From NCBI RefSeq assembly GCF_025947365.1, contig NZ_CP110012.1, positions 5,270,001 to 5,334,000 on the forward strand: a stretch of 64,000 nucleotides of DNA, in the 5' to 3' direction. The DNA is from Flavobacterium sp. N502540. Its GTDB lineage: Bacteria > Bacteroidota > Bacteroidia > Flavobacteriales > Flavobacteriaceae. The position numbers were made by a program, and so were the translations under genes. Below, one piece after another: positions 1-64,000 of the stretch. The first letter of the stretch is position 1. Each line of letters opens with the position of its first letter. The notes below the pieces were generated by a model. The model worked only from the letters and a program-made list of their open reading frames with translations, ran no database searches and had not been told where the DNA came from.

Positions 1-3000
1 GTACAATGGTCTCCCGAACGTATAATCCTGATTTGTACTCGATTTTACCTTCTAACTGTCCCTCGCTTTCTATGAAGTTGAATACTAAATCGAACAGGCA
101 TTTTTTCAGAGTTACATCATCGTATTCTGCGATTTGCAGATGATCTATTTCGAGTGCTTGTTTATCGGCTTCTATCGAATTGTCTCTCAGTACAAACCAA
201 ACGTCAAACAATGGATGTCGGTTACGGCTCAACTGAAGATCTAAATTGAGAACGAGTTCATCAAAAGCGACCATTTGATTTTCCTGTGCATCGATAACAC
301 TTTGTTCTACCTGATGCAATAAGCTTACAAAATCATGATTTTCATTGAATACCGTTCGCAAAGGAACAGTGTTGATGTAAAGCCCGATCTGGTCTTCTAA
401 ATCGGTATGTATTCTGCCTCCGATAGGTGTTCCAACGGTAATATCCTGTTGGTGGGTATATTTGTATAATAAAGTTTTAACCAATGATAAAAGTCCAGTA
501 AAAACGGTAATCGAGTGGCTCTCACAAAAGTTTTTAAATTTTGAAAAAGTCTCTCTTTCAATGGTAAAATCAACAGAATCTCCATCATACGCATTGATTG
601 CCGCTCTTGATTTATCTGTTGGAAAGTCTAATACCGGAACTTCTCCCTCAAACTTTTTTAACCAATGCTGCAGCTGATTTTTATATTCCTCCGACTGAAA
701 CTGCTCGGTTTGCCATTGCGCATAATCTTTATACTGAATTTTTAGATCAGAAGCTGTAATTGCTTTTCCTTGGGATAGATTTTGATAATTCGAAACAAAT
801 TCTTTTGTCAAAATATTCATAGACAATCCATCACTGATGATATGATGCATTACAAAAGAAAACATCCACTGATCGTCTTTGATCTGATACAATTTCAATC
901 GCAGCAAAGAATCTTCTTCCAGATTAAAAGGTTTGTCAATTTCCTGATTGATTTTGGCATCAATAACCTCCTGAGAATATTGATTTGGTCTGAAATCTTC
1001 AATCGTTAAATTCAGTAAACTGTCATTAAAGGCTTTAATGTATTGCTTCACGATACCATTTTCGTCCAGTCTGAATACCGTTCGCAGACTTTCGTGTCTT
1101 TTCAGAATGGCCAAAAAAGCTGCTGCAAATACCGAAATGTCGAGTACACCGGTGAACGTAAAGGTCTTGTACATGTTGAGCGCTATACTTGCATCGTCCA
1201 GATGCGACAACAGCCATAATCTTCTTTGCCCTGACGAAAGCAGGTAACTGGTGCTTTCCGGAGCTTTTTTAATTTCCTGATAAACAGTCGTATTCGACCC
1301 GGCTATTTTTTTGGCCAGACTTTGAATGTTTCTGTTTTCAAAAACATCTCTCAGATTGATTTTTACATTGAATTCTCTGTTGATGCTATTCGCTAAATGT
1401 GTAGCACTCAAACTGTGACCGCCCAGTGTAAAAAAATCTTCGAGTATCCCAATCTTGGTCTGATTTAATATTCCTTCCCAAATTACTACCAGTTTTTGCT
1501 CCAGTTCACTTTGTGCGGCAACATAAGCAACAGTTGTTTTTAGACTTAGTCCGTTGCTGTGACGCAGTTTATTTCGGTCTGCTTTACCGCTATTAGTTAA
1601 CGGAATTTCGTCTACTACGATAAAATTAGACGGAATCATATAAGTAGGAAGTTTAGTTCCCAGCCATAAGTTGAGTTCTTCCTTCACCAATTCACCATTT
1701 GCTACAATATACCCTGTCAGATATTTATCTGCGCTGTTTTCATTGGTATGGTCTAAAACCACAGCCGTTTGTATTTGTGGATGTTGGTTTAATGCCTCTT
1801 CTATTTCTTCCAGCTCTATTCTGAATCCTCTGATTTTTACCTGAAAATCTTTTCTTCCTAAATATTCTACATTCCCATCAGGCGACCACATGCCCAGATC
1901 TCCGGTTCGGTACATTTTCGCTCCTGGTTGAAACGGATTCGGTACAAACTTCTGATGAGTCAACTCCGGATTGTTTAGATAACCAAGGGCCAGTCCTTTT
2001 CCGGCAATGCAAATTTCTCCCGCCACGCCAATAGGCTGAACAGCATCTGACTCGCTTAAAATATAAATCTGCGTGTTCCAGATTGGTTTTCCAATCGGGA
2101 TTACTTCATTGCCTTGAGCTGTATTAAAATAAGTAACGTCTATCGAAGCTTCTGTTGGACCATAAAGATTATAAATGGGTGCAGCCGATACTTTACTATA
2201 CCATTCCTTAACTGTCAATGGTGTTAAAGCTTCACCACTGGTTATTACGGCACGTAAACTAGACAATTTGTTTCCTAATTGTTCTGTATTAGCGACTGAA
2301 GCAATAAAGGTGTTGAGCATACTTGGCACAAAATGCAGACTGGTTACGCCATTGTTTTGGATCAAATTCAAAATGCGATGTGGTTCTGAAATGTCTTCCT
2401 GTTCGCAAAGTACCATCTTGGTTCCCCAGCATAAAGGCATAAAAATTTCCCATACCGAAACATCAAAAGTAAAAGTGGTTTTTTGCAGAATAACATCCTC
2501 CAAAGAATAGTTGTATTCATTCCACATCCAGTCAATTCTGTTGGTCACTCCTTCATGAGTAATCATACAGCCTTTCGGATTTCCGGTTGATCCGGAGGTA
2601 TAGAGTACATAAGCCAGATCGGTAACTTTATTGTGATTTTCAGGATTGCTTTTAGACAAAGAAGCCAATTGTTCTGAGATATTTTCTAAAGTTTCCTCAT
2701 CAATTAAAAATTTGCACTGACTGTCGGCTATAATGAAATTGATTCTTTCTTCGGGATATTGCGGTTCTACCGGAATATAAGCTCCTCCGGCTTTTATGAT
2801 GGCCATAAGGGCGATAATCATTTGTTCGCTTCTTGGAAGTTTTACGATTACGAAATCCCCTTGTTTGATGTTTTTTTCCTGACGTAAATAATGAGCCAGC
2901 TGATTCACTTTTTCATTGAGTTCCTGAAAGGTAAATTCTTTCTCTTTGAAACGAAGTGCTGTGTGGTTGGCTAATTTCTCCACTTGTTCTTCGAATAAAA

Positions 3001-4606
3001 CATTCAACGGAGCACAAACCTGATTGTCGAATTGTGTAGCATTGAAATCTAAAACCAGTTTTTTCTTTTCAATCTCAGTTACCAGAGAAAGGTTCTCTAT
3101 TATTTCTGACGGAGTGTTACTTACTAAGTTTAATAAATGCTCAAAATGTGCTGTGATTTGTTCTATAAAAAAAGTGTCATACAAATCGGTATTATAAACA
3201 ATACTCAATTCTAAATTTTCATCTACCTCAACAAAATTGAAAAGCAAATCAAACTTACTGGTTTTGTTTTCTGTTTCTAAAGCCTGAACGGTTAGTTGAT
3301 CTCCGATACTTTTTACGTTTGTATTTTCGTTGTTTTGTAAAATCAGGAAGATATCAAACAATGGATTTCTGCTTAAATCGGTTTCCAGCTGTGCTTCTTC
3401 TATCAGTTTATCAAAAGGATACGATTGGTAGTTATAAGCTCTTAGAGTGCTTTCTTTAATGTTCTTAAGGAAAGATTCGAAACTGTCTTTCGCATTAACC
3501 ACTCCTCTTAAAGCAATGGTATTTAAATACAGCCCCAACTGATTGTGAAGTACCTGTAACTCACGCCCGGCTATTGGCGAACCCACAATTAAATCTGTCT
3601 GACTGGTATATTTGTAAAGCACTATTTTTAAAGTGGCCAGCAATCCCATGAACAAAGTACTCTCGTTGTCCAGACAAACTTTCTTGAACTTCGTGCTTAC
3701 TTCTTTACGTATCGTTCTGTAAACAGTATCACCGTTATAGGTTTTTAAAATCGGTCTTGTTTTACTGAAAGGAAGTTGGATTTTAGGGATTTCACCTGAA
3801 ATCTGTGACAGCCAGTATTCTTTGTGTGCTGCAAAATAATCATCGCTCAATAATTTTTGCTGCCAAACTGCGTATTCTTTGTATTGTATCGCTAAAGATT
3901 CTTTAGCCACATTTTCTCCTTTTTCTAATGCCGTGTAGTTTTCTAATAATTCATTTATAAGTACTCCCATCGACCAGCCGTCGCTGATGATGTGATGAAT
4001 CATAAAGAAGAATATCCACTTTTGATCTTCTATTTGATAAACGATACTTTTTAGCAGCAGCTCTTTTTCTAAATCAAAAGAATAGGGCATTTCTTTGTTG
4101 ATGAGTTCTTCTGCGCTTGTTGTTTGATTTCTCAGATCTATTTCTTCTACCTGAAATTTTATTTCTTCGGCAGGGACTATTTTTTGTACAACGGTATTCT
4201 CCTTATTGACAAACCTGGTTCTCAGAATTTCATGACGTTCTATAATCAACTGAAAAGCACGCTCTAATGTCTTTACATTCAGATTCCCTTCAAAAGTGTA
4301 TAAAGCCGGAACATTATAGGCTTTACTGGATTCTTCCATTTGACTTAAAACCCACATCCTATATTGTGAAGAAGATAATGGATAATCTTCTAAATCGGCT
4401 GTTTTTAGTATTTCAGGTAATGCAGGTTTTGATGCTTGCAGGTTTTGATTGTTCAGCAAAAAAAGAGTCAATTCTTCTTTGTGCTTTTTTATTTCTTCAA
4501 TTAAACTATTATCAATAGTAGATTTTTCGGCAAAAACCTTCAGTTTATTGTCAATTATTTCAAGTAAAATTCCTTCTCCCTGTAGTTTATCAATTAATTT
4601 TTTCAT
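1..4606 (-). CDS. NRPS, docking-C-A(Ser)-T-C..., 3' end outside window
   Basis: Third gene of the NRPS operon. About 1535 residues are visible and the gene runs off the left edge. Domain order from the ATG at 4604-4606: TubC-type N-terminal docking domain (about residues 1-54), condensation domain (about 75-510, intact HHIISDG), adenylation domain (about 540-1000, YTSGSTGNPKG core), carrier domain with GGHSL near residue 1062, then a second condensation domain (HHIISDG near residue 1255) cut by the window edge. Aligned by eye to GrsA, the pocket residues read D-V-W-H-I-S-L-I-D, which matches the known serine code. The docking domain implies that this protein receives the peptide from another synthetase, most simply the 1907-aa protein 93 bp upstream. 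No thioesterase or reductase release domain is visible. The fold and domain calls are firm; Ser is a good prediction; the final product is unknown. Confidence 0.93.
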   Translation of the reverse strand, partial: MKKLIDKLQGEGILLEIIDNKLKVFAEKSTIDNSLIEEIKKHKEELTLFLLNNQNLQASKPALPEILKTADLEDYPLSSSQYRMWVLSQMEESSKAYNVPALYTFEGNLNVKTLERAFQLIIERHEILRTRFVNKENTVVQKIVPAEEIKFQVEEIDLRNQTTSAEELINKEMPYSFDLEKELLLKSIVYQIEDQKWIFFFMIHHIISDGWSMGVLINELLENYTALEKGENVAKESLAIQYKEYAVWQQKLLSDDYFAAHKEYWLSQISGEIPKIQLPFSKTRPILKTYNGDTVYRTIRKEVSTKFKKVCLDNESTLFMGLLATLKIVLYKYTSQTDLIVGSPIAGRELQVLHNQLGLYLNTIALRGVVNAKDSFESFLKNIKESTLRAYNYQSYPFDKLIEEAQLETDLSRNPLFDIFLILQNNENTNVKSIGDQLTVQALETENKTSKFDLLFNFVEVDENLELSIVYNTDLYDTFFIEQITAHFEHLLNLVSNTPSEIIENLSLVTEIEKKKLVLDFNATQFDNQVCAPLNVLFEEQVEKLANHTALRFKEKEFTFQELNEKVNQLAHYLRQEKNIKQGDFVIVKLPRSEQMIIALMAIIKAGGAYIPVEPQYPEERINFIIADSQCKFLIDEETLENISEQLASLSKSNPENHNKVTDLAYVLYTSGSTGNPKGCMITHEGVTNRIDWMWNEYNYSLEDVILQKTTFTFDVSVWEIFMPLCWGTKMVLCEQEDISEPHRILNLIQNNGVTSLHFVPSMLNTFIASVANTEQLGNKLSSLRAVITSGEALTPLTVKEWYSKVSAAPIYNLYGPTEASIDVTYFNTAQGNEVIPIGKPIWNTQIYILSESDAVQPIGVAGEICIAGKGLALGYLNNPELTHQKFVPNPFQPGAKMYRTGDLGMWSPDGNVEYLGRKDFQVKIRGFRIELEEIEEALNQHPQIQTAVVLDHTNENSADKYLTGYIVANGELVKEELNLWLGTKLPTYMIPSNFIVVDEIPLTNSGKADRNKLRHSNGLSLKTTVAYVAAQSELEQKLVVIWEGILNQTKIGILEDFFTLGGHSLSATHLANSINREFNVKINLRDVFENRNIQSLAKKIAGSNTTVYQEIKKAPESTSYLLSSGQRRLWLLSHLDDASIALNMYKTFTFTGVLDISVFAAAFLAILKRHESLRTVFRLDENGIVKQYIKAFNDSLLNLTIEDFRPNQYSQEVIDAKINQEIDKPFNLEEDSLLRLKLYQIKDDQWMFSFVMHHIISDGLSMNILTKEFVSNYQNLSQGKAITASDLKIQYKDYAQWQTEQFQSEEYKNQLQHWLKKFEGEVPVLDFPTDKSRAAINAYDGDSVDFTIERETFSKFKNFCESHSITVFTGLLSLVKTLLYKYTHQQDITVGTPIGGRIHTDLEDQIGLYINTVPLRTVFNENHDFVSLLHQVEQSVIDAQENQMVAFDELVLNLDLQLSRNRHPLFDVWFVLRDNSIEADKQALEIDHLQIAEYDDVTLKKCLFDLVFNFIESEGQLEGKIEYKSGLYVRETIV
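4445..4606 (-). other. TubC_N-type docking domain at NRPS N-terminus
   Basis: The first ~54 residues begin MKKLIDKLQGEGILLEII and end with a KKHKEELTLFLL helix. This fits the TubC N-terminal docking fold (two helices and a beta-hairpin: leucine-rich helix, Gly-hydrophobic strand, 'KxxL' strand, final helix). In characterised systems this fold binds a short C-terminal peptide of the upstream synthetase. The 1907-aa protein ends QEIDIDL, a plausible partner strand. Family assignment is from pattern; the pairing is inferred. Confidence 0.75.
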
Positions 4607-4699
4607 TGGTTTATTTTAATTTTCAGAGGATAATTTTTCAATTATTAAAGTAAATTGGGTATAGTTTGAGATCTGAATTTCTCTTCTCAAAAGACACTA

Positions 4700-7600
4700 T
4701 TACAGGTCAATATCGATTTCCTGCAGGTCTTTTTTGTTTGCTGTCAACTGTTCTTGTTTCTGAATGAAACTAAGCTGCTCTGCCATGGTTTCAATAGTTC
4801 TGAATTGAAATATATGCCCTATACTCACTTCAACACCGAAACTTTCCTGAATCATATTGGCCAATTTTACGGCTCTTAAACTATGTCCTCCTATTTCAAA
4901 AAAATCATCGGTTACACTGACCTTTTCGATCAACAATATTTCACTCCAAATCTCACAGAGGGTCTTCTCTGTTTCATTTCGATAAGAAACATATTCTCTT
5001 TCCAGTATGGATAAATCAATCTCTGGAAGAAGGTCTTTATCCACCTTTCCATTTTTATTCAAAATGAAATCCTCTACTTCTATAAAATAGGTTGGAATCA
5101 TATAAAATGGAAGTCTGTCTGCCAGATAGGCCTTTAATTCCTTTTGATTCATAGCCTGATTGGCTTTAACAAAAGCAACAATAAATTTATCTTCCGCGGC
5201 CTCTGATCGTTGTTTCACTACTACTACTGCACCATTAATATCCGGATGAGCGTCTAAAGTTTTTTCAATATCATTTAGTTCAATTCGATAACCGCGAAGT
5301 TTGATCTGACTGTCTTTTCTTCCAAAAAATTTGATATTTCCATCCGGCAGCCATAATCCTAAATCGCCAGTTTTATAAACTCTTTCATTGTTAAGCGTCT
5401 GCGGATTCAGGAATTTTTCGGCATTCAATTCTTCTGCATTTAAGTAGCCTAAAGAAAGCCCGTCACCTGCCAGATATATCTCACCAACAACTCCCAAAGG
5501 ACATAACTGTAAATTTTGATCTAAGATGTAAGCCTTAGAATTGTTAATCGGTTTACCAATCGGGATGTCCTCTTCTACGGGTGCTATAATTTTATAGGTT
5601 GCCGAAAATGTAGTGTTTTCGGTAGGGCCGTAACCGTTAATAAGATTGAGCTCGGGATAAGCTTCTAACAATTTACGAATGTGTTTCGCGGATAATTTTT
5701 CACCTCCTGCCAACACATTGATTAATCCTTCAAAAAGAGATACGTCCTGATCTGTAAACTGATTCAATAAACCAGATGTAAACCACATGGTATCTACTTT
5801 TTCTGTTTTTATTAATGCAGAAAGTTTTTTAGTATTTAACAAATCTTCTTTATCGCATAAAACTAGTTTTCCGCCATTAAGCAACGCTCCCCAGAATTCA
5901 AAAGTCGACGCATCAAAAGACACAGAACCTGTAGACAATATGGCGTGTACCGTATCAAAATCGATGTAATTGGTGTTTTTAACCAGTCTGGTTACTCCTT
6001 TATGCGGTACCAAAACTCCTTTTGGATTTCCGGTAGACCCGGAGGTGTACATGATGTATGCCGGAGCGTCAGGACTGTTCGTAATTTGTGGAGCGGGAGA
6101 ATAATTTTCTAAAGTACCTAATTGAATGTCTATGACGATCGTACTTCCCCTAAAGAAATCGATATCATATATATAGTCCATCTGGGTAATGATCATTCTG
6201 GTATTGATATCATCGACAATAAACTCCTTTCTGATTTTCGGACTTTCCACATCGATTGGAACATATACCCCGCCCGCTTTTAAAATTCCGAGTATAGTAC
6301 TGATCAAAAGTTCTGATTTGTCTAAAACAATTCCGACTTTTTCACCATTAGTGAGTCCATATTCTGTCGTTAACAAATGAGCAATTTTGTTCGCATTGCG
6401 ATCCAATTCCTCATACGTCAATTGTCGGTTTTTGTAAACGACAGCTATTTGTCCAGGTGTTTTACTAACCTGCTGCTGAAAAGCGTCGACAATATCCAGG
6501 CAAACCTGAGAATTAAAAGTTCCGCTACTAAAATCTGATGAAAGAAGTTGTCTTTCATCTGCAGACAAATAAGAAAGCGAAGCAATGGCATCACCCGGGT
6601 TTGCAATTACCGCATTCAACAGATTTTGAAAATGTTTCTGAATTTGACGAATAAAACCTGCATCAAAAATATCGGTATTGTAAACTAAGCTAAACTCCAG
6701 TCCTTTTACCGTTTCTACAAAATTGAATGAAACATCAAATCGGCTTACAGTTGCTTTAATTCTTTCATATAAAGCTATTTCAAGGCCTTCGCTGTTTAAA
6801 GAATCTATCTTCTGATCTAAATCTGCATTTTGCAAAACAACGCTGGCATCAAACAAAGGATTTCTGCTAATATCATGTGTCAGATTCAAATCACTGATTA
6901 ATTGATCGAAAGGATAAATCTGATGTTCGTAGGCTTCCTGAGTTAGTTTTTTTACCTTTCGGAATAAGTCCGTTACGGCATCCTTATCTGAAAACTGACA
7001 ACGTAAAGCCAACACATTAATGAAACAGCCTATTTGTCCCTCTAAATCAGTATGATTTCTTCCGGCAATTGGGCTTCCAAGTATAATATCTTCCTGATTG
7101 GTATATTTATAAATCAAGACATTAACTACCGTTAGCAACCCCATGAACAAAGTCAGGTTTTCCTGATCCAGTACATTTTTAAAATTTTCTACTGTTTTGC
7201 TGTCAATGTTTATGGTCGACGTCTCACCATTATATGATTTTATCTTAGGACGAATTTTACTTTTCTGAAGGCTCAAAACAGGAAGTTCTCCTGAGAATTT
7301 CTCCATCCAGTAGGCTTTGTGAACCTGCAACGATTCGTTCTCCAATTGTTGATTCTGCCAGGCGGCAAAATCTTTGTATTGTATTCTAAGCGGTTTTAAA
7401 TTTACGGGAAGCTCATTTTTATGGACTTTGTACAAATGCAGCAGCTCTTCGATAAAAACCTCTATAGACAGCCCGTCGCTAATAATATGATGCATCACCG
7501 CTACCAGTATCGCTTTGGATTCTTCTACCTGCAATACACTCACTTTTAAAAGCGGCCCTTCTGATAAATTAAATACTACCTGAATGAGATTGTTGATGCT

Positions 7601-10423
7601 TTCTTCTAATTCGTTTTCCGGGCGATTGCGAAAATCAACGAAATCTATCTCAAAATTATTCTCCTCATCAGACGATATAAATTGTCTTAATTCCTTATTT
7701 TCATCTTCTTTGAAAGTGGTTCTAAAACTTTCATGTCGTTTGGTTATGGATTGAAAAGCAAAAGCTAAAGCTGCTTTATCCAGATCTCCTGTTAAGGTGT
7801 AGATACTGGGAATTGTATAGGCTTTGTTGGCTTCCTGAAACTGACTCAATGCCCAAAAACGCTGCTGTGATGATGAAACCGCATAACTTGGCTGCTCCGA
7901 TAAAGCTTCTATTTCCTGAAATTCATTTTCCTGTGTCTGAAGTATCGTTTCTGCAAGCGTTTTAATATTTCGATCTTCAAAAACGTTTCCAATGTCTATT
8001 TTTATATTTAAGTTTTTATGAATGGTCGACACCAGGTTCATTGCCTTAATGCTGTGTCCTCCAATGTCAAAAAAATCATCGGTTATACTGATATCTTCTT
8101 TATCAAACAGTTCTTTCCAAATATTGTGCAGGGCTATTTGGATTTCAGTCGTTGGCAAAACAAGCTCTCTGGTTGTTTCCTTATTTGATTTTGCCAGTTT
8201 GTTTAATTCTTTCTGATCTACTTTTCCGTTTCTGTTCAATGGAATCTGAGGCACCTGAGTAATATGAGCCGGAATCATATAGTTCGGCAGTTTTTGTGTC
8301 AGGAAAGAACGAAGCTCTTCAGCACTAATAGTAGCATCGGCAACGAAAAACGCTGCTAAAAATTTCACATCATGGCTGTCTTTGTTTACGAGAATTACAG
8401 CTTCGGTAATACTATTGTAACCCGTTATCTTTCGTTCGATTTCACCTAATTCTATTCTGAAACCACGAATTTTCACCTGACTGTCTCTTCTTCCTAAAAT
8501 TTCTATTGTACCGTCAGGCAGCCATTTACAGATGTCTCCTGTTTTATACAACAGAGCGTTTTCCTGATAAGGATTTTCAACAAAACTTTTTGAAGTGAGT
8601 TCTTCTTTGTTTAAGTACCCCGCTGCAACACCTTCGCCCGAAACATACAATTCTCCTGTAATACCAACAGGCTGTAATTTCATGCTCTCGTTAAGAATGT
8701 AACATTGTGTATAGGAAATTGGTTTTCCTATCGGGATGCTTGGCGCATCTTCTGAAACTTCATCAACTGGGTAAAAAGTTGAAAAAGTAGTGTTTTCGGT
8801 AGGTCCATAAACGTGTATTAGCCTTCCGCTTCCGAAATAATTGACAAACTTTCGCACATGAGATACGGAAACCATTTCTCCGCCAAAAAGAATTTTTCTC
8901 AAGTTTTTAAGACTGTCAATGTCAGTATCCACCATGGAGTTGAACAAAGCCGTTGTCATAAAAACAACCGAAATTTCATTTGCGGTAATAGCCTGAAACA
9001 GCAGCTCAAAATTGAGCACTAAATCTTTCTCCGGAATGTGTAAAGTTGCTCCGTTTAATAATGCTCCCCAAATATCAAAAGTAGAACCGTCGAACGAAGA
9101 ATTTGAGATGGCCAGAATACGATCCTGAGGATCAATTTTGATATAATTGGTTTCTTTCACCAAGCGTACGATACTTTTATCTTTTATCACAACACCTTTT
9201 GGCACTCCGGTTGATCCTGAAGTGTACATGATGTAAGCGATATCTCCCTTACTATTGTTTTGCCAGTTTGCATCGGAAATATTTTCTTCATTAAGCATCA
9301 CGTCTATACTAAATAACGGAATATCATAATGAAACAGGTCATTCAGATACTCGATTTGAGTGATGATCACTTTGGGCTGTGTGTCCGATAAGATATAATC
9401 AAGTCTTTCTGTCGTAAGATTATAATCCAGAGGTAAATAAGTGGCACCCAGTTTTAATGCCGCAGCAAAAGAGAAAATCGTATTGGCCGAATAATCTGTC
9501 ATGATCCCGATAATATCCCCGGATTTAATTCCGTACTCTTTTTGCAATAAACTGGCCAGATGATTTACTTTTCGGTTTACGGCTGTATAGGTGTATTTTT
9601 TTCCTTTATAAACTAAAGCAATGTTCTCAGGCGTTGCCTTTACCTGCTGTTCAAAAATCTCGATAACACTTGCGTGGATCTTCTTCTCAGATTCACCAGA
9701 AAACTCCAGTAACTGTTGTTTTTCAGAGGCGGTAATAAATTCAATATCATCCACCTTAGTATCAATCAGATTACTGCTATTTTCAAGTATATGCGTAAAA
9801 TGCTCCAACATATTCTGAATGAAAAGTGCATCGTATTTTGCAGCATCAAAATGTATGGTAATTGATTCCTCACCCGCAATAGTATCTTCTATTTCCAGAC
9901 AAAGTTTGGCCTGAGCGATTCGATTATTTCTGCGATTTAATTTCTGATATATAAAAGCATATTGAAGGTAATCTTCAGGAGTCAGTTCAATATTTAGAAA
10001 CTCTTTTTCAATTAACTCAAAATCAATGGTATCATAAAGCAGCGTTTCTTCAATCTCCTGTTTGGTTGCGTTTATTGCATCTCTCAATGAAGAAACATTG
10101 GATATAGCAGTATTATAAAACAACAAGGCATCTTTTTCCGACTGCACTCCCTCCAAAATGAAAGGCGATGAAGCTACCCAGATATTTTCGTTATTCGTAT
10201 ATCTTTTTAACACTATATTAAAAACAGACAAATAAATAGTCGCTGCGGCAATGGCGTTCCCTCCTGATAATTTAGCAACCTTATCCAAACAGTTCTTTTT
10301 TAGTAAAATGCTATACTGACCTGAAGGAACCTGTTCAGATCTGCTCAGTAAATAACTGCTGTCGTTACTGTATTGCTTTATTTTGTTCAACCAATAATCT
10401 TGTATGATTTTCTTATCTTTCAT
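4700..10423 (-). CDS. NRPS, C-lobe-A(Ile-like)-T-C-A(Val)-T
   Basis: 1907 aa, second NRPS of the operon, 71 bp after the 2294-aa gene. Residues 1 to ~225 match only the C-terminal lobe of a condensation domain: the protein starts at the YWLNKIK position that opens this lobe, and no HHxxxDG is present. Next come adenylation 1 (~245-760, YTSGSTGVPKG), carrier 1 (DDFFDIGGHSIKA), a full condensation domain (~870-1310, HHIISDG), adenylation 2 (~1340-1810) and carrier 2 (DDFFEIGGHSLRA). Pocket residues read D-G-F-F-L-G-V-T-F (closest to Ile codes, Leu/Val possible) and D-A-F-W-L-G-G-T-F (a Val code). There is no epimerase or thioesterase. The C-terminus ends in the alternating strand EIDIDL, which resembles a docking peptide for the next synthetase. 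Domain order is clear; substrates are predictions by eye. Confidence 0.95.
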   Translation of the reverse strand: MKDKKIIQDYWLNKIKQYSNDSSYLLSRSEQVPSGQYSILLKKNCLDKVAKLSGGNAIAAATIYLSVFNIVLKRYTNNENIWVASSPFILEGVQSEKDALLFYNTAISNVSSLRDAINATKQEIEETLLYDTIDFELIEKEFLNIELTPEDYLQYAFIYQKLNRRNNRIAQAKLCLEIEDTIAGEESITIHFDAAKYDALFIQNMLEHFTHILENSSNLIDTKVDDIEFITASEKQQLLEFSGESEKKIHASVIEIFEQQVKATPENIALVYKGKKYTYTAVNRKVNHLASLLQKEYGIKSGDIIGIMTDYSANTIFSFAAALKLGATYLPLDYNLTTERLDYILSDTQPKVIITQIEYLNDLFHYDIPLFSIDVMLNEENISDANWQNNSKGDIAYIMYTSGSTGVPKGVVIKDKSIVRLVKETNYIKIDPQDRILAISNSSFDGSTFDIWGALLNGATLHIPEKDLVLNFELLFQAITANEISVVFMTTALFNSMVDTDIDSLKNLRKILFGGEMVSVSHVRKFVNYFGSGRLIHVYGPTENTTFSTFYPVDEVSEDAPSIPIGKPISYTQCYILNESMKLQPVGITGELYVSGEGVAAGYLNKEELTSKSFVENPYQENALLYKTGDICKWLPDGTIEILGRRDSQVKIRGFRIELGEIERKITGYNSITEAVILVNKDSHDVKFLAAFFVADATISAEELRSFLTQKLPNYMIPAHITQVPQIPLNRNGKVDQKELNKLAKSNKETTRELVLPTTEIQIALHNIWKELFDKEDISITDDFFDIGGHSIKAMNLVSTIHKNLNIKIDIGNVFEDRNIKTLAETILQTQENEFQEIEALSEQPSYAVSSSQQRFWALSQFQEANKAYTIPSIYTLTGDLDKAALAFAFQSITKRHESFRTTFKEDENKELRQFISSDEENNFEIDFVDFRNRPENELEESINNLIQVVFNLSEGPLLKVSVLQVEESKAILVAVMHHIISDGLSIEVFIEELLHLYKVHKNELPVNLKPLRIQYKDFAAWQNQQLENESLQVHKAYWMEKFSGELPVLSLQKSKIRPKIKSYNGETSTINIDSKTVENFKNVLDQENLTLFMGLLTVVNVLIYKYTNQEDIILGSPIAGRNHTDLEGQIGCFINVLALRCQFSDKDAVTDLFRKVKKLTQEAYEHQIYPFDQLISDLNLTHDISRNPLFDASVVLQNADLDQKIDSLNSEGLEIALYERIKATVSRFDVSFNFVETVKGLEFSLVYNTDIFDAGFIRQIQKHFQNLLNAVIANPGDAIASLSYLSADERQLLSSDFSSGTFNSQVCLDIVDAFQQQVSKTPGQIAVVYKNRQLTYEELDRNANKIAHLLTTEYGLTNGEKVGIVLDKSELLISTILGILKAGGVYVPIDVESPKIRKEFIVDDINTRMIITQMDYIYDIDFFRGSTIVIDIQLGTLENYSPAPQITNSPDAPAYIMYTSGSTGNPKGVLVPHKGVTRLVKNTNYIDFDTVHAILSTGSVSFDASTFEFWGALLNGGKLVLCDKEDLLNTKKLSALIKTEKVDTMWFTSGLLNQFTDQDVSLFEGLINVLAGGEKLSAKHIRKLLEAYPELNLINGYGPTENTTFSATYKIIAPVEEDIPIGKPINNSKAYILDQNLQLCPLGVVGEIYLAGDGLSLGYLNAEELNAEKFLNPQTLNNERVYKTGDLGLWLPDGNIKFFGRKDSQIKLRGYRIELNDIEKTLDAHPDINGAVVVVKQRSEAAEDKFIVAFVKANQAMNQKELKAYLADRLPFYMIPTYFIEVEDFILNKNGKVDKDLLPEIDLSILEREYVSYRNETEKTLCEIWSEILLIEKVSVTDDFFEIGGHSLRAVKLANMIQESFGVEVSIGHIFQFRTIETMAEQLSFIQKQEQLTANKKDLQEIDIDL

Positions 10424-10494
10424 GCTGTAGTCTGATTATATTGTAGGGATTACAAAAGGTTTATTTGAATGTTGTGTTGATTATACAGGGGGTA

Positions 10495-13400
10495 CTAAAA
10501 ATTGATTTCGATATTGATTCTGGAAGCTTCCAGTTGTTTTTCTCGTTCGGTTTTAAAACCGTAGGCTCCTATTTCATGTTCTATGTCTTTTGACAGTTCT
10601 TCCAGAAATACCAGATAACGCTCGGCAAAAAGGTCTATGGTGTCTTTGCTAAAAACATCTTTTCTGTATTCCAGAATAAAATCGGAACCGTTTGAAATGA
10701 CCCACAAGTCATATTTAACCTGTTCTGTAGCTATACTTTGCGCCTTTGCCTTAAGGTTTTCATTGATTGTAAATTCATCATGAGTAAGCTCATTCCAGGT
10801 AAAACCGGTATTGATAAAATTTGTTCCTCTGTCTCCCCTTTCAAATTCTAAATCTCTCAGAATTAAATCGATTGGGTACATTTGGTGCTCAAAAGCTTTT
10901 GACAATTTGTGCTGAACCCCTCTGATTATAGTTTCGAAATTTTCATTTTGATGAAGTTTAACCCGTATGGGCAGCAGGTTAACATAATACCCTAGCTGAT
11001 CTTCGAGATGAGCATGAGCCCTTCCGGCAAACGGAACTCCTAATATGATATCCGATTGCTCTGTTTGTACATGCAGAAAACTGAAAAATGCGGCTAAGTG
11101 AAATGAAAATTCAGTGACATTAAGCTTTTTAGCGATTTTCTTTATGGCTGAATTAACCCCGGCATTCAGGAAAAAATCAATTCTACTGCCTTGATCCTCC
11201 ACTTCAGTTGGGAGCAGATACTCATATTTATACTGGAGTGGTTTTAAATGCCCCTGCAGCTCCTTCATCCAGTAAGCATTGGTTATAGCGTTTGTTTCAA
11301 TCTGAGTTCTCAGCCAATGACCGTATTCTTTATACTGAATATCCAATTTTGAAGAAGGCAGAACCGCTTCTTTTTTCAATATTGAATTGTAATTACTGCT
11401 GATCTCTTCTATCAGAAGCTGCAATGACCAGGCATCGGATATGATATGATGAATTACAAATAACAAAACATGATGTTCAGAATCGCTGCGGACTAATTTT
11501 GCTTTAAATAAAGGCCCATTGAACAAATCAAATTCAAAATTGCTTATTTGCTTAATTTCCTGCTTTAGTAACAGTTCTTTGTCGTTAAAGTCGCTAAAAT
11601 CTTCGCATACAATCGAAAGTTTAAATTCTTCTAATGGTGTAATGAACTGTCTGATACTTTTTTCGTCATCTTCTTTAAAAACTGTTCTCAGTATCTCATG
11701 TTTTTTGATAACGCGATAGAAAGCTTCTTTAAAAGCAATAATGTCAAGCGTTCCGTGAAAATGGTATACGGCAGGAATGTTGTAAGCCACCTCATTCCCT
11801 TTAAACTGACTTACCATCCAAAGGCTTTTCTGTGCGTACGACATCTCATGAGAAGCCGCCGCGGGAACTGCTGCAATAGGTTCAAAATTATTGGAGAATG
11901 ATCTCTTTATCAGTTCAGCCTGATCTCTTAAAACGGAATATTCAAATAATTTTTCAAAAGGAACGGTAACCTGTAACTGTTCGTTTATTTTATTAATCAA
12001 CTGCCCCAGCTTAAGACTGTGTCCTCCCAGATTAAAAAAATCATCGGTCGCACTGATGGTCTCTACTGCCAAAATATCTTTCCAGATAAGTGCTACTATT
12101 TTTTCAATCCTTCCTTTTGGCTCAATATAACCACTATTTGTCTCGTTAATTTCATCGATATTCGGAAGTGCTTCTTTGTCTGTTTTTCCATTTGGAGATA
12201 AAGGAATAAAAAGAACCTCAACATAATATTGCGGCACCATATAGGCAGGCAGTTTGCTTTGCAGATAGGCTTTCAAATCATCTTTAGAAATAGAATTACC
12301 GGCTGTATAGTATGCCACTAAAGTATCAGCACCTTTAAGTTGTTTTACAGCCACCACAACTTGTTTTACATCTGCTGAAAATTGCAGGAGACCATTTTCT
12401 ATTTCGTCCAGCTCTATTCGATAGCCTCTTAGTTTTACCTGATGGTCTTTTCTTCCAAGAAATTCAATATTCCCGTCAGGAAACCATTTAACCATATCGC
12501 CTGTATCGTATAAAACACTTCCTTCGACAAATGGATTTTTAATAAATTTAGCTGCCGTAAGTTCATCTTTATTCAAATATCCCAAAGCTACTCCTTCGCC
12601 GGCTAAATAAAGTTTTCCAACAATACCCAGTGGCGTAAGCTGTAGATTTTTGTCTAATATATAAGCCTGTGTATTGGAAATAGGTTTTCCAACCGGAATT
12701 GTTTTATAAGCCTTGCCTTTTTCTAACTGGTAATACGTACTATAAGTCGTATCCTCAGAAGGTCCGTACAGGTTTCTGATTTCTGCTGAAGTGCGCAGCA
12801 ATTCTCTGGCAATATCAACCGGAAACGGTTCACCCGCTAAATTGATGATACTGGCATTTTCTAATGAAGAAAAATCTTCCTCCATCAGACTTCGTATACT
12901 GGAAGGAACTGTATTCAGTAAAACTTTTTTATCGGTTTTTAATTCTTTACTTATCTCCAAAGCATTGCTAAGCAGTTTTATAGTCTTTCCAACTGATAAC
13001 GTAAAAAACATTTCATAGGCCGAAAGGTCAAAACAATGTGAGGTTACGGCATAGACCAAATCAAAACGTTCTGTATTGAATTCTTTTTTAGCCCAGTATA
13101 AGAGTGCTGTAACATTTTTATTGGTAATCAGAACGCCTTTCGGTTTACCTGTTGTTCCCGAAGTATAAATAACATAAGCCAAATCTTCGGCTCTGTTTAT
13201 TTTTGGAAGATTTTCGATACTATATTGTTGTTTCTTTACCTGAAACTTACTCCATTCGTTTTCGTCAATTACAACTTTGCAATTACTATCTTCTACAATA
13301 TATTTTATACGATCCTCAGGATAATTAACATCCATCGGAACATAAGCTGCTCCTGATTTAAGCACTCCTAAAATCGTTATGAGCAAACGCTCATCTCTTT

Positions 13401-16400
13401 TTAAACGAACACCTACTAAATCGTTTGGTCTGATCGCATAATTTTCTCTCAGATAATCCCCCAATTGATTGGATTGCTCGTGGAGTTCCTTATAAGTCAA
13501 CTGTACATCATTGAAAATAAGTGCACAATCATTTGGTGTTTTGACTGCCTGAGATTCGAGCAGATCAACAATAGTAGCTTCTTTCGGAAAGTAAATTTCA
13601 GTATCATTGAATGTTTTCAGCAACAATTCTTTTTCTGATTCCTCTAAATATTCAATGGTATCAATCGTAACATTTGCATCCGTAAATACAGTCGTCAACA
13701 AATTCTCAAAATGTTTGAAGATCGCATTAATCCAAAAGGCATCGTAGAGATCGGTATTGTATTCCAATCTTAATAACAGCCTTTCTTCCTGCTCTGTGAA
13801 AATAAAACTAAGATCAAACTGAGAAGTATTTCGTTTCACTTCATAAGGCTCTACGTCAACTCCCAACATTGGAACATTGGTCGATATGGTGTTTAATTGT
13901 GCCTGATTTTGCAGTACAACCAACACATCAAACAAGGCCGATCTTGAAGCATCTCTTTTTAAATTAAGTTTGTTGACTAAAGTACTGAAAGAGTAATTCT
14001 GATGCTCATAAGCCTCGATTAAGATTTTTCTTTGCAGCTCTAATAAGGTCGAAAAACTATGCGTTCCGTTTATTTCGGTTTTAATCGCTAAAGTGTTTAA
14101 AAATAATCCCAGTTGGTTTTCCAGATCCGGGTGCTCCCTTCCGGCTATCGGAGTGCCCAGAACAATCGTATTCTGATTCGTATAGCGGTACAATAAAGCA
14201 TTGATTCCGGCCATTAGCGTCATGAACGGGGTAACAGTATTCGTTTTAGAAAAATGCTTTAATTTTGATAAAAAAGCCTCCGAAAATTGATACGAAAGCG
14301 TATTGCCATTATAAGTTTGTCTGACCGGACGGCTTCTGTAACTTGGCAATTCCAGAACAGGAATATCTTCTTTAAATACAGACAACCAATAGTTTTCTGA
14401 ATCTAAAACCGCTCCTTCGTTTTCCTGCGACTGTAACCATGCTGCATAATCTTTAAACTGAATTGCCGCAGGTGAAAAATCAATCGGTTTTTCCTGAACC
14501 AGATTATTGTAAGCAGCTACAATCTCTGAAAACATCAGTTCTAACGACCAGCCATCGCTTATGGTATGCTGTACCACCAACGAAAGAATATGTTCCTTTT
14601 CTTCTGTTTTTAATAATGCTGCTTTTACTAATGGCGCCTTCGTTAAATCAAAAATAGTCGCTTGTTGTTCCTTTAAATATTGAGAAATCTCTTCTGTGCT
14701 CTTGTTCAGATAATTTTCGTGAGTAAGAGCAAAATTCCATTCGCCTTCTTCTAAAATGTACTGACTTATTTCGCCATCATCGCCTGCTTTAAAATAGGTT
14801 CTTAAAATTTCATATTTAGCGATTAAAAGACGAAAAGCTTTCTCCAATTTTGAGACTTCCAAATCACCTTTAAATTTTAAGGCTCCATGCATGTTGTAGG
14901 CACTATTACCGCCTTCAAACTGGCTCAACACCCAAATTTTATGTTGTGAAGAGGTTAACGGGTAATATTCCTGCGCTTTCGCTTTGGGAATTACCTTATA
15001 ACCTCCTTTTTGTATTTTTTTACTTATTTGTGCAATAGTAGGAGTTAAAAAAAACTCTTTATACGAAATAGATCCCTCTAACTCTTTGTAAATATGATTA
15101 ATTACCTGACCGATCATTAAGCTGTGTCCTCCCAAATCGAAAAAGTTGTCTTCGATACCCACTTTTTCGATCCCTAAAATTTCCTGCCAAATAATAGTCA
15201 GCGTTTTTTCTGTTTCACTTTTCGGGGCTACATAATTTGCATTTGATACCTGAGTCAACGGCAAATTTTCAAGAACCTTACGGTCAATTTTTCCATTTGG
15301 TGTCAACGGAATTTTATCGACACCAATAAAATAATGCGGTATCATAAAAGCCGGTAGCTTTTCCTTAAGGTAATTTTTTAAAATTTCGTGATTTACCACT
15401 TTAGTTTTAGTGAGATAGACCACCAAACTTTGCGCTCCGTTTTTTTGTAATACCAGAGCAACGGTTTGTGTAATATTTTCTGAAAAAGAGAGCACTGCGT
15501 TTTCAATTTCTCCCAATTCGATGCGGTATCCTCTTAATTTTACCTGATAATCTTTTCTTCCCAGGAAGTCAATAGTTCCATCCGAAAGCCATTTGGCCAT
15601 GTCTCCGGTATCGTACATCAAAGATTCTTCTTTAAACGGATTCCGTATGAATTTTTCAGCAGTTAGTTCAGGACGATTCAAATATCCTTTTGACAGTCCA
15701 TCACCCGAGATGTACAATTTTCCGGCTACACCAACAGGTACTAATTCTAAATTTTTATCCAATAGGTAAACCTGAGTATTCGCTAATGGTTTCCCTATCG
15801 AAACTGAAGCAGTGTACTCTTTTTGCGGTGATAATCTATAAACTGTACTGTACGTTGTATCTTCAGATGGCCCGTATAAATTTCTTATCTCGGCATTAGT
15901 CTGTACTAATTTCTTAGCAATATCAACCGGAAAAGGTTCACCTGCCAGATTTATTATCGCAGCATTTTCTAAACTGTATCCGCTTTCAATAGTATTTCGA
16001 ATACTTGATGGTACGGTATTGATCAATACCTTTTTATCGTGCTGAAGCGCTTCTCCAATTTCGAGTGCATTGTCCAGAATTCTTATTTTTTTCCCAATAG
16101 AAAGAGGATAAAACAATTCGTAAACCGAAAGATCAAAGCAATAAGAAGTTGCCGCATAAACCACATCAAAAGCAGCAGCACTAAACTCCTCCTGTGACCA
16201 ATAAAGTAAAACAACTGCATTATGATGCGTAATCATAACCCCTTTCGGGTTTCCGGTAGTTCCCGAAGTGTAAATGATATACGCTAAGTCCGCAGACTGA
16301 TTTAGTATCTCAGGATTGTCTGTTTTGTAATCGTCTTTTTGATTGAGAAAATTTCGAAATTCATTTTCATCTATAACCACTTTACACTGACTGTCCTCTT

Positions 16401-17379
16401 CGATATATTTGATTCGCTCCTCAGGATAATTAACATCGACAGGCACATAAGCTGCACCGGATTTAAGAATCCCTAATATAACTACTGTTATAGATTCGCT
16501 TCGTTCCAGTTTTATTCCAACTAAATCATTAGGCTGAATATCATACTCTTGTCTGAGATAATGAGCTAACTGATTCGCGTGCTGATTCAGTTCGTTATAA
16601 CTCAATTCCTTGTCCTTAAAAATAACAGCTGTATGAACTGGTGTTTTTGCTGCCTGCTCCTCAAATAACTCAACCAAAGTTTTAGTCGGATAATTTTTTA
16701 CCGAAGGATTAAAAGAGTTTAACAATTCTTCTTTCTCCAACAAAGTAACCACCGGTATTTTATCAACCGAATCATTCATATAAGACTCAAGTTGCAACAG
16801 CCAATTGGCGTAAGTGTTTAAAAAATGTGCTGCTACATGATCCTCTATAAACGAAACATCATAGGAAAGAAATAACTCAAATTCTGTATCCTTTTTGTTT
16901 ACTGATAATGAAAACGGAAAGCTATTTTTTACGTGGGCTGATTTTGAATTGTAGAAAAAACCAAAAAGCGCATATTCAGCAAAAGGATATTTTTCCTGTA
17001 ACGCATCCTCATACTCCGAATGTTTATAAACTTCCTGTATTTCCTTTTTAACTTCCCCTAAATAATCCTTAAATGATTGGCCAGATGCAGAAATACTTTT
17101 AAACAATAATGCAATTTCAGCATCAGTAGGTTTCAACGTGAAAATGAAACTCTCCACTTCAAAATAGCGTTGCAGTAAGGCCGTATAAACCGTAGTTAAA
17201 ACGGTTAATTCTGCTATTGCATTCTCACCGGTAAGTTTTTTAAAAAACGCAAGATTTTTGGTATCAACCTGTATGTTCTTACTACTCCCATTTTGGGGCT
17301 TAACACTATTGATCAGGGGCTTATTTTTAACTTTTGTTACCCAATAGTTCGAAATACTTTTTTGTTCGATGGTTGTCAT
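10495..17379 (-). CDS. NRPS, C-lobe-A(Ala)-T-C-A(Ala)-T-C
   Basis: 2294 aa, first NRPS of the operon. It starts (residues 1 to ~215) with a condensation C-lobe lacking HHxxxDG. Next come adenylation 1 (~225-720), carrier 1 (NFFDLGGHSLMI), condensation (~825-1250), adenylation 2 (~1270-1750), carrier 2 (DDFFNLGGHSLKL) and a full terminal condensation domain (~1850-2285). Both adenylation domains read D-L-Y-N-N-A-L-T-Y, a code associated with Ala, and share the unusual GPSEDTTYST stretch, suggesting module duplication. The internal condensation motif is QHTISDG, so the first His is lost but the catalytic second His is kept. The terminal one is HHIISDA. Ending in a condensation domain means the acceptor carrier must be on another protein, presumably the 1907-aa synthetase. 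The C-terminus is INIEINF, a second strand-like tail. Confidence 0.95.
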   Translation of the reverse strand: MTTIEQKSISNYWVTKVKNKPLINSVKPQNGSSKNIQVDTKNLAFFKKLTGENAIAELTVLTTVYTALLQRYFEVESFIFTLKPTDAEIALLFKSISASGQSFKDYLGEVKKEIQEVYKHSEYEDALQEKYPFAEYALFGFFYNSKSAHVKNSFPFSLSVNKKDTEFELFLSYDVSFIEDHVAAHFLNTYANWLLQLESYMNDSVDKIPVVTLLEKEELLNSFNPSVKNYPTKTLVELFEEQAAKTPVHTAVIFKDKELSYNELNQHANQLAHYLRQEYDIQPNDLVGIKLERSESITVVILGILKSGAAYVPVDVNYPEERIKYIEEDSQCKVVIDENEFRNFLNQKDDYKTDNPEILNQSADLAYIIYTSGTTGNPKGVMITHHNAVVLLYWSQEEFSAAAFDVVYAATSYCFDLSVYELFYPLSIGKKIRILDNALEIGEALQHDKKVLINTVPSSIRNTIESGYSLENAAIINLAGEPFPVDIAKKLVQTNAEIRNLYGPSEDTTYSTVYRLSPQKEYTASVSIGKPLANTQVYLLDKNLELVPVGVAGKLYISGDGLSKGYLNRPELTAEKFIRNPFKEESLMYDTGDMAKWLSDGTIDFLGRKDYQVKLRGYRIELGEIENAVLSFSENITQTVALVLQKNGAQSLVVYLTKTKVVNHEILKNYLKEKLPAFMIPHYFIGVDKIPLTPNGKIDRKVLENLPLTQVSNANYVAPKSETEKTLTIIWQEILGIEKVGIEDNFFDLGGHSLMIGQVINHIYKELEGSISYKEFFLTPTIAQISKKIQKGGYKVIPKAKAQEYYPLTSSQHKIWVLSQFEGGNSAYNMHGALKFKGDLEVSKLEKAFRLLIAKYEILRTYFKAGDDGEISQYILEEGEWNFALTHENYLNKSTEEISQYLKEQQATIFDLTKAPLVKAALLKTEEKEHILSLVVQHTISDGWSLELMFSEIVAAYNNLVQEKPIDFSPAAIQFKDYAAWLQSQENEGAVLDSENYWLSVFKEDIPVLELPSYRSRPVRQTYNGNTLSYQFSEAFLSKLKHFSKTNTVTPFMTLMAGINALLYRYTNQNTIVLGTPIAGREHPDLENQLGLFLNTLAIKTEINGTHSFSTLLELQRKILIEAYEHQNYSFSTLVNKLNLKRDASRSALFDVLVVLQNQAQLNTISTNVPMLGVDVEPYEVKRNTSQFDLSFIFTEQEERLLLRLEYNTDLYDAFWINAIFKHFENLLTTVFTDANVTIDTIEYLEESEKELLLKTFNDTEIYFPKEATIVDLLESQAVKTPNDCALIFNDVQLTYKELHEQSNQLGDYLRENYAIRPNDLVGVRLKRDERLLITILGVLKSGAAYVPMDVNYPEDRIKYIVEDSNCKVVIDENEWSKFQVKKQQYSIENLPKINRAEDLAYVIYTSGTTGKPKGVLITNKNVTALLYWAKKEFNTERFDLVYAVTSHCFDLSAYEMFFTLSVGKTIKLLSNALEISKELKTDKKVLLNTVPSSIRSLMEEDFSSLENASIINLAGEPFPVDIARELLRTSAEIRNLYGPSEDTTYSTYYQLEKGKAYKTIPVGKPISNTQAYILDKNLQLTPLGIVGKLYLAGEGVALGYLNKDELTAAKFIKNPFVEGSVLYDTGDMVKWFPDGNIEFLGRKDHQVKLRGYRIELDEIENGLLQFSADVKQVVVAVKQLKGADTLVAYYTAGNSISKDDLKAYLQSKLPAYMVPQYYVEVLFIPLSPNGKTDKEALPNIDEINETNSGYIEPKGRIEKIVALIWKDILAVETISATDDFFNLGGHSLKLGQLINKINEQLQVTVPFEKLFEYSVLRDQAELIKRSFSNNFEPIAAVPAAASHEMSYAQKSLWMVSQFKGNEVAYNIPAVYHFHGTLDIIAFKEAFYRVIKKHEILRTVFKEDDEKSIRQFITPLEEFKLSIVCEDFSDFNDKELLLKQEIKQISNFEFDLFNGPLFKAKLVRSDSEHHVLLFVIHHIISDAWSLQLLIEEISSNYNSILKKEAVLPSSKLDIQYKEYGHWLRTQIETNAITNAYWMKELQGHLKPLQYKYEYLLPTEVEDQGSRIDFFLNAGVNSAIKKIAKKLNVTEFSFHLAAFFSFLHVQTEQSDIILGVPFAGRAHAHLEDQLGYYVNLLPIRVKLHQNENFETIIRGVQHKLSKAFEHQMYPIDLILRDLEFERGDRGTNFINTGFTWNELTHDEFTINENLKAKAQSIATEQVKYDLWVISNGSDFILEYRKDVFSKDTIDLFAERYLVFLEELSKDIEHEIGAYGFKTEREKQLEASRINIEINF

Positions 17380-17625
17380 TTAAAAGTCTAATAATTTGAA
17401 GGATATTTACTTCTTCAAAATGTGATGAAAAAGTATAAGAATCCGTTTAGTTGTAAAAAACTGTCTCTTTAATAAAATAAATCAAAAGCATCCAATCGAA
17501 ATAAGTCTACTAATTATATGGATACTATAGATATTTAAACTACTACTCTTCCGTAGAAAAAACCACTTCTTATTCAGAATTTAACTTCATAAAATGAAAA
17601 GCCGGTTTTTTTATACTCGATAACA
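17380..17625 (-). promoter_or_regulatory. Leader between antiterminator gene and first NRPS gene
   Basis: A 246-bp AT-rich gap inside the presumed operon. It has no good intrinsic terminator and no clear TAnnTTTG box on the minus strand. A CCGTA half-site lies at 17551-17555; on the minus strand it reads TACGGAAGAGTAGTAG, which can fold as a weak CTAC/GTAG hairpin. This is where a NusG-type specificity factor could load, but no recruitment sequence can be identified from one example. Confidence 0.35.
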
Positions 17626-18135
17626 TTAATTCTGCAAATAATAGGATGGAATTGTAGCAGTGATATTTTTCTGCAGCGAATCAATTCTAACCACAATTTT
17701 ATTGGTGTTGTTTGTATTTAGTACTTCACATTCTAATCCTTTTAAGGAACCGTAAGAGATCGTTTTAAAATCTCCAACACTAAATTCTTCAACATGTGTT
17801 TCAACCTCAGTGACGTCATTGTTTAAAAGCAAAAGTTCAATTTTTCGCATTTCTTCATCACTCACTTTGGCATACTCCATTCCAAAGCGGATGTACATGC
17901 ATGCTCCATTAATCGAAAGCGTTTTATAAAAATCTAATGAAGAATTTATCTTTACAAAAACATAAGACGGAAAAAGTAATTTCTGAATACTTTTCTTTCT
18001 ATCCGTACGTGTACTCTGTACCTGAATAGTTGGTAAAAAAGCCTTAATAGACAAATATCCGAGCATATCAAATACTTTTCTTTCGTGATGAGATTTAACA
18101 TACAAGACGTACCAACCATTGTGAATTGACTTCAT
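17626..18135 (-). CDS. NusG-family specialised transcription antiterminator (UpxY/LoaP-like)
   Basis: 169 aa from the ATG at 18133-18135. A GTG three codons upstream (18144) is possible, but the ATG sits directly before the conserved N-terminus. Residues ~5-110 are a NusG N-terminal domain: GWYVLYVKSHHERKV, then FLPT, then DRKKSIQKLLFPSYVFVKI. Residues ~120-169 are a KOW-type barrel (FSVGDFKTISYGSLKGLECEV). It is a paralogue, not housekeeping NusG: it is alone, not next to secE or ribosomal genes, and sits directly upstream of a >17-kb NRPS operon. Family members such as UpxY (Bacteroides capsule operons) and LoaP (Bacillus antibiotic operons) bind RNA polymerase and promote reading through long operons. 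I infer that this one serves the NRPS operon. Confidence 0.88.
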   Translation of the reverse strand: MKSIHNGWYVLYVKSHHERKVFDMLGYLSIKAFLPTIQVQSTRTDRKKSIQKLLFPSYVFVKINSSLDFYKTLSINGACMYIRFGMEYAKVSDEEMRKIELLLLNNDVTEVETHVEEFSVGDFKTISYGSLKGLECEVLNTNNTNKIVVRIDSLQKNITATIPSYYLQN

Positions 18136-18196
18136 AAATAACACTCCCTTTTTTTAATAGCTTCGCTGTCCTCGGTTACGAGAATATTTATCTAAA

Positions 18197-18290
18197 TACG
18201 GATTTGAAAAATTAAAACGCATTTTATTTACGGCTAAAATAGTAGTAGTATTTACATAAAAATTACGGACTTTTTAAATAAAAACTACGG
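18197..18290. promoter_or_regulatory. Cluster of four TACGG half-sites upstream of NRPS operon
   Basis: TACGG occurs on the plus strand at 18197-18201, 18229-18233, 18264-18268 and 18286-18290 (spacings 32, 35 and 22 bp). The last two lie in a longer direct repeat (AAAAATTACGGACTTT / AAAAACTACGGGCTTT). The first reads TACGGATTT, identical to nine bases of the palindrome at 20965-20979. They lie 62-155 bp upstream of the antiterminator start. Binding by the neighbouring response regulator is inferred. No TAnnTTTG box facing the operon was found here. Confidence 0.5.
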
Positions 18291-18465
18291 GCTTTCATAT
18301 TAAAAAACGTAAAACACTGATAATAAATCAAACACTTGCTATTTTTGCATGAAAAGAAAACACCTCTATAACTCCCTAAAAACCAATAATTAAGCTTTGA
18401 AAAACAATTCAAATATTTCGATTTAAAAAAATTGTAACCGGGAAGTACTTTGTTTTCAAAAAAAG

Positions 18466-18500
18466 AAAACCCGACAAGTTTTAAAAAACTGTCGGGTTTT
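18466..18500 (-). terminator. Intrinsic terminator of the histidine kinase gene
   Basis: Stem AAAACCCGACA pairs with TGTCGGGTTTT and extends through AGTTTT/AAAACT with one bulge. On the minus strand it is followed by a T-rich run. It lies 45 bp after the kinase stop and separates the kinase from the NRPS operon. Confidence 0.85.
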
Positions 18501-18544
18501 AAGGACTTTTGTGGAGATCGTTAAAATTTTGCCGTTTTGAAGCG

Positions 18545-20569
18545 TCAAGCCAGCTCCTTAATATTAAACCGGACTTCAATTTTGGTGCCTTTTCCAATTT
18601 GTGATTCAATACTAAACTTACCTTTTAGCGAACTGGTTCTTTCTTTCATATTGTTTAAACCTATGCCTTCTTTTTTAGTTTTCGTATCAAACCCCTGACC
18701 ATTGTCAGTAATTGACATTTTTAGGACACTATTAGCCTCAAACCTGATTTTAATTTCACATTTTGTGGCATTAGCATATTTATTAACATTTAATATCGCT
18801 TCCTGAATGATGCGGTATAAATTTATTTTGTAAATGTTCTGAATAGCCGACCATTCAAAATTTTCGTCGGTTGTATAAATAAACTGAGTGGCACTGATAT
18901 CCTTTTGACATTCGATTAAACTCAACAGTAAAACATTAAAATCATTACCATCTAAAAAAGAGCTGTGGCTTAGATCATGTGATACCATTCTAACCTCGTT
19001 TTCTATATTTTGCAGTTCAAAAATATACTCTTTTCTTTTTTCGATTATTTCCGCTTCAACTTTAGAATTAAAAAAGCCCAGATTCATTCGGACTCCATAA
19101 ATTCTATTCATTATTCCGTCATGAAGTTCCTTTGCAATTTTAGATTTTTCATTATCTCTTGCACTGTTTATTTTTTCATGCTGTTCCATCAGCAGTAAAT
19201 AGACTTCCTCATTTGCAGACTTTTGTTTTTTAAGGAACTGCAATTCTTTATTTTTATACTTGGAATATCTTAAAATAACAATAATCAGCAATAGAAAAAT
19301 CGATGCAAATGAGAGGATTAAAATATAGAAATTTTTCTTCGTCAAAATCTTATTTTCATCTTCAATTCTGGAAGTTTCGTACTCAATTCTTGCATATTTA
19401 TTGTGTGCATTTTTTTGAACAATATTGATACTATCACTCAAATTAATGTACTCGTTTGCATAATAGAGACTATTTTTCTTATCCAGAGTAGAAAGCAGCT
19501 TTAATGAAGTTAAAATTTCATTACTGTTCTTAATTCGCGTGGCTAACAAATTGGCTTCTTTTAAAACTTCGATTGCTTTAGCCGTATCTTTTTGTGTGAG
19601 GAAATACTCTCCAATGCGGATCTTTTTATATAGAATATCTGCTTCATCTCCTTTATTTTTCAAAATCTCTAATGATTTGGAAAACATTTCATAAACATTG
19701 TCATATTCACCAATTTTCATTTTAGAATAGGCCAGATTACTCAGGACATTAGCATACAATCGGGGCCAATTTTTTTCTAAATCACTGGAAAGTAAACCTT
19801 CCAGCTTTGCTATAGACTTTAAATATTCCCCTTTTAAATCATACAGATTACAGATATTAATCGTAGCCGTTACATTGTAATTGGTTATTTCGTCCTTGTC
19901 AATATGATTCAGCTTGATCTTTTCCAGATTATTCAAAGCCATACGGTGGTACCACAATGCTTTATCATAATTGACCAGCTTTTCAAGACAATTCCCCATT
20001 AAAGCATTGCAGCAATAGAGTAACTGCTGATCTTTAGATTCTTTTAAATACTGTAAGGCTTTAGAGATTTCAACTTCGCATTCGATATAATTTCCATCAT
20101 AAAACAAAACGTAAGCTTTGTTAAATAACATTCGTGCCGTATTATCGTAATCTGATAATGTAGAATATACTTTTTCGGCTTGCAGGTAATAAAAATAAGC
20201 GCTGTCCTTTTTTAGATTCCCATAGCTGTCGCCAATATAATAAAATGCTTTGGCCATTCCTTCTTTGTCGTCAACCTCTTTAGATAATCTCAAAGCCTCT
20301 AAACTGGCTGCCAAAGATTTTTTGGGATTTTTATTGTAATAGTATTCTGTGGACAGCTTAAAATGAAGATTTCTGGTAACAGAATCATTATTCTGATCCT
20401 TTAACAAATTAAATATAGAGTCTAAATATTTCTCTTTCTCCTTCCCTTTTAAATACTTATCATCCACTGAAATAGTAATTTTATCATTAGCATTCGCGAA
20501 TTCATTTTTCCTGCAGGAAAAAAAAGTCAACACAAGTAATAAACAAACTATTTTAAAAGGTGTCGTCAA
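18545..20569 (-). CDS. TPR-containing sensor histidine kinase, HisKA_3 type
   Basis: 674 aa. The only start preceding the signal sequence is a TTG at 20567-20569; the next Met is about residue 111. The N-terminus (CLLLVLTFFSC) looks like a lipoprotein or export signal. TPR-like helical repeats fill about residues 60-390, a transmembrane helix is near 408-428 (FYILILSFASIFLLLIIVIL), and a short coiled stretch leads to the dimerisation helix with phospho-acceptor His in AKELHDGIMNRIYG (near residue 480). A HATPase_c domain follows, with the GxGLxNM-type motif GIGLNNMKER and a second G-box GKGTKIEV. This LytS/NarX-like class pairs with LuxR-type response regulators; the one at 21126-21794 is the obvious partner. 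The signal sensed is unknown. Confidence 0.92.
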   Translation of the reverse strand: MTTPFKIVCLLLVLTFFSCRKNEFANANDKITISVDDKYLKGKEKEKYLDSIFNLLKDQNNDSVTRNLHFKLSTEYYYNKNPKKSLAASLEALRLSKEVDDKEGMAKAFYYIGDSYGNLKKDSAYFYYLQAEKVYSTLSDYDNTARMLFNKAYVLFYDGNYIECEVEISKALQYLKESKDQQLLYCCNALMGNCLEKLVNYDKALWYHRMALNNLEKIKLNHIDKDEITNYNVTATINICNLYDLKGEYLKSIAKLEGLLSSDLEKNWPRLYANVLSNLAYSKMKIGEYDNVYEMFSKSLEILKNKGDEADILYKKIRIGEYFLTQKDTAKAIEVLKEANLLATRIKNSNEILTSLKLLSTLDKKNSLYYANEYINLSDSINIVQKNAHNKYARIEYETSRIEDENKILTKKNFYILILSFASIFLLLIIVILRYSKYKNKELQFLKKQKSANEEVYLLLMEQHEKINSARDNEKSKIAKELHDGIMNRIYGVRMNLGFFNSKVEAEIIEKRKEYIFELQNIENEVRMVSHDLSHSSFLDGNDFNVLLLSLIECQKDISATQFIYTTDENFEWSAIQNIYKINLYRIIQEAILNVNKYANATKCEIKIRFEANSVLKMSITDNGQGFDTKTKKEGIGLNNMKERTSSLKGKFSIESQIGKGTKIEVRFNIKELA

Positions 20570-20614
20570 AAGTTTAAGTATTATTTTACAATTTCAAATA
20601 TAGGGTTTTGAAAT

Positions 20615-20656
20615 AAAAAGACTATAAGATTTAAAAATAAATCAAATAGTCTTTTT
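20615..20656 (-). terminator. Intrinsic terminator after the small lipoprotein gene
   Basis: AAAAAGACTAT (20615-20625) pairs with ATAGTCTTTTT (20646-20656), extended inward by GATTT/AAATC. It lies 18 bp past the lipoprotein stop and has T-runs in both directions. It makes the kinase a separate transcription unit or one fed by read-through. Confidence 0.8.
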
Positions 20657-20673
20657 TATAAACACAAAAACAT

Positions 20674-20907
20674 TTAGTCTTTTCTGGTTGGTCTTGTAAT
20701 TTCGGGATCTCCCTCAGTATTTAACAAGTCTGTATTCGAATTAGTCGTTCCATTTACCATCTTATTTGTTTTTGGATCTAATTTTTCATGCAGATTTTTT
20801 GACTGACTACTTTGAGTTTTCGGAGTTTCGTAATCATCATTTGTACAAGAAAAAGTCAACAATGCAACAGCAATTAGCAATCCCGGAATAAATAACTTCG
20901 TTTTCAT
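20674..20907 (-). CDS. Small predicted lipoprotein, unknown function
   Basis: 77 aa. Signal peptide MKTKLFIPGLLIAVALLTFSC with a lipobox-like TFSC cleavage site; the mature protein is ~57 polar residues (Asn, Thr, Lys and Asp-rich) ending in PTRKD. No domain is recognised. It sits between the histidine kinase and the divergent response regulator, with a TACGG-N5-CCGTA palindrome 58-72 bp upstream of its start, so it is probably under the same control and could be an accessory or output of the system. It could also be an unrelated short lipoprotein. The call as a real gene rests on the clear signal peptide and its own terminator. Confidence 0.7.
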   Translation of the reverse strand: MKTKLFIPGLLIAVALLTFSCTNDDYETPKTQSSQSKNLHEKLDPKTNKMVNGTTNSNTDLLNTEGDPEITRPTRKD

Positions 20908-20964
20908 AAAAATAACTTTAATTGATTATTAAAACAAAAAAACATCAAACTGTGGATTAAAATG

Positions 20965-20979
20965 TACGGTAAATCCGTA
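20965..20979. promoter_or_regulatory. Palindrome TACGG-N5-CCGTA (operator 1)
   Basis: Perfect 15-bp inverted repeat TACGGTAAATCCGTA, 58-72 bp upstream of the small lipoprotein gene. A TTTG (minus strand) lies about 15 bp on the promoter-proximal side. Size and symmetry suit a dimeric LuxR/NarL-type regulator. Confidence 0.6.
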
Positions 20980-21071
20980 ATATTTCATTTAATTCATGTT
21001 AAAAATGCGACTTGTACTAATTATCAGTCATTCAACCCGTCTCTTTAGTTGTAAAACAATCAAAATTCCAT

Positions 21072-21086
21072 TACGGAAAAACCGTA
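21072..21086. promoter_or_regulatory. Palindrome TACGG-N5-CCGTA (operator 2)
   Basis: Perfect inverted repeat TACGGAAAAACCGTA. It ends 8 bp before the -7 box TACATTTG (21095-21102) of the response regulator gene, so it covers the place where a -33 element would be. Its centre is 107 bp from operator 1. Confidence 0.65.
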
Positions 21087-21094
21087 GTTTTTCT

Positions 21095-21102
21095 TACATT
21101 TG
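21095..21102 (+). promoter_or_regulatory. -7 promoter element of response regulator gene
   Basis: TACATTTG matches the Bacteroidota TAnnTTTG consensus 24 bp upstream of the ATG. No TTG/TTTG -33 box is seen; the palindrome occupies its position, as expected for a regulator-dependent promoter. Confidence 0.6.
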
Positions 21103-21125
21103 TTTCCAATAGAATTTAACAAATT

Positions 21126-21794
21126 ATGAATCTTAATATTTTGATCGTCGACGACCATCCAATGACGGTGGACAGCTATATCAATCTCTTATCTGATGGT
21201 GAGTTTCAGCAAAATTTACCAAATTTTATTAAAAGTCATAATTGTGAAGATGCTTATAACAAAATCATTCTTCATCACAAGCAAAATATTAATATCGATT
21301 TTGCTTTACTTGATATTAATCTGCCACCCTACAAACAATCCAATATTAATGACGGTATAGATTTGGCCTATTTAATCAAGGAAAAATTCCCGAATTGCAA
21401 AATAGTACTCCTTACCATGCGCAGTGAGCCTTTGACTGTCGACAAAATAATAAAAGGAATTCGACCTGAAGGTTTTATATCCAAAAGTGACATCAATTTT
21501 GAACAGTTTCCTGTAATTTGTAAAAACATTATTAATGGTGAAATATTCAGAAGCAATACTATTGTAGAATCTCAAAGGGAACTATTCAAGAAAAATATTA
21601 ATTGGGACAATCACGACAATCAAATTTTGATTCTAATCTCTGAAGGGGTAAAAACAGTAAATCTTCCCGAATATATTCCGCTTTCAATGAGTGCCATAGA
21701 AAAAAGGAAAGCCAACATAAAAGATCAGCTGTTAAAAGGAAAAGGAAGCGACAAAGATCTAATTGAAAAGGCTAAAACGCTGGGATTATTATAA
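21126..21794 (+). CDS. Response regulator, NarL/LuxR-like
   Basis: 222 aa. Receiver domain residues 1 to ~130: acidic pair in ILIVDDHP, phospho-acceptor Asp in ALLDINLP, Thr/Ser in VLLTMRSE and Lys in GFISKSD. The C-terminal ~60 residues (ILILISEGVKTVNLPEYIPLSMSAIEKRKANIKDQL) resemble a LuxR-type helix-turn-helix, with SMSAIEKRKANIK in the position of the recognition helix. The gene is divergent from the lipoprotein and kinase genes. The palindrome in its own promoter suggests autoregulation; TACGG half-sites upstream of the NRPS operon suggest that operon as a target. Partnership with the TPR kinase is inferred from position and family. Confidence 0.9.
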   Translation: MNLNILIVDDHPMTVDSYINLLSDGEFQQNLPNFIKSHNCEDAYNKIILHHKQNINIDFALLDINLPPYKQSNINDGIDLAYLIKEKFPNCKIVLLTMRSEPLTVDKIIKGIRPEGFISKSDINFEQFPVICKNIINGEIFRSNTIVESQRELFKKNINWDNHDNQILILISEGVKTVNLPEYIPLSMSAIEKRKANIKDQLLKGKGSDKDLIEKAKTLGLL

Positions 21795-21837
21795 CAAGGT
21801 CAATATACTCCTTTTTTATTTAAAGACACAAAACAAA

Positions 21838-21863
21838 GAAGGCTGCCCTTTCAGACAGCCTTC
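21838..21863. terminator. Bidirectional terminator, GAAGGCTG/CAGCCTTC
   Basis: GAAGGCTG (21838-21845) and CAGCCTTC (21856-21863) form a perfect 8-bp stem with a 10-nt loop, between the convergent response regulator and protease genes. T-rich flanks on both strands. Confidence 0.8.
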
Positions 21864-21891
21864 AATTCAATCAATTTCTATTTAAAGTCTA

Positions 21892-24800
21892 CTATTTTAT
21901 TATCTTTTTATCAGGCTGTGCCACACCATCTACTTTTACCTTCAAAAAGTAGAAACCGTTGGTAAGATTATTGCCATCTATAGTTATAGTGTCATCATTG
22001 GTGTCGTATGATTTAACAAACATGTTCTGTCCTAAACTGTTATAAATTAATACTTCTACTTTTTTTCCCGAAAATGAATCAGAACTAATGTTTATGACAT
22101 CATGAAACGGATTTGGATAAGCTTTAAAAGCTACTTTGTTTTCAAAATCAACACTGCCCAAAGTAGGAAAAGTAAAAGGATTAACTGTAGAAGGCGTTGT
22201 AATTAAAGCTTGCGGTCCTGCACTATATGCATATCGTATTACTGCAAAACTTTTTCCGTCTGTACTTACGGCTGCTTCAAAATAACCATAATAAGAGATG
22301 CCGTTTTTAACAAATGTAAATCCAATGAATCCCGTTTTTCCATTCCAGTTATTATAAGCAGGACTGCTAATCATTGCATCTCCTGACGAATTCCAGTTGT
22401 TGCTTCCTCCAATTGTCTGATTGGTTCCAATAAAACTAATTGAACTTGTTCCTGTTTCACTTACTAAACCGTTATTGGTCAAAAATTTCACGCCCTCTTC
22501 GCCATACTGCAGCTTAAATTCGGTATCGTTTCCATCTACCTCGGCAGTAATTCTAAAGGATCCTGAAGGACTCGCAGCCGAAACTACGATCGGAGTAGGT
22601 AAATCTACTTTAACAACAACATAAGCATTTGTAAAAGTAAAATCAGTAGTGAACGATTTATTTTCTAAAACTGCTGTTCCGCCGGTAATAGCCGGATCTA
22701 AAAAGGTAATTGTGGCTGTAGCTGCATTGGCTGTCTCATTAGCAATGGCTTTGCCCTGATAACTTACCTGAACCGTAGTGTTATTTACTACACTCACACT
22801 AGCAGTTAAACCCGATGGTAAGCCTGTTATAGTAAAATCCGTCCCCTGAACTAAATTACCAGAACTTTTTGTAAAAGTTCCATCATTTGTTGTCAGCTGT
22901 ACCGTTACCGTCGTTGTAAAAGTTCCGTCATTAGTTAATTTATCTTCAGCGATTACTGTTGGAGTATTAGTCATCTTAACCGTACCTAACTGGAGCGGCG
23001 TAGTGATTGAAGTCATAGGTGCCGTATTATAGGCATATTTACTGATCGTATAACTCTGACCATCAGCACTTACAACTGTTTCAAAATAACCATAATAAGA
23101 CACCCCATTCTTAGTATATTTAAAGCCTATAAAACCAGTTTTACCATCCCAAACCGTATAAGAACTGCTTCTTAGAGTAGGAACTCTTGTCCCGTTCCAA
23201 TTGCTTGCTGCACCAATTGTAACATTATATCCCAGATATGAGATATTGTTAATTCCTGATTCGCAAACCAAATCCTTATCATAATTTTCTAACTTTAAGT
23301 CATTGCCGTCAATAAATAATCCATAGCTGGTATGATCTGCCTCTGCCGTAATATTAAATGGATTCCATTTAGAACCTGTAACAGATACTGTTAAAGGAGT
23401 TGGAAGATCAACATAAATAATTTTATAAGCGTTCTTAAAGATAAACTTAGTTGTAAAATTATCACTATCCAAAATAGCGGCTCCTCCGGTAATTGCAGGA
23501 TTCAGGAAAGTAACAGTCGCCGTGGCTGTATTTGAAGCTTCATTGGCCGTGGCTTTACCCGTATAACTCAACTCGGCTGTTGTACTGTTTATTAAAGTAA
23601 TTTCGGGGGTCAAACCTGCTGGCAATCCTGTAACGGTAAAATCTGTTCCAAGAACTAAATTCCCAGAGCTTTTTGTAAAAGTCCCACCGTTTGTTGTTAA
23701 CTGAATTGCGATTTTTGTTTCAAAACTGCCATCATTGGTTAAAGCATTTTCATTTATTTCATCGGGTGTAGTGGCTAAATGAACAGAAAGATCTACCGGA
23801 ATATCTTCCGTAAGTATACCTGCCAGCGGTTCTGTATTATAAGCATATTCTAATAATGTATAAGCAGTTCCCTTGGCATTTACTTTCACCTTAAACCAGC
23901 CATAACAAGGTTCATCAGCTATTGTAAATTTAAAACCAATATAACCCGTCTTCCCATCCCATGATTTATAACCCGCATTTCTTAAATTGTGTAGATTAGG
24001 ATAACTGCCTCCTTCAATAAAATTACTGTTGCCATCAATAAGTTGATTGGCTCTGATCAAACTCATGTTTAAAGAATTCCCCTCACAAACAATAGATTTT
24101 GTATAGGTTTCTAATTTAAGATCACCCTTATCCACAAAAACTCCATAATCCTGCTGATCAGCATCGGCAGTAATTCTGAAGAATTTCCAGGTATTTTCTG
24201 CATCCACGGTATAATTCAGATCTTTCACATGTACAATTGCATAAGGATCTCTGAAATTAATTTTAACAGCTGCAACAGAACTTGACAATACTGTAACCCC
24301 ACCTGTAATAGCAGGATTTAAAAATGTTACTACTACCTGAGTACTATTTTCTTTCAAATGCATCGCAGCATTTCCTGTAAAAGCCAATTGAACTTCGGTA
24401 GTACTAATTGCGGTTAGTTTGGCTGTCAAACCAGCCGGAACACCTGTGATCGTATAATCAACCCCTGGAGTTAACTGCCCTGAACTTTTGACAAAAGTTC
24501 CATTGTTCGTCGTTAGTTTAAAAGAAGAAATTTGAGAAATGCTTCCATTATTAACAGCGCTCTCCGAAAGAGAAGCCGGCGAAACACTTAACGCCACTTT
24601 ATCTGTGATTCCGGTATAAATGGTTCCGCCCGGTTGTGTATTATAAGCATATTCTACAATGCTGTATCCTGAACCGTCCGCAGCAACAACTGCTTTTAAC
24701 CAACCGTAACACTTTTCTCCATCAATGGTGTATTCGAATCCTAAATAATCCGTTTTCCCGTCCCATGCCTTATAAGAAGAGGTTCTAAGATCTAATTGGT

Positions 24801-26400
24801 TAGGATATGCTCCCGGTGCTGTAAAATTACTGCTTGCATTAATTGCCGCATTAAAGCCGAGAGCAGTAATATTATTAGTTCCTGTATTGGTTACCAGTCT
24901 TTTTCCGTAAGTTTCAACTTTTAAATGATTGGCTGCAAATCGCCAGGCACCATATTTAACATCATCTCCTTTTTCAAGCGCAAAATATTTCCAGGTAGAC
25001 GTTGGCGTAACTGTCATATCAGGTATATCAACATAGAAAATACCATAGGGATCTCTAAACTTAAAATTCCAACTCAAACCATCACAAAGCATACCACTCA
25101 CTCCACCATTTAATGCAGGAGCTAACAATGTAATTCCACCGCTGGTTGTATTACTTGCATTATGATTCGTTGCCGTTCCGCTTATAGTAACCGTAGCCTG
25201 ATTACTGCTGTTTATAACAATCGCAGCACTTAAACCAGCGGGCAAATTAGAACTAAAATCTACCCCGGAAGTTAAAGCTCCCGACGATTTCGAAAAGACG
25301 GCTCCATTTAAAGTAATTACAGCATTGCCTGTAACCGTTCCGTTATTAGCAATATCTTCTTTAAAACTTGTAACATTTGTGGTTACACTGCTTCCGGTTG
25401 AATTAACACCGGTATCGATCAAATTTTGTGCTGACCATAAAGTTTTTCTTGCAGCGTGTTGTAAAGCAGCAAGCATTCTCGCTACCTGTCCTTGTGTAAA
25501 CATCTTACTGCATCCTTGTGCAGCATTGTACCCCATATAATTCTCTATATTTACTTTGTCACCATCGCAATTCGTTCCCGGTACACAGCCCAAAGAATGT
25601 TTTCCGTCTTCTTTTGGAGTATCATCCACTTCATCAGTCCCTGTGCAGCCACCATCAAAAGTGTGAATCAAATTCAGGAAATGCCCAAACTCGTGAGTCA
25701 GTACTGAGGCAAATTCTTTATTGGTATTTTCTCCCAGATAAGCTCCGTTATAAACACATCTTGCCAATTTATTATCGGACATCCACGAATCCGGGTACCA
25801 GCAAACTCCGGAATTATTGGTAGCTCCATCAGCATACAAATCATTCTGAATGTAAACGTTCATGTACTTGTAATTGTCCCAGGCATCTGCCTGAATCTGG
25901 CTATCGTACCCACTGCCGTTACCATATCCGTCTTTTTTTCTTTCAAAAATTACACCGGTGGTACATTTTCCATTGGGATCTATCTGTGCGAGTTTAAACT
26001 CAATATTTAAGGTTCCCCTTCTTGCCTGAAAAAAGGGTTCTACGGTATTGAAGTCATCATTTAGACCCTGAAAATCCTCATTAAGATGCTTTAAGGCTAT
26101 TTGTATTTTTTCAAGAGTAACTGTTTTACCATTAAACGATGTACCATACACGTGAAAAACAACCGGTATCGTATAAGTAGTATTTACCGAACTTTTATTG
26201 GTTTTCAGCTTTTTAGCGTATTCTTTACTAAAAAAATTAAACGCTTTACTTTCTTTCAATGAACCAGGGTGGTTCTTTAATTGTAATTCATTGACCTCTT
26301 TTGTACGACAGCTGTGTGAAGGCTCGATTAGATCCTGTGCTTTTATCCCCTGCATACTCCAGAGACAACACAATACTAATAAAAGTAGTTGTTTTTTCAT
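21892..26400 (-). CDS. Secreted M43-type zinc metalloprotease with four tandem repeats and T9SS sorting domain
   Basis: 1502 aa. Signal peptide MKKQLLLLVLCCLWSMQGIKA. The metzincin domain has HEFGHFLNLIH (near residue 240) and a Met-turn-like YMGYN, as in pappalysin-like M43 proteases. Four similar ~265-residue units follow, starting near residues 353, 612, 883 and 1147. Each begins with an NDGTF..KSSGNLV.GTDFTITGLPAGL stretch and ends in WDGKTGFIGF...YYGYF....YAYNT. The last ~75 residues (YPNPFHDVINI ... GFYFLKVKVDG ... KKIIK) are a type IX secretion C-terminal sorting domain. Likely secreted or surface-anchored. Target unknown; the repeats may bind substrate or partners. Being next to the two-component system does not prove shared control: no TACGG palindrome lies upstream of it. 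Confidence 0.93.
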   Translation of the reverse strand: MKKQLLLLVLCCLWSMQGIKAQDLIEPSHSCRTKEVNELQLKNHPGSLKESKAFNFFSKEYAKKLKTNKSSVNTTYTIPVVFHVYGTSFNGKTVTLEKIQIALKHLNEDFQGLNDDFNTVEPFFQARRGTLNIEFKLAQIDPNGKCTTGVIFERKKDGYGNGSGYDSQIQADAWDNYKYMNVYIQNDLYADGATNNSGVCWYPDSWMSDNKLARCVYNGAYLGENTNKEFASVLTHEFGHFLNLIHTFDGGCTGTDEVDDTPKEDGKHSLGCVPGTNCDGDKVNIENYMGYNAAQGCSKMFTQGQVARMLAALQHAARKTLWSAQNLIDTGVNSTGSSVTTNVTSFKEDIANNGTVTGNAVITLNGAVFSKSSGALTSGVDFSSNLPAGLSAAIVINSSNQATVTISGTATNHNASNTTSGGITLLAPALNGGVSGMLCDGLSWNFKFRDPYGIFYVDIPDMTVTPTSTWKYFALEKGDDVKYGAWRFAANHLKVETYGKRLVTNTGTNNITALGFNAAINASSNFTAPGAYPNQLDLRTSSYKAWDGKTDYLGFEYTIDGEKCYGWLKAVVAADGSGYSIVEYAYNTQPGGTIYTGITDKVALSVSPASLSESAVNNGSISQISSFKLTTNNGTFVKSSGQLTPGVDYTITGVPAGLTAKLTAISTTEVQLAFTGNAAMHLKENSTQVVVTFLNPAITGGVTVLSSSVAAVKINFRDPYAIVHVKDLNYTVDAENTWKFFRITADADQQDYGVFVDKGDLKLETYTKSIVCEGNSLNMSLIRANQLIDGNSNFIEGGSYPNLHNLRNAGYKSWDGKTGYIGFKFTIADEPCYGWFKVKVNAKGTAYTLLEYAYNTEPLAGILTEDIPVDLSVHLATTPDEINENALTNDGSFETKIAIQLTTNGGTFTKSSGNLVLGTDFTVTGLPAGLTPEITLINSTTAELSYTGKATANEASNTATATVTFLNPAITGGAAILDSDNFTTKFIFKNAYKIIYVDLPTPLTVSVTGSKWNPFNITAEADHTSYGLFIDGNDLKLENYDKDLVCESGINNISYLGYNVTIGAASNWNGTRVPTLRSSSYTVWDGKTGFIGFKYTKNGVSYYGYFETVVSADGQSYTISKYAYNTAPMTSITTPLQLGTVKMTNTPTVIAEDKLTNDGTFTTTVTVQLTTNDGTFTKSSGNLVQGTDFTITGLPSGLTASVSVVNNTTVQVSYQGKAIANETANAATATITFLDPAITGGTAVLENKSFTTDFTFTNAYVVVKVDLPTPIVVSAASPSGSFRITAEVDGNDTEFKLQYGEEGVKFLTNNGLVSETGTSSISFIGTNQTIGGSNNWNSSGDAMISSPAYNNWNGKTGFIGFTFVKNGISYYGYFEAAVSTDGKSFAVIRYAYSAGPQALITTPSTVNPFTFPTLGSVDFENKVAFKAYPNPFHDVINISSDSFSGKKVEVLIYNSLGQNMFVKSYDTNDDTITIDGNNLTNGFYFLKVKVDGVAQPDKKIIK

Positions 26401-26821
26401 AATACTTGTTTTTGGTTTAGTTTTGTTAATTATTTACAACACACATAATTTAAATCTTAATTTATTACGATTTAAATCAAGATAATTCGCTTATGATATG
26501 AATTAACTTTTCAAATCTAACTTTAACCCAAATGTTATCTTTATGCTATATTAGTATGAAATGATATTATATTATTGTTTTTCAGTGCAATCCTTTATTT
26601 TAACACGACTTATCTTTATTTTTTCAAGTTTAATCTAAAAATTGAGTAGATTTTTTCAAAAAAAACTCCGGAAAAAAGTCCTTAAACGGAGTTTACAAAT
26701 TGGTTTTGAATGCTTTGTATTTTTACTTTTATAAATCCGGATTCTAATCTGATAAAATGATTCAAACACAACAATATAAAATAAGAAAATACGTTCAAAT
26801 AGTTCTAACTTTAATTACATT
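26401..26821. promoter_or_regulatory. 421-bp divergent promoter region
   Basis: Lies between the protease (minus) and thioesterase (plus) genes. A minus-strand TAGATTTG (plus 26512-26519) fits the -7 consensus for the protease, with a leader of about 110 nt. For the thioesterase only a near match, TAACTTTA, lies just upstream of the ATG. The remainder is AT-rich with no ORF. Confidence 0.4.
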
Positions 26822-27238
26822 ATGGAATATTCAAAAAATTACACTGCTGCGGATGCACACATAGACATACAAGGCATTATGGACGGTTTATACTACCCTT
26901 TTTATATGGAAGAATGCCGTCATGACTTTGTTCGGGAGGTTTTAGGTTTTGATTTTGTGCAACAGGCTCAAAATGGCGTATTTATGGTTTTATCCGAGTA
27001 CAGTATCAAATTTATACGCTCGCTAAAAAAAGACGACAATTTTGATGTTACCTGTGCGGTCTACACCGATGCTCAGGGATTACCCCGATTGCATTTCAAA
27101 CAATCGATTATAAAAAACGGAAAAACAATGGCAACGGCTGTATTTACAGGAACCTGTATTCCCGCTACCGGAGGCCGACCTTATTTACCTGAAGAATTGA
27201 AAACTAATTTTGCTGATGCACCTTCTTTACAACTATAA
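26822..27238 (+). CDS. Acyl-CoA thioesterase-like hotdog protein (4HBT/YbgC family)
   Basis: 138 aa, single hotdog domain. The segment DIQGIMDGLYYPFYMEECRHDFVREVLG matches the YbgC/4HBT pattern (D..G.....Y..Y.E..R..F), where an acidic residue and the following helix form the thioesterase site. The C-terminal half carries the expected strands (KFIRSLKKDDNFDVTCAVY; KNGKTMATAVFTGTCI). Probably hydrolyses acyl-CoA or acyl-ACP thioesters in the cytoplasm; substrate unknown. Single gene. Confidence 0.8.
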   Translation: MEYSKNYTAADAHIDIQGIMDGLYYPFYMEECRHDFVREVLGFDFVQQAQNGVFMVLSEYSIKFIRSLKKDDNFDVTCAVYTDAQGLPRLHFKQSIIKNGKTMATAVFTGTCIPATGGRPYLPEELKTNFADAPSLQL

Positions 27239-27303
27239 GTAGAGAAAAATCTCTTTCAAAAACATAATATAAATCAATTTCTCTTCTTTGGGATTAGGCT
27301 TGT

Positions 27304-27378
27304 GCCCTTTCAGGGCTAAAACAATCATTATCAATATCCCTTTCGTAGTGCTTCGCACTATGCTAGAGCTAAGGCTCT
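27304..27378. repeat. Chain of three small hairpins (dispersed repeat element)
   Basis: GCCCT-TTC-AGGGC (27304-27316), TAGTGC-TTC-GCACTA (27346-27360) and AGAGC-TAAG-GCTCT (27365-27378) follow each other in a 329-bp gap. The same design (5-8 bp stems, 2-4 nt loops) recurs at 39900-40014. No coding potential. Confidence 0.65.
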
Positions 27379-27506
27379 TTCAAAGCGATAGATGGTATTA
27401 AACAGGTTTTACAATGCTTCCTTTACCGCAAAGCTTTTTTAAATTATAAAACTCCCGGCATAGAAAAAATATCTTGCTATGATACCTAAGAGTAGTTAAA
27501 ACAAAA

Positions 27507-27545
27507 AAATCCCAAACTCCAGTTTTAAATTGGAATTTGGGATTT
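27507..27545. terminator. Bidirectional terminator, AAATCCCAAACTCCA stem
   Basis: AAATCCCAAACTCCA (27507-27521) pairs with TGGAATTTGGGATTT (27531-27545) with one mismatch, between the convergent thioesterase and SIMPL genes; A/T runs flank both sides. Confidence 0.85.
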
Positions 27546-27567
27546 GAAATTTATTCTTTTATCAGAT

Positions 27568-28260
27568 CTAGTCTAAAACGAAACTTACATTTACGTTTGC
27601 TGTAATTTCAATTTCTCCAACTGCAAGCGTTTCATTTTCAGCGCCACCGTTAGTATCCATAGCCATTGATTTCATAGCTGCATACATTGGTCTAGGATTG
27701 TATACCTGAGAATTGTCTGAGATTGTAATCGCTTTACCTACTTTTTGACCTAAAACTGAAACGTAGTCTTCTGCCTTTGCCTTAGCATCTTTAATAGCTA
27801 ATTTACGAGCTTCTGATTGGTGTTGTGCTAATTTAGAAGATTCAAAAGAAACATTATCAATACGATTGATTCCTTGTTGTACCAAACCTTCCATTACTTC
27901 ATCGTATTTAGATAAATCTTTCAATACAATTTCTACAGTCTGAGTAGCATTATAACTTGTTTTCTTTTTTTCGTAATCGTATTGCGGATTAAGCGAAACC
28001 TGTTTTGTTTTGTAATCAGCAACAGGAACATTCATTTTTTTGATGAACTTCAAAACAGCGTCGATTTTTTCGTCGTTTTGTTTTTTGACATCTTTAGCAT
28101 TATTCCCTTTTGTTTCAACCGTAGCTGAAATACAAACCTGATCCGGTGCTATTTTTACTTTTCCTTCACCACTTACATTGATTTGAGGAATTTGTTTGAC
28201 TTCTTGCGCGTAAGACATAGACATAAACATTATTGTTAAAAATAATACTACTTTCTTCAT
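27568..28260 (-). CDS. SIMPL domain (DUF541) periplasmic protein
   Basis: 230 aa. Signal peptide MKKVVLFLTIMFMSMSYAQ, then the SIMPL/DUF541 fold starting at INVSGEGKVKIAPDQVCISATVET and ending in AVGEIEITANVNVSFVLD. YggE-like family members are secreted proteins of unclear biochemistry, linked in some bacteria to oxidative stress protection. 53 bp after the rhomboid gene on the same strand, so the two may be co-transcribed; the terminator at 27507-27545 ends the unit. Confidence 0.88.
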   Translation of the reverse strand: MKKVVLFLTIMFMSMSYAQEVKQIPQINVSGEGKVKIAPDQVCISATVETKGNNAKDVKKQNDEKIDAVLKFIKKMNVPVADYKTKQVSLNPQYDYEKKKTSYNATQTVEIVLKDLSKYDEVMEGLVQQGINRIDNVSFESSKLAQHQSEARKLAIKDAKAKAEDYVSVLGQKVGKAITISDNSQVYNPRPMYAAMKSMAMDTNGGAENETLAVGEIEITANVNVSFVLD

Positions 28261-28313
28261 TTTAGTTATATTTAAATTATTTGATTAGTGACCTTTCAAA
28301 AGTTGTGCCATTG

Positions 28314-28952
28314 TTACAATTTCCCCAATTTCGCCATCGCAAAAAGGATTAAAATCGGGATTGCTAACAGTATCACCATCATACTGTGATCTACAAATAA
28401 AGATGGCTCTTTGATCAAAGTTATGAAATATCCGCCAATAGCACCTCCAAAATGTGCTGTATGTCCAATATTATCATTTTTGGCTTTCATTCCGTATATC
28501 GAATACAATAAATATAAAATTCCAAATAAATAGGCTGGCATTGGTATGACAAAAAAGATTCCCAACATCATATCTGGCTGTAACAATATGGCGGAGTATA
28601 AAACTCCTGTCACCGCACCTGATGCCCCTACTGCACGGTAACTATAATCGTTTTTATGAAACAGCATCGTTAATAAGCTTCCGAAAATTAAACTTCCGAA
28701 ATAAATTAACAGAAAAGAAAAATTACCCAACCAGTTTAATACGACCGGAGCAAAAAACCAAAGCGTTAGCATATTGAAAAGTAAATGCATCATATCGGCA
28801 TGTAAAAAACCGGATGAAAGCATTCTTATTTGTTCTCCTGAGCGAATACTTCCTACATGAAACTCGTATTTTCTAAAAAAAGCAAGATTGTTGAAACCCT
28901 GATAACTAATCAAAACATTGGCAACTATAATTCCAATCAAAATGGTATTCAT
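28314..28952 (-). CDS. Rhomboid family intramembrane serine protease
   Basis: 212 aa, six predicted membrane helices. The catalytic Ser is in GASGAVTGVLYS and the catalytic His in HTAHFGGAIGGYF; HADMMHLLFNMLTLWFF is the conserved Asn/His helix of the oxyanion site. Length and order fit the basic six-helix bacterial rhomboid. It cleaves membrane proteins within the bilayer; substrate unknown. Confidence 0.93.
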   Translation of the reverse strand: MNTILIGIIVANVLISYQGFNNLAFFRKYEFHVGSIRSGEQIRMLSSGFLHADMMHLLFNMLTLWFFAPVVLNWLGNFSFLLIYFGSLIFGSLLTMLFHKNDYSYRAVGASGAVTGVLYSAILLQPDMMLGIFFVIPMPAYLFGILYLLYSIYGMKAKNDNIGHTAHFGGAIGGYFITLIKEPSLFVDHSMMVILLAIPILILFAMAKLGKL

Positions 28953-29042
28953 AAAAAACTTTTAATGTGAATTGTAAATATAATCATTCTTAAACATATG
29001 TTAGCATCAATTCAAAATATAGCTCGTAATTCATTTTTACTT

Positions 29043-29050
29043 TATATTTG
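29043..29050 (+). promoter_or_regulatory. -7 promoter element TATATTTG
   Basis: Exact TAnnTTTG match 15 bp before the acyltransferase ATG, implying a very short leader. No convincing -33 box. Confidence 0.55.
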
Positions 29051-29065
29051 TAAAAAAAACAATAC

Positions 29066-29938
29066 ATGCAATTTCTCGTTTATATCATAGCCTTCCCTTT
29101 TCTTTGGCTCATTTCTATACTTCCTTTTCGAATATTTTACTTGTTTTCTGATTTTGTATATTTAATCATTTACAGAATTGTAGGCTACCGCAAAAGAGTA
29201 GTACGTGAAAACTTAAAACTTACTTTATCGCATTTAAACGATTCTGAACGAAAAGAAATCGAGAAAAAATTCTACAAACATATGTGTGATATGTTTTTGG
29301 AAATGATTAAAACGATGAGTATTTCACCTCAGGAGATGGAAAGAAGATTCAAAACGACAAATCTTGACCTGGTTAACGAATATGCGAAAAAAGGCAAAAG
29401 CACTATTCTGGTAGCGGCGCACTACGCCAGTTACGAATGGCTTTTGACGATTAATCCTAAAATTGCTTTTCAGGGTATTGCAGTGTATAAAAAAGTAGCC
29501 AACCCCTATTTTGACAAGCTGGTTCGAAAAATTCGCTCTAAATACGATACGGAATTAGTTGAAACCAGAAAAGCGATTCCAACAATGGCTCAAAACCAAC
29601 GTGACGGAATTTTAAGCATGTACGGTTTAGCCAGCGACCAATCGCCTAAACTGGACCGAATTTTTCATTCGATGAAATTTATGGGAATTGAAGTTCCTGT
29701 ACACACCGGAGCCGAAATGCTGGCCAAAAAATACGACCTGAGTGTTATTTTTGTAAAAGTAAAAAAAGTAGCCAGAGGGTATTATGAAGCCACCTTTGTA
29801 CCGATTGCCGATAATCCGAATGATTATGAAAATTTTGACATTACGGAGAAATACTTAAGAGAAGTAGAAAAACAAATTTATGAGGCTCCAGAATTCTATT
29901 TGTGGACACACAAAAGATGGAAACACAAGGTAGAGTAA
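29066..29938 (+). CDS. Lipid A biosynthesis acyltransferase (LpxL/HtrB family)
   Basis: 290 aa. N-terminal membrane anchor (FLVYIIAFPFLWLISILPF), then the LpxL/HtrB acyltransferase fold with the H-X4-E catalytic motif in AAHYASYEW (near residue 118) and a C-terminal YLWTHKRWKH typical of the family. Transfers a secondary acyl chain to a lipid A precursor at the inner membrane, or acts on another lipid; the exact acceptor cannot be read. Single gene, convergent with glmM. Confidence 0.88.
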   Translation: MQFLVYIIAFPFLWLISILPFRIFYLFSDFVYLIIYRIVGYRKRVVRENLKLTLSHLNDSERKEIEKKFYKHMCDMFLEMIKTMSISPQEMERRFKTTNLDLVNEYAKKGKSTILVAAHYASYEWLLTINPKIAFQGIAVYKKVANPYFDKLVRKIRSKYDTELVETRKAIPTMAQNQRDGILSMYGLASDQSPKLDRIFHSMKFMGIEVPVHTGAEMLAKKYDLSVIFVKVKKVARGYYEATFVPIADNPNDYENFDITEKYLREVEKQIYEAPEFYLWTHKRWKHKVE

Positions 29939-30051
29939 TTTTGTTGTGAAATGTGAGATGTGTGAGTTTGTTTTGAGTTTTTGTACTGAACATTAAGAAA
30001 ACTTGCAAATTGATGACACAAACCAGGCACCATTTTTACTTTCTTAAAATA

Positions 30052-30089
30052 AAAAAACACCTTTTTCAATGATGAAAAAGGTGTTTTTT
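30052..30089. terminator. Bidirectional terminator, AAAAAACACCTTTTTCA stem
   Basis: A 17-bp perfect stem (30052-30068 with 30073-30089) and a 4-nt loop lie between the convergent acyltransferase and glmM genes. U-tracts form on both transcripts. Confidence 0.92.
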
Positions 30090-30109
30090 GTTTGTAATCA
30101 CAATGCAAA

Positions 30110-31498
30110 TTAAATTCCTGCGATTGCTTTTATTTCGTCAATGATTCGAAGTGCCAAAACATCAGCTTTTTCCTGTGAAGGAGCTTCTGTATAAATTCTG
30201 ATAATAGGCTCTGTGTTTGATTTTCTTAAATGAACCCATTCTGTAGCAAAATCAATTTTCACACCGTCGATTGTAGTAATGTCTTCGTTTTTGTATTTTT
30301 CGGTCATCGCTACCAAAATTGCATCAACATCGATTTGCGGTGTTAATTCAATTTTATTTTTACTCATATAATACTCCGGATAAGAAGCGCGCAATGCCGA
30401 AACTGACATCTTTTTATTTGCCAAATGGGTTAAAAATAAAGCAACTCCCACCAAACTATCTCTTCCGTAATGCGATTCCGGATAGATAATTCCTCCGTTA
30501 CCTTCTCCTCCAATAATAGCATTGTTTTTCTTCATTAACGCTACAACGTTTACTTCACCAACAGCGCTGGCTTCATATTTACCGCCATGAGCTATAGTTA
30601 CATCGCGCAAAGCACGTGAAGATGACATATTTGAAACTGTATTTCCAGGAGTTTTACTCAAAACATAATCAGCGCAGGCTACCAAAGTATATTCTTCCCC
30701 AAACATTTCCCCATCTTCAGAAATAAAAGCCAGACGATCAACATCCGGATCAACAACTACTCCTAAATGCGCTTTTTCTTTTACTACCAATTCGGAAATA
30801 TCTGTCAAATGTTCTTTCAATGGTTCCGGATTATGAGGAAAATGTCCGTTTGGTTCGCAGTATAATTTTACGACTTCAACACCCATTTGTTCCAATAATT
30901 TTGGGATGATAATTCCTCCGGAAGAGTTTACACCATCCACTACCACTTTAAATTTAGCGGCTTTTACTGCTTCAACATCAACCAAAGGCAAGTTCAAAAC
31001 CTCGTCGATATGAATGTCCATATAAGCATCGTTTATCGTAATCTCACCCAAGCTGTCAACATCTGAGAAATCAAAAGCCTCCGCTTCTGCAATTTCAAGA
31101 ATTTTTGCACCTTCTTCTCCGCTTAAAAACTCACCTTTTGCGTTCAACAATTTCAAAGCGTTCCATTGTTTCGGATTGTGAGAAGCCGTTAAAATAATTC
31201 CTCCGTCTGCTTTTTCTAACGGAACTGCTACTTCTACTGTTGGTGTTGTAGAAAGTCCTAAATCAATTACATTAATTCCTAAACCTATTAGAGTATTTAC
31301 TACAAGATTGTGAATCATTGGTCCTGAAATTCTTGCGTCACGACCAATCACCACCGTTAATTTTTCTTTTGATGTGTTGTTTTTCAAAAAAGTACCGTAT
31401 GCCGATGCAAATTTTACAGCATCAACAGGAGTCAGGTTATCTCCTACTTTTCCACCGATTGTTCCTCGTATTCCTGAAATAGATTTTATTAAAGTCAT
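30110..31498 (-). CDS. glmM: Phosphoglucosamine mutase
   Basis: 462 aa. Alpha-D-phosphohexomutase family in full: active-site serine loop TASHNPKQW (near residue 102), metal loop DPDVDRLAF, sugar-binding loop GEGNGGIIYPE and phosphate loop RKSNTEPIIRIYTEA. It interconverts glucosamine-6-P and glucosamine-1-P for UDP-GlcNAc (peptidoglycan, LPS); phosphomannomutase activity is possible because the family overlaps. A minus-strand TATATTTG box lies at 31524-31531, upstream of the ATG. Confidence 0.9.
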   Translation of the reverse strand: MTLIKSISGIRGTIGGKVGDNLTPVDAVKFASAYGTFLKNNTSKEKLTVVIGRDARISGPMIHNLVVNTLIGLGINVIDLGLSTTPTVEVAVPLEKADGGIILTASHNPKQWNALKLLNAKGEFLSGEEGAKILEIAEAEAFDFSDVDSLGEITINDAYMDIHIDEVLNLPLVDVEAVKAAKFKVVVDGVNSSGGIIIPKLLEQMGVEVVKLYCEPNGHFPHNPEPLKEHLTDISELVVKEKAHLGVVVDPDVDRLAFISEDGEMFGEEYTLVACADYVLSKTPGNTVSNMSSSRALRDVTIAHGGKYEASAVGEVNVVALMKKNNAIIGGEGNGGIIYPESHYGRDSLVGVALFLTHLANKKMSVSALRASYPEYYMSKNKIELTPQIDVDAILVAMTEKYKNEDITTIDGVKIDFATEWVHLRKSNTEPIIRIYTEAPSQEKADVLALRIIDEIKAIAGI

Positions 31499-31540
31499 TT
31501 TTGTGAGTTATGGTTATTGATTACAAATATAATAGTTGCT

Positions 31541-31676
31541 AAGCTGCAAAGCTGCAAAGTTGCAAAGTTTTTATTAACGAGAGATTAAACCTCTCTTGCT
31601 TTAATTTAAGAAATGATTTTTATATATTTACTAAAATCTCTTTGAGACTTTGTAGCTTTGAACCTTTGAATCTTTA
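31541..31676. repeat. GCTGCAAA and CTTTG short-period repeats
   Basis: Between glmM and the AcpH-like gene, GCTGCAAAGCTGCAAAGTTGCAAAG at 31543-31567 repeats a 9-bp unit, and about 75 bp later CTTTG recurs every 7-10 bp (31640-31675). The two blocks are roughly reverse complements (GCAAAG versus CTTTG), so they could pair. Several TTTG words here mimic promoter boxes, for example TAGCTTTG at 31653-31660. Confidence 0.5.
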
Positions 31677-31681
31677 TAAAA

Positions 31682-32269
31682 ATGAATTTCCTAGCCCATA
31701 TCTATCTTTCTGGTGAAAATGATTTGATTAAAATTGGCAACTTTATGGCCGATGGAATTCGCGGTAAACAGTTTGAACATTTTCCGGAAGACGTTCAAAA
31801 AGGCATTCTTTTGCATCGTTCCATCGATACTTATACCGATTCGCATGATGTTTTCAGGCAAAGCACCAAACGTTTACATGAGAAATACCATCATTATGCA
31901 GGCGTAATTGTCGATATTGTCTACGACCATTTTTTAGCCAAAAACTGGGAAAAGTACTCCGATGAAAAATTGGATCACTTTGTTCACCGATTTTACAGAT
32001 CTTTGCATGAAAACTATCCTATTTTAACAGAAAAAACACAAGACTTAATGCCTTATATGATCAAACAAAACTGGCTTTTGAGTTATCAGACTGTTGAAGG
32101 GATCCATCAAATTTTAACTCAGATGGACCGAAGGAGGTCGAAAAATCAATCCAACATGCAATTTGCCACTGCTGAACTAAAAGAATTCTATCCGGAATTT
32201 GAACGAGAATTTACGCTCTTTTTTGAGGATATAAAAAGCCACTCAAGTCAAAAATTACTCTCTCTTTAA
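31682..32269 (+). CDS. ACP phosphodiesterase-like protein (AcpH, DUF479)
   Basis: 195 aa. Begins MNFLAHIYLSGENDLIKIGNFMAD and carries the conserved His/Asp residues of the HD-like AcpH family (LLHRSIDTYTDSHDVF; VIVDIVYDHFLAKNW). The enzyme removes 4'-phosphopantetheine from acyl carrier protein. It could in principle also act on NRPS carrier proteins, but nothing ties it to the NRPS operon. 55 bp before the gamma-glutamyltransferase gene, possibly the same unit. Confidence 0.82.
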   Translation: MNFLAHIYLSGENDLIKIGNFMADGIRGKQFEHFPEDVQKGILLHRSIDTYTDSHDVFRQSTKRLHEKYHHYAGVIVDIVYDHFLAKNWEKYSDEKLDHFVHRFYRSLHENYPILTEKTQDLMPYMIKQNWLLSYQTVEGIHQILTQMDRRRSKNQSNMQFATAELKEFYPEFEREFTLFFEDIKSHSSQKLLSL

Positions 32270-32324
32270 TACTGCTTTTCACCAAACAAAAGCACCAAAT
32301 AATACCTTTTAATTTTACATCAAC

Positions 32325-34010
32325 ATGAAAAAAATAACTTTCTTATTTACGCTAATCTATATTAGCTGTACTGCGCAGCAAAACCCAATAAAACCAACCG
32401 GGCTTGTTGTTTCAAAAGCGATGGTGGTTTCGGCACGTGCCGAAGCTTCTAAAGTTGGGGCAGATATCATGAAAAAAGGCGGTAATGCTTTTGACGCAAT
32501 GGTGGGTACCGAACTGGCACTGGCTGTTGCTTTTCCGTATGCAGGAAATTTAGGTGGGGGCGGTTTTATGGTTTACCGAAAAGCCAATGGCGAAGTTGGA
32601 TCATTGGATTATCGTGAAAAAGCACCACTGGCTGCAACAAAAGATATGTTTCTGGATAAAGACGGAAATGTCATTAAAGGAAAGAGCACCGAAACGGCTT
32701 TGGCTATTGGTGTTCCGGGAACTGTTGCCGGAGTTTTTGCAGTTCATAAGAAACTAGGATCTCTGCCGATGTCCGAAATTTTAAAACCTGTTATTGCCCT
32801 TGCCGAAAAAGGTGTGATCGTAACCCTAAAACAGCAAAAGCAACTGGAAGCTTATCACGACGCGATTGTAAAAGTAAATGGCCCGAATACCCTTATGGCA
32901 GGAAAATTTAAGGAAAATGATACGATCAAATATCCCGCTCTGGCCAGTACTTTGAAGCGTATTCAAAAGAACGGAAAAGATGAATTTTACAAAGGGCAGA
33001 CGGCTAAAACTTTAGTAAATTATATCCAGAAAAAAGGAGGAATCATAACACTTAAAGATTTAGAAAAATACGAAGCCAAATGGAGAAAACCATTACAGTT
33101 TGATTATAAAGAACTGAAAATAACATCCATGGCGCCACCAAGCAGCGGCGGAATTTGTCTGGCTCAAATTATGAAAATGATTAGTCCTTTTTATTTATCC
33201 AAAATGGGACACAACACTCCGGAATCTATTCAGGTGATCGTTGAAGCTGAGCGAAGAGCTTATGCAGACAGAAGTCAGTTTTTAGGCGATCCGGATTTTG
33301 TAAAAATTCCGATGAATGCTTTATTGTCTGATACGTATTTAAAAGACAGAATGTCAAATTTCGATTCTGAAAAAGCGAGTTTATCCTCTGAAATTAAAGA
33401 AGGAAAAGTAACGTACAATGAAAGTACCGAAACGACTCATTATTCGATCGTAGATGCGCAAGGAAATGCCGTTGCCGCTACTACAACCATAAATGATGCC
33501 TTTGGATCAAAATACTACTGTGATGAATTAGGTTTCTTTTTAAACAATGAAATGGACGATTTTAGTGCAAAACCGGGATCTCCTAATATGTTTGGTTTGG
33601 TAGGTAATGAAGCGAACAGTATTGCACCCCAAAAAAGAATGTTAAGTTCAATGACTCCTACGATTGTTGAAAAAAACGGCAAACTGTTTATGGTGGTAGG
33701 TACTCCGGGCGGATCGACTATTATCACTTCGGTATTACAGGCCATCTTGAATGTGTACGAATATAATTTAAGCATGCAGGAAGCAGTGAATGCTCCACGT
33801 TTTCACCACCAATGGCTTCCGGATCTTATTACATTTGAACCTGGTGCCTTTAGCAATGTTACAATTGACAAGCTAAAAGCAAAAGGATATCTGATCAATG
33901 AAAAAAACGCTCCTGTAATTGGTAAACTGGATTGTATTCTGGTTCTTCCGGACAATTCTCTTGAAGGCGGGGCTGATTTTCGTGGAGACGATACTGCGGT
34001 TGGTTTTTAA
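32325..34010 (+). CDS. ggt: Gamma-glutamyltransferase
   Basis: 561 aa. Export signal (MKKITFLFTLIYISCTAQ, possibly a lipoprotein), then the Ntn-hydrolase fold. The self-cleavage site and nucleophile Thr is at about residue 370 in ETTHYSIVDAQGN; the substrate-binding loop GTPGGSTIITSV and LGGGGFMVYR are also present. The precursor cleaves into large and small subunits and transfers or hydrolyses gamma-glutamyl groups of glutathione in the periplasm. Confidence 0.95.
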   Translation: MKKITFLFTLIYISCTAQQNPIKPTGLVVSKAMVVSARAEASKVGADIMKKGGNAFDAMVGTELALAVAFPYAGNLGGGGFMVYRKANGEVGSLDYREKAPLAATKDMFLDKDGNVIKGKSTETALAIGVPGTVAGVFAVHKKLGSLPMSEILKPVIALAEKGVIVTLKQQKQLEAYHDAIVKVNGPNTLMAGKFKENDTIKYPALASTLKRIQKNGKDEFYKGQTAKTLVNYIQKKGGIITLKDLEKYEAKWRKPLQFDYKELKITSMAPPSSGGICLAQIMKMISPFYLSKMGHNTPESIQVIVEAERRAYADRSQFLGDPDFVKIPMNALLSDTYLKDRMSNFDSEKASLSSEIKEGKVTYNESTETTHYSIVDAQGNAVAATTTINDAFGSKYYCDELGFFLNNEMDDFSAKPGSPNMFGLVGNEANSIAPQKRMLSSMTPTIVEKNGKLFMVVGTPGGSTIITSVLQAILNVYEYNLSMQEAVNAPRFHHQWLPDLITFEPGAFSNVTIDKLKAKGYLINEKNAPVIGKLDCILVLPDNSLEGGADFRGDDTAVGF

Positions 34011-34028
34011 TTTAGTTCTCTATTTCCA

Positions 34029-34058
34029 TTTGTTTTCAAACATTATAAACTAAATTTG
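34029..34058 (+). promoter_or_regulatory. Promoter of ClC gene, TTTG-N18-TAAATTTG
   Basis: TTTG at 34029-34032 and TAAATTTG at 34051-34058 with an 18-bp spacer: both Bacteroidota promoter elements at near-consensus spacing, 27 bp before the ATG. The best two-box promoter I found in the window. Confidence 0.7.
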
Positions 34059-34084
34059 TATTTCCCTAACCATTTACAAACAGC

Positions 34085-35869
34085 ATGCTAAAAAAATATT
34101 TTAGAAAACTAGAAAACATTATCGCTTTAGGACAATCGTTAATGACTCCAAAGCAATTTATTTTCCTGTCAAGCGTTTTAATTGGTATTTCCTGCTCTTT
34201 GGCGGTAATTGTTTTAAAAACTTTTGCCCACAGTGTTTTTTCATTTGCCACTTATATAAATGGAATTTTAAAACTAAGCTTTATTAATAGTATCCTGCCG
34301 ATTATTGGTATTGTACTTACTGTATTTGTGATCAAAAGGGTTTTGAACGGAAGCATCGAAAAAGGAACTTCACAAATATTATATGCCGTTGCAAAAAAAG
34401 CAAGTATAATTCCCAGAAAACAAATGTATGCCCAAATCGTTACCAGTTCGTTAACGGTTGGTCTGGGAGGTTCTGCGGGTTTGGAAAGTCCTATTGTGAT
34501 TACGGGAGCTGCTTTTGGATCGAATTTCGCCCAAAATTACAGACTCCCTTATAAGGATCGAACTTTGCTTATTGGCTGTGGTGTTGCTGCGGGAATTGCC
34601 GCGGCTTTTAACGCTCCAATTGCCGGAGTTCTTTTTGCCATCGAAGTTTTACTGGTAGATGTAAGCATTTCTGCCTTTACCCCTATCATGATTTCGGCCG
34701 CAACGGGAGCTTTAGTTTCAGCTATCGTCTTAGACGAAACCATTTTATTGTCTTTCAAAAAACAGGAAGCTTTTAATTACCATAATATTCCTTTTTATGT
34801 TCTTTTAGGGATACTAACTGGTTTCATGGCCGTTTATTATGCTCGAAATTTTCAAAAAGTCGAGCATTATTTTGCCAGTCTAAAAATAGGAGCCTATAAA
34901 AAAGCTTTAATAGGTTCCTCGTTATTGGCCTTGCTTATCTTTATTTTTCCAACATTATTTGGTGAGGGTTACGAGAGTATCAAAACGCTATCTGAAACTG
35001 ATCCGGGGAAAATATTAAACAATACTTTATTTGAAGATTTCAGAAACAATCAATGGGTTTTACTGTTGTTTGTAGGATGCACCATGATGGTCAAAGTTTT
35101 TGCCTCGGCACTTACCCTCGGAAGCGGTGGAAATGGTGGTAACTTCGCTCCCTCTTTATTTCTGGGGTCCTATTTGGGGTACTTTTTCTCGAAGTTCATT
35201 AGCCTAATTGGTCTGTCAAAACTTCCAATCAGTAATTTTACGATGGTTGGAATGGCCGGAATCTTAAGCGGATTATTTCACGCTCCACTAACCGCCATTT
35301 TCTTAATTGCCGAAATTACGGGCGGTTACAGCTTAATGATCCCGCTAATGATTGTATCTTCAATTAGTTTCGCCATTTCAAAACGTTTTGAAAAATATTC
35401 CCTAGACGTTAAGGGCTTAGCTAAAAAAGGACATGCTTTTACAAGTAATAAAGATTCTAATATATTATCGACTTTAGATATTGATACAATCATCCAATGC
35501 GATTACCTAACGGTGCATCCGGATGAAAATTTAGGCAAACTTGTTGATCTTATCTCACACTCCAACCAAGTGGTCTTTGCTGTTGTAAACAATGAGAAGG
35601 AACTCGTTGGTATTGTTCATTTTAATGATATACGTGAAATTATCTTTAATGCTTATCGTGTCAAATACACTTCCATTAAGGATGTAATGAAAACACCGCT
35701 AGTCACTATTTCATCTTCTGACAGTATGGAAATTGTGATGAGTAAATTCGAACAATCCAAAACAGCCTTTCTTCCTGTGATCCGCAACGAAAAATATTAT
35801 GGATTCATTTCCAAATCGATAGCACTTGAAGCCTATAGAACCAAACTGCGTTCTATGACAATTGAGTAG
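34085..35869 (+). CDS. ClC-type chloride channel/antiporter with CBS pair
   Basis: 594 aa. ClC membrane domain (residues ~20-430) with the ion-pathway motifs GSAGLESPIV (gating Glu), GSGGNGGNFAPSLFLG and the helix-N region GMAGILSGLFHAPLTA. A C-terminal pair of CBS domains (~465-590; LVGIVHFNDIR, YGFISK) may bind nucleotides and gate transport. Located in the inner membrane. Channel versus H+/Cl- exchange cannot be decided here. Confidence 0.93.
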   Translation: MLKKYFRKLENIIALGQSLMTPKQFIFLSSVLIGISCSLAVIVLKTFAHSVFSFATYINGILKLSFINSILPIIGIVLTVFVIKRVLNGSIEKGTSQILYAVAKKASIIPRKQMYAQIVTSSLTVGLGGSAGLESPIVITGAAFGSNFAQNYRLPYKDRTLLIGCGVAAGIAAAFNAPIAGVLFAIEVLLVDVSISAFTPIMISAATGALVSAIVLDETILLSFKKQEAFNYHNIPFYVLLGILTGFMAVYYARNFQKVEHYFASLKIGAYKKALIGSSLLALLIFIFPTLFGEGYESIKTLSETDPGKILNNTLFEDFRNNQWVLLLFVGCTMMVKVFASALTLGSGGNGGNFAPSLFLGSYLGYFFSKFISLIGLSKLPISNFTMVGMAGILSGLFHAPLTAIFLIAEITGGYSLMIPLMIVSSISFAISKRFEKYSLDVKGLAKKGHAFTSNKDSNILSTLDIDTIIQCDYLTVHPDENLGKLVDLISHSNQVVFAVVNNEKELVGIVHFNDIREIIFNAYRVKYTSIKDVMKTPLVTISSSDSMEIVMSKFEQSKTAFLPVIRNEKYYGFISKSIALEAYRTKLRSMTIE

Positions 35870-35870
35870 C

Positions 35871-35914
35871 CTTAATATCGGATAGGTTAAAATTTTGGAT
35901 TATCCGATATTAAG
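35871..35914. promoter_or_regulatory. 14-bp perfect inverted repeat between ClC and Fic genes
   Basis: CTTAATATCGGATA (35871-35884) and TATCCGATATTAAG (35901-35914) are perfect reverse complements around a 16-nt loop, starting 2 bp after the ClC stop and ending 18 bp before the Fic start. There is no T-run, so it is a poor terminator; an operator for the Fic gene (whose product has a DNA-binding-like C-terminus) is an alternative. Confidence 0.6.
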
Positions 35915-35932
35915 AAGTACTTTTGTTGGGTA

Positions 35933-36886
35933 ATGTGGGATATAGACTTAACATATAGAACTGAATTTCAATCTACCTTTGATCGATTGTATCAAAAAAG
36001 GCTCGATCTGCAAAACAGCAGACCACTGCCCAACATTGCTTTGCATAAAATCAGAGAGAGTTTATCTTTAGAATGGACCTACAATTCGAACAGTATTGAA
36101 GGAAATACAATGAGCCTTCGCGAAACCCAAATGGTCATTCAGGAAGGTATTACCATCAAAGGAAAATCGCTTCGGGAACATTTTGAAACCCACAATCATG
36201 ATAAGGCGATTGATTATCTGTATGAAATTATAGACGATACCTACAAACTCCGAAGCATTGATATTTTGTCGATTCACGGATTAGTTTTGCGTTCTATTGA
36301 AGATGATTTTGCCGGCCGTTTGCGCAATGGCGGAGTTCGAATTTCCGGAGCAAATTTTATGCCGCCCAATGCCAACAAAGTTTCAGATTATCTTGATGAA
36401 TTAATTGATTTTATCAATACAAATCCATTAGATCTCAACGATATTGAATTGGCTACGATTTACCATCATAAGTTGGTCTGGATTCATCCTTTTTTTGATG
36501 GAAACGGCCGTACAGTGCGCTTAAGTATGAATTTATTGCTAATGCGTTGCGGTTTTCCTCCGGCTATTATCCTAAAAAATGACCGAAAGAAATATTACGA
36601 CGCCCTTAATCAGGCAAACAATGGCAATTATCAGAAATTAACCCTTTTGATGTGTCAGGCTTTAGAACGAACTTTAAATATCTATCTAAATGCAATGCCG
36701 GGCAATGATTATGATTATCAAAAAATATCCGATATTGTAAGCGAACCTGAAACCCCATACGGTCAGGAATATGTAAGTTTACTTGCCAGAACAGGTAAAA
36801 TAGATGCTTATAAAGAAGGCCGAAACTGGTACACTACCAAAGAAGCCATAGAAGAATACATGCTTACACGCAAAAGAAAACGCTAA
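35933..36886 (+). CDS. Fic family protein with C-terminal HTH-like domain
   Basis: 317 aa. The Fic core has the catalytic HPFFDGNGRT motif (near residue 185). The inhibitory helix (S/T)xxxE(G/N) is N-terminal (SNSIEGN, residues ~50-56), making it class II: self-inhibited AMP (or other NMP) transfer. The C-terminal ~40 residues (YVSLLARTGKIDAYKEGRNWYTTKEAIEEYM) look like an excisionase/HTH_17 DNA-binding module. The gene is preceded by a 14-bp perfect inverted repeat, so self-regulation is possible. No antitoxin gene is adjacent. Target unknown. Confidence 0.9.
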   Translation: MWDIDLTYRTEFQSTFDRLYQKRLDLQNSRPLPNIALHKIRESLSLEWTYNSNSIEGNTMSLRETQMVIQEGITIKGKSLREHFETHNHDKAIDYLYEIIDDTYKLRSIDILSIHGLVLRSIEDDFAGRLRNGGVRISGANFMPPNANKVSDYLDELIDFINTNPLDLNDIELATIYHHKLVWIHPFFDGNGRTVRLSMNLLLMRCGFPPAIILKNDRKKYYDALNQANNGNYQKLTLLMCQALERTLNIYLNAMPGNDYDYQKISDIVSEPETPYGQEYVSLLARTGKIDAYKEGRNWYTTKEAIEEYMLTRKRKR

Positions 36887-36904
36887 CTTTGGTTAGCGTT
36901 TTTT
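36877..36904 (+). terminator. Terminator overlapping the Fic stop codon
   Basis: AAAACGCTAAC pairs with GTTAGCGTTTT with a 4-nt loop and T-run; the stop codon lies inside the stem. Confidence 0.85.
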
Positions 36905-36962
36905 GTTACTATTTGTAACATAAACTTTTACAATCCAGTATAAAAAGAACAAATCAAAGTGG

Positions 36963-36970
36963 TAACTTTG
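36963..36970 (+). promoter_or_regulatory. -7 promoter element TAACTTTG of uvrA
   Basis: TAnnTTTG match ending 16 bp before the uvrA ATG at 36987. This placement argues against the upstream TTG (36975) as start, because it would fall at the likely transcription start. Confidence 0.5.
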
Positions 36971-36986
36971 CGTTTTGCTCAAATTT

Positions 36987-39818
36987 ATGTTAGAAAAAGA
37001 CAATACTATTGAAGTTCTTGGTGCAAGAGTTCATAATCTAAAAAATATAGACATTTCAATTCCGCGTGAAAAACTGGTAGTTATTACCGGTCTATCGGGC
37101 TCGGGAAAATCATCTTTAGCATTTGATACTATTTATGCCGAAGGACAGCGTCGCTATGTAGAAACATTTTCGGCTTATGCCAGACAGTTTCTTGGAGGCC
37201 TGGAACGTCCCGATGTAGATAAAATCGACGGACTTTCTCCCGTAATTGCAATTGAACAAAAAACAACCAGTAAAAGTCCACGTTCTACTGTTGGAACCAT
37301 TACCGAAATCTACGATTTCCTAAGACTTCTTTACGCCAGAGGTGCCGACGCGTACAGCTACAATACGGGAGAAAAAATGGTTTCTTATTCTGACGAGCAA
37401 ATCAAAGATTTGATCATACAGGATTTTAACGGAAAACGTATCAATATATTAGCTCCAGTAATTAAGGCCAGAAAAGGTCATTATGCAGAGTTGTTCCAGC
37501 AAATTACCAAACAAGGTTTTCTAAAAGTACGTGTCAATGGTGAAGTTCAGGACTTGGTTTCCGGAATGAAACTTGACCGTTACAAAACGCACGATATTGA
37601 AATTGTAGTAGACAGAATGCTGATTGAAAATACCGAAGACAATCAGAAACGTCTTTCTGAAAGTATCAATACGGCGATGCATCATGGCGAAAACGTTTTG
37701 ATGATTTTGGATCAGGATACTAATGAAGTACGTTATTTCAGTAGAAACCTGATGTGCCCTTCGACGGGTATTTCGTATCAAAATCCGGAACCTAATTTAT
37801 TCTCCTTCAACTCTCCGAAAGGAGCTTGTCCACATTGTAACGGTTTAGGAACAGTACACGAAATCAATGCCAAAAAAATTATTCCAAATCCGAAATTATC
37901 TATCAAAGCCGGAGGTTTTGCTCCGCTTGGCGAATACAAATCTTCCTGGATATTTAAACAGTTAGAAGTTATTGGTGAAAAATACGGCTTTAAAATAACG
38001 GATCCTATTGAGAAAATTTCTGAAGAAGCCATGAATACAATTCTACATGGCGGAAAAGAGAAATTCACTGTAAACTCTAAAGACCTTGGTGTAACCCGCG
38101 ATTACAAAATAGATTTTGAAGGAATTTCTCATTTCATCAAAAATCAATATGACGAAAGTGCCTCCACCACTATTAAACGTTGGGCAAAAGATTTCATGGA
38201 CGAAGTTAATTGTCCCGTTTGTGAAGGTTCCCGTTTGAAAAAGGAAGCTCTGTTTTTCAAGATTAATGAAAAAAACATCACCGATTTGTGTGATATGGAT
38301 ATTTCTGATTTAACCACCTGGTTTCTGGATTTACATACACATCTGACCGACAAACAACTTTTGATTGCCTCAGAGGTCGTTAAAGAAATCAAGGATCGCT
38401 TAAACTTCCTGATGAATGTTGGTTTGAATTATCTGGCTTTAAGCCGAAGTTCAAAATCACTTTCGGGAGGTGAAGCGCAGCGTATTCGTCTGGCAACTCA
38501 AATTGGATCACAACTGGTTGGTGTTTTGTATATTCTGGATGAACCAAGTATTGGTTTACATCAAAGAGACAACGAAAAACTGATTAAATCACTAGAACAA
38601 TTACGTGATATCGGGAACTCGGTCATTGTGGTAGAACATGATAAAGACATGATTGAAACTGCCGATTATGTAATTGATATTGGCCCAAAAGCGGGTAAAT
38701 ATGGCGGAGAAATCATCAGCATTGGAACTCCGGCAGAAACATTAAAATCTAATACTATTACCGCTCAATATCTGAACGGTAAAATGAAACTCGAGATTCC
38801 TAAGGAACGTCGCAAAGGAAATGGTAAATCACTAAAATTAACAGGAGCAACAGGAAACAACCTAAAAAATGTATCTATTGAACTGCCTTTAGGACAACTG
38901 ATCTGTGTGACAGGTGTTTCAGGGAGTGGGAAATCAACTTTGATTAACGAAACACTCTACCCCATTTTAAATGCTTACTATTTTAATGGTGTTAAAAAAC
39001 CGCAACCGTATAAAAAAATTGAGGGATTAGAACATATCGACAAAGTAATTGATATCGACCAAAGTCCGATTGGAAGAACTCCGCGTTCGAATCCGGCGAC
39101 CTATACTGAAGTTTTTACAGAGATTAGAAACCTGTTTACCATGACATCCGAAAGCATGATTCGCGGTTATAAAGCGGGACGTTTTAGTTTTAACGTAAAA
39201 GGCGGACGCTGCGAAACCTGCGAAGGATCTGGCGTTAGAACCATCGAAATGAACTTTTTACCAGATGTCTACGTAGAATGCGAAACCTGTCAGGGCAAAC
39301 GTTTTAACAGAGAAACACTGGAGATTCGATACAAAGGAAAATCTATTTCAGATGTTTTGAACATGACCGTTGATGAAGCAGTTCCATTTTTCGAAAACAT
39401 TCCGAAAATCTATCGAAAAGTAAAAACTATTCAGGATGTTGGATTGGGATATATCACACTCGGACAACAAAGCACAACATTATCAGGCGGTGAAGCACAA
39501 CGCATCAAACTCGCCGGTGAGTTATCAAAAAAAGATACCGGAAATACTTTTTATATTCTGGATGAACCTACAACAGGATTGCATTTTGAAGATATTCGCG
39601 TTTTAATGGATGTCATCAATAAATTAGTCGACAAAGGAAATACGATTTTAGTAATCGAGCATAACATGGACGTCATTAAACTCGCAGACTATATTATCGA
39701 TATTGGTCCTGAAGGCGGAAAAGGCGGTGGACAATTGATCGCCAAAGGAACTCCCGAGGAAGTAGCTAAAAACAAGAAAAGCTATACCGCTAAATTTTTG
39801 AAAAAGGAATTAGAATAA
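36987..39818 (+). CDS. uvrA: Excinuclease ABC subunit A
   Basis: 943 aa from the ATG; a TTG 12 bp upstream is less likely. Two ABC ATPase halves: Walker [15 protein letters not shown] and [14 protein letters not shown], signatures [12 protein letters not shown] and [12 protein letters not shown], Walker [12 protein letters not shown] and [11 protein letters not shown]. Zinc sites include CPHC..., CPVCEGSRL and CETCEGSG...CETCQGKR. It scans DNA with UvrB and starts nucleotide excision repair. Full length for the family. Confidence 0.97.
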
Positions 39819-39819
39819 T

Positions 39820-39858
39820 AAAATCATTGTCAAGGTTTGCAACTTTGGCAATGATTTT
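39820..39858 (+). terminator. Terminator of uvrA
   Basis: AAAATCATTGTCAA (39820-39833) pairs with TTGGCAATGATTTT (39845-39858) with one G-T pair, followed by T-rich sequence. Confidence 0.88.
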
Positions 39859-39899
39859 TCTTTTGTCAATTGATATAATTGCAAAAAATACTATTGGCC

Positions 39900-40014
39900 G
39901 AACCTACGGTTCTATTTATTATTTGGTTTGATTTATATGACGGATTAAAATCCGTCTCTACAAAATGGATCGAGCCAATGGCTCTACTTGCGCGGAAAAC
40001 AAATTCCGAAGGAA
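39900..40014. repeat. Chain of four small hairpins (dispersed repeat element)
   Basis: GAACC-TAC-GGTTC (39900-39912), GACGGATT-AA-AATCCGTC (39939-39956), GAGCC-AAT-GGCTC (39972-39984) and TTCC-GAA-GGAA (40004-40014). They sit in the 519-bp gap between uvrA and the LOG gene. Resembles the element at 27304-27378 in design. A minus-strand ORF across it is not believable as a gene. Confidence 0.75.
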
Positions 40015-40168
40015 CGACAGATCTATAACAACAAATTTTAATCCGTAGAAATAAAAAATTACCACAAAACCGTCTTAATTTACTGATAATGAATAACAAT
40101 TCATCAACCCCTTTTATTTAGATGCTATATTTAAATTAATAAATTTTATTTTTTGCACCAATTCACAA

Positions 40169-40217
40169 AAAAAGGCTTAATTTAGCTAGCCTTTTTGTCA
40201 AAATCTCAAATTTTGAC
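40169..40217 (+). terminator. Two tandem terminator-like hairpins before the LOG gene
   Basis: AAAAAGGCT/AGCCTTTTT (40169-40196), then immediately GTCAAAAT/ATTTTGAC (40197-40217), each followed by T-rich sequence. They lie 120 bp upstream of the next gene, in its likely leader, so they could insulate or attenuate it. Confidence 0.55.
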
Positions 40218-40337
40218 AGTGCTTTTTTTGATAGAAAAACAACAATTCGATCAAAAATCTGTAAACGGGCACCACTCTTTTGTCAATGCTAAAAAGAGAA
40301 CAATTTTAAAAAAAATATAAATTATAAAATACCTAAA

Positions 40338-41066
40338 ATGAGATTAGAAGATTTTGATAATGATGAGGATAAAGTAATTCAGGACCGTTTAAAACAAAAA
40401 ACGTGGAATGAAATCAGAACGAATGACAGCTGGGCGATTTTTAAAATCATGGCTGAATTTGTAAACGGTTACGAAAGTATGGGGCGTATTGGCCCATGTG
40501 TATCGATTTTCGGCTCGGCAAGAACAAAACCAGAAGACAAATACTATTTATTAGCCGAAAAAATTGCTTATAAAATTAGTAAAGCAGGTTACGGAGTTAT
40601 CACAGGAGGTGGTCCCGGAATCATGGAAGCCGGAAACAAAGGAGCTCACTTAGGAGGCGGAACTTCGGTTGGATTAAACATCGAATTGCCTTTTGAGCAG
40701 CATTTCAACCCTTATATTGACCACGATAAAAACCTTAATTTCGATTATTTCTTTGTGAGAAAAGTAATGTTTGTAAAATATTCACAAGGTTTTGTGGTAA
40801 TGCCGGGAGGTTTTGGAACTCTTGACGAAATGTTCGAAGCAATCACTTTGATTCAAACTAAAAAAATTGGAAAATTCCCTATTATATTAGTTGGAGTTGA
40901 ATTCTGGTCAGGATTAATCGAATGGGTTAAGACTGTACTGGTAGAAAAAATGCACACGGTTAGCCCTGAAGATTTGAACTTATTTAAAATCGTAGATACT
41001 GAAGATGAAGTAGTTGACGTATTGGATAAATTCTACAAAAAGTACGATTTGAGTCCAAATTTCTAA
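40338..41066 (+). CDS. LOG family protein (TIGR00730)
   Basis: 242 aa, Rossmann fold of the LOG/cytokinin riboside 5'-monophosphate phosphoribohydrolase family. Contains GGGPGIMEAGNKGAHLGG and PGGFGTLDEMFEAITL, the paired nucleotide-binding and catalytic motifs (PGGxGTxxE). Members cleave N-glycosidic bonds of nucleoside monophosphates; the bacterial role is often uncertain. It has a ~60-residue N-terminal extension before the Rossmann core (VSIFGSARTKPEDKYY). Confidence 0.88.
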   Translation: MRLEDFDNDEDKVIQDRLKQKTWNEIRTNDSWAIFKIMAEFVNGYESMGRIGPCVSIFGSARTKPEDKYYLLAEKIAYKISKAGYGVITGGGPGIMEAGNKGAHLGGGTSVGLNIELPFEQHFNPYIDHDKNLNFDYFFVRKVMFVKYSQGFVVMPGGFGTLDEMFEAITLIQTKKIGKFPIILVGVEFWSGLIEWVKTVLVEKMHTVSPEDLNLFKIVDTEDEVVDVLDKFYKKYDLSPNF

Positions 41067-41182
41067 TATAGACATCTGTCTATTAAACAAATTTGAAAAT
41101 TTAAATTTCGCACGTAGCCGTTAAAAACTGAGACAAGTATAGCACTATGTATGATTCAGTTAAATAAAATACTACAAAAATT

Positions 41183-41210
41183 AAAAGCTGTTTTTTAAAC
41201 AGCTTTTTTT
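41183..41210 (+). terminator. Terminator of LOG gene
   Basis: AAAAGCTGTTT pairs with AAACAGCTTTT around a 3-nt loop, followed by TTT. Confidence 0.9.
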
Positions 41211-41285
41211 ATGCTATTTTTACAAAAAACCAGAATCATTATTTACTTGTGAGTTTATTTATAATTTAAATCATTTGCTCTATCC

Positions 41286-44117
41286 TTGAAATCATTTTAT
41301 AAAATTATATTCTATCTTTTTGTTCTATTCAGCTCGATAAAACAATATGCGCAACATCAGTCTAAGATGGAAGTCGCTGTTAACATAGAACTCAAAACCC
41401 TGAATATCAAACAGGATATCACTTATCACAACACTTCAAATGATTCTTTGATTTCAATAGTTCTTAACGATTGGAACAATGCTTTCTCCGATAAAAACAC
41501 ACCATTAGCCAGACGATTTTCTGATGAATTTTACAGAGGTTTCCACTTAGCAAAAACTTCTGAAAGAGGAAGCACAACTGTTTTAAGTCTTACTGATTCA
41601 GACAATTCCGCACTTGAATGGGAAAGAACTGAAAAAAATCCAGACTATATTGTAGTAAAACTAAACAAAAAATTGCGCCCGGGAGAAAAAATTGACTTGC
41701 ACTTAATTTATATTACTAAAATCCCAAGTGACAAATTTACCCGTTATGGTTTTGATCAAAATGGAGGAATGAATTTAAAAGACTGGTTCTTAACTCCTGC
41801 CCGTTTTGAGAATCACCGTTTTATGAAATACGACAATTTCAATTTGGACGATATTGCCAATTCAAGTACAGATTATGAACTTGAAATAAAAGTACCCAAC
41901 CAGTATGCTATAACGACTGATTTGAATCAGGTCTCGGAAGATAACACTAACTCTTCCTTTAAAACTTACCAGTTCTCGGGAAAAAACAGAACTGATTTTA
42001 GTCTGTTTATCGAAAAACAAAATGGCTTCAAAAGTTACGATAACGGATCACTTGAGGTACTTACAAATCTTAAAAACAAAAGACTAACCGAAATTCAGAG
42101 TGCGATTATCATCAATAAAGTGGTCACTTTTGCTAACTCTTTTATTGGAAAATATCCACACCAAAAAATCACTGTTTCTCAGGTAGATTACGATCGAAAT
42201 CCATTCTACGGACTCAACCAGCTGCCTTCGTTTATTAGTCCATTTTCAGACGAGTTTGTTTTTGAAATTACATTCCTGAAAACTTATCTGAATAACTATC
42301 TTAAAAACAGTCTGCGTCTGGACCCCAGAAAGGACAACTGGGTTTATGACGGTATTCAGATTTATGCGATGATGAAGTACATCGAAGAAAACCATTTGGA
42401 TCAAAAAATGCTCGGAAGGCTTTCTGATATGAAACTTTTTTCAAGTTTCAACATCACTAATTTGACTTTCAACGAGCAATACAGCTATTACTATATGTTA
42501 ATGGCTCGTAAAAATCTGGATCAGCCTTTGGGTGATCCGAAAAATACTTTAATCAAATTCAACGAACAAATCGCGAGTAAATATCGTGCAGGTTTAAGTC
42601 TTAGCTATTTAGATGATTATTTAAATCACAATATTGTTCCCGAAAGTGTACAGGAATTCTACGATTTAAACAAAACGGAACAGACAAACCGATACGATTT
42701 AGAAGAAATACTAACCAAAAAAAGTCCAAAAAAGATTGACTGGTTTTTTAATACCATTATAGGTTCACGTGACATCATCGATTATAAGTTCACCCATGTT
42801 TCAAGAACGAAAGACACTGTCGCTTTTCGAATTAAAAACAGAACCGGTATCTATGCTCCGATTCCTATATATGGAATTAATAATAATGAAGTTGTTTTTA
42901 AAAAATGGGTTGAGCCAAAAACTGCCGATTCAACCTATATTTTTGAAAGAAAAAATGCCGACAAAATTGTCATCAACTATGACAATGAGGTTCCGGAATA
43001 CAACCAAAGAAACAATTGGAGATCCATAAAAAGTTTAGTCATTACTAATCGCCCTATCAAATTTAATTTTGCCAAAGATCTCGAAGATCCTTATTACAAT
43101 CAAATTTTATACATACCGACTCTTAATTACAACTATTACGACGGTCTGACTCCCGGCATGCGTCTTCACAACAAAACAATTTTAGACAAACCTTTTACGT
43201 TTGATATCGATCCGGCTTATTCGATTAATGCGAAAACTTTTTCCGGTTCTTCCTCATTTTCCTGGAATCAATACTACCGAAACAGCACCTTATATAATGT
43301 ACGCTATTCCCTAAGTCAAAATTATTACCACTACGCTCCTGATGCCACCTATTTGAGACTGAATCCGATGGTACAGTTTAGAATACGTGAAGAAAATTTC
43401 AGAGATAACCGAAAACAACTGATCATGTTCAGACAGGTTATTGTAAATCGTGAAGCAAGTACTTACATCAAAGACAATTCCACTCCAAATTATTCTGTTT
43501 TTAATGCCCGTTACGTTAATACAAAAATGGAACTGGTAAATCATTTTAATTTTATGACGGATGTTCAGTTCTCAGGAAAATTTGGAAAAGTAGCTGCAGA
43601 AATTGAATACAGAAGACTTTTTGAAAACAATCGCAAACTAAATTTAAGATTGTACGCCGGAAGTTTTTTATACAACCGAACAAACTCTGATTATTTTAGT
43701 TTTGGTTTAGACCGACCGTCTGATTATATGTTTGATTACAATTTTTTCGGCAGATCAGAAAGTACCGGAATTTTCAGCCAGCAATATATAATAGCCGAAG
43801 GTGGTTTTAAATCTAAAATAGCACCAAGATATGCCAATCAATGGATGGCTACACTAAATGCGAGCTATGCTATTTGGAACTGGATTGAGGTTTACGGAGA
43901 TGTAGGTTTAATGAGAAGCAAGCATCAAAGCGAAAATTTCAGATATGATAGTGGTATCCGATTAAATCTGGTTCCTGATTATTTTGAATTGTACTTTCCG
44001 GTTTATTCTAATAACGGATGGGAGATTTCGCAAAATAAATACAGCGAAAAAATACGATTTATCGTCACATTTTCACCAAAAACATTACTTAATCTTTTTA
44101 CTAGAAAATGGCTTTAA
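41286..44117 (+). CDS. M1-peptidase-like domain without zinc motif, fused to outer-membrane barrel-like domain
   Basis: 943 aa, TTG start (no ATG precedes the signal peptide MKSFYKIIFYLFVLFSSIKQYAQ). Residues ~30-480 resemble the N-terminal beta domain and peptidase fold of M1 aminopeptidases (KMEVAVNIELKTLNIKQDITYHN; LRPGEKIDLHLIYITKIP; DWFLTPARFEN), but no HEXXH is present, so it is probably not an active zinc peptidase. The last ~340 residues alternate aromatic/polar strands (FSWNQYYRNSTLYNVRYSLSQ; EIEYRRLFENNRKLNLRLY) and end with IRFIVTFSP, as in outer-membrane barrels. Likely an outer-membrane protein with a periplasmic non-enzymatic domain. Function unknown. Confidence 0.75.
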   Translation: MKSFYKIIFYLFVLFSSIKQYAQHQSKMEVAVNIELKTLNIKQDITYHNTSNDSLISIVLNDWNNAFSDKNTPLARRFSDEFYRGFHLAKTSERGSTTVLSLTDSDNSALEWERTEKNPDYIVVKLNKKLRPGEKIDLHLIYITKIPSDKFTRYGFDQNGGMNLKDWFLTPARFENHRFMKYDNFNLDDIANSSTDYELEIKVPNQYAITTDLNQVSEDNTNSSFKTYQFSGKNRTDFSLFIEKQNGFKSYDNGSLEVLTNLKNKRLTEIQSAIIINKVVTFANSFIGKYPHQKITVSQVDYDRNPFYGLNQLPSFISPFSDEFVFEITFLKTYLNNYLKNSLRLDPRKDNWVYDGIQIYAMMKYIEENHLDQKMLGRLSDMKLFSSFNITNLTFNEQYSYYYMLMARKNLDQPLGDPKNTLIKFNEQIASKYRAGLSLSYLDDYLNHNIVPESVQEFYDLNKTEQTNRYDLEEILTKKSPKKIDWFFNTIIGSRDIIDYKFTHVSRTKDTVAFRIKNRTGIYAPIPIYGINNNEVVFKKWVEPKTADSTYIFERKNADKIVINYDNEVPEYNQRNNWRSIKSLVITNRPIKFNFAKDLEDPYYNQILYIPTLNYNYYDGLTPGMRLHNKTILDKPFTFDIDPAYSINAKTFSGSSSFSWNQYYRNSTLYNVRYSLSQNYYHYAPDATYLRLNPMVQFRIREENFRDNRKQLIMFRQVIVNREASTYIKDNSTPNYSVFNARYVNTKMELVNHFNFMTDVQFSGKFGKVAAEIEYRRLFENNRKLNLRLYAGSFLYNRTNSDYFSFGLDRPSDYMFDYNFFGRSESTGIFSQQYIIAEGGFKSKIAPRYANQWMATLNASYAIWNWIEVYGDVGLMRSKHQSENFRYDSGIRLNLVPDYFELYFPVYSNNGWEISQNKYSEKIRFIVTFSPKTLLNLFTRKWL

Positions 44118-44271
44118 TCGAATGAATTAGTTATAAAAACATAAATTATTCGCACTAAAAAAACAAAAAAACTAAATATCAATTAAAAAACACACCCTGT
44201 TTTAGCAATTTAATTACATATAATTAAATTATATTTACTTTAATGAATTATGATTATTGATACTTTTTAAT

Positions 44272-44279
44272 TATTTTTG
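44272..44279 (+). promoter_or_regulatory. -7 promoter element TATTTTTG
   Basis: TAnnTTTG match 26 bp before the E1 gene ATG. No -33 box at standard spacing. Confidence 0.5.
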
Positions 44280-44305
44280 CTCCGAAACATTACCCATTTG
44301 AGATT

Positions 44306-46717
44306 ATGATTAAAGAAAAAAATAATACTACACTTACTTTCGAAGATTTCAAAACTGAAGTAATGAACGACTATAAAATTGCGGTTACGAGCCGTGAATG
44401 TAGTCTTTTAGGACGTAAAGAGGTATTGACAGGGAAAGCCAAATTTGGAATATTTGGAGACGGTAAAGAAGTTCCGCAACTTGCCATGGCGAAAGCCTTC
44501 AAAAATGGAGATTTTCGTTCCGGATACTACCGCGATCAGACTTTTATGATGGCTATTGGCGAATTGACTCCAAAACAGTTTTTCGCAGGTTTATATGGCC
44601 ATACCGATTTAGATTTTGATCCAATGTCTGCCGGAAGACAAATGGGAGGACACTTTGTAACACATAGTTTAAACGAAGACGGCTCCTGGAAAGATTTAAC
44701 AAAACAAAAAAATTCAAGCGCAGATATATCTCCTACAGCCGGGCAAATGCCACGATTATTAGGATTAGCTCAGGCTTCAAAAATTTATAGAAATGTTGAC
44801 GGAATTACTGTTAAAGATAAATTTACAGTAGACGGAAACGAAGTTGCCTGGGGAACTATTGGAAATGCCAGTACATCTGAAGGCTTGTTCTTTGAAACTA
44901 TAAACGCTGCAGGAGTTCTACAAGTTCCGATGGTAATGAGTGTTTGGGATGATGAATACGGAATTTCGGTTCACGCCAGACATCAGACTACAAAAGAAAA
45001 CATCTCTGAGATCTTAAAAGGATACCAACGTGATGAGGATTCCAAAGGTTATGAAATTTTCAGAGTTAAAGGCTGGGATTATGCTGAATTGGTTTCAACC
45101 TACGAAAGAGCCGGTGCTGTTGCACGTGAAGAGCACATTCCGGTTTTAATTCACGTAAACGAATTAACACAACCGCAAGGACATTCTACTTCTGGTTCAC
45201 ACGAACGTTATAAAAATGCAGAGAGACTGGCTTGGGAAAAAGATTTTGACTGTATCCGCCAAATGCGTTTGTGGATGATTGCCATCAACATTGCATCCCC
45301 GGAAGAATTAGCTGAAATTGATTTTGACTTGAAAAAAGAGGTTCTTGAAGCTAAAAAAGAGGCTTGGAATTCTTTCATCAATCCAATTATTGAAGATCAG
45401 AAAAATCTTTTGGCTTTATTAGGACAAATTGCTGAAGCCAGCATCAATCATAAAGAAAGAATACAAAAATATATTTCGGAATTAAGCGCTATCAAATCAC
45501 CTTTAAAAAAGGAAATGCTTGCCATAGCAAGAAAGATATTGCGTTTTATCGAAGTACCAAACAGTAAGGTTTTATTATCCAACTGGATTACAAATTATAT
45601 TGAAATTACACAACCAAGATTCAGCAGTAACTTATACTCTGATTCTGATTTAAATGTATTTTCAGTTGAAAAAGTACTTCCAAAATATGCCGAAGACGCG
45701 AAAGCAGACCTGGACGGAAGAATGATTTTACGTGATAACTTCGATGCCTTATTTACCAAATACCCGGAGACTTTAATTTTTGGTGAGGATGTTGGAAACA
45801 TTGGTGACGTAAATCAGGGATTGGAAGGTATGCAGGAAAAATACGGAGAACTTCGTGTTGCCGATATCGGAATCCGTGAAGCTACCATCATTGGTCAGGG
45901 AATTGGAATGGCTTTAAGAGGTCTGCGTCCGATTGCTGAGATTCAATATTTAGATTATTTACTATATGCCATCCAAATCATGAGTGATGATTTGGCAACA
46001 TTACAATACAGAACAGTAGGTAAACAAAAAGCACCGTTAATTATCAGAACCCGCGGACACCGTTTAGAAGGTATCTGGCATTCAGGTTCACCAATGGGAA
46101 TGATTATTAATGCCATTCGTGGTATTCACGTTCTCGTTCCAAGAAACATGACTCAGGCCGCAGGATTCTACAACACCCTTTTAGAGTGTGATGAACCGGC
46201 TTTAGTAATCGAATGCCTGAACGGTTACCGTTTAAAAGAAAAAACACCTTTAAACTTTGGTGAATTCAAAACACCAATTGGTGTGGTTGAAACTCTAAAA
46301 GAAGGTTCAGATATTACACTTGTTTCTTACGGATCGACTCTAAGATTGGTAGAGCAGGCTGCTGTTGAATTGTTAGATTTAGGCATTGACTGTGAAGTTA
46401 TCGACATTCAGTCTCTTCTTCCTTTTGACATCAATAAGGACATTGTAAAAAGTATCGCCAAAACCAACCGTTTGCTTGTAATTGACGAAGATGTTCCTGG
46501 TGGAGCTTCAGCATTTATTTTACAGCAAATTATGGAAGAGCAGAATGCTTACCACCATTTAGACAGTAAACCGCAAACGCTTGCTGCAAAAGAGCACAGA
46601 CCGGCTTATGGAACTGATGGTGACTATTTCTCAAAACCTTCTACAGAAGATATTTTCGAAAAAGTCTACTCTATGATGCACGAAGTTAACCCTTCTAAAT
46701 ATCCAGCTTTATACTAA
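44306..46717 (+). CDS. 2-oxoacid dehydrogenase E1, fused alpha and beta subunits
   Basis: 803 aa. The N-terminal half is the thiamine-diphosphate-binding E1 alpha (GYYRDQTFMMAIGEL; MGGHFVTH; GNASTSEGLFFETINAAGV, then DDEYGIS). The C-terminal half is E1 beta (LIFGEDVGNIGDVNQGL; PIAEIQYLDYLLYA; VIDIQSLLPFD). The order and fusion fit the branched-chain/2-oxoacid dehydrogenase E1 of Bacteroidota, which with E2 and E3 makes branched-chain acyl-CoA primers for iso fatty acids. No E2 or E3 gene is adjacent. Specificity is inferred from family. Confidence 0.93.
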   Translation: MIKEKNNTTLTFEDFKTEVMNDYKIAVTSRECSLLGRKEVLTGKAKFGIFGDGKEVPQLAMAKAFKNGDFRSGYYRDQTFMMAIGELTPKQFFAGLYGHTDLDFDPMSAGRQMGGHFVTHSLNEDGSWKDLTKQKNSSADISPTAGQMPRLLGLAQASKIYRNVDGITVKDKFTVDGNEVAWGTIGNASTSEGLFFETINAAGVLQVPMVMSVWDDEYGISVHARHQTTKENISEILKGYQRDEDSKGYEIFRVKGWDYAELVSTYERAGAVAREEHIPVLIHVNELTQPQGHSTSGSHERYKNAERLAWEKDFDCIRQMRLWMIAINIASPEELAEIDFDLKKEVLEAKKEAWNSFINPIIEDQKNLLALLGQIAEASINHKERIQKYISELSAIKSPLKKEMLAIARKILRFIEVPNSKVLLSNWITNYIEITQPRFSSNLYSDSDLNVFSVEKVLPKYAEDAKADLDGRMILRDNFDALFTKYPETLIFGEDVGNIGDVNQGLEGMQEKYGELRVADIGIREATIIGQGIGMALRGLRPIAEIQYLDYLLYAIQIMSDDLATLQYRTVGKQKAPLIIRTRGHRLEGIWHSGSPMGMIINAIRGIHVLVPRNMTQAAGFYNTLLECDEPALVIECLNGYRLKEKTPLNFGEFKTPIGVVETLKEGSDITLVSYGSTLRLVEQAAVELLDLGIDCEVIDIQSLLPFDINKDIVKSIAKTNRLLVIDEDVPGGASAFILQQIMEEQNAYHHLDSKPQTLAAKEHRPAYGTDGDYFSKPSTEDIFEKVYSMMHEVNPSKYPALY

Positions 46718-46736
46718 GAATTTAGCTCATTATACA

Positions 46737-46780
46737 AAAAACTCCCCAAAAGAAAATATATTTCGTTTGGGGAGTTTTTT
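46737..46780. terminator. Terminator of E1 gene
   Basis: AAAACTCCCCAAA pairs with TTTGGGGAGTTTT, followed by nine T. It lies between the convergent E1 and kdsB genes. Confidence 0.93.
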
Positions 46781-46784
46781 TTTA

Positions 46785-46870
46785 GTTTCAAGTTTCAAGT
46801 TTCAGGTTTCAGGTTTCAAGTTTCAGGTTTCAAGTTTCAGGTTTCAGGTTTCAGGTTTCACATCTCACAA
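46785..46870. repeat. GTTTCAG/GTTTCAA heptad array
   Basis: Some ten tandem 7-bp units alternating GTTTCAA and GTTTCAG, ending in GGTTTCACATCTCACAA. A second array with the same ending (23 identical bases) lies at 59150-59227. Located between the E1 terminator and the kdsB stop. Confidence 0.85.
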
Positions 46871-46893
46871 ACTTCCCGCCTAACCTGCTTCAA

Positions 46894-47628
46894 TCAAATA
46901 TCCTTTAAAATAGCTCTTGCTTTTTCTAAATCCTCGGCAGTATCAATTCCGATTCCGACATGAGTGGTTTCTACCATCTTAATACGTTTTCCAAATTCTA
47001 AATAACGTAATTGTTCTAATTTCTCAGAAGCTTCTAAAGATTTCATCGGCAGACTGTAAAAATCCAGTAAAGCCTGTTTTCTAAAAGCATAAATTCCGAT
47101 GTGCTGAAAATAACGTACCCCAACATCTTTATCTCTTGGATACGGAATTACTGATCTCGAAAAATACAAAGCAAACTGCGACTGATCGACCACCACTTTT
47201 ACATTATTCGGATTGTTAATTTCAGTTTCATCGGTAATCTCACGCATTAAAGAAGCCAGATCTATTTTGCGTTCTCTGTCTTCTTTAAACACAGACAAAA
47301 CCTGTTCTAAAGGTCCGGCTTCAGTAAAAGGTTCATCTCCTTGTACATTTACCACAATATCAACATCAAGACCTGCAACCGCTTCTGCAATTCGATCACT
47401 TCCCGATTCATGTTCTTTAATACTCATAATTGCTTTCCCGCCCTGATTTACAATTTCATTATAAATTAAATCGGAATCCGTTACCACAAATACATCGCCA
47501 AATAATTTTGTAGCGACGGTTGCTTCATACGTTCTTAAAATCACGGTTTTCCCTCCTAAATCCTGCATTAGTTTGGCAGGAAAACGTGTTGATGCATATC
47601 GCGCCGGAATTACAGCTATAATCTTCAT
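46894..47628 (-). CDS. kdsB: 3-deoxy-manno-octulosonate cytidylyltransferase
   Basis: 244 aa. N-terminal nucleotide motif [18 protein letters not shown], then [19 protein letters not shown] (metal/CMP site) and [15 protein letters not shown]. Activates Kdo with CTP for LPS inner core synthesis. Full length. Divergent from the beta-propeller gene. Confidence 0.96.
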
Positions 47629-47768
47629 TCTATTTTTCTTTTATAAACTTCTAAACAAATGTAACTATTCAAAACTAATAAGTTTAAAAAAAATATTCTT
47701 TGTCGCAATTTACAAATCTGAAGAACAGTCCCTTAAAAAATGCATTATATTTATCAGAAAAAACCACT

Positions 47769-49106
47769 ATGAAAAAACACCTGATTTTGCCATTACTTTT
47801 ATTAAACTTAACTTTAATTCCCTCGGCCTTCTGCCAAAAAAAATCTACTATAAACAATGCCTTCACAGATCGCATTTTCAACGGACAAGGATATCAGCCT
47901 ACTTCCAGCCTGAAATGGAAATTCAAAACTGATGGTAAAATTTTCTCCTCTCCAGTTGCAAAAAACGGTATTGTTTATATTGGCAGCGAAGATGGTTTTC
48001 TTTACGCTGTTGAAGAAAACTCAGGCAAAACAAAGTGGAAATTCAAAACTAACGGAGCCATCCACAGCACTCCCGGTATCTTTGAAAATGCTGTTTTCTT
48101 TGGAAGTTTCGACGGAAACTATTACGCGGTAAACACTCAAAACGGGAAATTAATCTGGAAATTTAAAACCGATGGAGAACATTGGTTTGGAGAAAAGGGC
48201 ATATTTGGACTGAAGCCGGAAACTCAATACATGGAAGATTTATGGAGTTTTTATCTGTCGTCTCCTGTAGTTTACAAAAAAGAAAAACAAGCTGTTGTGT
48301 TGTTTGGCAGCAGTGACGGAAATGTTTATTCGCTGGATGCCAAAACAGGAAGTTTAAAATGGAAGTTTAAAACCAACGGACCTGTCCACGGAACTCCGGT
48401 AATCGATCAGAATAAAATTTACGTTGGCGGCTGGGATGCTGTTCTATACGCTTTAAACATAAAAACCGGTAAGGAGATCTGGCGCTTTGCAACAGGAACA
48501 AAACCGGGTTTCAAAGGAATCCAATCCTCGGTAGCTGTTGCTGATGGAAAAGTCTTTTTTGGAGCCAGAGAACCATTCTTCTTTGCTCTTGAAGCCGAAA
48601 CCGGAAAATTGGTTTGGAAATACGATGCCGAAAATTCCTGGGTTTTAAGTACTGCAGTTATTCAAAATAATACGGTTTATGTAGGAACTTCAGACACCTA
48701 TGCCCTACTGGCTCTGGACGCCAGAAATGGTGCAGAAAAATATCGATTCAAAACGAATGGTTACATCTATAATTCTCCCGCTATAGCAGGAAATACTATT
48801 TATTTTGGTGATTTTACAGGCAATTTCTTTAGTCTGGATCTTCTCTCAAACGGAAAGAAATCTAAAACCATAAGTACTGAGAATCGCAAGCAATTTGCTG
48901 CTTCTGTCTTAAAAAATGATTTATTAGATTCTGGTCACGCTGCGCACTACACAGACCTTTCTCTATATGAAAACAATAAAAAAGCAATGGATGAATTGTA
49001 CAAACTGGGATCGATTGTTTCTTCGCCATTTATCAGCAACAATACGGTTTACTTCGGAAGTGCTGACGGTTATCTGTATGCGTATAACTTAGAAAAAGAA
49101 TCATAA
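47769..49106 (+). CDS. PQQ-like beta-propeller protein, exported
   Basis: 445 aa from the ATG at 47769; an upstream in-frame TTG (47700) would place 23 residues before a clear signal peptide (MKKHLILPLLLLNLTLIPSAFCQ). Six to eight repeats of the type LKWKFKTDGKIFSSPVAKNGIVYIGSEDGFLYAV form a beta-propeller related to PQQ dehydrogenases and BamB. No metal or PQQ-binding dehydrogenase residues are recognisable, so it is more likely a scaffold or sensor in the periplasm. Confidence 0.88.
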   Translation: MKKHLILPLLLLNLTLIPSAFCQKKSTINNAFTDRIFNGQGYQPTSSLKWKFKTDGKIFSSPVAKNGIVYIGSEDGFLYAVEENSGKTKWKFKTNGAIHSTPGIFENAVFFGSFDGNYYAVNTQNGKLIWKFKTDGEHWFGEKGIFGLKPETQYMEDLWSFYLSSPVVYKKEKQAVVLFGSSDGNVYSLDAKTGSLKWKFKTNGPVHGTPVIDQNKIYVGGWDAVLYALNIKTGKEIWRFATGTKPGFKGIQSSVAVADGKVFFGAREPFFFALEAETGKLVWKYDAENSWVLSTAVIQNNTVYVGTSDTYALLALDARNGAEKYRFKTNGYIYNSPAIAGNTIYFGDFTGNFFSLDLLSNGKKSKTISTENRKQFAASVLKNDLLDSGHAAHYTDLSLYENNKKAMDELYKLGSIVSSPFISNNTVYFGSADGYLYAYNLEKES

Positions 49107-49111
49107 ATTAG

Positions 49112-49406
49112 GATACCACAGAGCTTCACAAAGATGCCACAGAGATTCACAGAGTTTTTTTGTGCTGCGTAATTTTTCTCACGCAGATTTTGCAGATCCA
49201 GCAGATTTTTCATCATAGAATGCGTAATAGATTTTTCCAAATTTAATCTGCCTAAATCTGCAAAATCTGCGAGAAACCTTTTTATATAATATTTAGCAAC
49301 AAATTACTTGAGAATCGCCGACAGTTATTTCAATCACTATAACCTAGAAGAAGAGAAAATAATCTTAGCGAATCTCCGTGGCATCTTTGTGGATCTCTGT
49401 GTAATA
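49112..49406. repeat. ~295-bp nested imperfect inverted repeat
   Basis: Outer arms: CACAGAGCTTCACAAAGATG region (49114-49154) against its complement at 49363-49406 (~80% by eye). Inner arms: TTTCTCACGCAGATTTTGCA (from ~49176) against TGCAAAATCTGCGAGAAA (49259-49276), nearly perfect. No ORF inside. It fills the gap between the propeller and dioxygenase genes. Looks like a dispersed palindromic element of the genome. Confidence 0.8.
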
Positions 49407-49431
49407 ACCAGCAGAGATTCGCAAAATCGAA

Positions 49432-50262
49432 TTACATTATTTTTACCGATGTCATGCTCAAAGAACCTGCCAATAGTTTATCATTAAACAAACTAAGTTC
49501 TTCCGACTTTTCTTTTAATCCTAAAGTATACAATAATGGCAGATAATGCTCAGGAGTAGGAATTGCCAATTGGGTCGCTTTATTTATTTTTTCGAAGTCA
49601 ATCAAAGGCTGAAAATTATCGTTCAACAAGTAACTGTTGATGGTTTCCCGCGCCTCAATTGCCCAATCGTATCCGTAATTGTCTTTATCAAAGTTCCTGA
49701 AATCGACCAATCGCAAATTATGAACGATGTTTCCGCTTCCAATAATTAAAACTCCTTTGCGGCGTAACGATTGCAGCTTTTGTGCCAACTCAAAATGATA
49801 TTGTCCTGACTTTGTATAATCAATACTCAACTGAATCACAGGAACGTTCGCTTCCGGATACAGATGTTTGATTACACTCCAGGCACCATGATCCAGTCCC
49901 CAGTGCTCGTCTAAATCTACAGGCACAGGTTCTAATATTTTTTTAGTCTCCTGAGCCAATTCCGGACTTCCTTTTGCGGGATACTGTACCTCAAAAAGAG
50001 CTTGTGGAAATCCTCCGAAATCATGAATCGTTCTGGGCATTTGCATCGCTGTTACTTTGGTACCATTGGTAAACCAGTGCGCCGAAATACACAAAATAGC
50101 ATTAGGCTGCGGAAGTGTTTTTGCCAGATTTCGAAAACCGGTCACAAACTGATTTTCTTCAATTGCATTCATCGGACTCCCGTGTCCCAAAAACAAAACC
50201 GGCATTTTATCAGTATTCGAAAACGAAGATGAAATCGAATGTAAGTCGTTTAGTGTTGTCAT
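49432..50262 (-). CDS. ygiD: Extradiol ring-cleavage dioxygenase, class III (DODA/YgiD family)
   Basis: 276 aa. LigB-type fold with metal ligands in FLGHGSPMNAIEE (His), CISAHWFTNG (His), and LDHGAWSVIKHLYPEANVPVIQLSID (His). IIGSGNIVHNLRLVDF is the conserved core. The family contains 4,5-DOPA extradiol dioxygenases and YgiD. The natural substrate here is not known. Confidence 0.9.
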   Translation of the reverse strand: MTTLNDLHSISSSFSNTDKMPVLFLGHGSPMNAIEENQFVTGFRNLAKTLPQPNAILCISAHWFTNGTKVTAMQMPRTIHDFGGFPQALFEVQYPAKGSPELAQETKKILEPVPVDLDEHWGLDHGAWSVIKHLYPEANVPVIQLSIDYTKSGQYHFELAQKLQSLRRKGVLIIGSGNIVHNLRLVDFRNFDKDNYGYDWAIEARETINSYLLNDNFQPLIDFEKINKATQLAIPTPEHYLPLLYTLGLKEKSEELSLFNDKLLAGSLSMTSVKIM

Positions 50263-50275
50263 AGTAAATGGTTAT

Positions 50276-50344
50276 AACACGAATTTCGCAGATCTTACCA
50301 TTACTAAATCTAAAAAATTCGTGACAATTAGTGAAATTCGTGTT
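50276..50344. repeat. Inverted repeat AACACGAATTTC / GAAATTCGTGTT
   Basis: Perfect 12-bp arms (50276-50287 and 50333-50344) with a further AATTCGTGAC word inside. Sits exactly in the 82-bp gap between the RecD-like stop and the dioxygenase start. Confidence 0.75.
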
Positions 50345-51769
50345 TTATTCCTCGAAACTCTCGTCTTTAAACCCTATCAAATATAACTTATTTTTAGCAC
50401 GTGTCATAGCCGTATACAGCCATCTGATGTAATCGCGATCAATTCCGTTTGGCAAATACGGCTGTTCGATAAAAACGGTGTTCCATTGCCCACCCTGCGA
50501 TTTATGACACGTAATCGCATAGGAGAATTTCACCTGCAAACCGTTAAAATATTCGTTTTCTTTTACTTTCTGAAACTTCTTGTATTTGGTACTTTCACCT
50601 TCATAATCTTTCATTACTTCCTCATACAAACGATTGGATTCTTCGTAGGTTAAAGATGGAGATTCACTTTTTATGGTATCTAAAATCAATACCGTTTCAA
50701 AAGGCTTTTGGTCCGGATAATCGACCATTCTGATTTTCACCTTTGCAAAATTAAATCCGTACAATTCTTTGATTCCAAAAAGCTCCAGAACTTCGATAAT
50801 ATCTCCATTGGCAATAAATCCAGCCTCATCTGTTTCTTTCAGCCAGAAATAATTATTCTTAACCACCATCAGAAAATCTCCTGCCGACAGTTCACTTTCT
50901 TTAAATAAAATTCTGGTTCGGATTTGCTCGTTATACTGATTGGCTCTTTTATTCGAGCGAACAATAAAAGCGGTATCTTCAATGCTATAATTACTGTAAG
51001 CCATATTGATAGCATCCTGAATGTCATACCCGTCCGTCAATCGAACAATGTCTTTGAATCCTCTAACATTAAATCTAAACTCAGTAATAAAACTTTCCTT
51101 CAGCAATTCTCTTAGTTCTGTCGCATTGAACAAAATTCCTGAGCTTTCTTCCTGACGCATGACCTCGTCCAGCTCGATATGTTCGACTTCTTTACCATAG
51201 TGAATCCCTAAAGTATGCGTATCCAAAGCCGGGCTAATATCCATATTTACAGGAGGAAGCTGAGCAGTATCTCCTAAAAGAATCATTTTACAATTGGTTC
51301 CCGAATAGACATAGGTAATCAAATCATCCAGCAGTGATCCGTTATCGTACAATTTTGAATCGGAATTATTATCAGAAATCATCGAGGCCTCATCGACGAT
51401 AAAAATGGTGTTTTTATGTTTATTTTGCTGTTTGGTAAAAGCCACGCCTCCACCGGAAGACTTCTTCGGAAAATATATTTTTTTATGAATCGTAAATGCG
51501 GGTGTATTCGAATAACTGGCGATTACCTTTGCCGCACGTCCCGTTGGTGCCAGCAAGACAAACTTTTTATTAATATCCCCTAAATTGTTCACTATGGTCG
51601 AAATCACAGTTGTTTTTCCCGTTCCTGCATATCCTTTCAAAACAAAAATGGTGTCGTTAGCCGGTTCGGTTAAAAAAATAGCGATTTTTTGAAAAAAAAT
51701 ATCCTGCTTATAAGTTGGTGCAAATGGAAATTTTTTTTGCAAAACGCCGTAAAACAATGCTGAATTCAT
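50345..51769 (-). CDS. RecD-like ATP-dependent DNA helicase
   Basis: 474 aa, superfamily 1B. Walker A LKGYAGTGKTTVIST, Walker B IVDEASMISD, motif III LLGDTAQLPPV, and C-terminal ITCHKSQGGQWNTVFIEQ and YTAMTRAKNKLYLIGF (motifs V and VI). Shorter than RecD2 and without recB/recC neighbours, so it is a stand-alone helicase of DNA repair or recombination type; exact role not known. A 12-bp inverted repeat abuts its stop. Confidence 0.9.
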   Translation of the reverse strand: MNSALFYGVLQKKFPFAPTYKQDIFFQKIAIFLTEPANDTIFVLKGYAGTGKTTVISTIVNNLGDINKKFVLLAPTGRAAKVIASYSNTPAFTIHKKIYFPKKSSGGGVAFTKQQNKHKNTIFIVDEASMISDNNSDSKLYDNGSLLDDLITYVYSGTNCKMILLGDTAQLPPVNMDISPALDTHTLGIHYGKEVEHIELDEVMRQEESSGILFNATELRELLKESFITEFRFNVRGFKDIVRLTDGYDIQDAINMAYSNYSIEDTAFIVRSNKRANQYNEQIRTRILFKESELSAGDFLMVVKNNYFWLKETDEAGFIANGDIIEVLELFGIKELYGFNFAKVKIRMVDYPDQKPFETVLILDTIKSESPSLTYEESNRLYEEVMKDYEGESTKYKKFQKVKENEYFNGLQVKFSYAITCHKSQGGQWNTVFIEQPYLPNGIDRDYIRWLYTAMTRAKNKLYLIGFKDESFEE

Positions 51770-51954
51770 AGGGTAAATTTAAGATACAAAGTTCGTCTTT
51801 TTAAATGGCAATGCCAATTTAAAATTTTAATCCCGGCAGAATTCATAAAGAACCCTAAATTAATTTTTCAAAAAAAACTTTTCTTAACTTTCTTTTAAAA
51901 TGAATGTGAAATTGTTTTTTGAAATTGCAATTATTATTGTTCCTTTTTAATTTG

Positions 51955-51962
51955 TAAGTTTG
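51955..51962 (+). promoter_or_regulatory. -7 promoter element TAAGTTTG
   Basis: TAnnTTTG match 51 bp before the DUF3822 gene, with a TTG (51937-51939) 15 bp further upstream. Confidence 0.45.
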
Positions 51963-52013
51963 TGGTCGCCTAAAATTCCTTCTTGTAAAACAGGTAACGA
52001 ATTGTAAATCAAT

Positions 52014-52835
52014 ATGTCATTACAAAACACTAACATCACTTCAAAAAATTACAAAAAGCTTTCTATTCAGGTTTCTCTGACCGGATTGTCATTTTGTTGT
52101 TTTGACACTTTAAATAATACGGTTACTTCTTTAAAAGAAATTCATTTCGATACGTTTCACAAAACGACTAAAGTTGAAGAATTGTTTGGAGATGCTTTTA
52201 GAAATCACCCGGAACTAACGGAAACTTACGATGAAGTTTTAGTGATTCACAATAACAATCTTTCTACTTTTGTTCCAACGGCTTTGTTTGATGAAAACTA
52301 CCTTGGAAGTTACCTGCAATACAATACAAAAGTTTTCGAAACTGATTTTTTTGCTTACGATCAGATTTCAAAATACCAAATGAATGCGGTTTATATACCG
52401 TATGTTAACATCAACAATTTTTTCATCGATCAGTTTGGCACTTTTGATTACAAACATGCCAACAGTATTTTAGTCGAAAAAATTCTGGACGCTTCTAGAA
52501 ACAATGACGATAAAAAAATGGTCGTTAATTTCAACCCCGGTCATTTTGAAGTGATTGTAGTCCAGAATCAAAAACTATTATTATTCAATTCATTTGAATA
52601 TCAAACACCTGAAGATTTTATTTATTATTTGCTTTTTACTGCCGAACAATTAAGTTTGAATCCTGAAAGTTTTCCGCTTGAATTATTAGGCACAATCGAC
52701 CAAAACGATGCGTTTTATGCCATTGCATATAAATACATTCGTCATATATCCTTTTTGGATGTAAGCACCTTACAGCAAAGAAATAGCTTCACCACAACCG
52801 AAAATCAAAAACATTATATCCTATTCCAATCATGA
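52014..52835 (+). CDS. DUF3822 family protein
   Basis: 273 aa. Matches the conserved Bacteroidota family placed before rsmD (LSIQVSLTGLSFCCFDTLNN; VYIPYVNINNFFIDQFGTF; KKMVVNFNPGHFEVIVVQ). The fold is ASKHA/type II secretion ATPase-like, function unknown. Its stop overlaps the rsmD start by 4 bp (ATGA), so the two are translationally coupled. Confidence 0.82.
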   Translation: MSLQNTNITSKNYKKLSIQVSLTGLSFCCFDTLNNTVTSLKEIHFDTFHKTTKVEELFGDAFRNHPELTETYDEVLVIHNNNLSTFVPTALFDENYLGSYLQYNTKVFETDFFAYDQISKYQMNAVYIPYVNINNFFIDQFGTFDYKHANSILVEKILDASRNNDDKKMVVNFNPGHFEVIVVQNQKLLLFNSFEYQTPEDFIYYLLFTAEQLSLNPESFPLELLGTIDQNDAFYAIAYKYIRHISFLDVSTLQQRNSFTTTENQKHYILFQS

Positions 52836-53437
52836 GAATCATTTCAGGGAAATACAAAGGACGCCGCATTTTTCCGCCAAAAAACCTTCCTGTAAGACCA
52901 ACAACCGACATGAGTAAAGAAGCATTGTTTAATGTTTTGAACAATCATTTTAGTTTTGACAGTTTAAAGGTTTTGGACTTGTTTTCAGGAACCGGGAACA
53001 TCAGTTTTGAATTCGCCTCCCGCGGAAGTGCTCCAATTACCTCAGTAGACGGTGATTTTGGATGCGTAAAATTCATCAAGCAGGTTTCGTCAGAATACGA
53101 TTTTGACATCGCGGCAACTAAAAGTGACGTTTACAAATTTCTGGAAAACTGTAAAACATCCTACGACATTGTTTTTGCCGATCCGCCTTATGGATTTGAC
53201 CAGGCAGCATTTGAGAAAATTGTAGTAACGGTTTTCGAAAGAGAATTACTTCACGAAGACGGTATGATGATTATCGAACATTCGAAATACACCAAAATGG
53301 ATCATTTGAGTAATTTTTCTTTTCAAAAAAGTTACGGAGGATCTTTCTTTAGTTTCTTCGAATTGAACTCCACTGATGACGATGAAGAATTGCCAGACGA
53401 TTCATCGACTAAAATAACAGAAGAAGACGAAGGGTAA
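52832..53437 (+). CDS. rsmD: 16S rRNA (guanine966-N2)-methyltransferase
   Basis: 201 aa. RsmD hallmarks: MRIISGKYKGRRI, RPTTDMSKEALFNVL, SAM-binding VLDLFSGTGNISFEFASRG, and catalytic IVFADPPYG (DPPY). The acidic C-terminal tail (DDDEELPDDSSTKITEEDEG) is an extra. Methylates G966 of 16S rRNA during 30S assembly. Confidence 0.95.
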   Translation: MRIISGKYKGRRIFPPKNLPVRPTTDMSKEALFNVLNNHFSFDSLKVLDLFSGTGNISFEFASRGSAPITSVDGDFGCVKFIKQVSSEYDFDIAATKSDVYKFLENCKTSYDIVFADPPYGFDQAAFEKIVVTVFERELLHEDGMMIIEHSKYTKMDHLSNFSFQKSYGGSFFSFFELNSTDDDEELPDDSSTKITEEDEG

Positions 53438-53527
53438 ACCTCGCTCTGCCAATACTGTCATATCGGGCGAAGTCAGAACATTTTAAGTTTAAAACTTCGC
53501 TCAGAAAGACAATTTCACAACTCTGTT

Positions 53528-55642
53528 TTATCTTATACGATCTGAATTCTCCTCCATCCTCTTCCCTTTGAATTCGGATTCCCTTACTTTTCCAAAAGAA
53601 TACTTTACAGCAACTGAAACCTCATGTTCATCGATCAAATATCTTGATTTCGAACTGATATTGTTAATGGTAAAAACTTCTGCTTCCGTTATACTTTTAA
53701 ACACATTATTAAAACTTAACACACAACTCCAATTTTTAAAGAACGTTTTAGAAACGGCCACATCTACGACCGTTCTTGCATTTCTTTCAAAAACTCCTTT
53801 GTACTGCTTTGTAATTGTCCTGAAACCAACCGCTAATACATAATCTTTTGGAAGCCTAAATTCGTTATTGGAGTAATAATAAAAATAAGGTTTTGAAGAC
53901 CTGAATACGGCCGAAGAGTCTTCAATTTTCTCTGAAACAAAAACCAAAGAGTTTGTAGTAGTCCAAAATCTATAAGTGAAAGGCAATTCAAAATCAAGAA
54001 TCAAGGCGGACTCTTTCTCAAAATTCACATCTTTAAAAGTCATGATATTGAGTTCCTTATCAAAGAAAAAACTATTATAAACAGGGTTTGTATTTTGATA
54101 ATACGTTAGCTTCACCGATTTATCATGGTATTGAAATGTAGACGAAATCTCGTTGACAATCGTGGGATCTAAATTAATATTTCTGGCATATAAAAAGTAC
54201 GGATTGATATAAGTTGTTCCCTGACTTAAAGAAGAATAATTAGGTCTCGAGATACTTTTGGCATAATTAACACTAACACTCTTTAAGCTGTCTATCGCAA
54301 ATGAAAGCTGTACTTTAGGGAAAAAATTAGTGTAATTTTTACGGATTAGAGGCGTCAAATCTGCTTTAAATTTCCCATCTACCTTTGTATTTTCAACCCT
54401 TACTCCAGCGGAGAATTCTACTTTCTTAATTTTTCCCGAAAATTGACTGTAACCCGCCAAATTTTGCTCTTTAAAATCATAATGGCTAAACTCTTTTTCT
54501 TCATTTTCATAATGTAACAAATCAAAATCTGATTTGGAGACGGCAGAAGAATACAATCCTCCAATTTCAAATTTCATCTCATTTTTAAACTTCTTTTCAG
54601 CATCAATTCTACCCGAAAAGACATTCACCTTAAATTTTTGATCGCGAAGCTGTGCCCATTCAAATGGAGTTTCATTGTACTTATTCTTAACATTACTCCA
54701 CAATGCCTGATCAAAATCAGACCACTGCAAGCCAGTAAAAACCTGTGCATCAATAGCTTTTATTTTTTTATTATAATTCAAAAAAGAGTTTACAAAATTC
54801 TTTCGGGTATCATTATCACTGTAGGTTAACACGTTATTTTCTATCTCTTTATTCTTATTATAAGTTATGGTATGAATAGGAAAAATATCTTTCTGAAGCT
54901 TACTGTTAACACTAAACGAAAAATAATCCTCTTCATTTATCTTATAAAACAGACTTCCTCCAAAAATAAACTGCCTTTTTTTAGAATAGGCCTCCACATC
55001 ATATTTAGAGGCAATTTCGGCATTGGGAATTTGGTAATCAATACTGTGATTTTCCCAGGGCTGTAATTTATTGTAATTAAAATTAGCCTTCCATTCCAGC
55101 TTGTTCTTTTTAAAACTGGTATTAAATCCGAGATAATTATTGTACTTTTTTTTAAAAGAAGCAACCTCAGAAATCTCAGTTCTAAAACGGTCTTTTTTAC
55201 TAAATTTCCTGGTAATCAAAATTACAGAACGCCCTTCGGCCTCATATTTAGAAGATGGGTTCTGAATAATTTCGATCGTTTTAATATCGGCCACAGCCAA
55301 AGCATTCAAATCATTCATTCCTACTTTTTGATTGTCGATATAAATTAAAGGATTCCCTCTGCCCACAACAGAGATACTTTCTCTATCTGAACTGATTTGA
55401 ACAGTTGGTAACTTTGCCAGCAAATCGATTGTATTGGGAATAACGTTATAAATAGAATTGGCAACATCGACTTTTACATTTCCATTTGTATTCGTAAAAG
55501 TCTTTTTATTCTGAGCAATCACAACTTCATTTAGCGTATTCGAAAGACTGTCTTTTGGGGTCTCGCTTTGTGCATATCCCGCTAAAGAAAATAAGAACAA
55601 AAAGAGAATTAAAAAAAGTTTCACCAGCAAGTTAATGTTCAT
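53528..55642 (-). CDS. TonB-dependent-receptor-like outer-membrane beta-barrel protein
   Basis: 704 aa. Signal peptide ends at LAGYAQ. A short plug-like domain (LPTVQISSDRESISVVGRGNPLIYIDNQKV; IKTIEIIQNPSSKYEAEGRSVILITR) precedes a long barrel of outer_membrane_beta-barrel type (SFAIDSLKSVSVNYAKSISR; final VSVAVKYSFGK). No carboxypeptidase-like N-terminal domain and no SusD partner, so not a classical polysaccharide utilisation receptor. Divergent from the HK/OmpR pair, which may regulate it. Ligand unknown. Confidence 0.88.
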   Translation of the reverse strand: MNINLLVKLFLILFLFLFSLAGYAQSETPKDSLSNTLNEVVIAQNKKTFTNTNGNVKVDVANSIYNVIPNTIDLLAKLPTVQISSDRESISVVGRGNPLIYIDNQKVGMNDLNALAVADIKTIEIIQNPSSKYEAEGRSVILITRKFSKKDRFRTEISEVASFKKKYNNYLGFNTSFKKNKLEWKANFNYNKLQPWENHSIDYQIPNAEIASKYDVEAYSKKRQFIFGGSLFYKINEEDYFSFSVNSKLQKDIFPIHTITYNKNKEIENNVLTYSDNDTRKNFVNSFLNYNKKIKAIDAQVFTGLQWSDFDQALWSNVKNKYNETPFEWAQLRDQKFKVNVFSGRIDAEKKFKNEMKFEIGGLYSSAVSKSDFDLLHYENEEKEFSHYDFKEQNLAGYSQFSGKIKKVEFSAGVRVENTKVDGKFKADLTPLIRKNYTNFFPKVQLSFAIDSLKSVSVNYAKSISRPNYSSLSQGTTYINPYFLYARNINLDPTIVNEISSTFQYHDKSVKLTYYQNTNPVYNSFFFDKELNIMTFKDVNFEKESALILDFELPFTYRFWTTTNSLVFVSEKIEDSSAVFRSSKPYFYYYSNNEFRLPKDYVLAVGFRTITKQYKGVFERNARTVVDVAVSKTFFKNWSCVLSFNNVFKSITEAEVFTINNISSKSRYLIDEHEVSVAVKYSFGKVRESEFKGKRMEENSDRIR

Positions 55643-56002
55643 TTTTGGTTTGATTTTAATTTATAGTCCTGCAAAAATGCTTCTAAAAAAGAATCGTGAA
55701 AGTTAATTGAAGGTTAATGCGGGGTTAATGTGATTATTGTCTGACAAAAGGATTATTTTTGAATGGAGAATGACCCGGAGATTTATATCCGTTTAATAAA
55801 TCACATTGCAGTCATTAAAATTTATGAAACACATAGATACATAGCTCTTAGGTGTCGTAAAGGAGGCAAAAAAGAAATATCTTTCTTTTCACATAAACTA
55901 TGTGTGTTTTAAATAAGTGAAACGTGTTTTTTTTAGGCAAACAAAACAAACCCGCGTAAACCAGTTTAATCTGTAGTATCAGTGTGGCAATAAAAACAAT
56001 TC
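55643..56002. other. 360-bp divergent intergenic region with inverted repeat
   Basis: Between the outer-membrane barrel and histidine kinase genes. Contains ACACATAG (55829-55836) and CTATGTGT (55898-55905) as arms of an inverted repeat around a T/C-rich stretch, again a palindromic element. No convincing TAnnTTTG box was found for either gene. Confidence 0.55.
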
Positions 56003-57361
56003 ATGAAACAAAGAATCAATTTACTAATAGCTTTTTCTGTCATCGCTCTGATTGTTTTATCAACAGTGCAATGTTATTTGGTAAAAACAACCTACGATTA
56101 CAAAGTGGCACAGTTTCACACCGAAATCAAGAATAAAATTGCCGGTATCTCTAATGATTATAGCGACATAGACTCGGTAATAGTCGCCAAAAAAGAAGCG
56201 CTTTACCAGCAATTATCTGAAAATTACATTCAGGGAAAAAATAACAAGTTTGAGATAAAAAAGTATATTCTGGAAAATGAATATAGCGACGCTTTGACAC
56301 AAAAAATTCAGAGCAAATTTAAAAGAGATTTACCCGACCTAAAAATAGACTTTGCAATTGTCCTGAATAAATTTGTTCTGTACCCCAACCACGCAAAAGC
56401 GGATACCATTTTCTCTGAAAAGCCTTTTATCCGAAACAAACTATACGGAAATCTGATCTCATTAAATCATGCCTTTTTAGTTCGGAATTATGTTGGAACT
56501 ACCAACGGAACTTTTGAAAATAAGAATTACAAATTATTGACTGAGGATTCGATGTACGTTTCAGTAATCGACTGGGAAATGATCATTTTAAAACGAATGA
56601 CCTTCGTTCTCATTTTGTCTTTACTTTCAATAGCAACCCTGATAACTCTTTTTTTTATTGCCATAAAAGCATTAATCAAACAGAAGAAGGCCAACGATGT
56701 TAAAACCGATTTCATCAATAATATTACCCACGAACTAAAAACCCCTTTGACGACTTTAGGTATTTCGACCAAAATATTAGAGCGAAAAGACATTCGGGAT
56801 AATGACGAGAACTTTAATGCTATCGTCAATACAATTTCACGTCAGAACAATCGTTTACAGAATTTGATTGATCAGGTTATGGCCAATTCGCTGGCAGAAA
56901 ACGGAATCGAATTGCAAAAAGAAAATATCGAAACCGAAAATTTTCTCTTGACGATCGTTAATGATTTTAAAATTACATATCCTAAAATCGACATTAAAAC
57001 CAATTTTCAGACACAGAAAACAAACTTGCTTCTGGATAAATTCTATTTGACTACCGCTCTTCTGAATGTTTTGGAAAATGCGGCAAAATATGGTTCGAAC
57101 TCCATTACATTAAAAACAAATCTAAACCAAAATCAATTTTCGATTAGTGTTGAAGATGACGGAATCGGGATTGAAAAGAACAAACAATCTCTTCTTTTTG
57201 AAAAATTCTATCGAGTAGAACAAGGAAATCTTCACAATACAAAAGGTTTAGGATTAGGATTGTATTATGTTGATCAAATTATAAAAGCGCATCAGGGCTC
57301 TGTTAGCGTGGTGAGTGATCTTGGAAAAGGAACTCAGTTTACTATTTTATTAAAAGTTTAA
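56003..57361 (+). CDS. Sensor histidine kinase (HisKA, two membrane helices)
   Basis: 452 aa. Membrane helix at ~7-27 and again at ~195-220 (MTFVLILSLLSIATLITLFFIAI) bracket a periplasmic sensor region of ~170 residues with no recognised domain. HisKA has the phospho-His in NNITHELKTPLTTLG, followed by HATPase_c with NVLENAAKYG (N box), DDGIGI (G1), FEKFYR (F) and GLGLGLYYV (G2). 10 bp before the OmpR regulator, so co-transcribed. Signal unknown. Confidence 0.93.
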   Translation: MKQRINLLIAFSVIALIVLSTVQCYLVKTTYDYKVAQFHTEIKNKIAGISNDYSDIDSVIVAKKEALYQQLSENYIQGKNNKFEIKKYILENEYSDALTQKIQSKFKRDLPDLKIDFAIVLNKFVLYPNHAKADTIFSEKPFIRNKLYGNLISLNHAFLVRNYVGTTNGTFENKNYKLLTEDSMYVSVIDWEMIILKRMTFVLILSLLSIATLITLFFIAIKALIKQKKANDVKTDFINNITHELKTPLTTLGISTKILERKDIRDNDENFNAIVNTISRQNNRLQNLIDQVMANSLAENGIELQKENIETENFLLTIVNDFKITYPKIDIKTNFQTQKTNLLLDKFYLTTALLNVLENAAKYGSNSITLKTNLNQNQFSISVEDDGIGIEKNKQSLLFEKFYRVEQGNLHNTKGLGLGLYYVDQIIKAHQGSVSVVSDLGKGTQFTILLKV

Positions 57362-57371
57362 TTCCCTTATT

Positions 57372-58061
57372 TTGAAAAAATTACTTTTAGCCGAGGACGA
57401 TTTTGATTTTGCGGCAATTTTGAAACAATATTTAGAATTACATCAATTTGAAGTCATTTGGGCAGAAAATGGAGAAACAGCTTTAGACTATTTTTCAAGT
57501 CAGACTTTTGACATTTGTATTTTGGATGTCATGATGCCAAAATTGGACGGATTTTCACTGGCCGAAAAAATAATTACAATCAACCCTGAGATTCCATTTA
57601 TTTTTTTAACTGCACGAAAGTTAATAGAAGATAAAATCATCGGATTAAAACTGGGTGCAGACGATTATATCATAAAACCTTTTGAAGTAGACGAACTCAT
57701 TCTGCGTTTGCAGAATATTCTAAAAAGAATCGAACAAAAAAGAAGTCTGGATGGAAACAACATAATCGAAATTGGCTCTTATGTTTTTGATAACGAAAGA
57801 CTAACCCTAAATAACAAAAATCATGTCCAGCAGCTTACAGAAATGGAAGCTGCTCTTATTGAGTATTTATATCTGAATCATAACCAGTTATTAAAGAGGG
57901 ATCAAATCTTAATGTCGGTCTGGAAAAAAGATGATTATTTCTCAGGACGAAGTATGGATGTTTTTATTAGCAGGCTCAGAAAATATTTTAATTCCGATCC
58001 GAAAATCAGCATTGAAAGCACCCGAAATATTGGATTGGAATTTAAAATAGAAAAACCTTGA
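57372..58061 (+). CDS. OmpR-family response regulator
   Basis: 229 aa with a TTG start (no in-frame ATG upstream, and LLLAEDD follows at once). Receiver: LLAEDDFDF, phospho-Asp in ILDVMMPKLDG, Thr in FLTAR, Lys in YIIKPFEVDEL. DNA-binding winged helix: RLTLNNKNHVQQLTEMEA and SMDVFISRLRKYF. Partner of the kinase upstream. A possible target is the divergent barrel gene. Confidence 0.93.
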   Translation: MKKLLLAEDDFDFAAILKQYLELHQFEVIWAENGETALDYFSSQTFDICILDVMMPKLDGFSLAEKIITINPEIPFIFLTARKLIEDKIIGLKLGADDYIIKPFEVDELILRLQNILKRIEQKRSLDGNNIIEIGSYVFDNERLTLNNKNHVQQLTEMEAALIEYLYLNHNQLLKRDQILMSVWKKDDYFSGRSMDVFISRLRKYFNSDPKISIESTRNIGLEFKIEKP

Positions 58062-58083
58062 CAAAGCAAGGTTTTTCTTTTTT
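58051..58083 (+). terminator. Terminator of HK/OmpR operon
   Basis: AAAAACCTTG pairs with CAAGGTTTTT around ACAAAG, followed by CTTTTTT; it overlaps the stop codon. Confidence 0.93.
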
Positions 58084-58177
58084 AAATACTATCACTCAAT
58101 AACTTTTGCGTAAAGTAAAAATACTTTCTTTACCCCCCGAAACTAGCTTAGTCCATTCAGCAAAACAAATCACAAAT

Positions 58178-59095
58178 CTAAGGCAACAATATGTTAGTTA
58201 TCTTTTCATAAAGCGGCGTTTTTACGTCATACTTAATCCCTTCAGTCAATACAAACTTAGTAAGTGAAAGGGCTTCGGTATTCTTGCCTGCTAATAGATC
58301 TCTGTGCATCGACGATGTAGCTTCGCGTGGTGATTTTTCCAACTTAAGTACGGTCTGATTTACAATATCATCCGGCAGTTTTAATCCTTTTGCTTTGGCA
58401 ACCGCATCAATTTCCTGTACAAGTTCTACATAAACTGCCATCGCCTCCGGACGGTCTATAATTTCGCCAATATGCAAATTCAGATAGGAAGTCGTCGAGG
58501 CCAATGCCGAAATAAAAATAAACTTTTCCCATACTGTTTCTTCAATATTTTCTACCCAATAACTTTCAATTCTGGCCTGCTGAAAAATTCCTTGTAATTC
58601 TTCTAATTTTGAAGCAGAAACCGTCTTAGAACCAAAAAACAATTTCTCATAAAAACCCATTTTTCTGATGGTTCCGGGTAAAGTAATCATCGAAATGATA
58701 TAAACACAGCCTTGCAGAATATCGTTCTGAGGAAATATTTTCTGAATGCGTTCAGGTGCGTCAACTCCATTATACAATGGAAGAATGACCGTTTTAGCCA
58801 CAATACAGCTTTGAAGTAAAACTAAACTTTCCTCAATATCATAGGTTTTGGTAGCACAAATTAAATAATCCAGTTCACCAATTTCCTCCGGATTATTTGA
58901 AACCAATTTTGGATGCACAATCATTTCTGAGTCATCCGTTACAATTTTCAATCCGCTATCAGCAATAGCTTTTTGTGTGGCGCCACGAGCAATAAAGATA
59001 ACTTCGACTTCATCAGATTTATAATAGGCTTTCGCCAAAAGTCCGCCGAAATAACCACCTACTCCACCGAGTCCTAAAATTCCAATTCTTTTCAT
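58178..59095 (-). CDS. panE: 2-dehydropantoate 2-reductase-like protein
   Basis: 305 aa. NADP-binding MKRIGILGLGGVGGYFGGLLA, then YLICATKTYD and PLYNGVD in the ketopantoate reductase pattern, and the C-terminal helix with KFIFISALASTTSYLN and SSMHRDLLAGKNTEAL. Reduces ketopantoate to pantoate in CoA synthesis; the family also includes related reductases, so the symbol is provisional. Confidence 0.82.
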   Translation of the reverse strand: MKRIGILGLGGVGGYFGGLLAKAYYKSDEVEVIFIARGATQKAIADSGLKIVTDDSEMIVHPKLVSNNPEEIGELDYLICATKTYDIEESLVLLQSCIVAKTVILPLYNGVDAPERIQKIFPQNDILQGCVYIISMITLPGTIRKMGFYEKLFFGSKTVSASKLEELQGIFQQARIESYWVENIEETVWEKFIFISALASTTSYLNLHIGEIIDRPEAMAVYVELVQEIDAVAKAKGLKLPDDIVNQTVLKLEKSPREATSSMHRDLLAGKNTEALSLTKFVLTEGIKYDVKTPLYEKITNILLP

Positions 59096-59149
59096 AAAAA
59101 TTCAATTTAACAAATTCTAAGTTTCAAATCCCAAATTCCAAACCTCAAA

Positions 59150-59227
59150 TTCCAAGTTTCAGGTTTCAAGTTTCAAGTTTCAGGTTTCAGGTTACAGGTT
59201 TCAAGTTTCAGGTTTCACATCTCACAA
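59150..59227. repeat. GTTTCAG/GTTTCAA heptad array (second copy)
   Basis: Tandem 7-bp units (GTTTCAG, GTTTCAA, one GTTACAG), ending in the same 23 bases as the array at 46785-46870. Less regular CAAATTCCAA-type units precede it from 59103. Between panE and the symporter gene. Confidence 0.85.
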
Positions 59228-59229
59228 TA

Positions 59230-60480
59230 TTATTCCTCTACAACAGGATCCAGGTTCAGCTCTGTAAAATCGCGTTCTGTTTTCGAAATGATAATTGTTG
59301 CCACCGTATTTCCAATCAAATTGGTAATCGCTCTCGCTTCACTCATAAACTTATCAACCCCCAGTAAAAAAGCCAAACCTTCAACCGGAATTTTATGTAA
59401 GGCCGTTAAAGTTGAAGCCAACACAATAAATCCGCTTCCGGTTACTCCGGCAGCACCTTTTGAGGTAATCATCAAAATTCCGATAACACTTAAAATCTCA
59501 AAGAAACTCAAATGCACATCATACAATTGCGCCAGAAATATTACCGACATCGACAAATAAATTGAAGTTCCATCCAAATTAAAAGAATAACCCGTTGGAA
59601 TCACCAATCCCACAACCGATTTACTGCATCCCATCTGTTCCAGTTTCACCATAATACTCGGTAAAGCTGCCTCAGAAGATGAAGTCCCCAACACGAGTAA
59701 AAGCTCTTCCTTAATATATTTCAAAACAGAGAGAATCCTGATTTTATAATATCTCAGAATGCTTCCCAGAATCAGAAAAACAAAAAGTGCCATCGTTAGA
59801 TACACGCACAACATCAATTTCCCAAGCGGAATAAGTGTTTGCAGACCAAACTTCCCGATAGTGTAAGCCATACCGCCAAAAGCACCAACAGGAGCGAGAT
59901 ACATCACATATTTTAATCCCAGGAAAACCACATTAGAAAAACGTTCTAAAACCAGAATCGTCTGTTCTCTTTTTTTATAAAAATTCAATGCAATACCACA
60001 AACAATAGCGGCCAGTAAAACCTGGAGTGTAAAATTGGACAAGAAAAACTGCAGCCATGAGAAATGCTCCGCAGCATTCGTTGTATATTGACTGGCATCT
60101 CCCAAAGTCAAACTGGATTTGTCGATTTTGCCGGGTTTAAAAAAATAGGCAACAGCCACGCCTATAGCCAAAGCTACAGTCGAAACCACTTCAAAATAAC
60201 CTAGTGCTTTAATTCCAATTCGCCCCACTTTTTTCAGGTTCCCCATTCCGGAAATTCCCAAAACGATCGTCAGAAATATAATCGGGCCAATAAAAAGTTT
60301 GATCAATGCAATAAACTTAGCTCCCAGTATTTCCATTTTCACCCCATTCGCGGGCGAAAAATGACCGAGCAAAATTCCAGCAATAATGGCAATAAGAACC
60401 CAAAAAGTAAGATTCGTAACGATAAGCCTAAAAGTACTTTTTTGGGGTTGATTTGAAGGTTTTGGAGCAGTTATATTCAT
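59230..60480 (-). CDS. Dicarboxylate/amino acid:cation symporter (DAACS family)
   Basis: 416 aa, about eight membrane segments and two re-entrant loops. Hallmarks: LGTSSSEAALPSIM (serine-rich HP1 loop), GYSFNLDGTSIYLSM (NMDGT-like motif), and ASTLTALHKIPVEGLAFLLGVDKFMSEARAI at the C-terminal substrate site. Takes up C4-dicarboxylates, glutamate or aspartate with H+ or Na+. Substrate cannot be fixed. Confidence 0.93.
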   Translation of the reverse strand: MNITAPKPSNQPQKSTFRLIVTNLTFWVLIAIIAGILLGHFSPANGVKMEILGAKFIALIKLFIGPIIFLTIVLGISGMGNLKKVGRIGIKALGYFEVVSTVALAIGVAVAYFFKPGKIDKSSLTLGDASQYTTNAAEHFSWLQFFLSNFTLQVLLAAIVCGIALNFYKKREQTILVLERFSNVVFLGLKYVMYLAPVGAFGGMAYTIGKFGLQTLIPLGKLMLCVYLTMALFVFLILGSILRYYKIRILSVLKYIKEELLLVLGTSSSEAALPSIMVKLEQMGCSKSVVGLVIPTGYSFNLDGTSIYLSMSVIFLAQLYDVHLSFFEILSVIGILMITSKGAAGVTGSGFIVLASTLTALHKIPVEGLAFLLGVDKFMSEARAITNLIGNTVATIIISKTERDFTELNLDPVVEE

Positions 60481-60517
60481 GAAGGCAGATTAGAGAGTTT
60501 CACAAATATATAAAAAA

Positions 60518-60828
60518 TGCAGACCTATAAGCCGGATTCTGTCCCCGATAAATCGGAGCCTTATCATTTATCTAGATCCCGTATTGCTACGAGACTCAAG
60601 CTACCTACCCTTCAACAACGGACGAGAAGCCCTTAAATGCTGATATACTTGGTATTTCACCGCATAGAGTTTACCTGGTTTCACTACAGCATTATCTGTA
60701 CATACTTTCTGTTGCACTTGTCCTTGCCCCGATTAATCGAGACCGACGGGTATTACCCGCTATGCTTCTCTGTGGTGTCCGGACTTTCCTCCCTTCCGAT
60801 CAATCGGAACGACGATAAGGCGGTCTGC
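60518..60828 (-). ncRNA. rnpB: RNase P RNA
   Basis: The minus strand carries the conserved GAGGAAAGTCCGGACACCAC near the 5' side and ends ACAGAATCCGGCTTATAGGTCT, the conserved 3' closing strand of bacterial RNase P RNA, followed by a T-run. The 5' end is placed just after a minus-strand TACTTTTG -7 box (plus 60833-60840). About 310 nt. Processes tRNA 5' ends together with RnpA. Confidence 0.92.
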
Positions 60829-60832
60829 GGGG

Positions 60833-60840
60833 CAAAAGTA
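60833..60840 (-). promoter_or_regulatory. -7 promoter element of rnpB
   Basis: TACTTTTG on the minus strand fits TAnnTTTG and fixes the 5' end of RNase P RNA near 60828. Confidence 0.6.
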
Positions 60841-60955
60841 ACACTTTATCAACTAAAAATAATGATTTTAAATTTTAGATTTTCGCGCCATTTTCATAAC
60901 AATTTAATTTTAAATTGGTTATCTTTAAAATCCATAATTTTAAAATTCAATTATC

Positions 60956-61249
60956 ATGACTAGAATGTATCACTACGCAACTGTTTCAAAAGCTTTAGAT
61001 CAATTGAATGAAAAAGGATTTACGTTTGATTTTAACTTAAACTCAGACCTGATAAAAAAGAATCCTGAAAAATTTGAAATTGTTCATGTGTATCGATACG
61101 AAGGGAATTCAGACCCCGGCGATGAGGCAGTTGTATACGGAATTAAATCAATCTCAGGCAAAAAAGGGGTTTACGTCGCAGGTTTCTCTGCTGACTCCGA
61201 TCAGGAAACGGTAAAATTTTTATCTGATTTAAGTATTAAGGGAAGGTAA
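60956..61249 (+). CDS. Small conserved hypothetical protein
   Basis: 97 aa, cytosolic, no signal peptide. Sequence [58 protein letters not shown]. It resembles a small Bacteroidota family sometimes labelled phosphoribosylpyrophosphate synthetase; that label is not supported because the length and motifs do not fit such an enzyme. The first or the second Met (60965) could be the start. Function unknown. Confidence 0.75.
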
Positions 61250-61254
61250 TTTCC

Positions 61255-61345
61255 AGGAGCCAATCCTGCTATCCGCTTTATCTTTTCCTTGCTAAAGGAG
61301 CAAGAAAAAGGATACCGATCCTATCAGGGCTAAGGCACTTGGTTT
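61255..61345. repeat. Short dispersed repeat with CAAGGAAA/AAGGAGCAAG hairpins
   Basis: After the 97-aa gene: AATCCTGCTATCCGCTTTAT, a TTTTCCTTGCTAAAGGAGCAAGAAAAAGG hairpin split, then GATCCTATCAGGGCTAAGGC. A palindromic, non-coding stretch of the kind found elsewhere between genes here. Boundaries uncertain. Confidence 0.45.
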
Positions 61346-61366
61346 CATAAGAAAATTATGTTTTTT

Positions 61367-61419
61367 GTTTAGAGTAAAAATGATAAATTTGTTTTTACTC
61401 TAAACAAATTTATCATTTA
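61367..61419. terminator. Two overlapping, mutually exclusive perfect hairpins
   Basis: Hairpin A: GTTTAGAGTAAAAA (61367-61380) with TTTTTACTCTAAAC (61392-61405). Hairpin B: AAATGATAAATTTGTTT (61378-61394) with AAACAAATTTATCATTT (61403-61419). They share bases, so only one can form. Between convergent genes; B contains the NTF2-like stop codon. A bidirectional terminator is the simplest reading. Confidence 0.65.
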
Positions 61420-61866
61420 CTCGTGTTGCGACACATCATTGTACTGCCAAAGCACATTTATGATTTTCCATTCTCCGTTGGTTTTTACGATGTGCATGTA
61501 ATCAATCCAGGCATCGGCCAGTAATTTTACTGATGCTGTACGTGCTGAAACATCCAATAACTTTATTTCCTTTCTGGGGTTTTTCGGGAATTTGTCTCCC
61601 TTCGCATTATACGTTTCCGCAAGGATAACCATATTCTCTGCAAAGTATTCTGAAATATAATCTTTCTGAGCAGCTTTACTTCTAAAGACAGATCGTTTTA
61701 CCAATCTGGGATGCAAAGCACTTTCCATCAATTTCGGATTTGGATTGTGTTGCGCCTCGATGTAAGCCAAAGCAACACGTTTAATATCAAGTGTATCCTG
61801 AGCGGTTTGTGCCTGAAGAGCAGACGAAAAAAATGCAAATGCAATTACCAATAAATAGTTTTTCAT
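61417..61866 (-). CDS. Exported NTF2-like (putative lumazine-binding) protein
   Basis: 149 aa. Signal peptide MKNYLLVIAFAFFSSALQAQ. The mature part is an NTF2-like fold: DIKRVALAYIEAQHNPNPKLMESALHPRLVKRSVF, then IKLLDVSARTASVKLLADAWIDYMHIVKTNGEWKIINVLWQ. Similar proteins are annotated lumazine-binding/NTF2-like, with no defined substrate. Periplasmic or secreted; function unknown. Confidence 0.8.
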   Translation of the reverse strand: MKNYLLVIAFAFFSSALQAQTAQDTLDIKRVALAYIEAQHNPNPKLMESALHPRLVKRSVFRSKAAQKDYISEYFAENMVILAETYNAKGDKFPKNPRKEIKLLDVSARTASVKLLADAWIDYMHIVKTNGEWKIINVLWQYNDVSQHE

Positions 61867-62028
61867 AAAAATTAAGGAGTTAAAATGAGATTGCGGCTAA
61901 ATTTATCAATGAGACGCACGTTTCAAATATTTTGAAGCAAAACCCACAACATACTAGCTGCTGAAGTAATACTCTTTATAAATTTCAGGGTGTAAAACCT
62001 CTAAACAAACCTAAAAAAAGCACAGGGA

Positions 62029-62424
62029 TCATTTTGGGGAATAATCCGTCTTTGTCAAAATCCGGTCTTCAATATCCCCCACTACATCGCCATATTTTGC
62101 TGTAAATTCTTTTTTAATCGCGATCCATTCCTGATCACTTTTAAAACCTTCCCACGCTTTTTTCATAGTCGTTTCGTCCGGCCATTCCAGAAAATAAACA
62201 AACTCTGTTTTTTTGTCCGATTTGGATTCCCAGATGGAGGTGATCTTAAAATTATACTTCTTCATGATACGCATGGCATGATCGCGAAAACGTTCATGGA
62301 ACTGATTTTTATTGGACTCAAAAATTTCATAAACACGAAGCTGATAAATAGGGTCCGTAGTTTTATTTTGTCCTTTTGCAGTAAAGGCTATCAATGCTAT
62401 TAAAATCAAAAAATGTCGTTTCAT
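62029..62424 (-). CDS. NIPSNAP family protein, exported
   Basis: 131 aa. Signal peptide MKRHFLILIALIAFTAKGQ, then one NIPSNAP domain: PIYQLRVYEIFESNKNQFHERFRDHAMRIMKKYNFKITSIWES and FVYFLEWPDETTMKKAWEGFKSDQEW. Dimeric alpha-beta barrel family of unknown enzymatic role; the exported location is common in Bacteroidota. Confidence 0.85.
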   Translation of the reverse strand: MKRHFLILIALIAFTAKGQNKTTDPIYQLRVYEIFESNKNQFHERFRDHAMRIMKKYNFKITSIWESKSDKKTEFVYFLEWPDETTMKKAWEGFKSDQEWIAIKKEFTAKYGDVVGDIEDRILTKTDYSPK

Positions 62425-62653
62425 AGTTTAAATTCCAATTAATTTCCAAAGTCAGATTCAAATCAAAACAGATTATTACGGTATTTTATCGTTCCTAAAA
62501 TTAGTCCTTTTTCTTTACAAATAAACAATCCAATCTGAAGATCAAAACACTTCCTCTAAGTGACGCGAAAAAACACCGCCAACAAAACCTACAGTAACTC
62601 AAACACTTAAAAATCTTTGAATTTTTAAATTTTTAAATCACTAAATTATACCC

Positions 62654-62661
62654 TATATTTG
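62654..62661 (+). promoter_or_regulatory. -7 promoter element TATATTTG of dnaX
   Basis: TAnnTTTG match 19 bp before the ATG. No -33 box at standard spacing. Confidence 0.55.
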
Positions 62662-62680
62662 CTAACGAATAAAATAGAAT

Positions 62681-63766
62681 ATGGAACAATTTGTAGTATC
62701 GGCGCGTAAATATCGTCCACAAACATTTAAAGATGTAGTGGGACAGAAAGCCATTACCAACACTTTGTTGAATGCTATTGACAGTAATCACCTTGCTTCT
62801 GCTCTTTTATTCACCGGACCGCGTGGTGTTGGAAAAACAACCTGTGCACGTATCCTGGCACGAAAAATAAATCAGCCCGGATATGATGATCCAAATGAAG
62901 ATTTTGCTTTTAACGTTTTTGAGTTAGATGCTGCTTCAAACAACTCTGTTGATGACATTCGTAATCTGATTGATCAGGTTCGAATCCCACCACAAACCGG
63001 ACAATATAAAGTGTACATCATTGACGAAGTCCACATGTTGTCTTCGGCAGCTTTTAATGCTTTTCTTAAAACATTGGAAGAACCGCCAAAACATGCTATT
63101 TTCATTCTGGCTACAACAGAGAAACACAAAATTATTCCAACGATTTTATCTCGTTGTCAGATTTTTGATTTCAAAAGAATTACGGTAAAAGATGCTAAAG
63201 AACACTTAGCTGACGTTGCTGCAAGTCAGGGGATCAATTTTGAAGACGATGCCTTGCACATTATTGCTCAAAAGGCCGATGGCGCAATGCGTGATGCTTT
63301 ATCAATTTTTGACCGTGTGGTTTCGTATTGCGGAACTAATTTAACACGTCAGGCGGTAACCGAAAACCTAAACGTTTTAGATTACGAGACGTACATTAGC
63401 ATTACCGATTTACTTTTAGAAAATAAAATTCCGGATCTTTTACTGGCGTACAACGATATCCTTGCGAAAGGTTTCGACGGACATCATTTTATTGCCGGAC
63501 TGGCATCGCATTTCAGAGATTTGCTGGTAAGTAAAACTCCTGCAACAATCGCTTTACTTGAAGTAGGCGAACAGGCGCAGCAAATGTATGGTGTTCAGGC
63601 GCAAAAATGTTCACAGGATTTTCTACTAAAAGGCATTGACATTGCTAACGACTGCGATTTAAAATACAAACTAAGTCAAAACCAACGCCTTTTGGTTGAA
63701 CTGTGTTTGATGCAATTGGCCTCTATCAATTTTGATGGAGAAAAAAAAAAGTTGAGCAATTCATAA
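62681..63766 (+). CDS. dnaX: DNA polymerase III gamma/tau subunit, zero-frame (gamma-like) product
   Basis: 361 aa in the zero frame. AAA+ clamp-loader fold: N-terminal KYRPQTFKDVVGQ, Walker A FTGPRGVGKTTCARIL, Walker B VYIIDEVHML, sensor 1 FILATTEKHKIIPTILSRC, sensor 2 KADGAMRDALSIFDR. The usual four-Cys zinc site is not seen. The zero frame ends five codons after an A10 run with EKKKLSNS. The adjacent frame then continues with a normal-looking tau tail (see 63742-64000). The clamp loader builds the polymerase III holoenzyme and loads the sliding clamp. Confidence 0.93.
   Translation: MEQFVVSARKYRPQTFKDVVGQKAITNTLLNAIDSNHLASALLFTGPRGVGKTTCARILARKINQPGYDDPNEDFAFNVFELDAASNNSVDDIRNLIDQVRIPPQTGQYKVYIIDEVHMLSSAAFNAFLKTLEEPPKHAIFILATTEKHKIIPTILSRCQIFDFKRITVKDAKEHLADVAASQGINFEDDALHIIAQKADGAMRDALSIFDRVVSYCGTNLTRQAVTENLNVLDYETYISITDLLLENKIPDLLLAYNDILAKGFDGHHFIAGLASHFRDLLVSKTPATIALLEVGEQAQQMYGVQAQKCSQDFLLKGIDIANDCDLKYKLSQNQRLLVELCLMQLASINFDGEKKKLSNS
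63741..63751 (+). promoter_or_regulatory. A10-G slippery site in dnaX
   Basis: GAA AAA AAA AAG TTG in the zero frame contains A AAA AAG in the same phase as the known E. coli dnaX heptamer. Shifting -1 here, or transcriptional slippage adding an A, opens the downstream frame. Confidence 0.55.
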
Positions 63767-64000
63767 TTCCCCCTACTTATTATAAAAACGGCGGATATTC
63801 TATCGTTGAAGTTAAAACTCCAAAAACAGAAACTGTTCAAACGCCTGAAACTGTAACTTCTCAAAATGCAGAAACAACTTCAGCACCAAAAACAGAAGTT
63901 CCCGCAGTTCCTCAGCCTGAAACCAGTACGGAGCCTAAAATTTCTGCCTTTTCCTTATCCAGTATTCGCAAGAAAAAAGAACTGGAAGCCAACAGTAAAA
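63742..64000 (+). CDS. dnaX: dnaX tau C-terminal part, -1 frame, cut by window edge
   Basis: From the A10 run the -1 frame reads KKKVEQFIIPPTYYKNGG, then YSIVEVKTPKTE, a Pro/Thr/Glu-rich linker, and SAFSLSSIRKKKELEANSK, open to the window end. A disordered linker followed by an SLSSIRKKKEL-type segment is what the C-terminal tau region of a Bacteroidota DnaX would look like. It has no start of its own and is only meaningful joined to the upstream frame. Confidence 0.6.

Follow-up and report, generated by a model that had tools for sequence, protein, structure and literature searches.

How a two-component system might govern the NRPS operon beside it is the question raised by a 64,000-nt stretch of the Flavobacterium sp. 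N502540 genome (GCF_025947365.1, NZ_CP110012.1, positions 5,270,001 to 5,334,000 of the forward strand), referred to here in its entirety as the window. Comparison of related sequences indicates that control by the sensor-regulator pair very probably extends to its own expression, to a small lipoprotein, and to the neighboring peptide-antibiotic-type operon, through copies of one short DNA word, and we consider it highly likely that this control unit (TPR kinase, RcsB/NarL-type regulator, and small lipoprotein) is wired to specialized-metabolite operons through CCGTA half-sites. Loci from relatives were picked by regulator homology alone; 79 were obtained and 78 scored, the partial locus L231 being left out. 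Regulator identity was at least 70% in 38 loci (near loci), 54 to 69% in 17, and below 54% in 23, the 70% line having been chosen post hoc, after inspection of the data. The host genome measures 5.41 Mb, and the control for pattern counts was the same pattern read backwards.

The regulator (21126..21794, plus strand; 222 aa) combines a receiver domain, above the Pfam cut-off for PF00072, with a C-terminal tetrahelical HTH of the NarL/LuxR (LuxR/GerE) type, for which a Pfam search of the protein gave no GerE match at an E value of 0.01. D10, D63, and K120, the positions considered for the phosphoacceptor Asp and the conserved Lys, are invariant in 33 sequences, and the protein would be controlled by phosphorylation. 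Around the predicted recognition helix, S187, S189, E192, K193, R194, and K199 are invariant among homologues of 42 to 99% identity, which fits the invariance of CCGTA, the half-site that the regulator is predicted to recognize. RcsB, NarL, LiaR, and DesR have the same fold and domain order at approximately 20% identity and use other sites and targets. The sensor histidine kinase (18545..20569, minus strand) contains TPRs, a HisKA_3-type H box, and a HATPase domain; TPR_12 and HATPase_c exceeded their Pfam cut-offs, HisKA_3 scored 18.8 bits, below its cut-off of 24, and alignments to the NCBIfam NarQ, UhpB, and LiaS models also scored below cut-off. By eye, its N terminus carries a lipobox-like signal and one TM helix, and gene adjacency points to it as the cognate partner of the regulator. 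The small lipoprotein (20674..20907, minus strand; 77 aa) has the lipobox LTFSC and a conserved C-terminal tail (here EGDPEITRPTRKD); its reading frame was found in 42 of 56 loci, the tail containing GDP or GEP and a P/K-rich end.

The NRPS operon lies on the minus strand and is headed by a UpxY-family antiterminator (17626..18135), whose product (P0002) passes the NCBIfam UpxY cut-off (NF033644, 115.7 bits against 100); capsule operons are the best-known setting of UpxY proteins in the Bacteroidetes, whereas here the gene leads an NRPS operon, the transcription of whose great length it may assist. The gene most likely starts at ATG 18135 and not at GTG 18144, because its relative in L091 starts MKSIQNGW. 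Synthetases of 2294 aa (10495..17379; Pfam Condensation, AMP-binding, and PP-binding), 1907 aa (4700..10423; also by Pfam), and 2170 aa (1..4606, extending beyond the window start; 94-6606 in L087) follow. The operon is predicted to have its own promoter. Between the antiterminator and kinase genes, and separating the two, is a terminator-type hairpin with a U run (18466..18500, minus strand; -17.5 kcal/mol, z -4.8), which was not among the results of a simple terminator scan.

The first-pass annotation had reported two perfect 15-bp palindromes, TACGG-N5-CCGTA, one at each of two divergent promoters, and both are exact; the number expected by chance in the window is 0.00 (100 shuffles). The copy at 21072..21086 (TACGGAAAAACCGTA) spans about -35 to -21 of the regulator promoter and is conserved in relatives; its CCGTA ends at 21086 and the -7 box TACATTTG occupies 21095..21102 (plus strand), so that the 8-nt gap given earlier is correct. 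The copy at 20965..20979, checked in relatives, fits the lipoprotein promoter best and would cover about -49 to -35 of it. What is unusual is the presence of two palindromes within 107 bp at one promoter region, and not the number of palindromes as such. The genome-wide count that had been proposed as a check gave three copies in the host against three for the backwards pattern, which shows no enrichment and is uninformative as a sole test. Across 150 genomes of the genus, counts were 0 to 6 against 0 to 7, with the exception of G132 with 35, and we therefore rejected the bare count as proof. None of the host copies was found at an unrelated promoter; the third falls within coding sequence, in a frame that by eye resembles an M42-type peptidase.

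An exact palindrome lay within 700 bp upstream of the regulator in 34/38 near loci, in 12/17 at 54 to 69% identity, and in 11/23 below 54%; it was absent from three of the 38 near loci even with up to one mismatch allowed. Inverted CCGTA pairs were spaced at 10 bp 57 times in the 78 loci, the next most frequent spacing occurring 4 times and all others together 46 times. Among 53 distinct regulator promoters with a palindrome, TANNTTTG followed at N8 to N10 in 32, and the exact sequence was not found within 45 nt in 13. The composite of these elements was present in 42/398 genomes against 1/398 for the control, and 16 of the 17 genomes that carry it among the first 150 have it beside a regulator match. 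A regulator dimer on the palindromes would act at both divergent promoters. At its own promoter, the predicted site is centered at about -28, over the -33/spacer region, and is followed by a consensus -7 box, an arrangement that makes autorepression or tight tuning likelier than simple activation. At the lipoprotein promoter, the predicted site is centered at about -42 and the -7-like sequence is poor (TTTTTTTG, 20935..20942, minus strand, exactly N22 after the palindrome), suggestive of class II-type activation. T-N3-TTTG at N22 was seen in 34 of 55 distinct lipoprotein-side segments and was missing from 21, with other offsets represented at most once.

Upstream of the NRPS operon, the claim of four TACGG half-sites held in part: all are present at 18197, 18229, 18264, and 18286, but only the latter two are conserved. 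On the gene strand, 18286 is the distal and 18264 the proximal CCGTA of a 22-bp direct repeat, CCGTA-N17-CCGTA (CCGTAGTTTTTATTTAAAAAGTCCGTA, 18264..18290, minus strand), which is the sole copy of this NRPS box in the host genome, the one box in the window, and scores 77.2 by PWM against a control maximum of 7.2. A -7-like sequence, TATTTTAG (18234..18241, minus strand), begins exactly N22 after the proximal CCGTA. The half-site at 18229 abuts the downstream side of this -7 box and is matched in 3/50 aligned boxes, namely the one in the window and those of two relatives almost identical to it; that at 18197 is still farther into the transcription unit, within what is presumably the leader. A phased array of four was accordingly rejected. 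A CCGTA reported at 17551 is indeed there, but it points the other way, separates the antiterminator from the first NRPS gene, and is part of no box. TACGG occurs 99 times in the window (53.6 in shuffles), so that single half-sites are weak evidence. The extended half-site AAACTACGGNCTTT was also set aside: a second exact copy occurs at 4185220, yet the surrounding 7 kb (L114) contains no PWM box. A sigma-70 scan gave promoters no more often than in shuffles, as expected for the phylum. No box was found by PWM in the stretches scanned from the other host NRPS regions (2.985-3.045 and 5.045-5.125 Mb; L327-L333), and control by this regulator does not therefore extend to every NRPS region of the host.

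The box recurs with the regulator. In the 78 loci, direct CCGTA pairs were spaced at 22 bp 67 times, with 5 for the next spacing and 97 at all other spacings of 5 to 100 bp. The box pattern found 50 sites in 28 of 398 Flavobacterium genomes and none when read backwards, 26 of the sites falling in the 248 genomes that played no part in writing the pattern. A -7-like box followed at N22 in 46 and at N21 in 4. NRPS/PKS genes follow 45 of the boxes (44 by motifs, and L091 by Pfam); the remaining five have no recognized gene of this kind after them, and in two of these the contig ends. A regulator at least 70% identical was present in all 28 boxed genomes, and its gene is less than 6 kb from 31 boxes and more than 20 kb away, or on another contig, for 14. 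In the first 150 genomes, the box occurred in 12/12 with a regulator of at least 69% identity and in 0/138 without, and in a further 48, partly selected because boxes were present, in 16/18 and 0/30, respectively; counts across related species are not phylogenetically independent. As a control for condensation-domain content, four NRPS-rich genomes (G008, G018, G053, and G079) have neither a regulator of at least 70% identity nor a box, and a PWM scan of their NRPS stretches (L337-L342) gave none.

The association has exceptions. Within the DNA fetched, no box was seen in 12/38 near loci, and no NRPS/PKS motif in 15/38. G300, with a 73% identical regulator, gave no box in the strict search or in the 12.7 kb examined, and G396 has a variant box only. 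G112 carries both regulator and box, yet a condensation-domain search at 1e-30 did not pick it out, and its box precedes a gene of a non-NRPS/PKS kind. In G316, a box lies 2.3 kb from a second regulator, which is only 66% identical, and no NRPS gene adjoins it. Outside the genus, the box was found in 2/299 genomes, one being the host, as was the backwards pattern; the match in G621 was rejected as being at chance level, with neither TA..TT at N22 nor an NRPS gene in the 1.5 kb around it. Flavobacterium pectinovorum DSM 6368 (L176) is one relative with a box in its locus. The second boxed cluster of F. tructae (L272), whose box is remote from the regulator, had no blastn match in the host-genome stretches compared and may be absent from the host.

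Palindrome, spacing, and co-occurrence together support the autoregulation and NRPS control by a NarL/LuxR-type regulator that the first-pass annotation had proposed. We suggest that at NRPS/PKS promoters two CCGTA elements, repeated with a 22-bp period, would present the regulator on one face of the DNA, with the proximal one separated from the -7 box, which is often degenerate, by the same 22 nt as at the lipoprotein promoter. This shared distance suggests that contact between RNA polymerase and the proximal protomer would have one geometry at the two types of target, whereas the distal half-site may take either orientation, inverted at 10 bp or direct at 22 bp. The regulator probably activates the NRPS/PKS promoters. 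Repression of the NRPS promoters is improbable, although the sign of regulation is not readable from sequence and the palindrome does overlap the core promoter of the regulator's own gene; the NRPS repeats precede the core promoter, at about -61 to -35, and keep a fixed 22-nt distance, and most of the -7 boxes that follow them deviate from consensus (exact TANNTTTG in 13/50), which is typical of promoters that depend on an activator.

Still less probable is that the palindromes are autoregulatory while a different factor that reads CCGTA, and that merely accompanies the same species group, occupies the NRPS box. The half-sites are direct at the box and inverted in the palindromes, and co-occurrence is confounded by descent; yet both kinds of site have the same 5-bp core, the N22 distance is common to lipoprotein and NRPS promoters, most boxes lie close to the regulator gene, the four NRPS-rich genomes without a regulator of at least 70% identity have no box, and the regulator loci of distant clades again hold 22-bp CCGTA repeats (31 sites in 14/23 loci). 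That the elements are RNA hairpins, terminators, or UpxY antiterminator leader elements is very unlikely: specialized NusG paralogues do act through leader elements and a terminator scan marks both palindromes as hairpins, but the proposed -7 boxes come after the sites, the two NRPS half-sites are repeated in direct and not in inverted order, an Rfam search gave no match, and at most 5/50 boxes are followed by a first gene whose length is NusG-like (169-172 aa; similarity was checked for the window and L091). Chance or compositional repeats, for which only the frequency of TACGG speaks, were rejected as having a negligible probability given the shuffles, the absence of backwards box matches, and the one spacing of 96 that stands out.

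The proposed reading of CCGTA in two arrangements resembles the ComP-ComA quorum-sensing system of Bacillus subtilis, in which the kinase senses a secreted peptide pheromone; srfA of that species makes the lipopeptide surfactin. A study of ComP-ComA (PMC4797271) describes ComA as a tetrahelical-HTH regulator that reads one half-site, TTGCGG, as an inverted and a direct repeat with spacers of 4 and 5 nt, both in most targets, at class I and class II-type positions, with srfAA among the targets. Compared with that account, inverted and direct arrangements are conserved here, as read from sequence; the half-site is CCGTA, the spacers are 5 nt (inverted) and 17 nt (direct), and the two occur at different promoters. 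The putative partner is a TPR kinase, encoded next to a small lipoprotein, and the phylum is another. The system appears to be a further case of a tetrahelical-HTH regulator whose half-site works in two topologies, and it adds a feature of its own: the distance from the proximal half-site to the -7 box stays constant.

A literature search of mostly open-access papers returned no title describing this regulon, and to our knowledge no regulator has been described for the NRPS/PKS clusters of Flavobacterium. From sequence alone, the box is precise enough to predict which clusters in genomes of the group, including distant ones, come under the regulator; the recurrence of the same layout at the NRPS/PKS clusters of related species provides a handle on when they are switched on, and the box offers a testable route toward waking silent clusters. 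The lipoprotein with its conserved tail is a candidate for the missing signal. We raise only tentatively, as a rather doubtful possibility, that this lipoprotein, itself induced by the regulator, is a ligand or co-sensor of the TPR kinase in a density- or envelope-sensing circuit that turns on unrelated NRPS and PKS clusters throughout Flavobacterium as a shared switch. In this reading, distant relatives of the regulator would use the same 22-bp repeat at other targets, including double-glycine-leader-like peptides, so that the whole regulator family may govern chemical antagonism.

The first-pass annotation had proposed that a shared TACGG-N5-CCGTA palindrome links a two-component system to the NRPS operon. 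Both exact copies, at 20965-20979 on the lipoprotein promoter side and 21072-21086 on the regulator promoter side, were confirmed in the sequence, as were the TACGG/CCGTA half-sites reported with them, and the palindrome was absent from shuffled windows. Its frequency across the genome (5.41 Mb; single contig) carries no argument, because three copies, the third within a peptidase-like reading frame, are matched by three copies of the backwards pattern and because counts across the genus resemble that control; the argument comes instead from positional conservation. The exception to the genus-wide counts is one Flavobacterium genome, G132, which has 35 palindromes versus 1 backwards, with differing flanks (e.g., loci L042 and L064-L077), although attTACGG...CCGTAaa is frequent among 14 copies inspected. 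G132 is not one of the 99 genomes in which the regulator found a match at 1e-40, and its palindromes are perhaps the regulon of another factor or paired terminators.

The predicted RcsB/NarL-type regulator (21126..21794, forward strand) shares 99% identity with its counterpart in Flavobacterium tructae CCUG 60100. Relatives were compared at a named set of loci chosen via regulator homology, blind to motifs, and in a larger set of fetched stretches that was mostly motif-blind but included some chosen for nearby palindromes and a few comparison stretches. Footprinting revealed that the layout TACGG-N5-CCGTA-N8..10-TANNTTTG is repeated at the regulator promoters of relatives; among 53 distinct palindrome-bearing promoters (named loci plus the window), TANNTTTG followed the palindrome at N8-10 in 32 and at N19-22 in 8, from distant clades, and was absent within 45 nt in 13. 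In the opposite reading direction, 34 of 55 distinct segments had T-N3-TTTG exactly 22 nt off the palindrome, and every other offset occurred at most once. A single palindrome is shared by the regulator and lipoprotein promoters in many species, while the window and its nearest relatives have two, one for each promoter. If TAnnTTTG is taken to occupy -12 to -5, as placed in PMC9723704, the lipoprotein palindrome is centered at about -42 and the regulator palindrome at about -28. The small lipoprotein (20674-20907), with a variable middle and a conserved C-terminal tail of the GDPSNPKPPRK type, is overlooked by length filters, and it lies between the regulator and the kinase in 42/56 relatives' loci examined. 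In four loci with tandem kinase-regulator pairs from other clades (L110, L109, L108, and L112, of genomes G124, G073, G111, and G098, respectively), a palindrome lies directly 3' of the regulator gene, ahead of the next gene; in L112, A-rich-centered palindromes at 1620 and 4801 lie on either side of a pair with 33% and 41% identity to that of the window.

Upstream of the NRPS operon, the conserved element in relatives is a direct repeat, CCGTA-N17-CCGTA, found in the window at 18264..18290 on the reverse strand. A pattern for this box, CCGTARWTNWTNNNNNNAAANYCCGTA, written by hand from 11 loci in genomes within the first 150, matched 50 sites in 28 of 398 genomes, 26 of these sites being in genomes unused for writing it; its backwards form matched none in the 398. 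The consensus is AAgtCCGTAATTTTTAT.taAAAAGTCCGTAATTTTTA.aT.aAT.tTACT..TATTTT.G (lowercase, 50 to 70%). When sought over N17-N27, TA[TC]TTT, TAATTT, or TAAATT began at N22 after the proximal CCGTA in 46/50 boxes and at N21 in 4/50; the -7-like box was an exact TANNTTTG in 13/50. The window box had a matrix score of 77.2, against a training minimum of 42.1 and a maximum of 7.2 over 2.95 Mb of reversed sequence. A third CCGTA (18229-18233) adjoins the -7 box downstream, near the expected start site, in 3/50 boxes, only those of the window and two near-identical relatives.

The regulator was sought in the first 150 genomes and 48 chosen ones. Among the former, a regulator of 69% identity or more and the box marked exactly the same 12 genomes, and the box occurred in 0/138 others; among the latter, selected for having the box (16), for the promoter pattern alone (6), or for large size (26), the box occurred in 16/18 whose regulator reached 70% and in 0/30 others, G396 having a variant box and G300 none that was found. 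Condensation domains were present in 22/150 genomes; two box genomes, G004 (PKS) and G112, were outside these 22. Ten of the 14 genomes with at least seven condensation-domain matches had both regulator and box, while G008, G018, G053, and G079 had neither the box nor a regulator of 70% (63% in G079); Fisher P for this split was 0.001, uncorrected for descent. This co-occurrence, together with the condensation-domain comparison, indicates that the box tracks the regulator, not NRPS genes as such.

NRPS/PKS motifs were encoded downstream of 44/50 boxes (first four same-strand genes within 13 kb), and a Pfam-identified PKS gene about 6 kb downstream at L091 raises the total to 45/50. Two of the remaining five are at contig ends (L291 and L298), and L100, L284, and L286 have genes that, judged solely by eye, resemble those for secreted proteins, TonB receptors, and hydrolases. 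The regulator lay within 6 kb of 31 boxes, at 6 to 20 kb from 5, at 30 to 70 kb on the same contig for 7, and on another contig for 7, of which that in G374 probably reflects a contig break and others in draft genomes may be closer than they appear. Of 14 remote boxes, 12 precede NRPS/PKS motifs and 2 are at contig ends. In the part of L094 inspected, an apparently decayed NusG-like gene (about 6600-7100) separates the box from the NRPS gene. In the genome of the window, the same-strand run extending the NRPS operon continues about 20 kb past the window, as far as fetched, and includes a CmlA-type diiron beta-hydroxylase gene (L334, 16439-18055).

The regulator most likely binds CCGTA half-sites in two topologies. 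The constant element is the proximal half-site, which keeps its strand and its 22-nt distance to the -7-like box at lipoprotein and NRPS promoters alike; the distal half-site lies 10 bp upstream when inverted and 22 bp upstream when direct. Both arrangements would be permitted by a flexible linker from the receiver dimer to the DNA-binding domains. According to PMC4797271, ComA is one such regulator using both topologies. The site positions and degenerate -7 boxes speak for predicted activation of the NRPS and lipoprotein genes, and because the regulator's own site covers a core promoter with a consensus -7, its position speaks for predicted autorepression or fine tuning. Two-component control of specialized metabolism is already known; a description of this regulon was not found in the literature searched, judged mostly by title, and as far as can be seen the novelty lies in a conserved grammar with two topologies, in a lipoprotein acting as the putative third partner, and in boxes remote from the regulator.

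Where the regulator was less than 54% identical, direct CCGTA pairs with the 22-bp spacing again stood out, at 31 sites in 14/23 loci (next most frequent spacing, 1 site), with TA..TT at N22 in 16/31 and N21 in 4/31 and mixed first downstream genes; in the 54 to 69% group, such repeats were rare (3/17 loci). The recurrence in distant loci, mixed targets, and intermediate rarity suggest, as a lead, that the predicted repeat grammar is old and that NRPS/PKS genes are one lineage's use of it. A double-glycine-leader-like small peptide lay within 1.2 kb of 7/31 distant-clade repeats, by a loose pattern lacking a random-position control; of four such peptides scanned, two gave weak RiPP/bacteriocin model matches below the cutoff and two gave none. 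Repeats ahead of such peptides include those at L214 (8680 and 10719), L216 (10924, reverse strand), L227 (991), and L230 (10707-12048), the last with three in a row ahead of a VKOR-domain protein.
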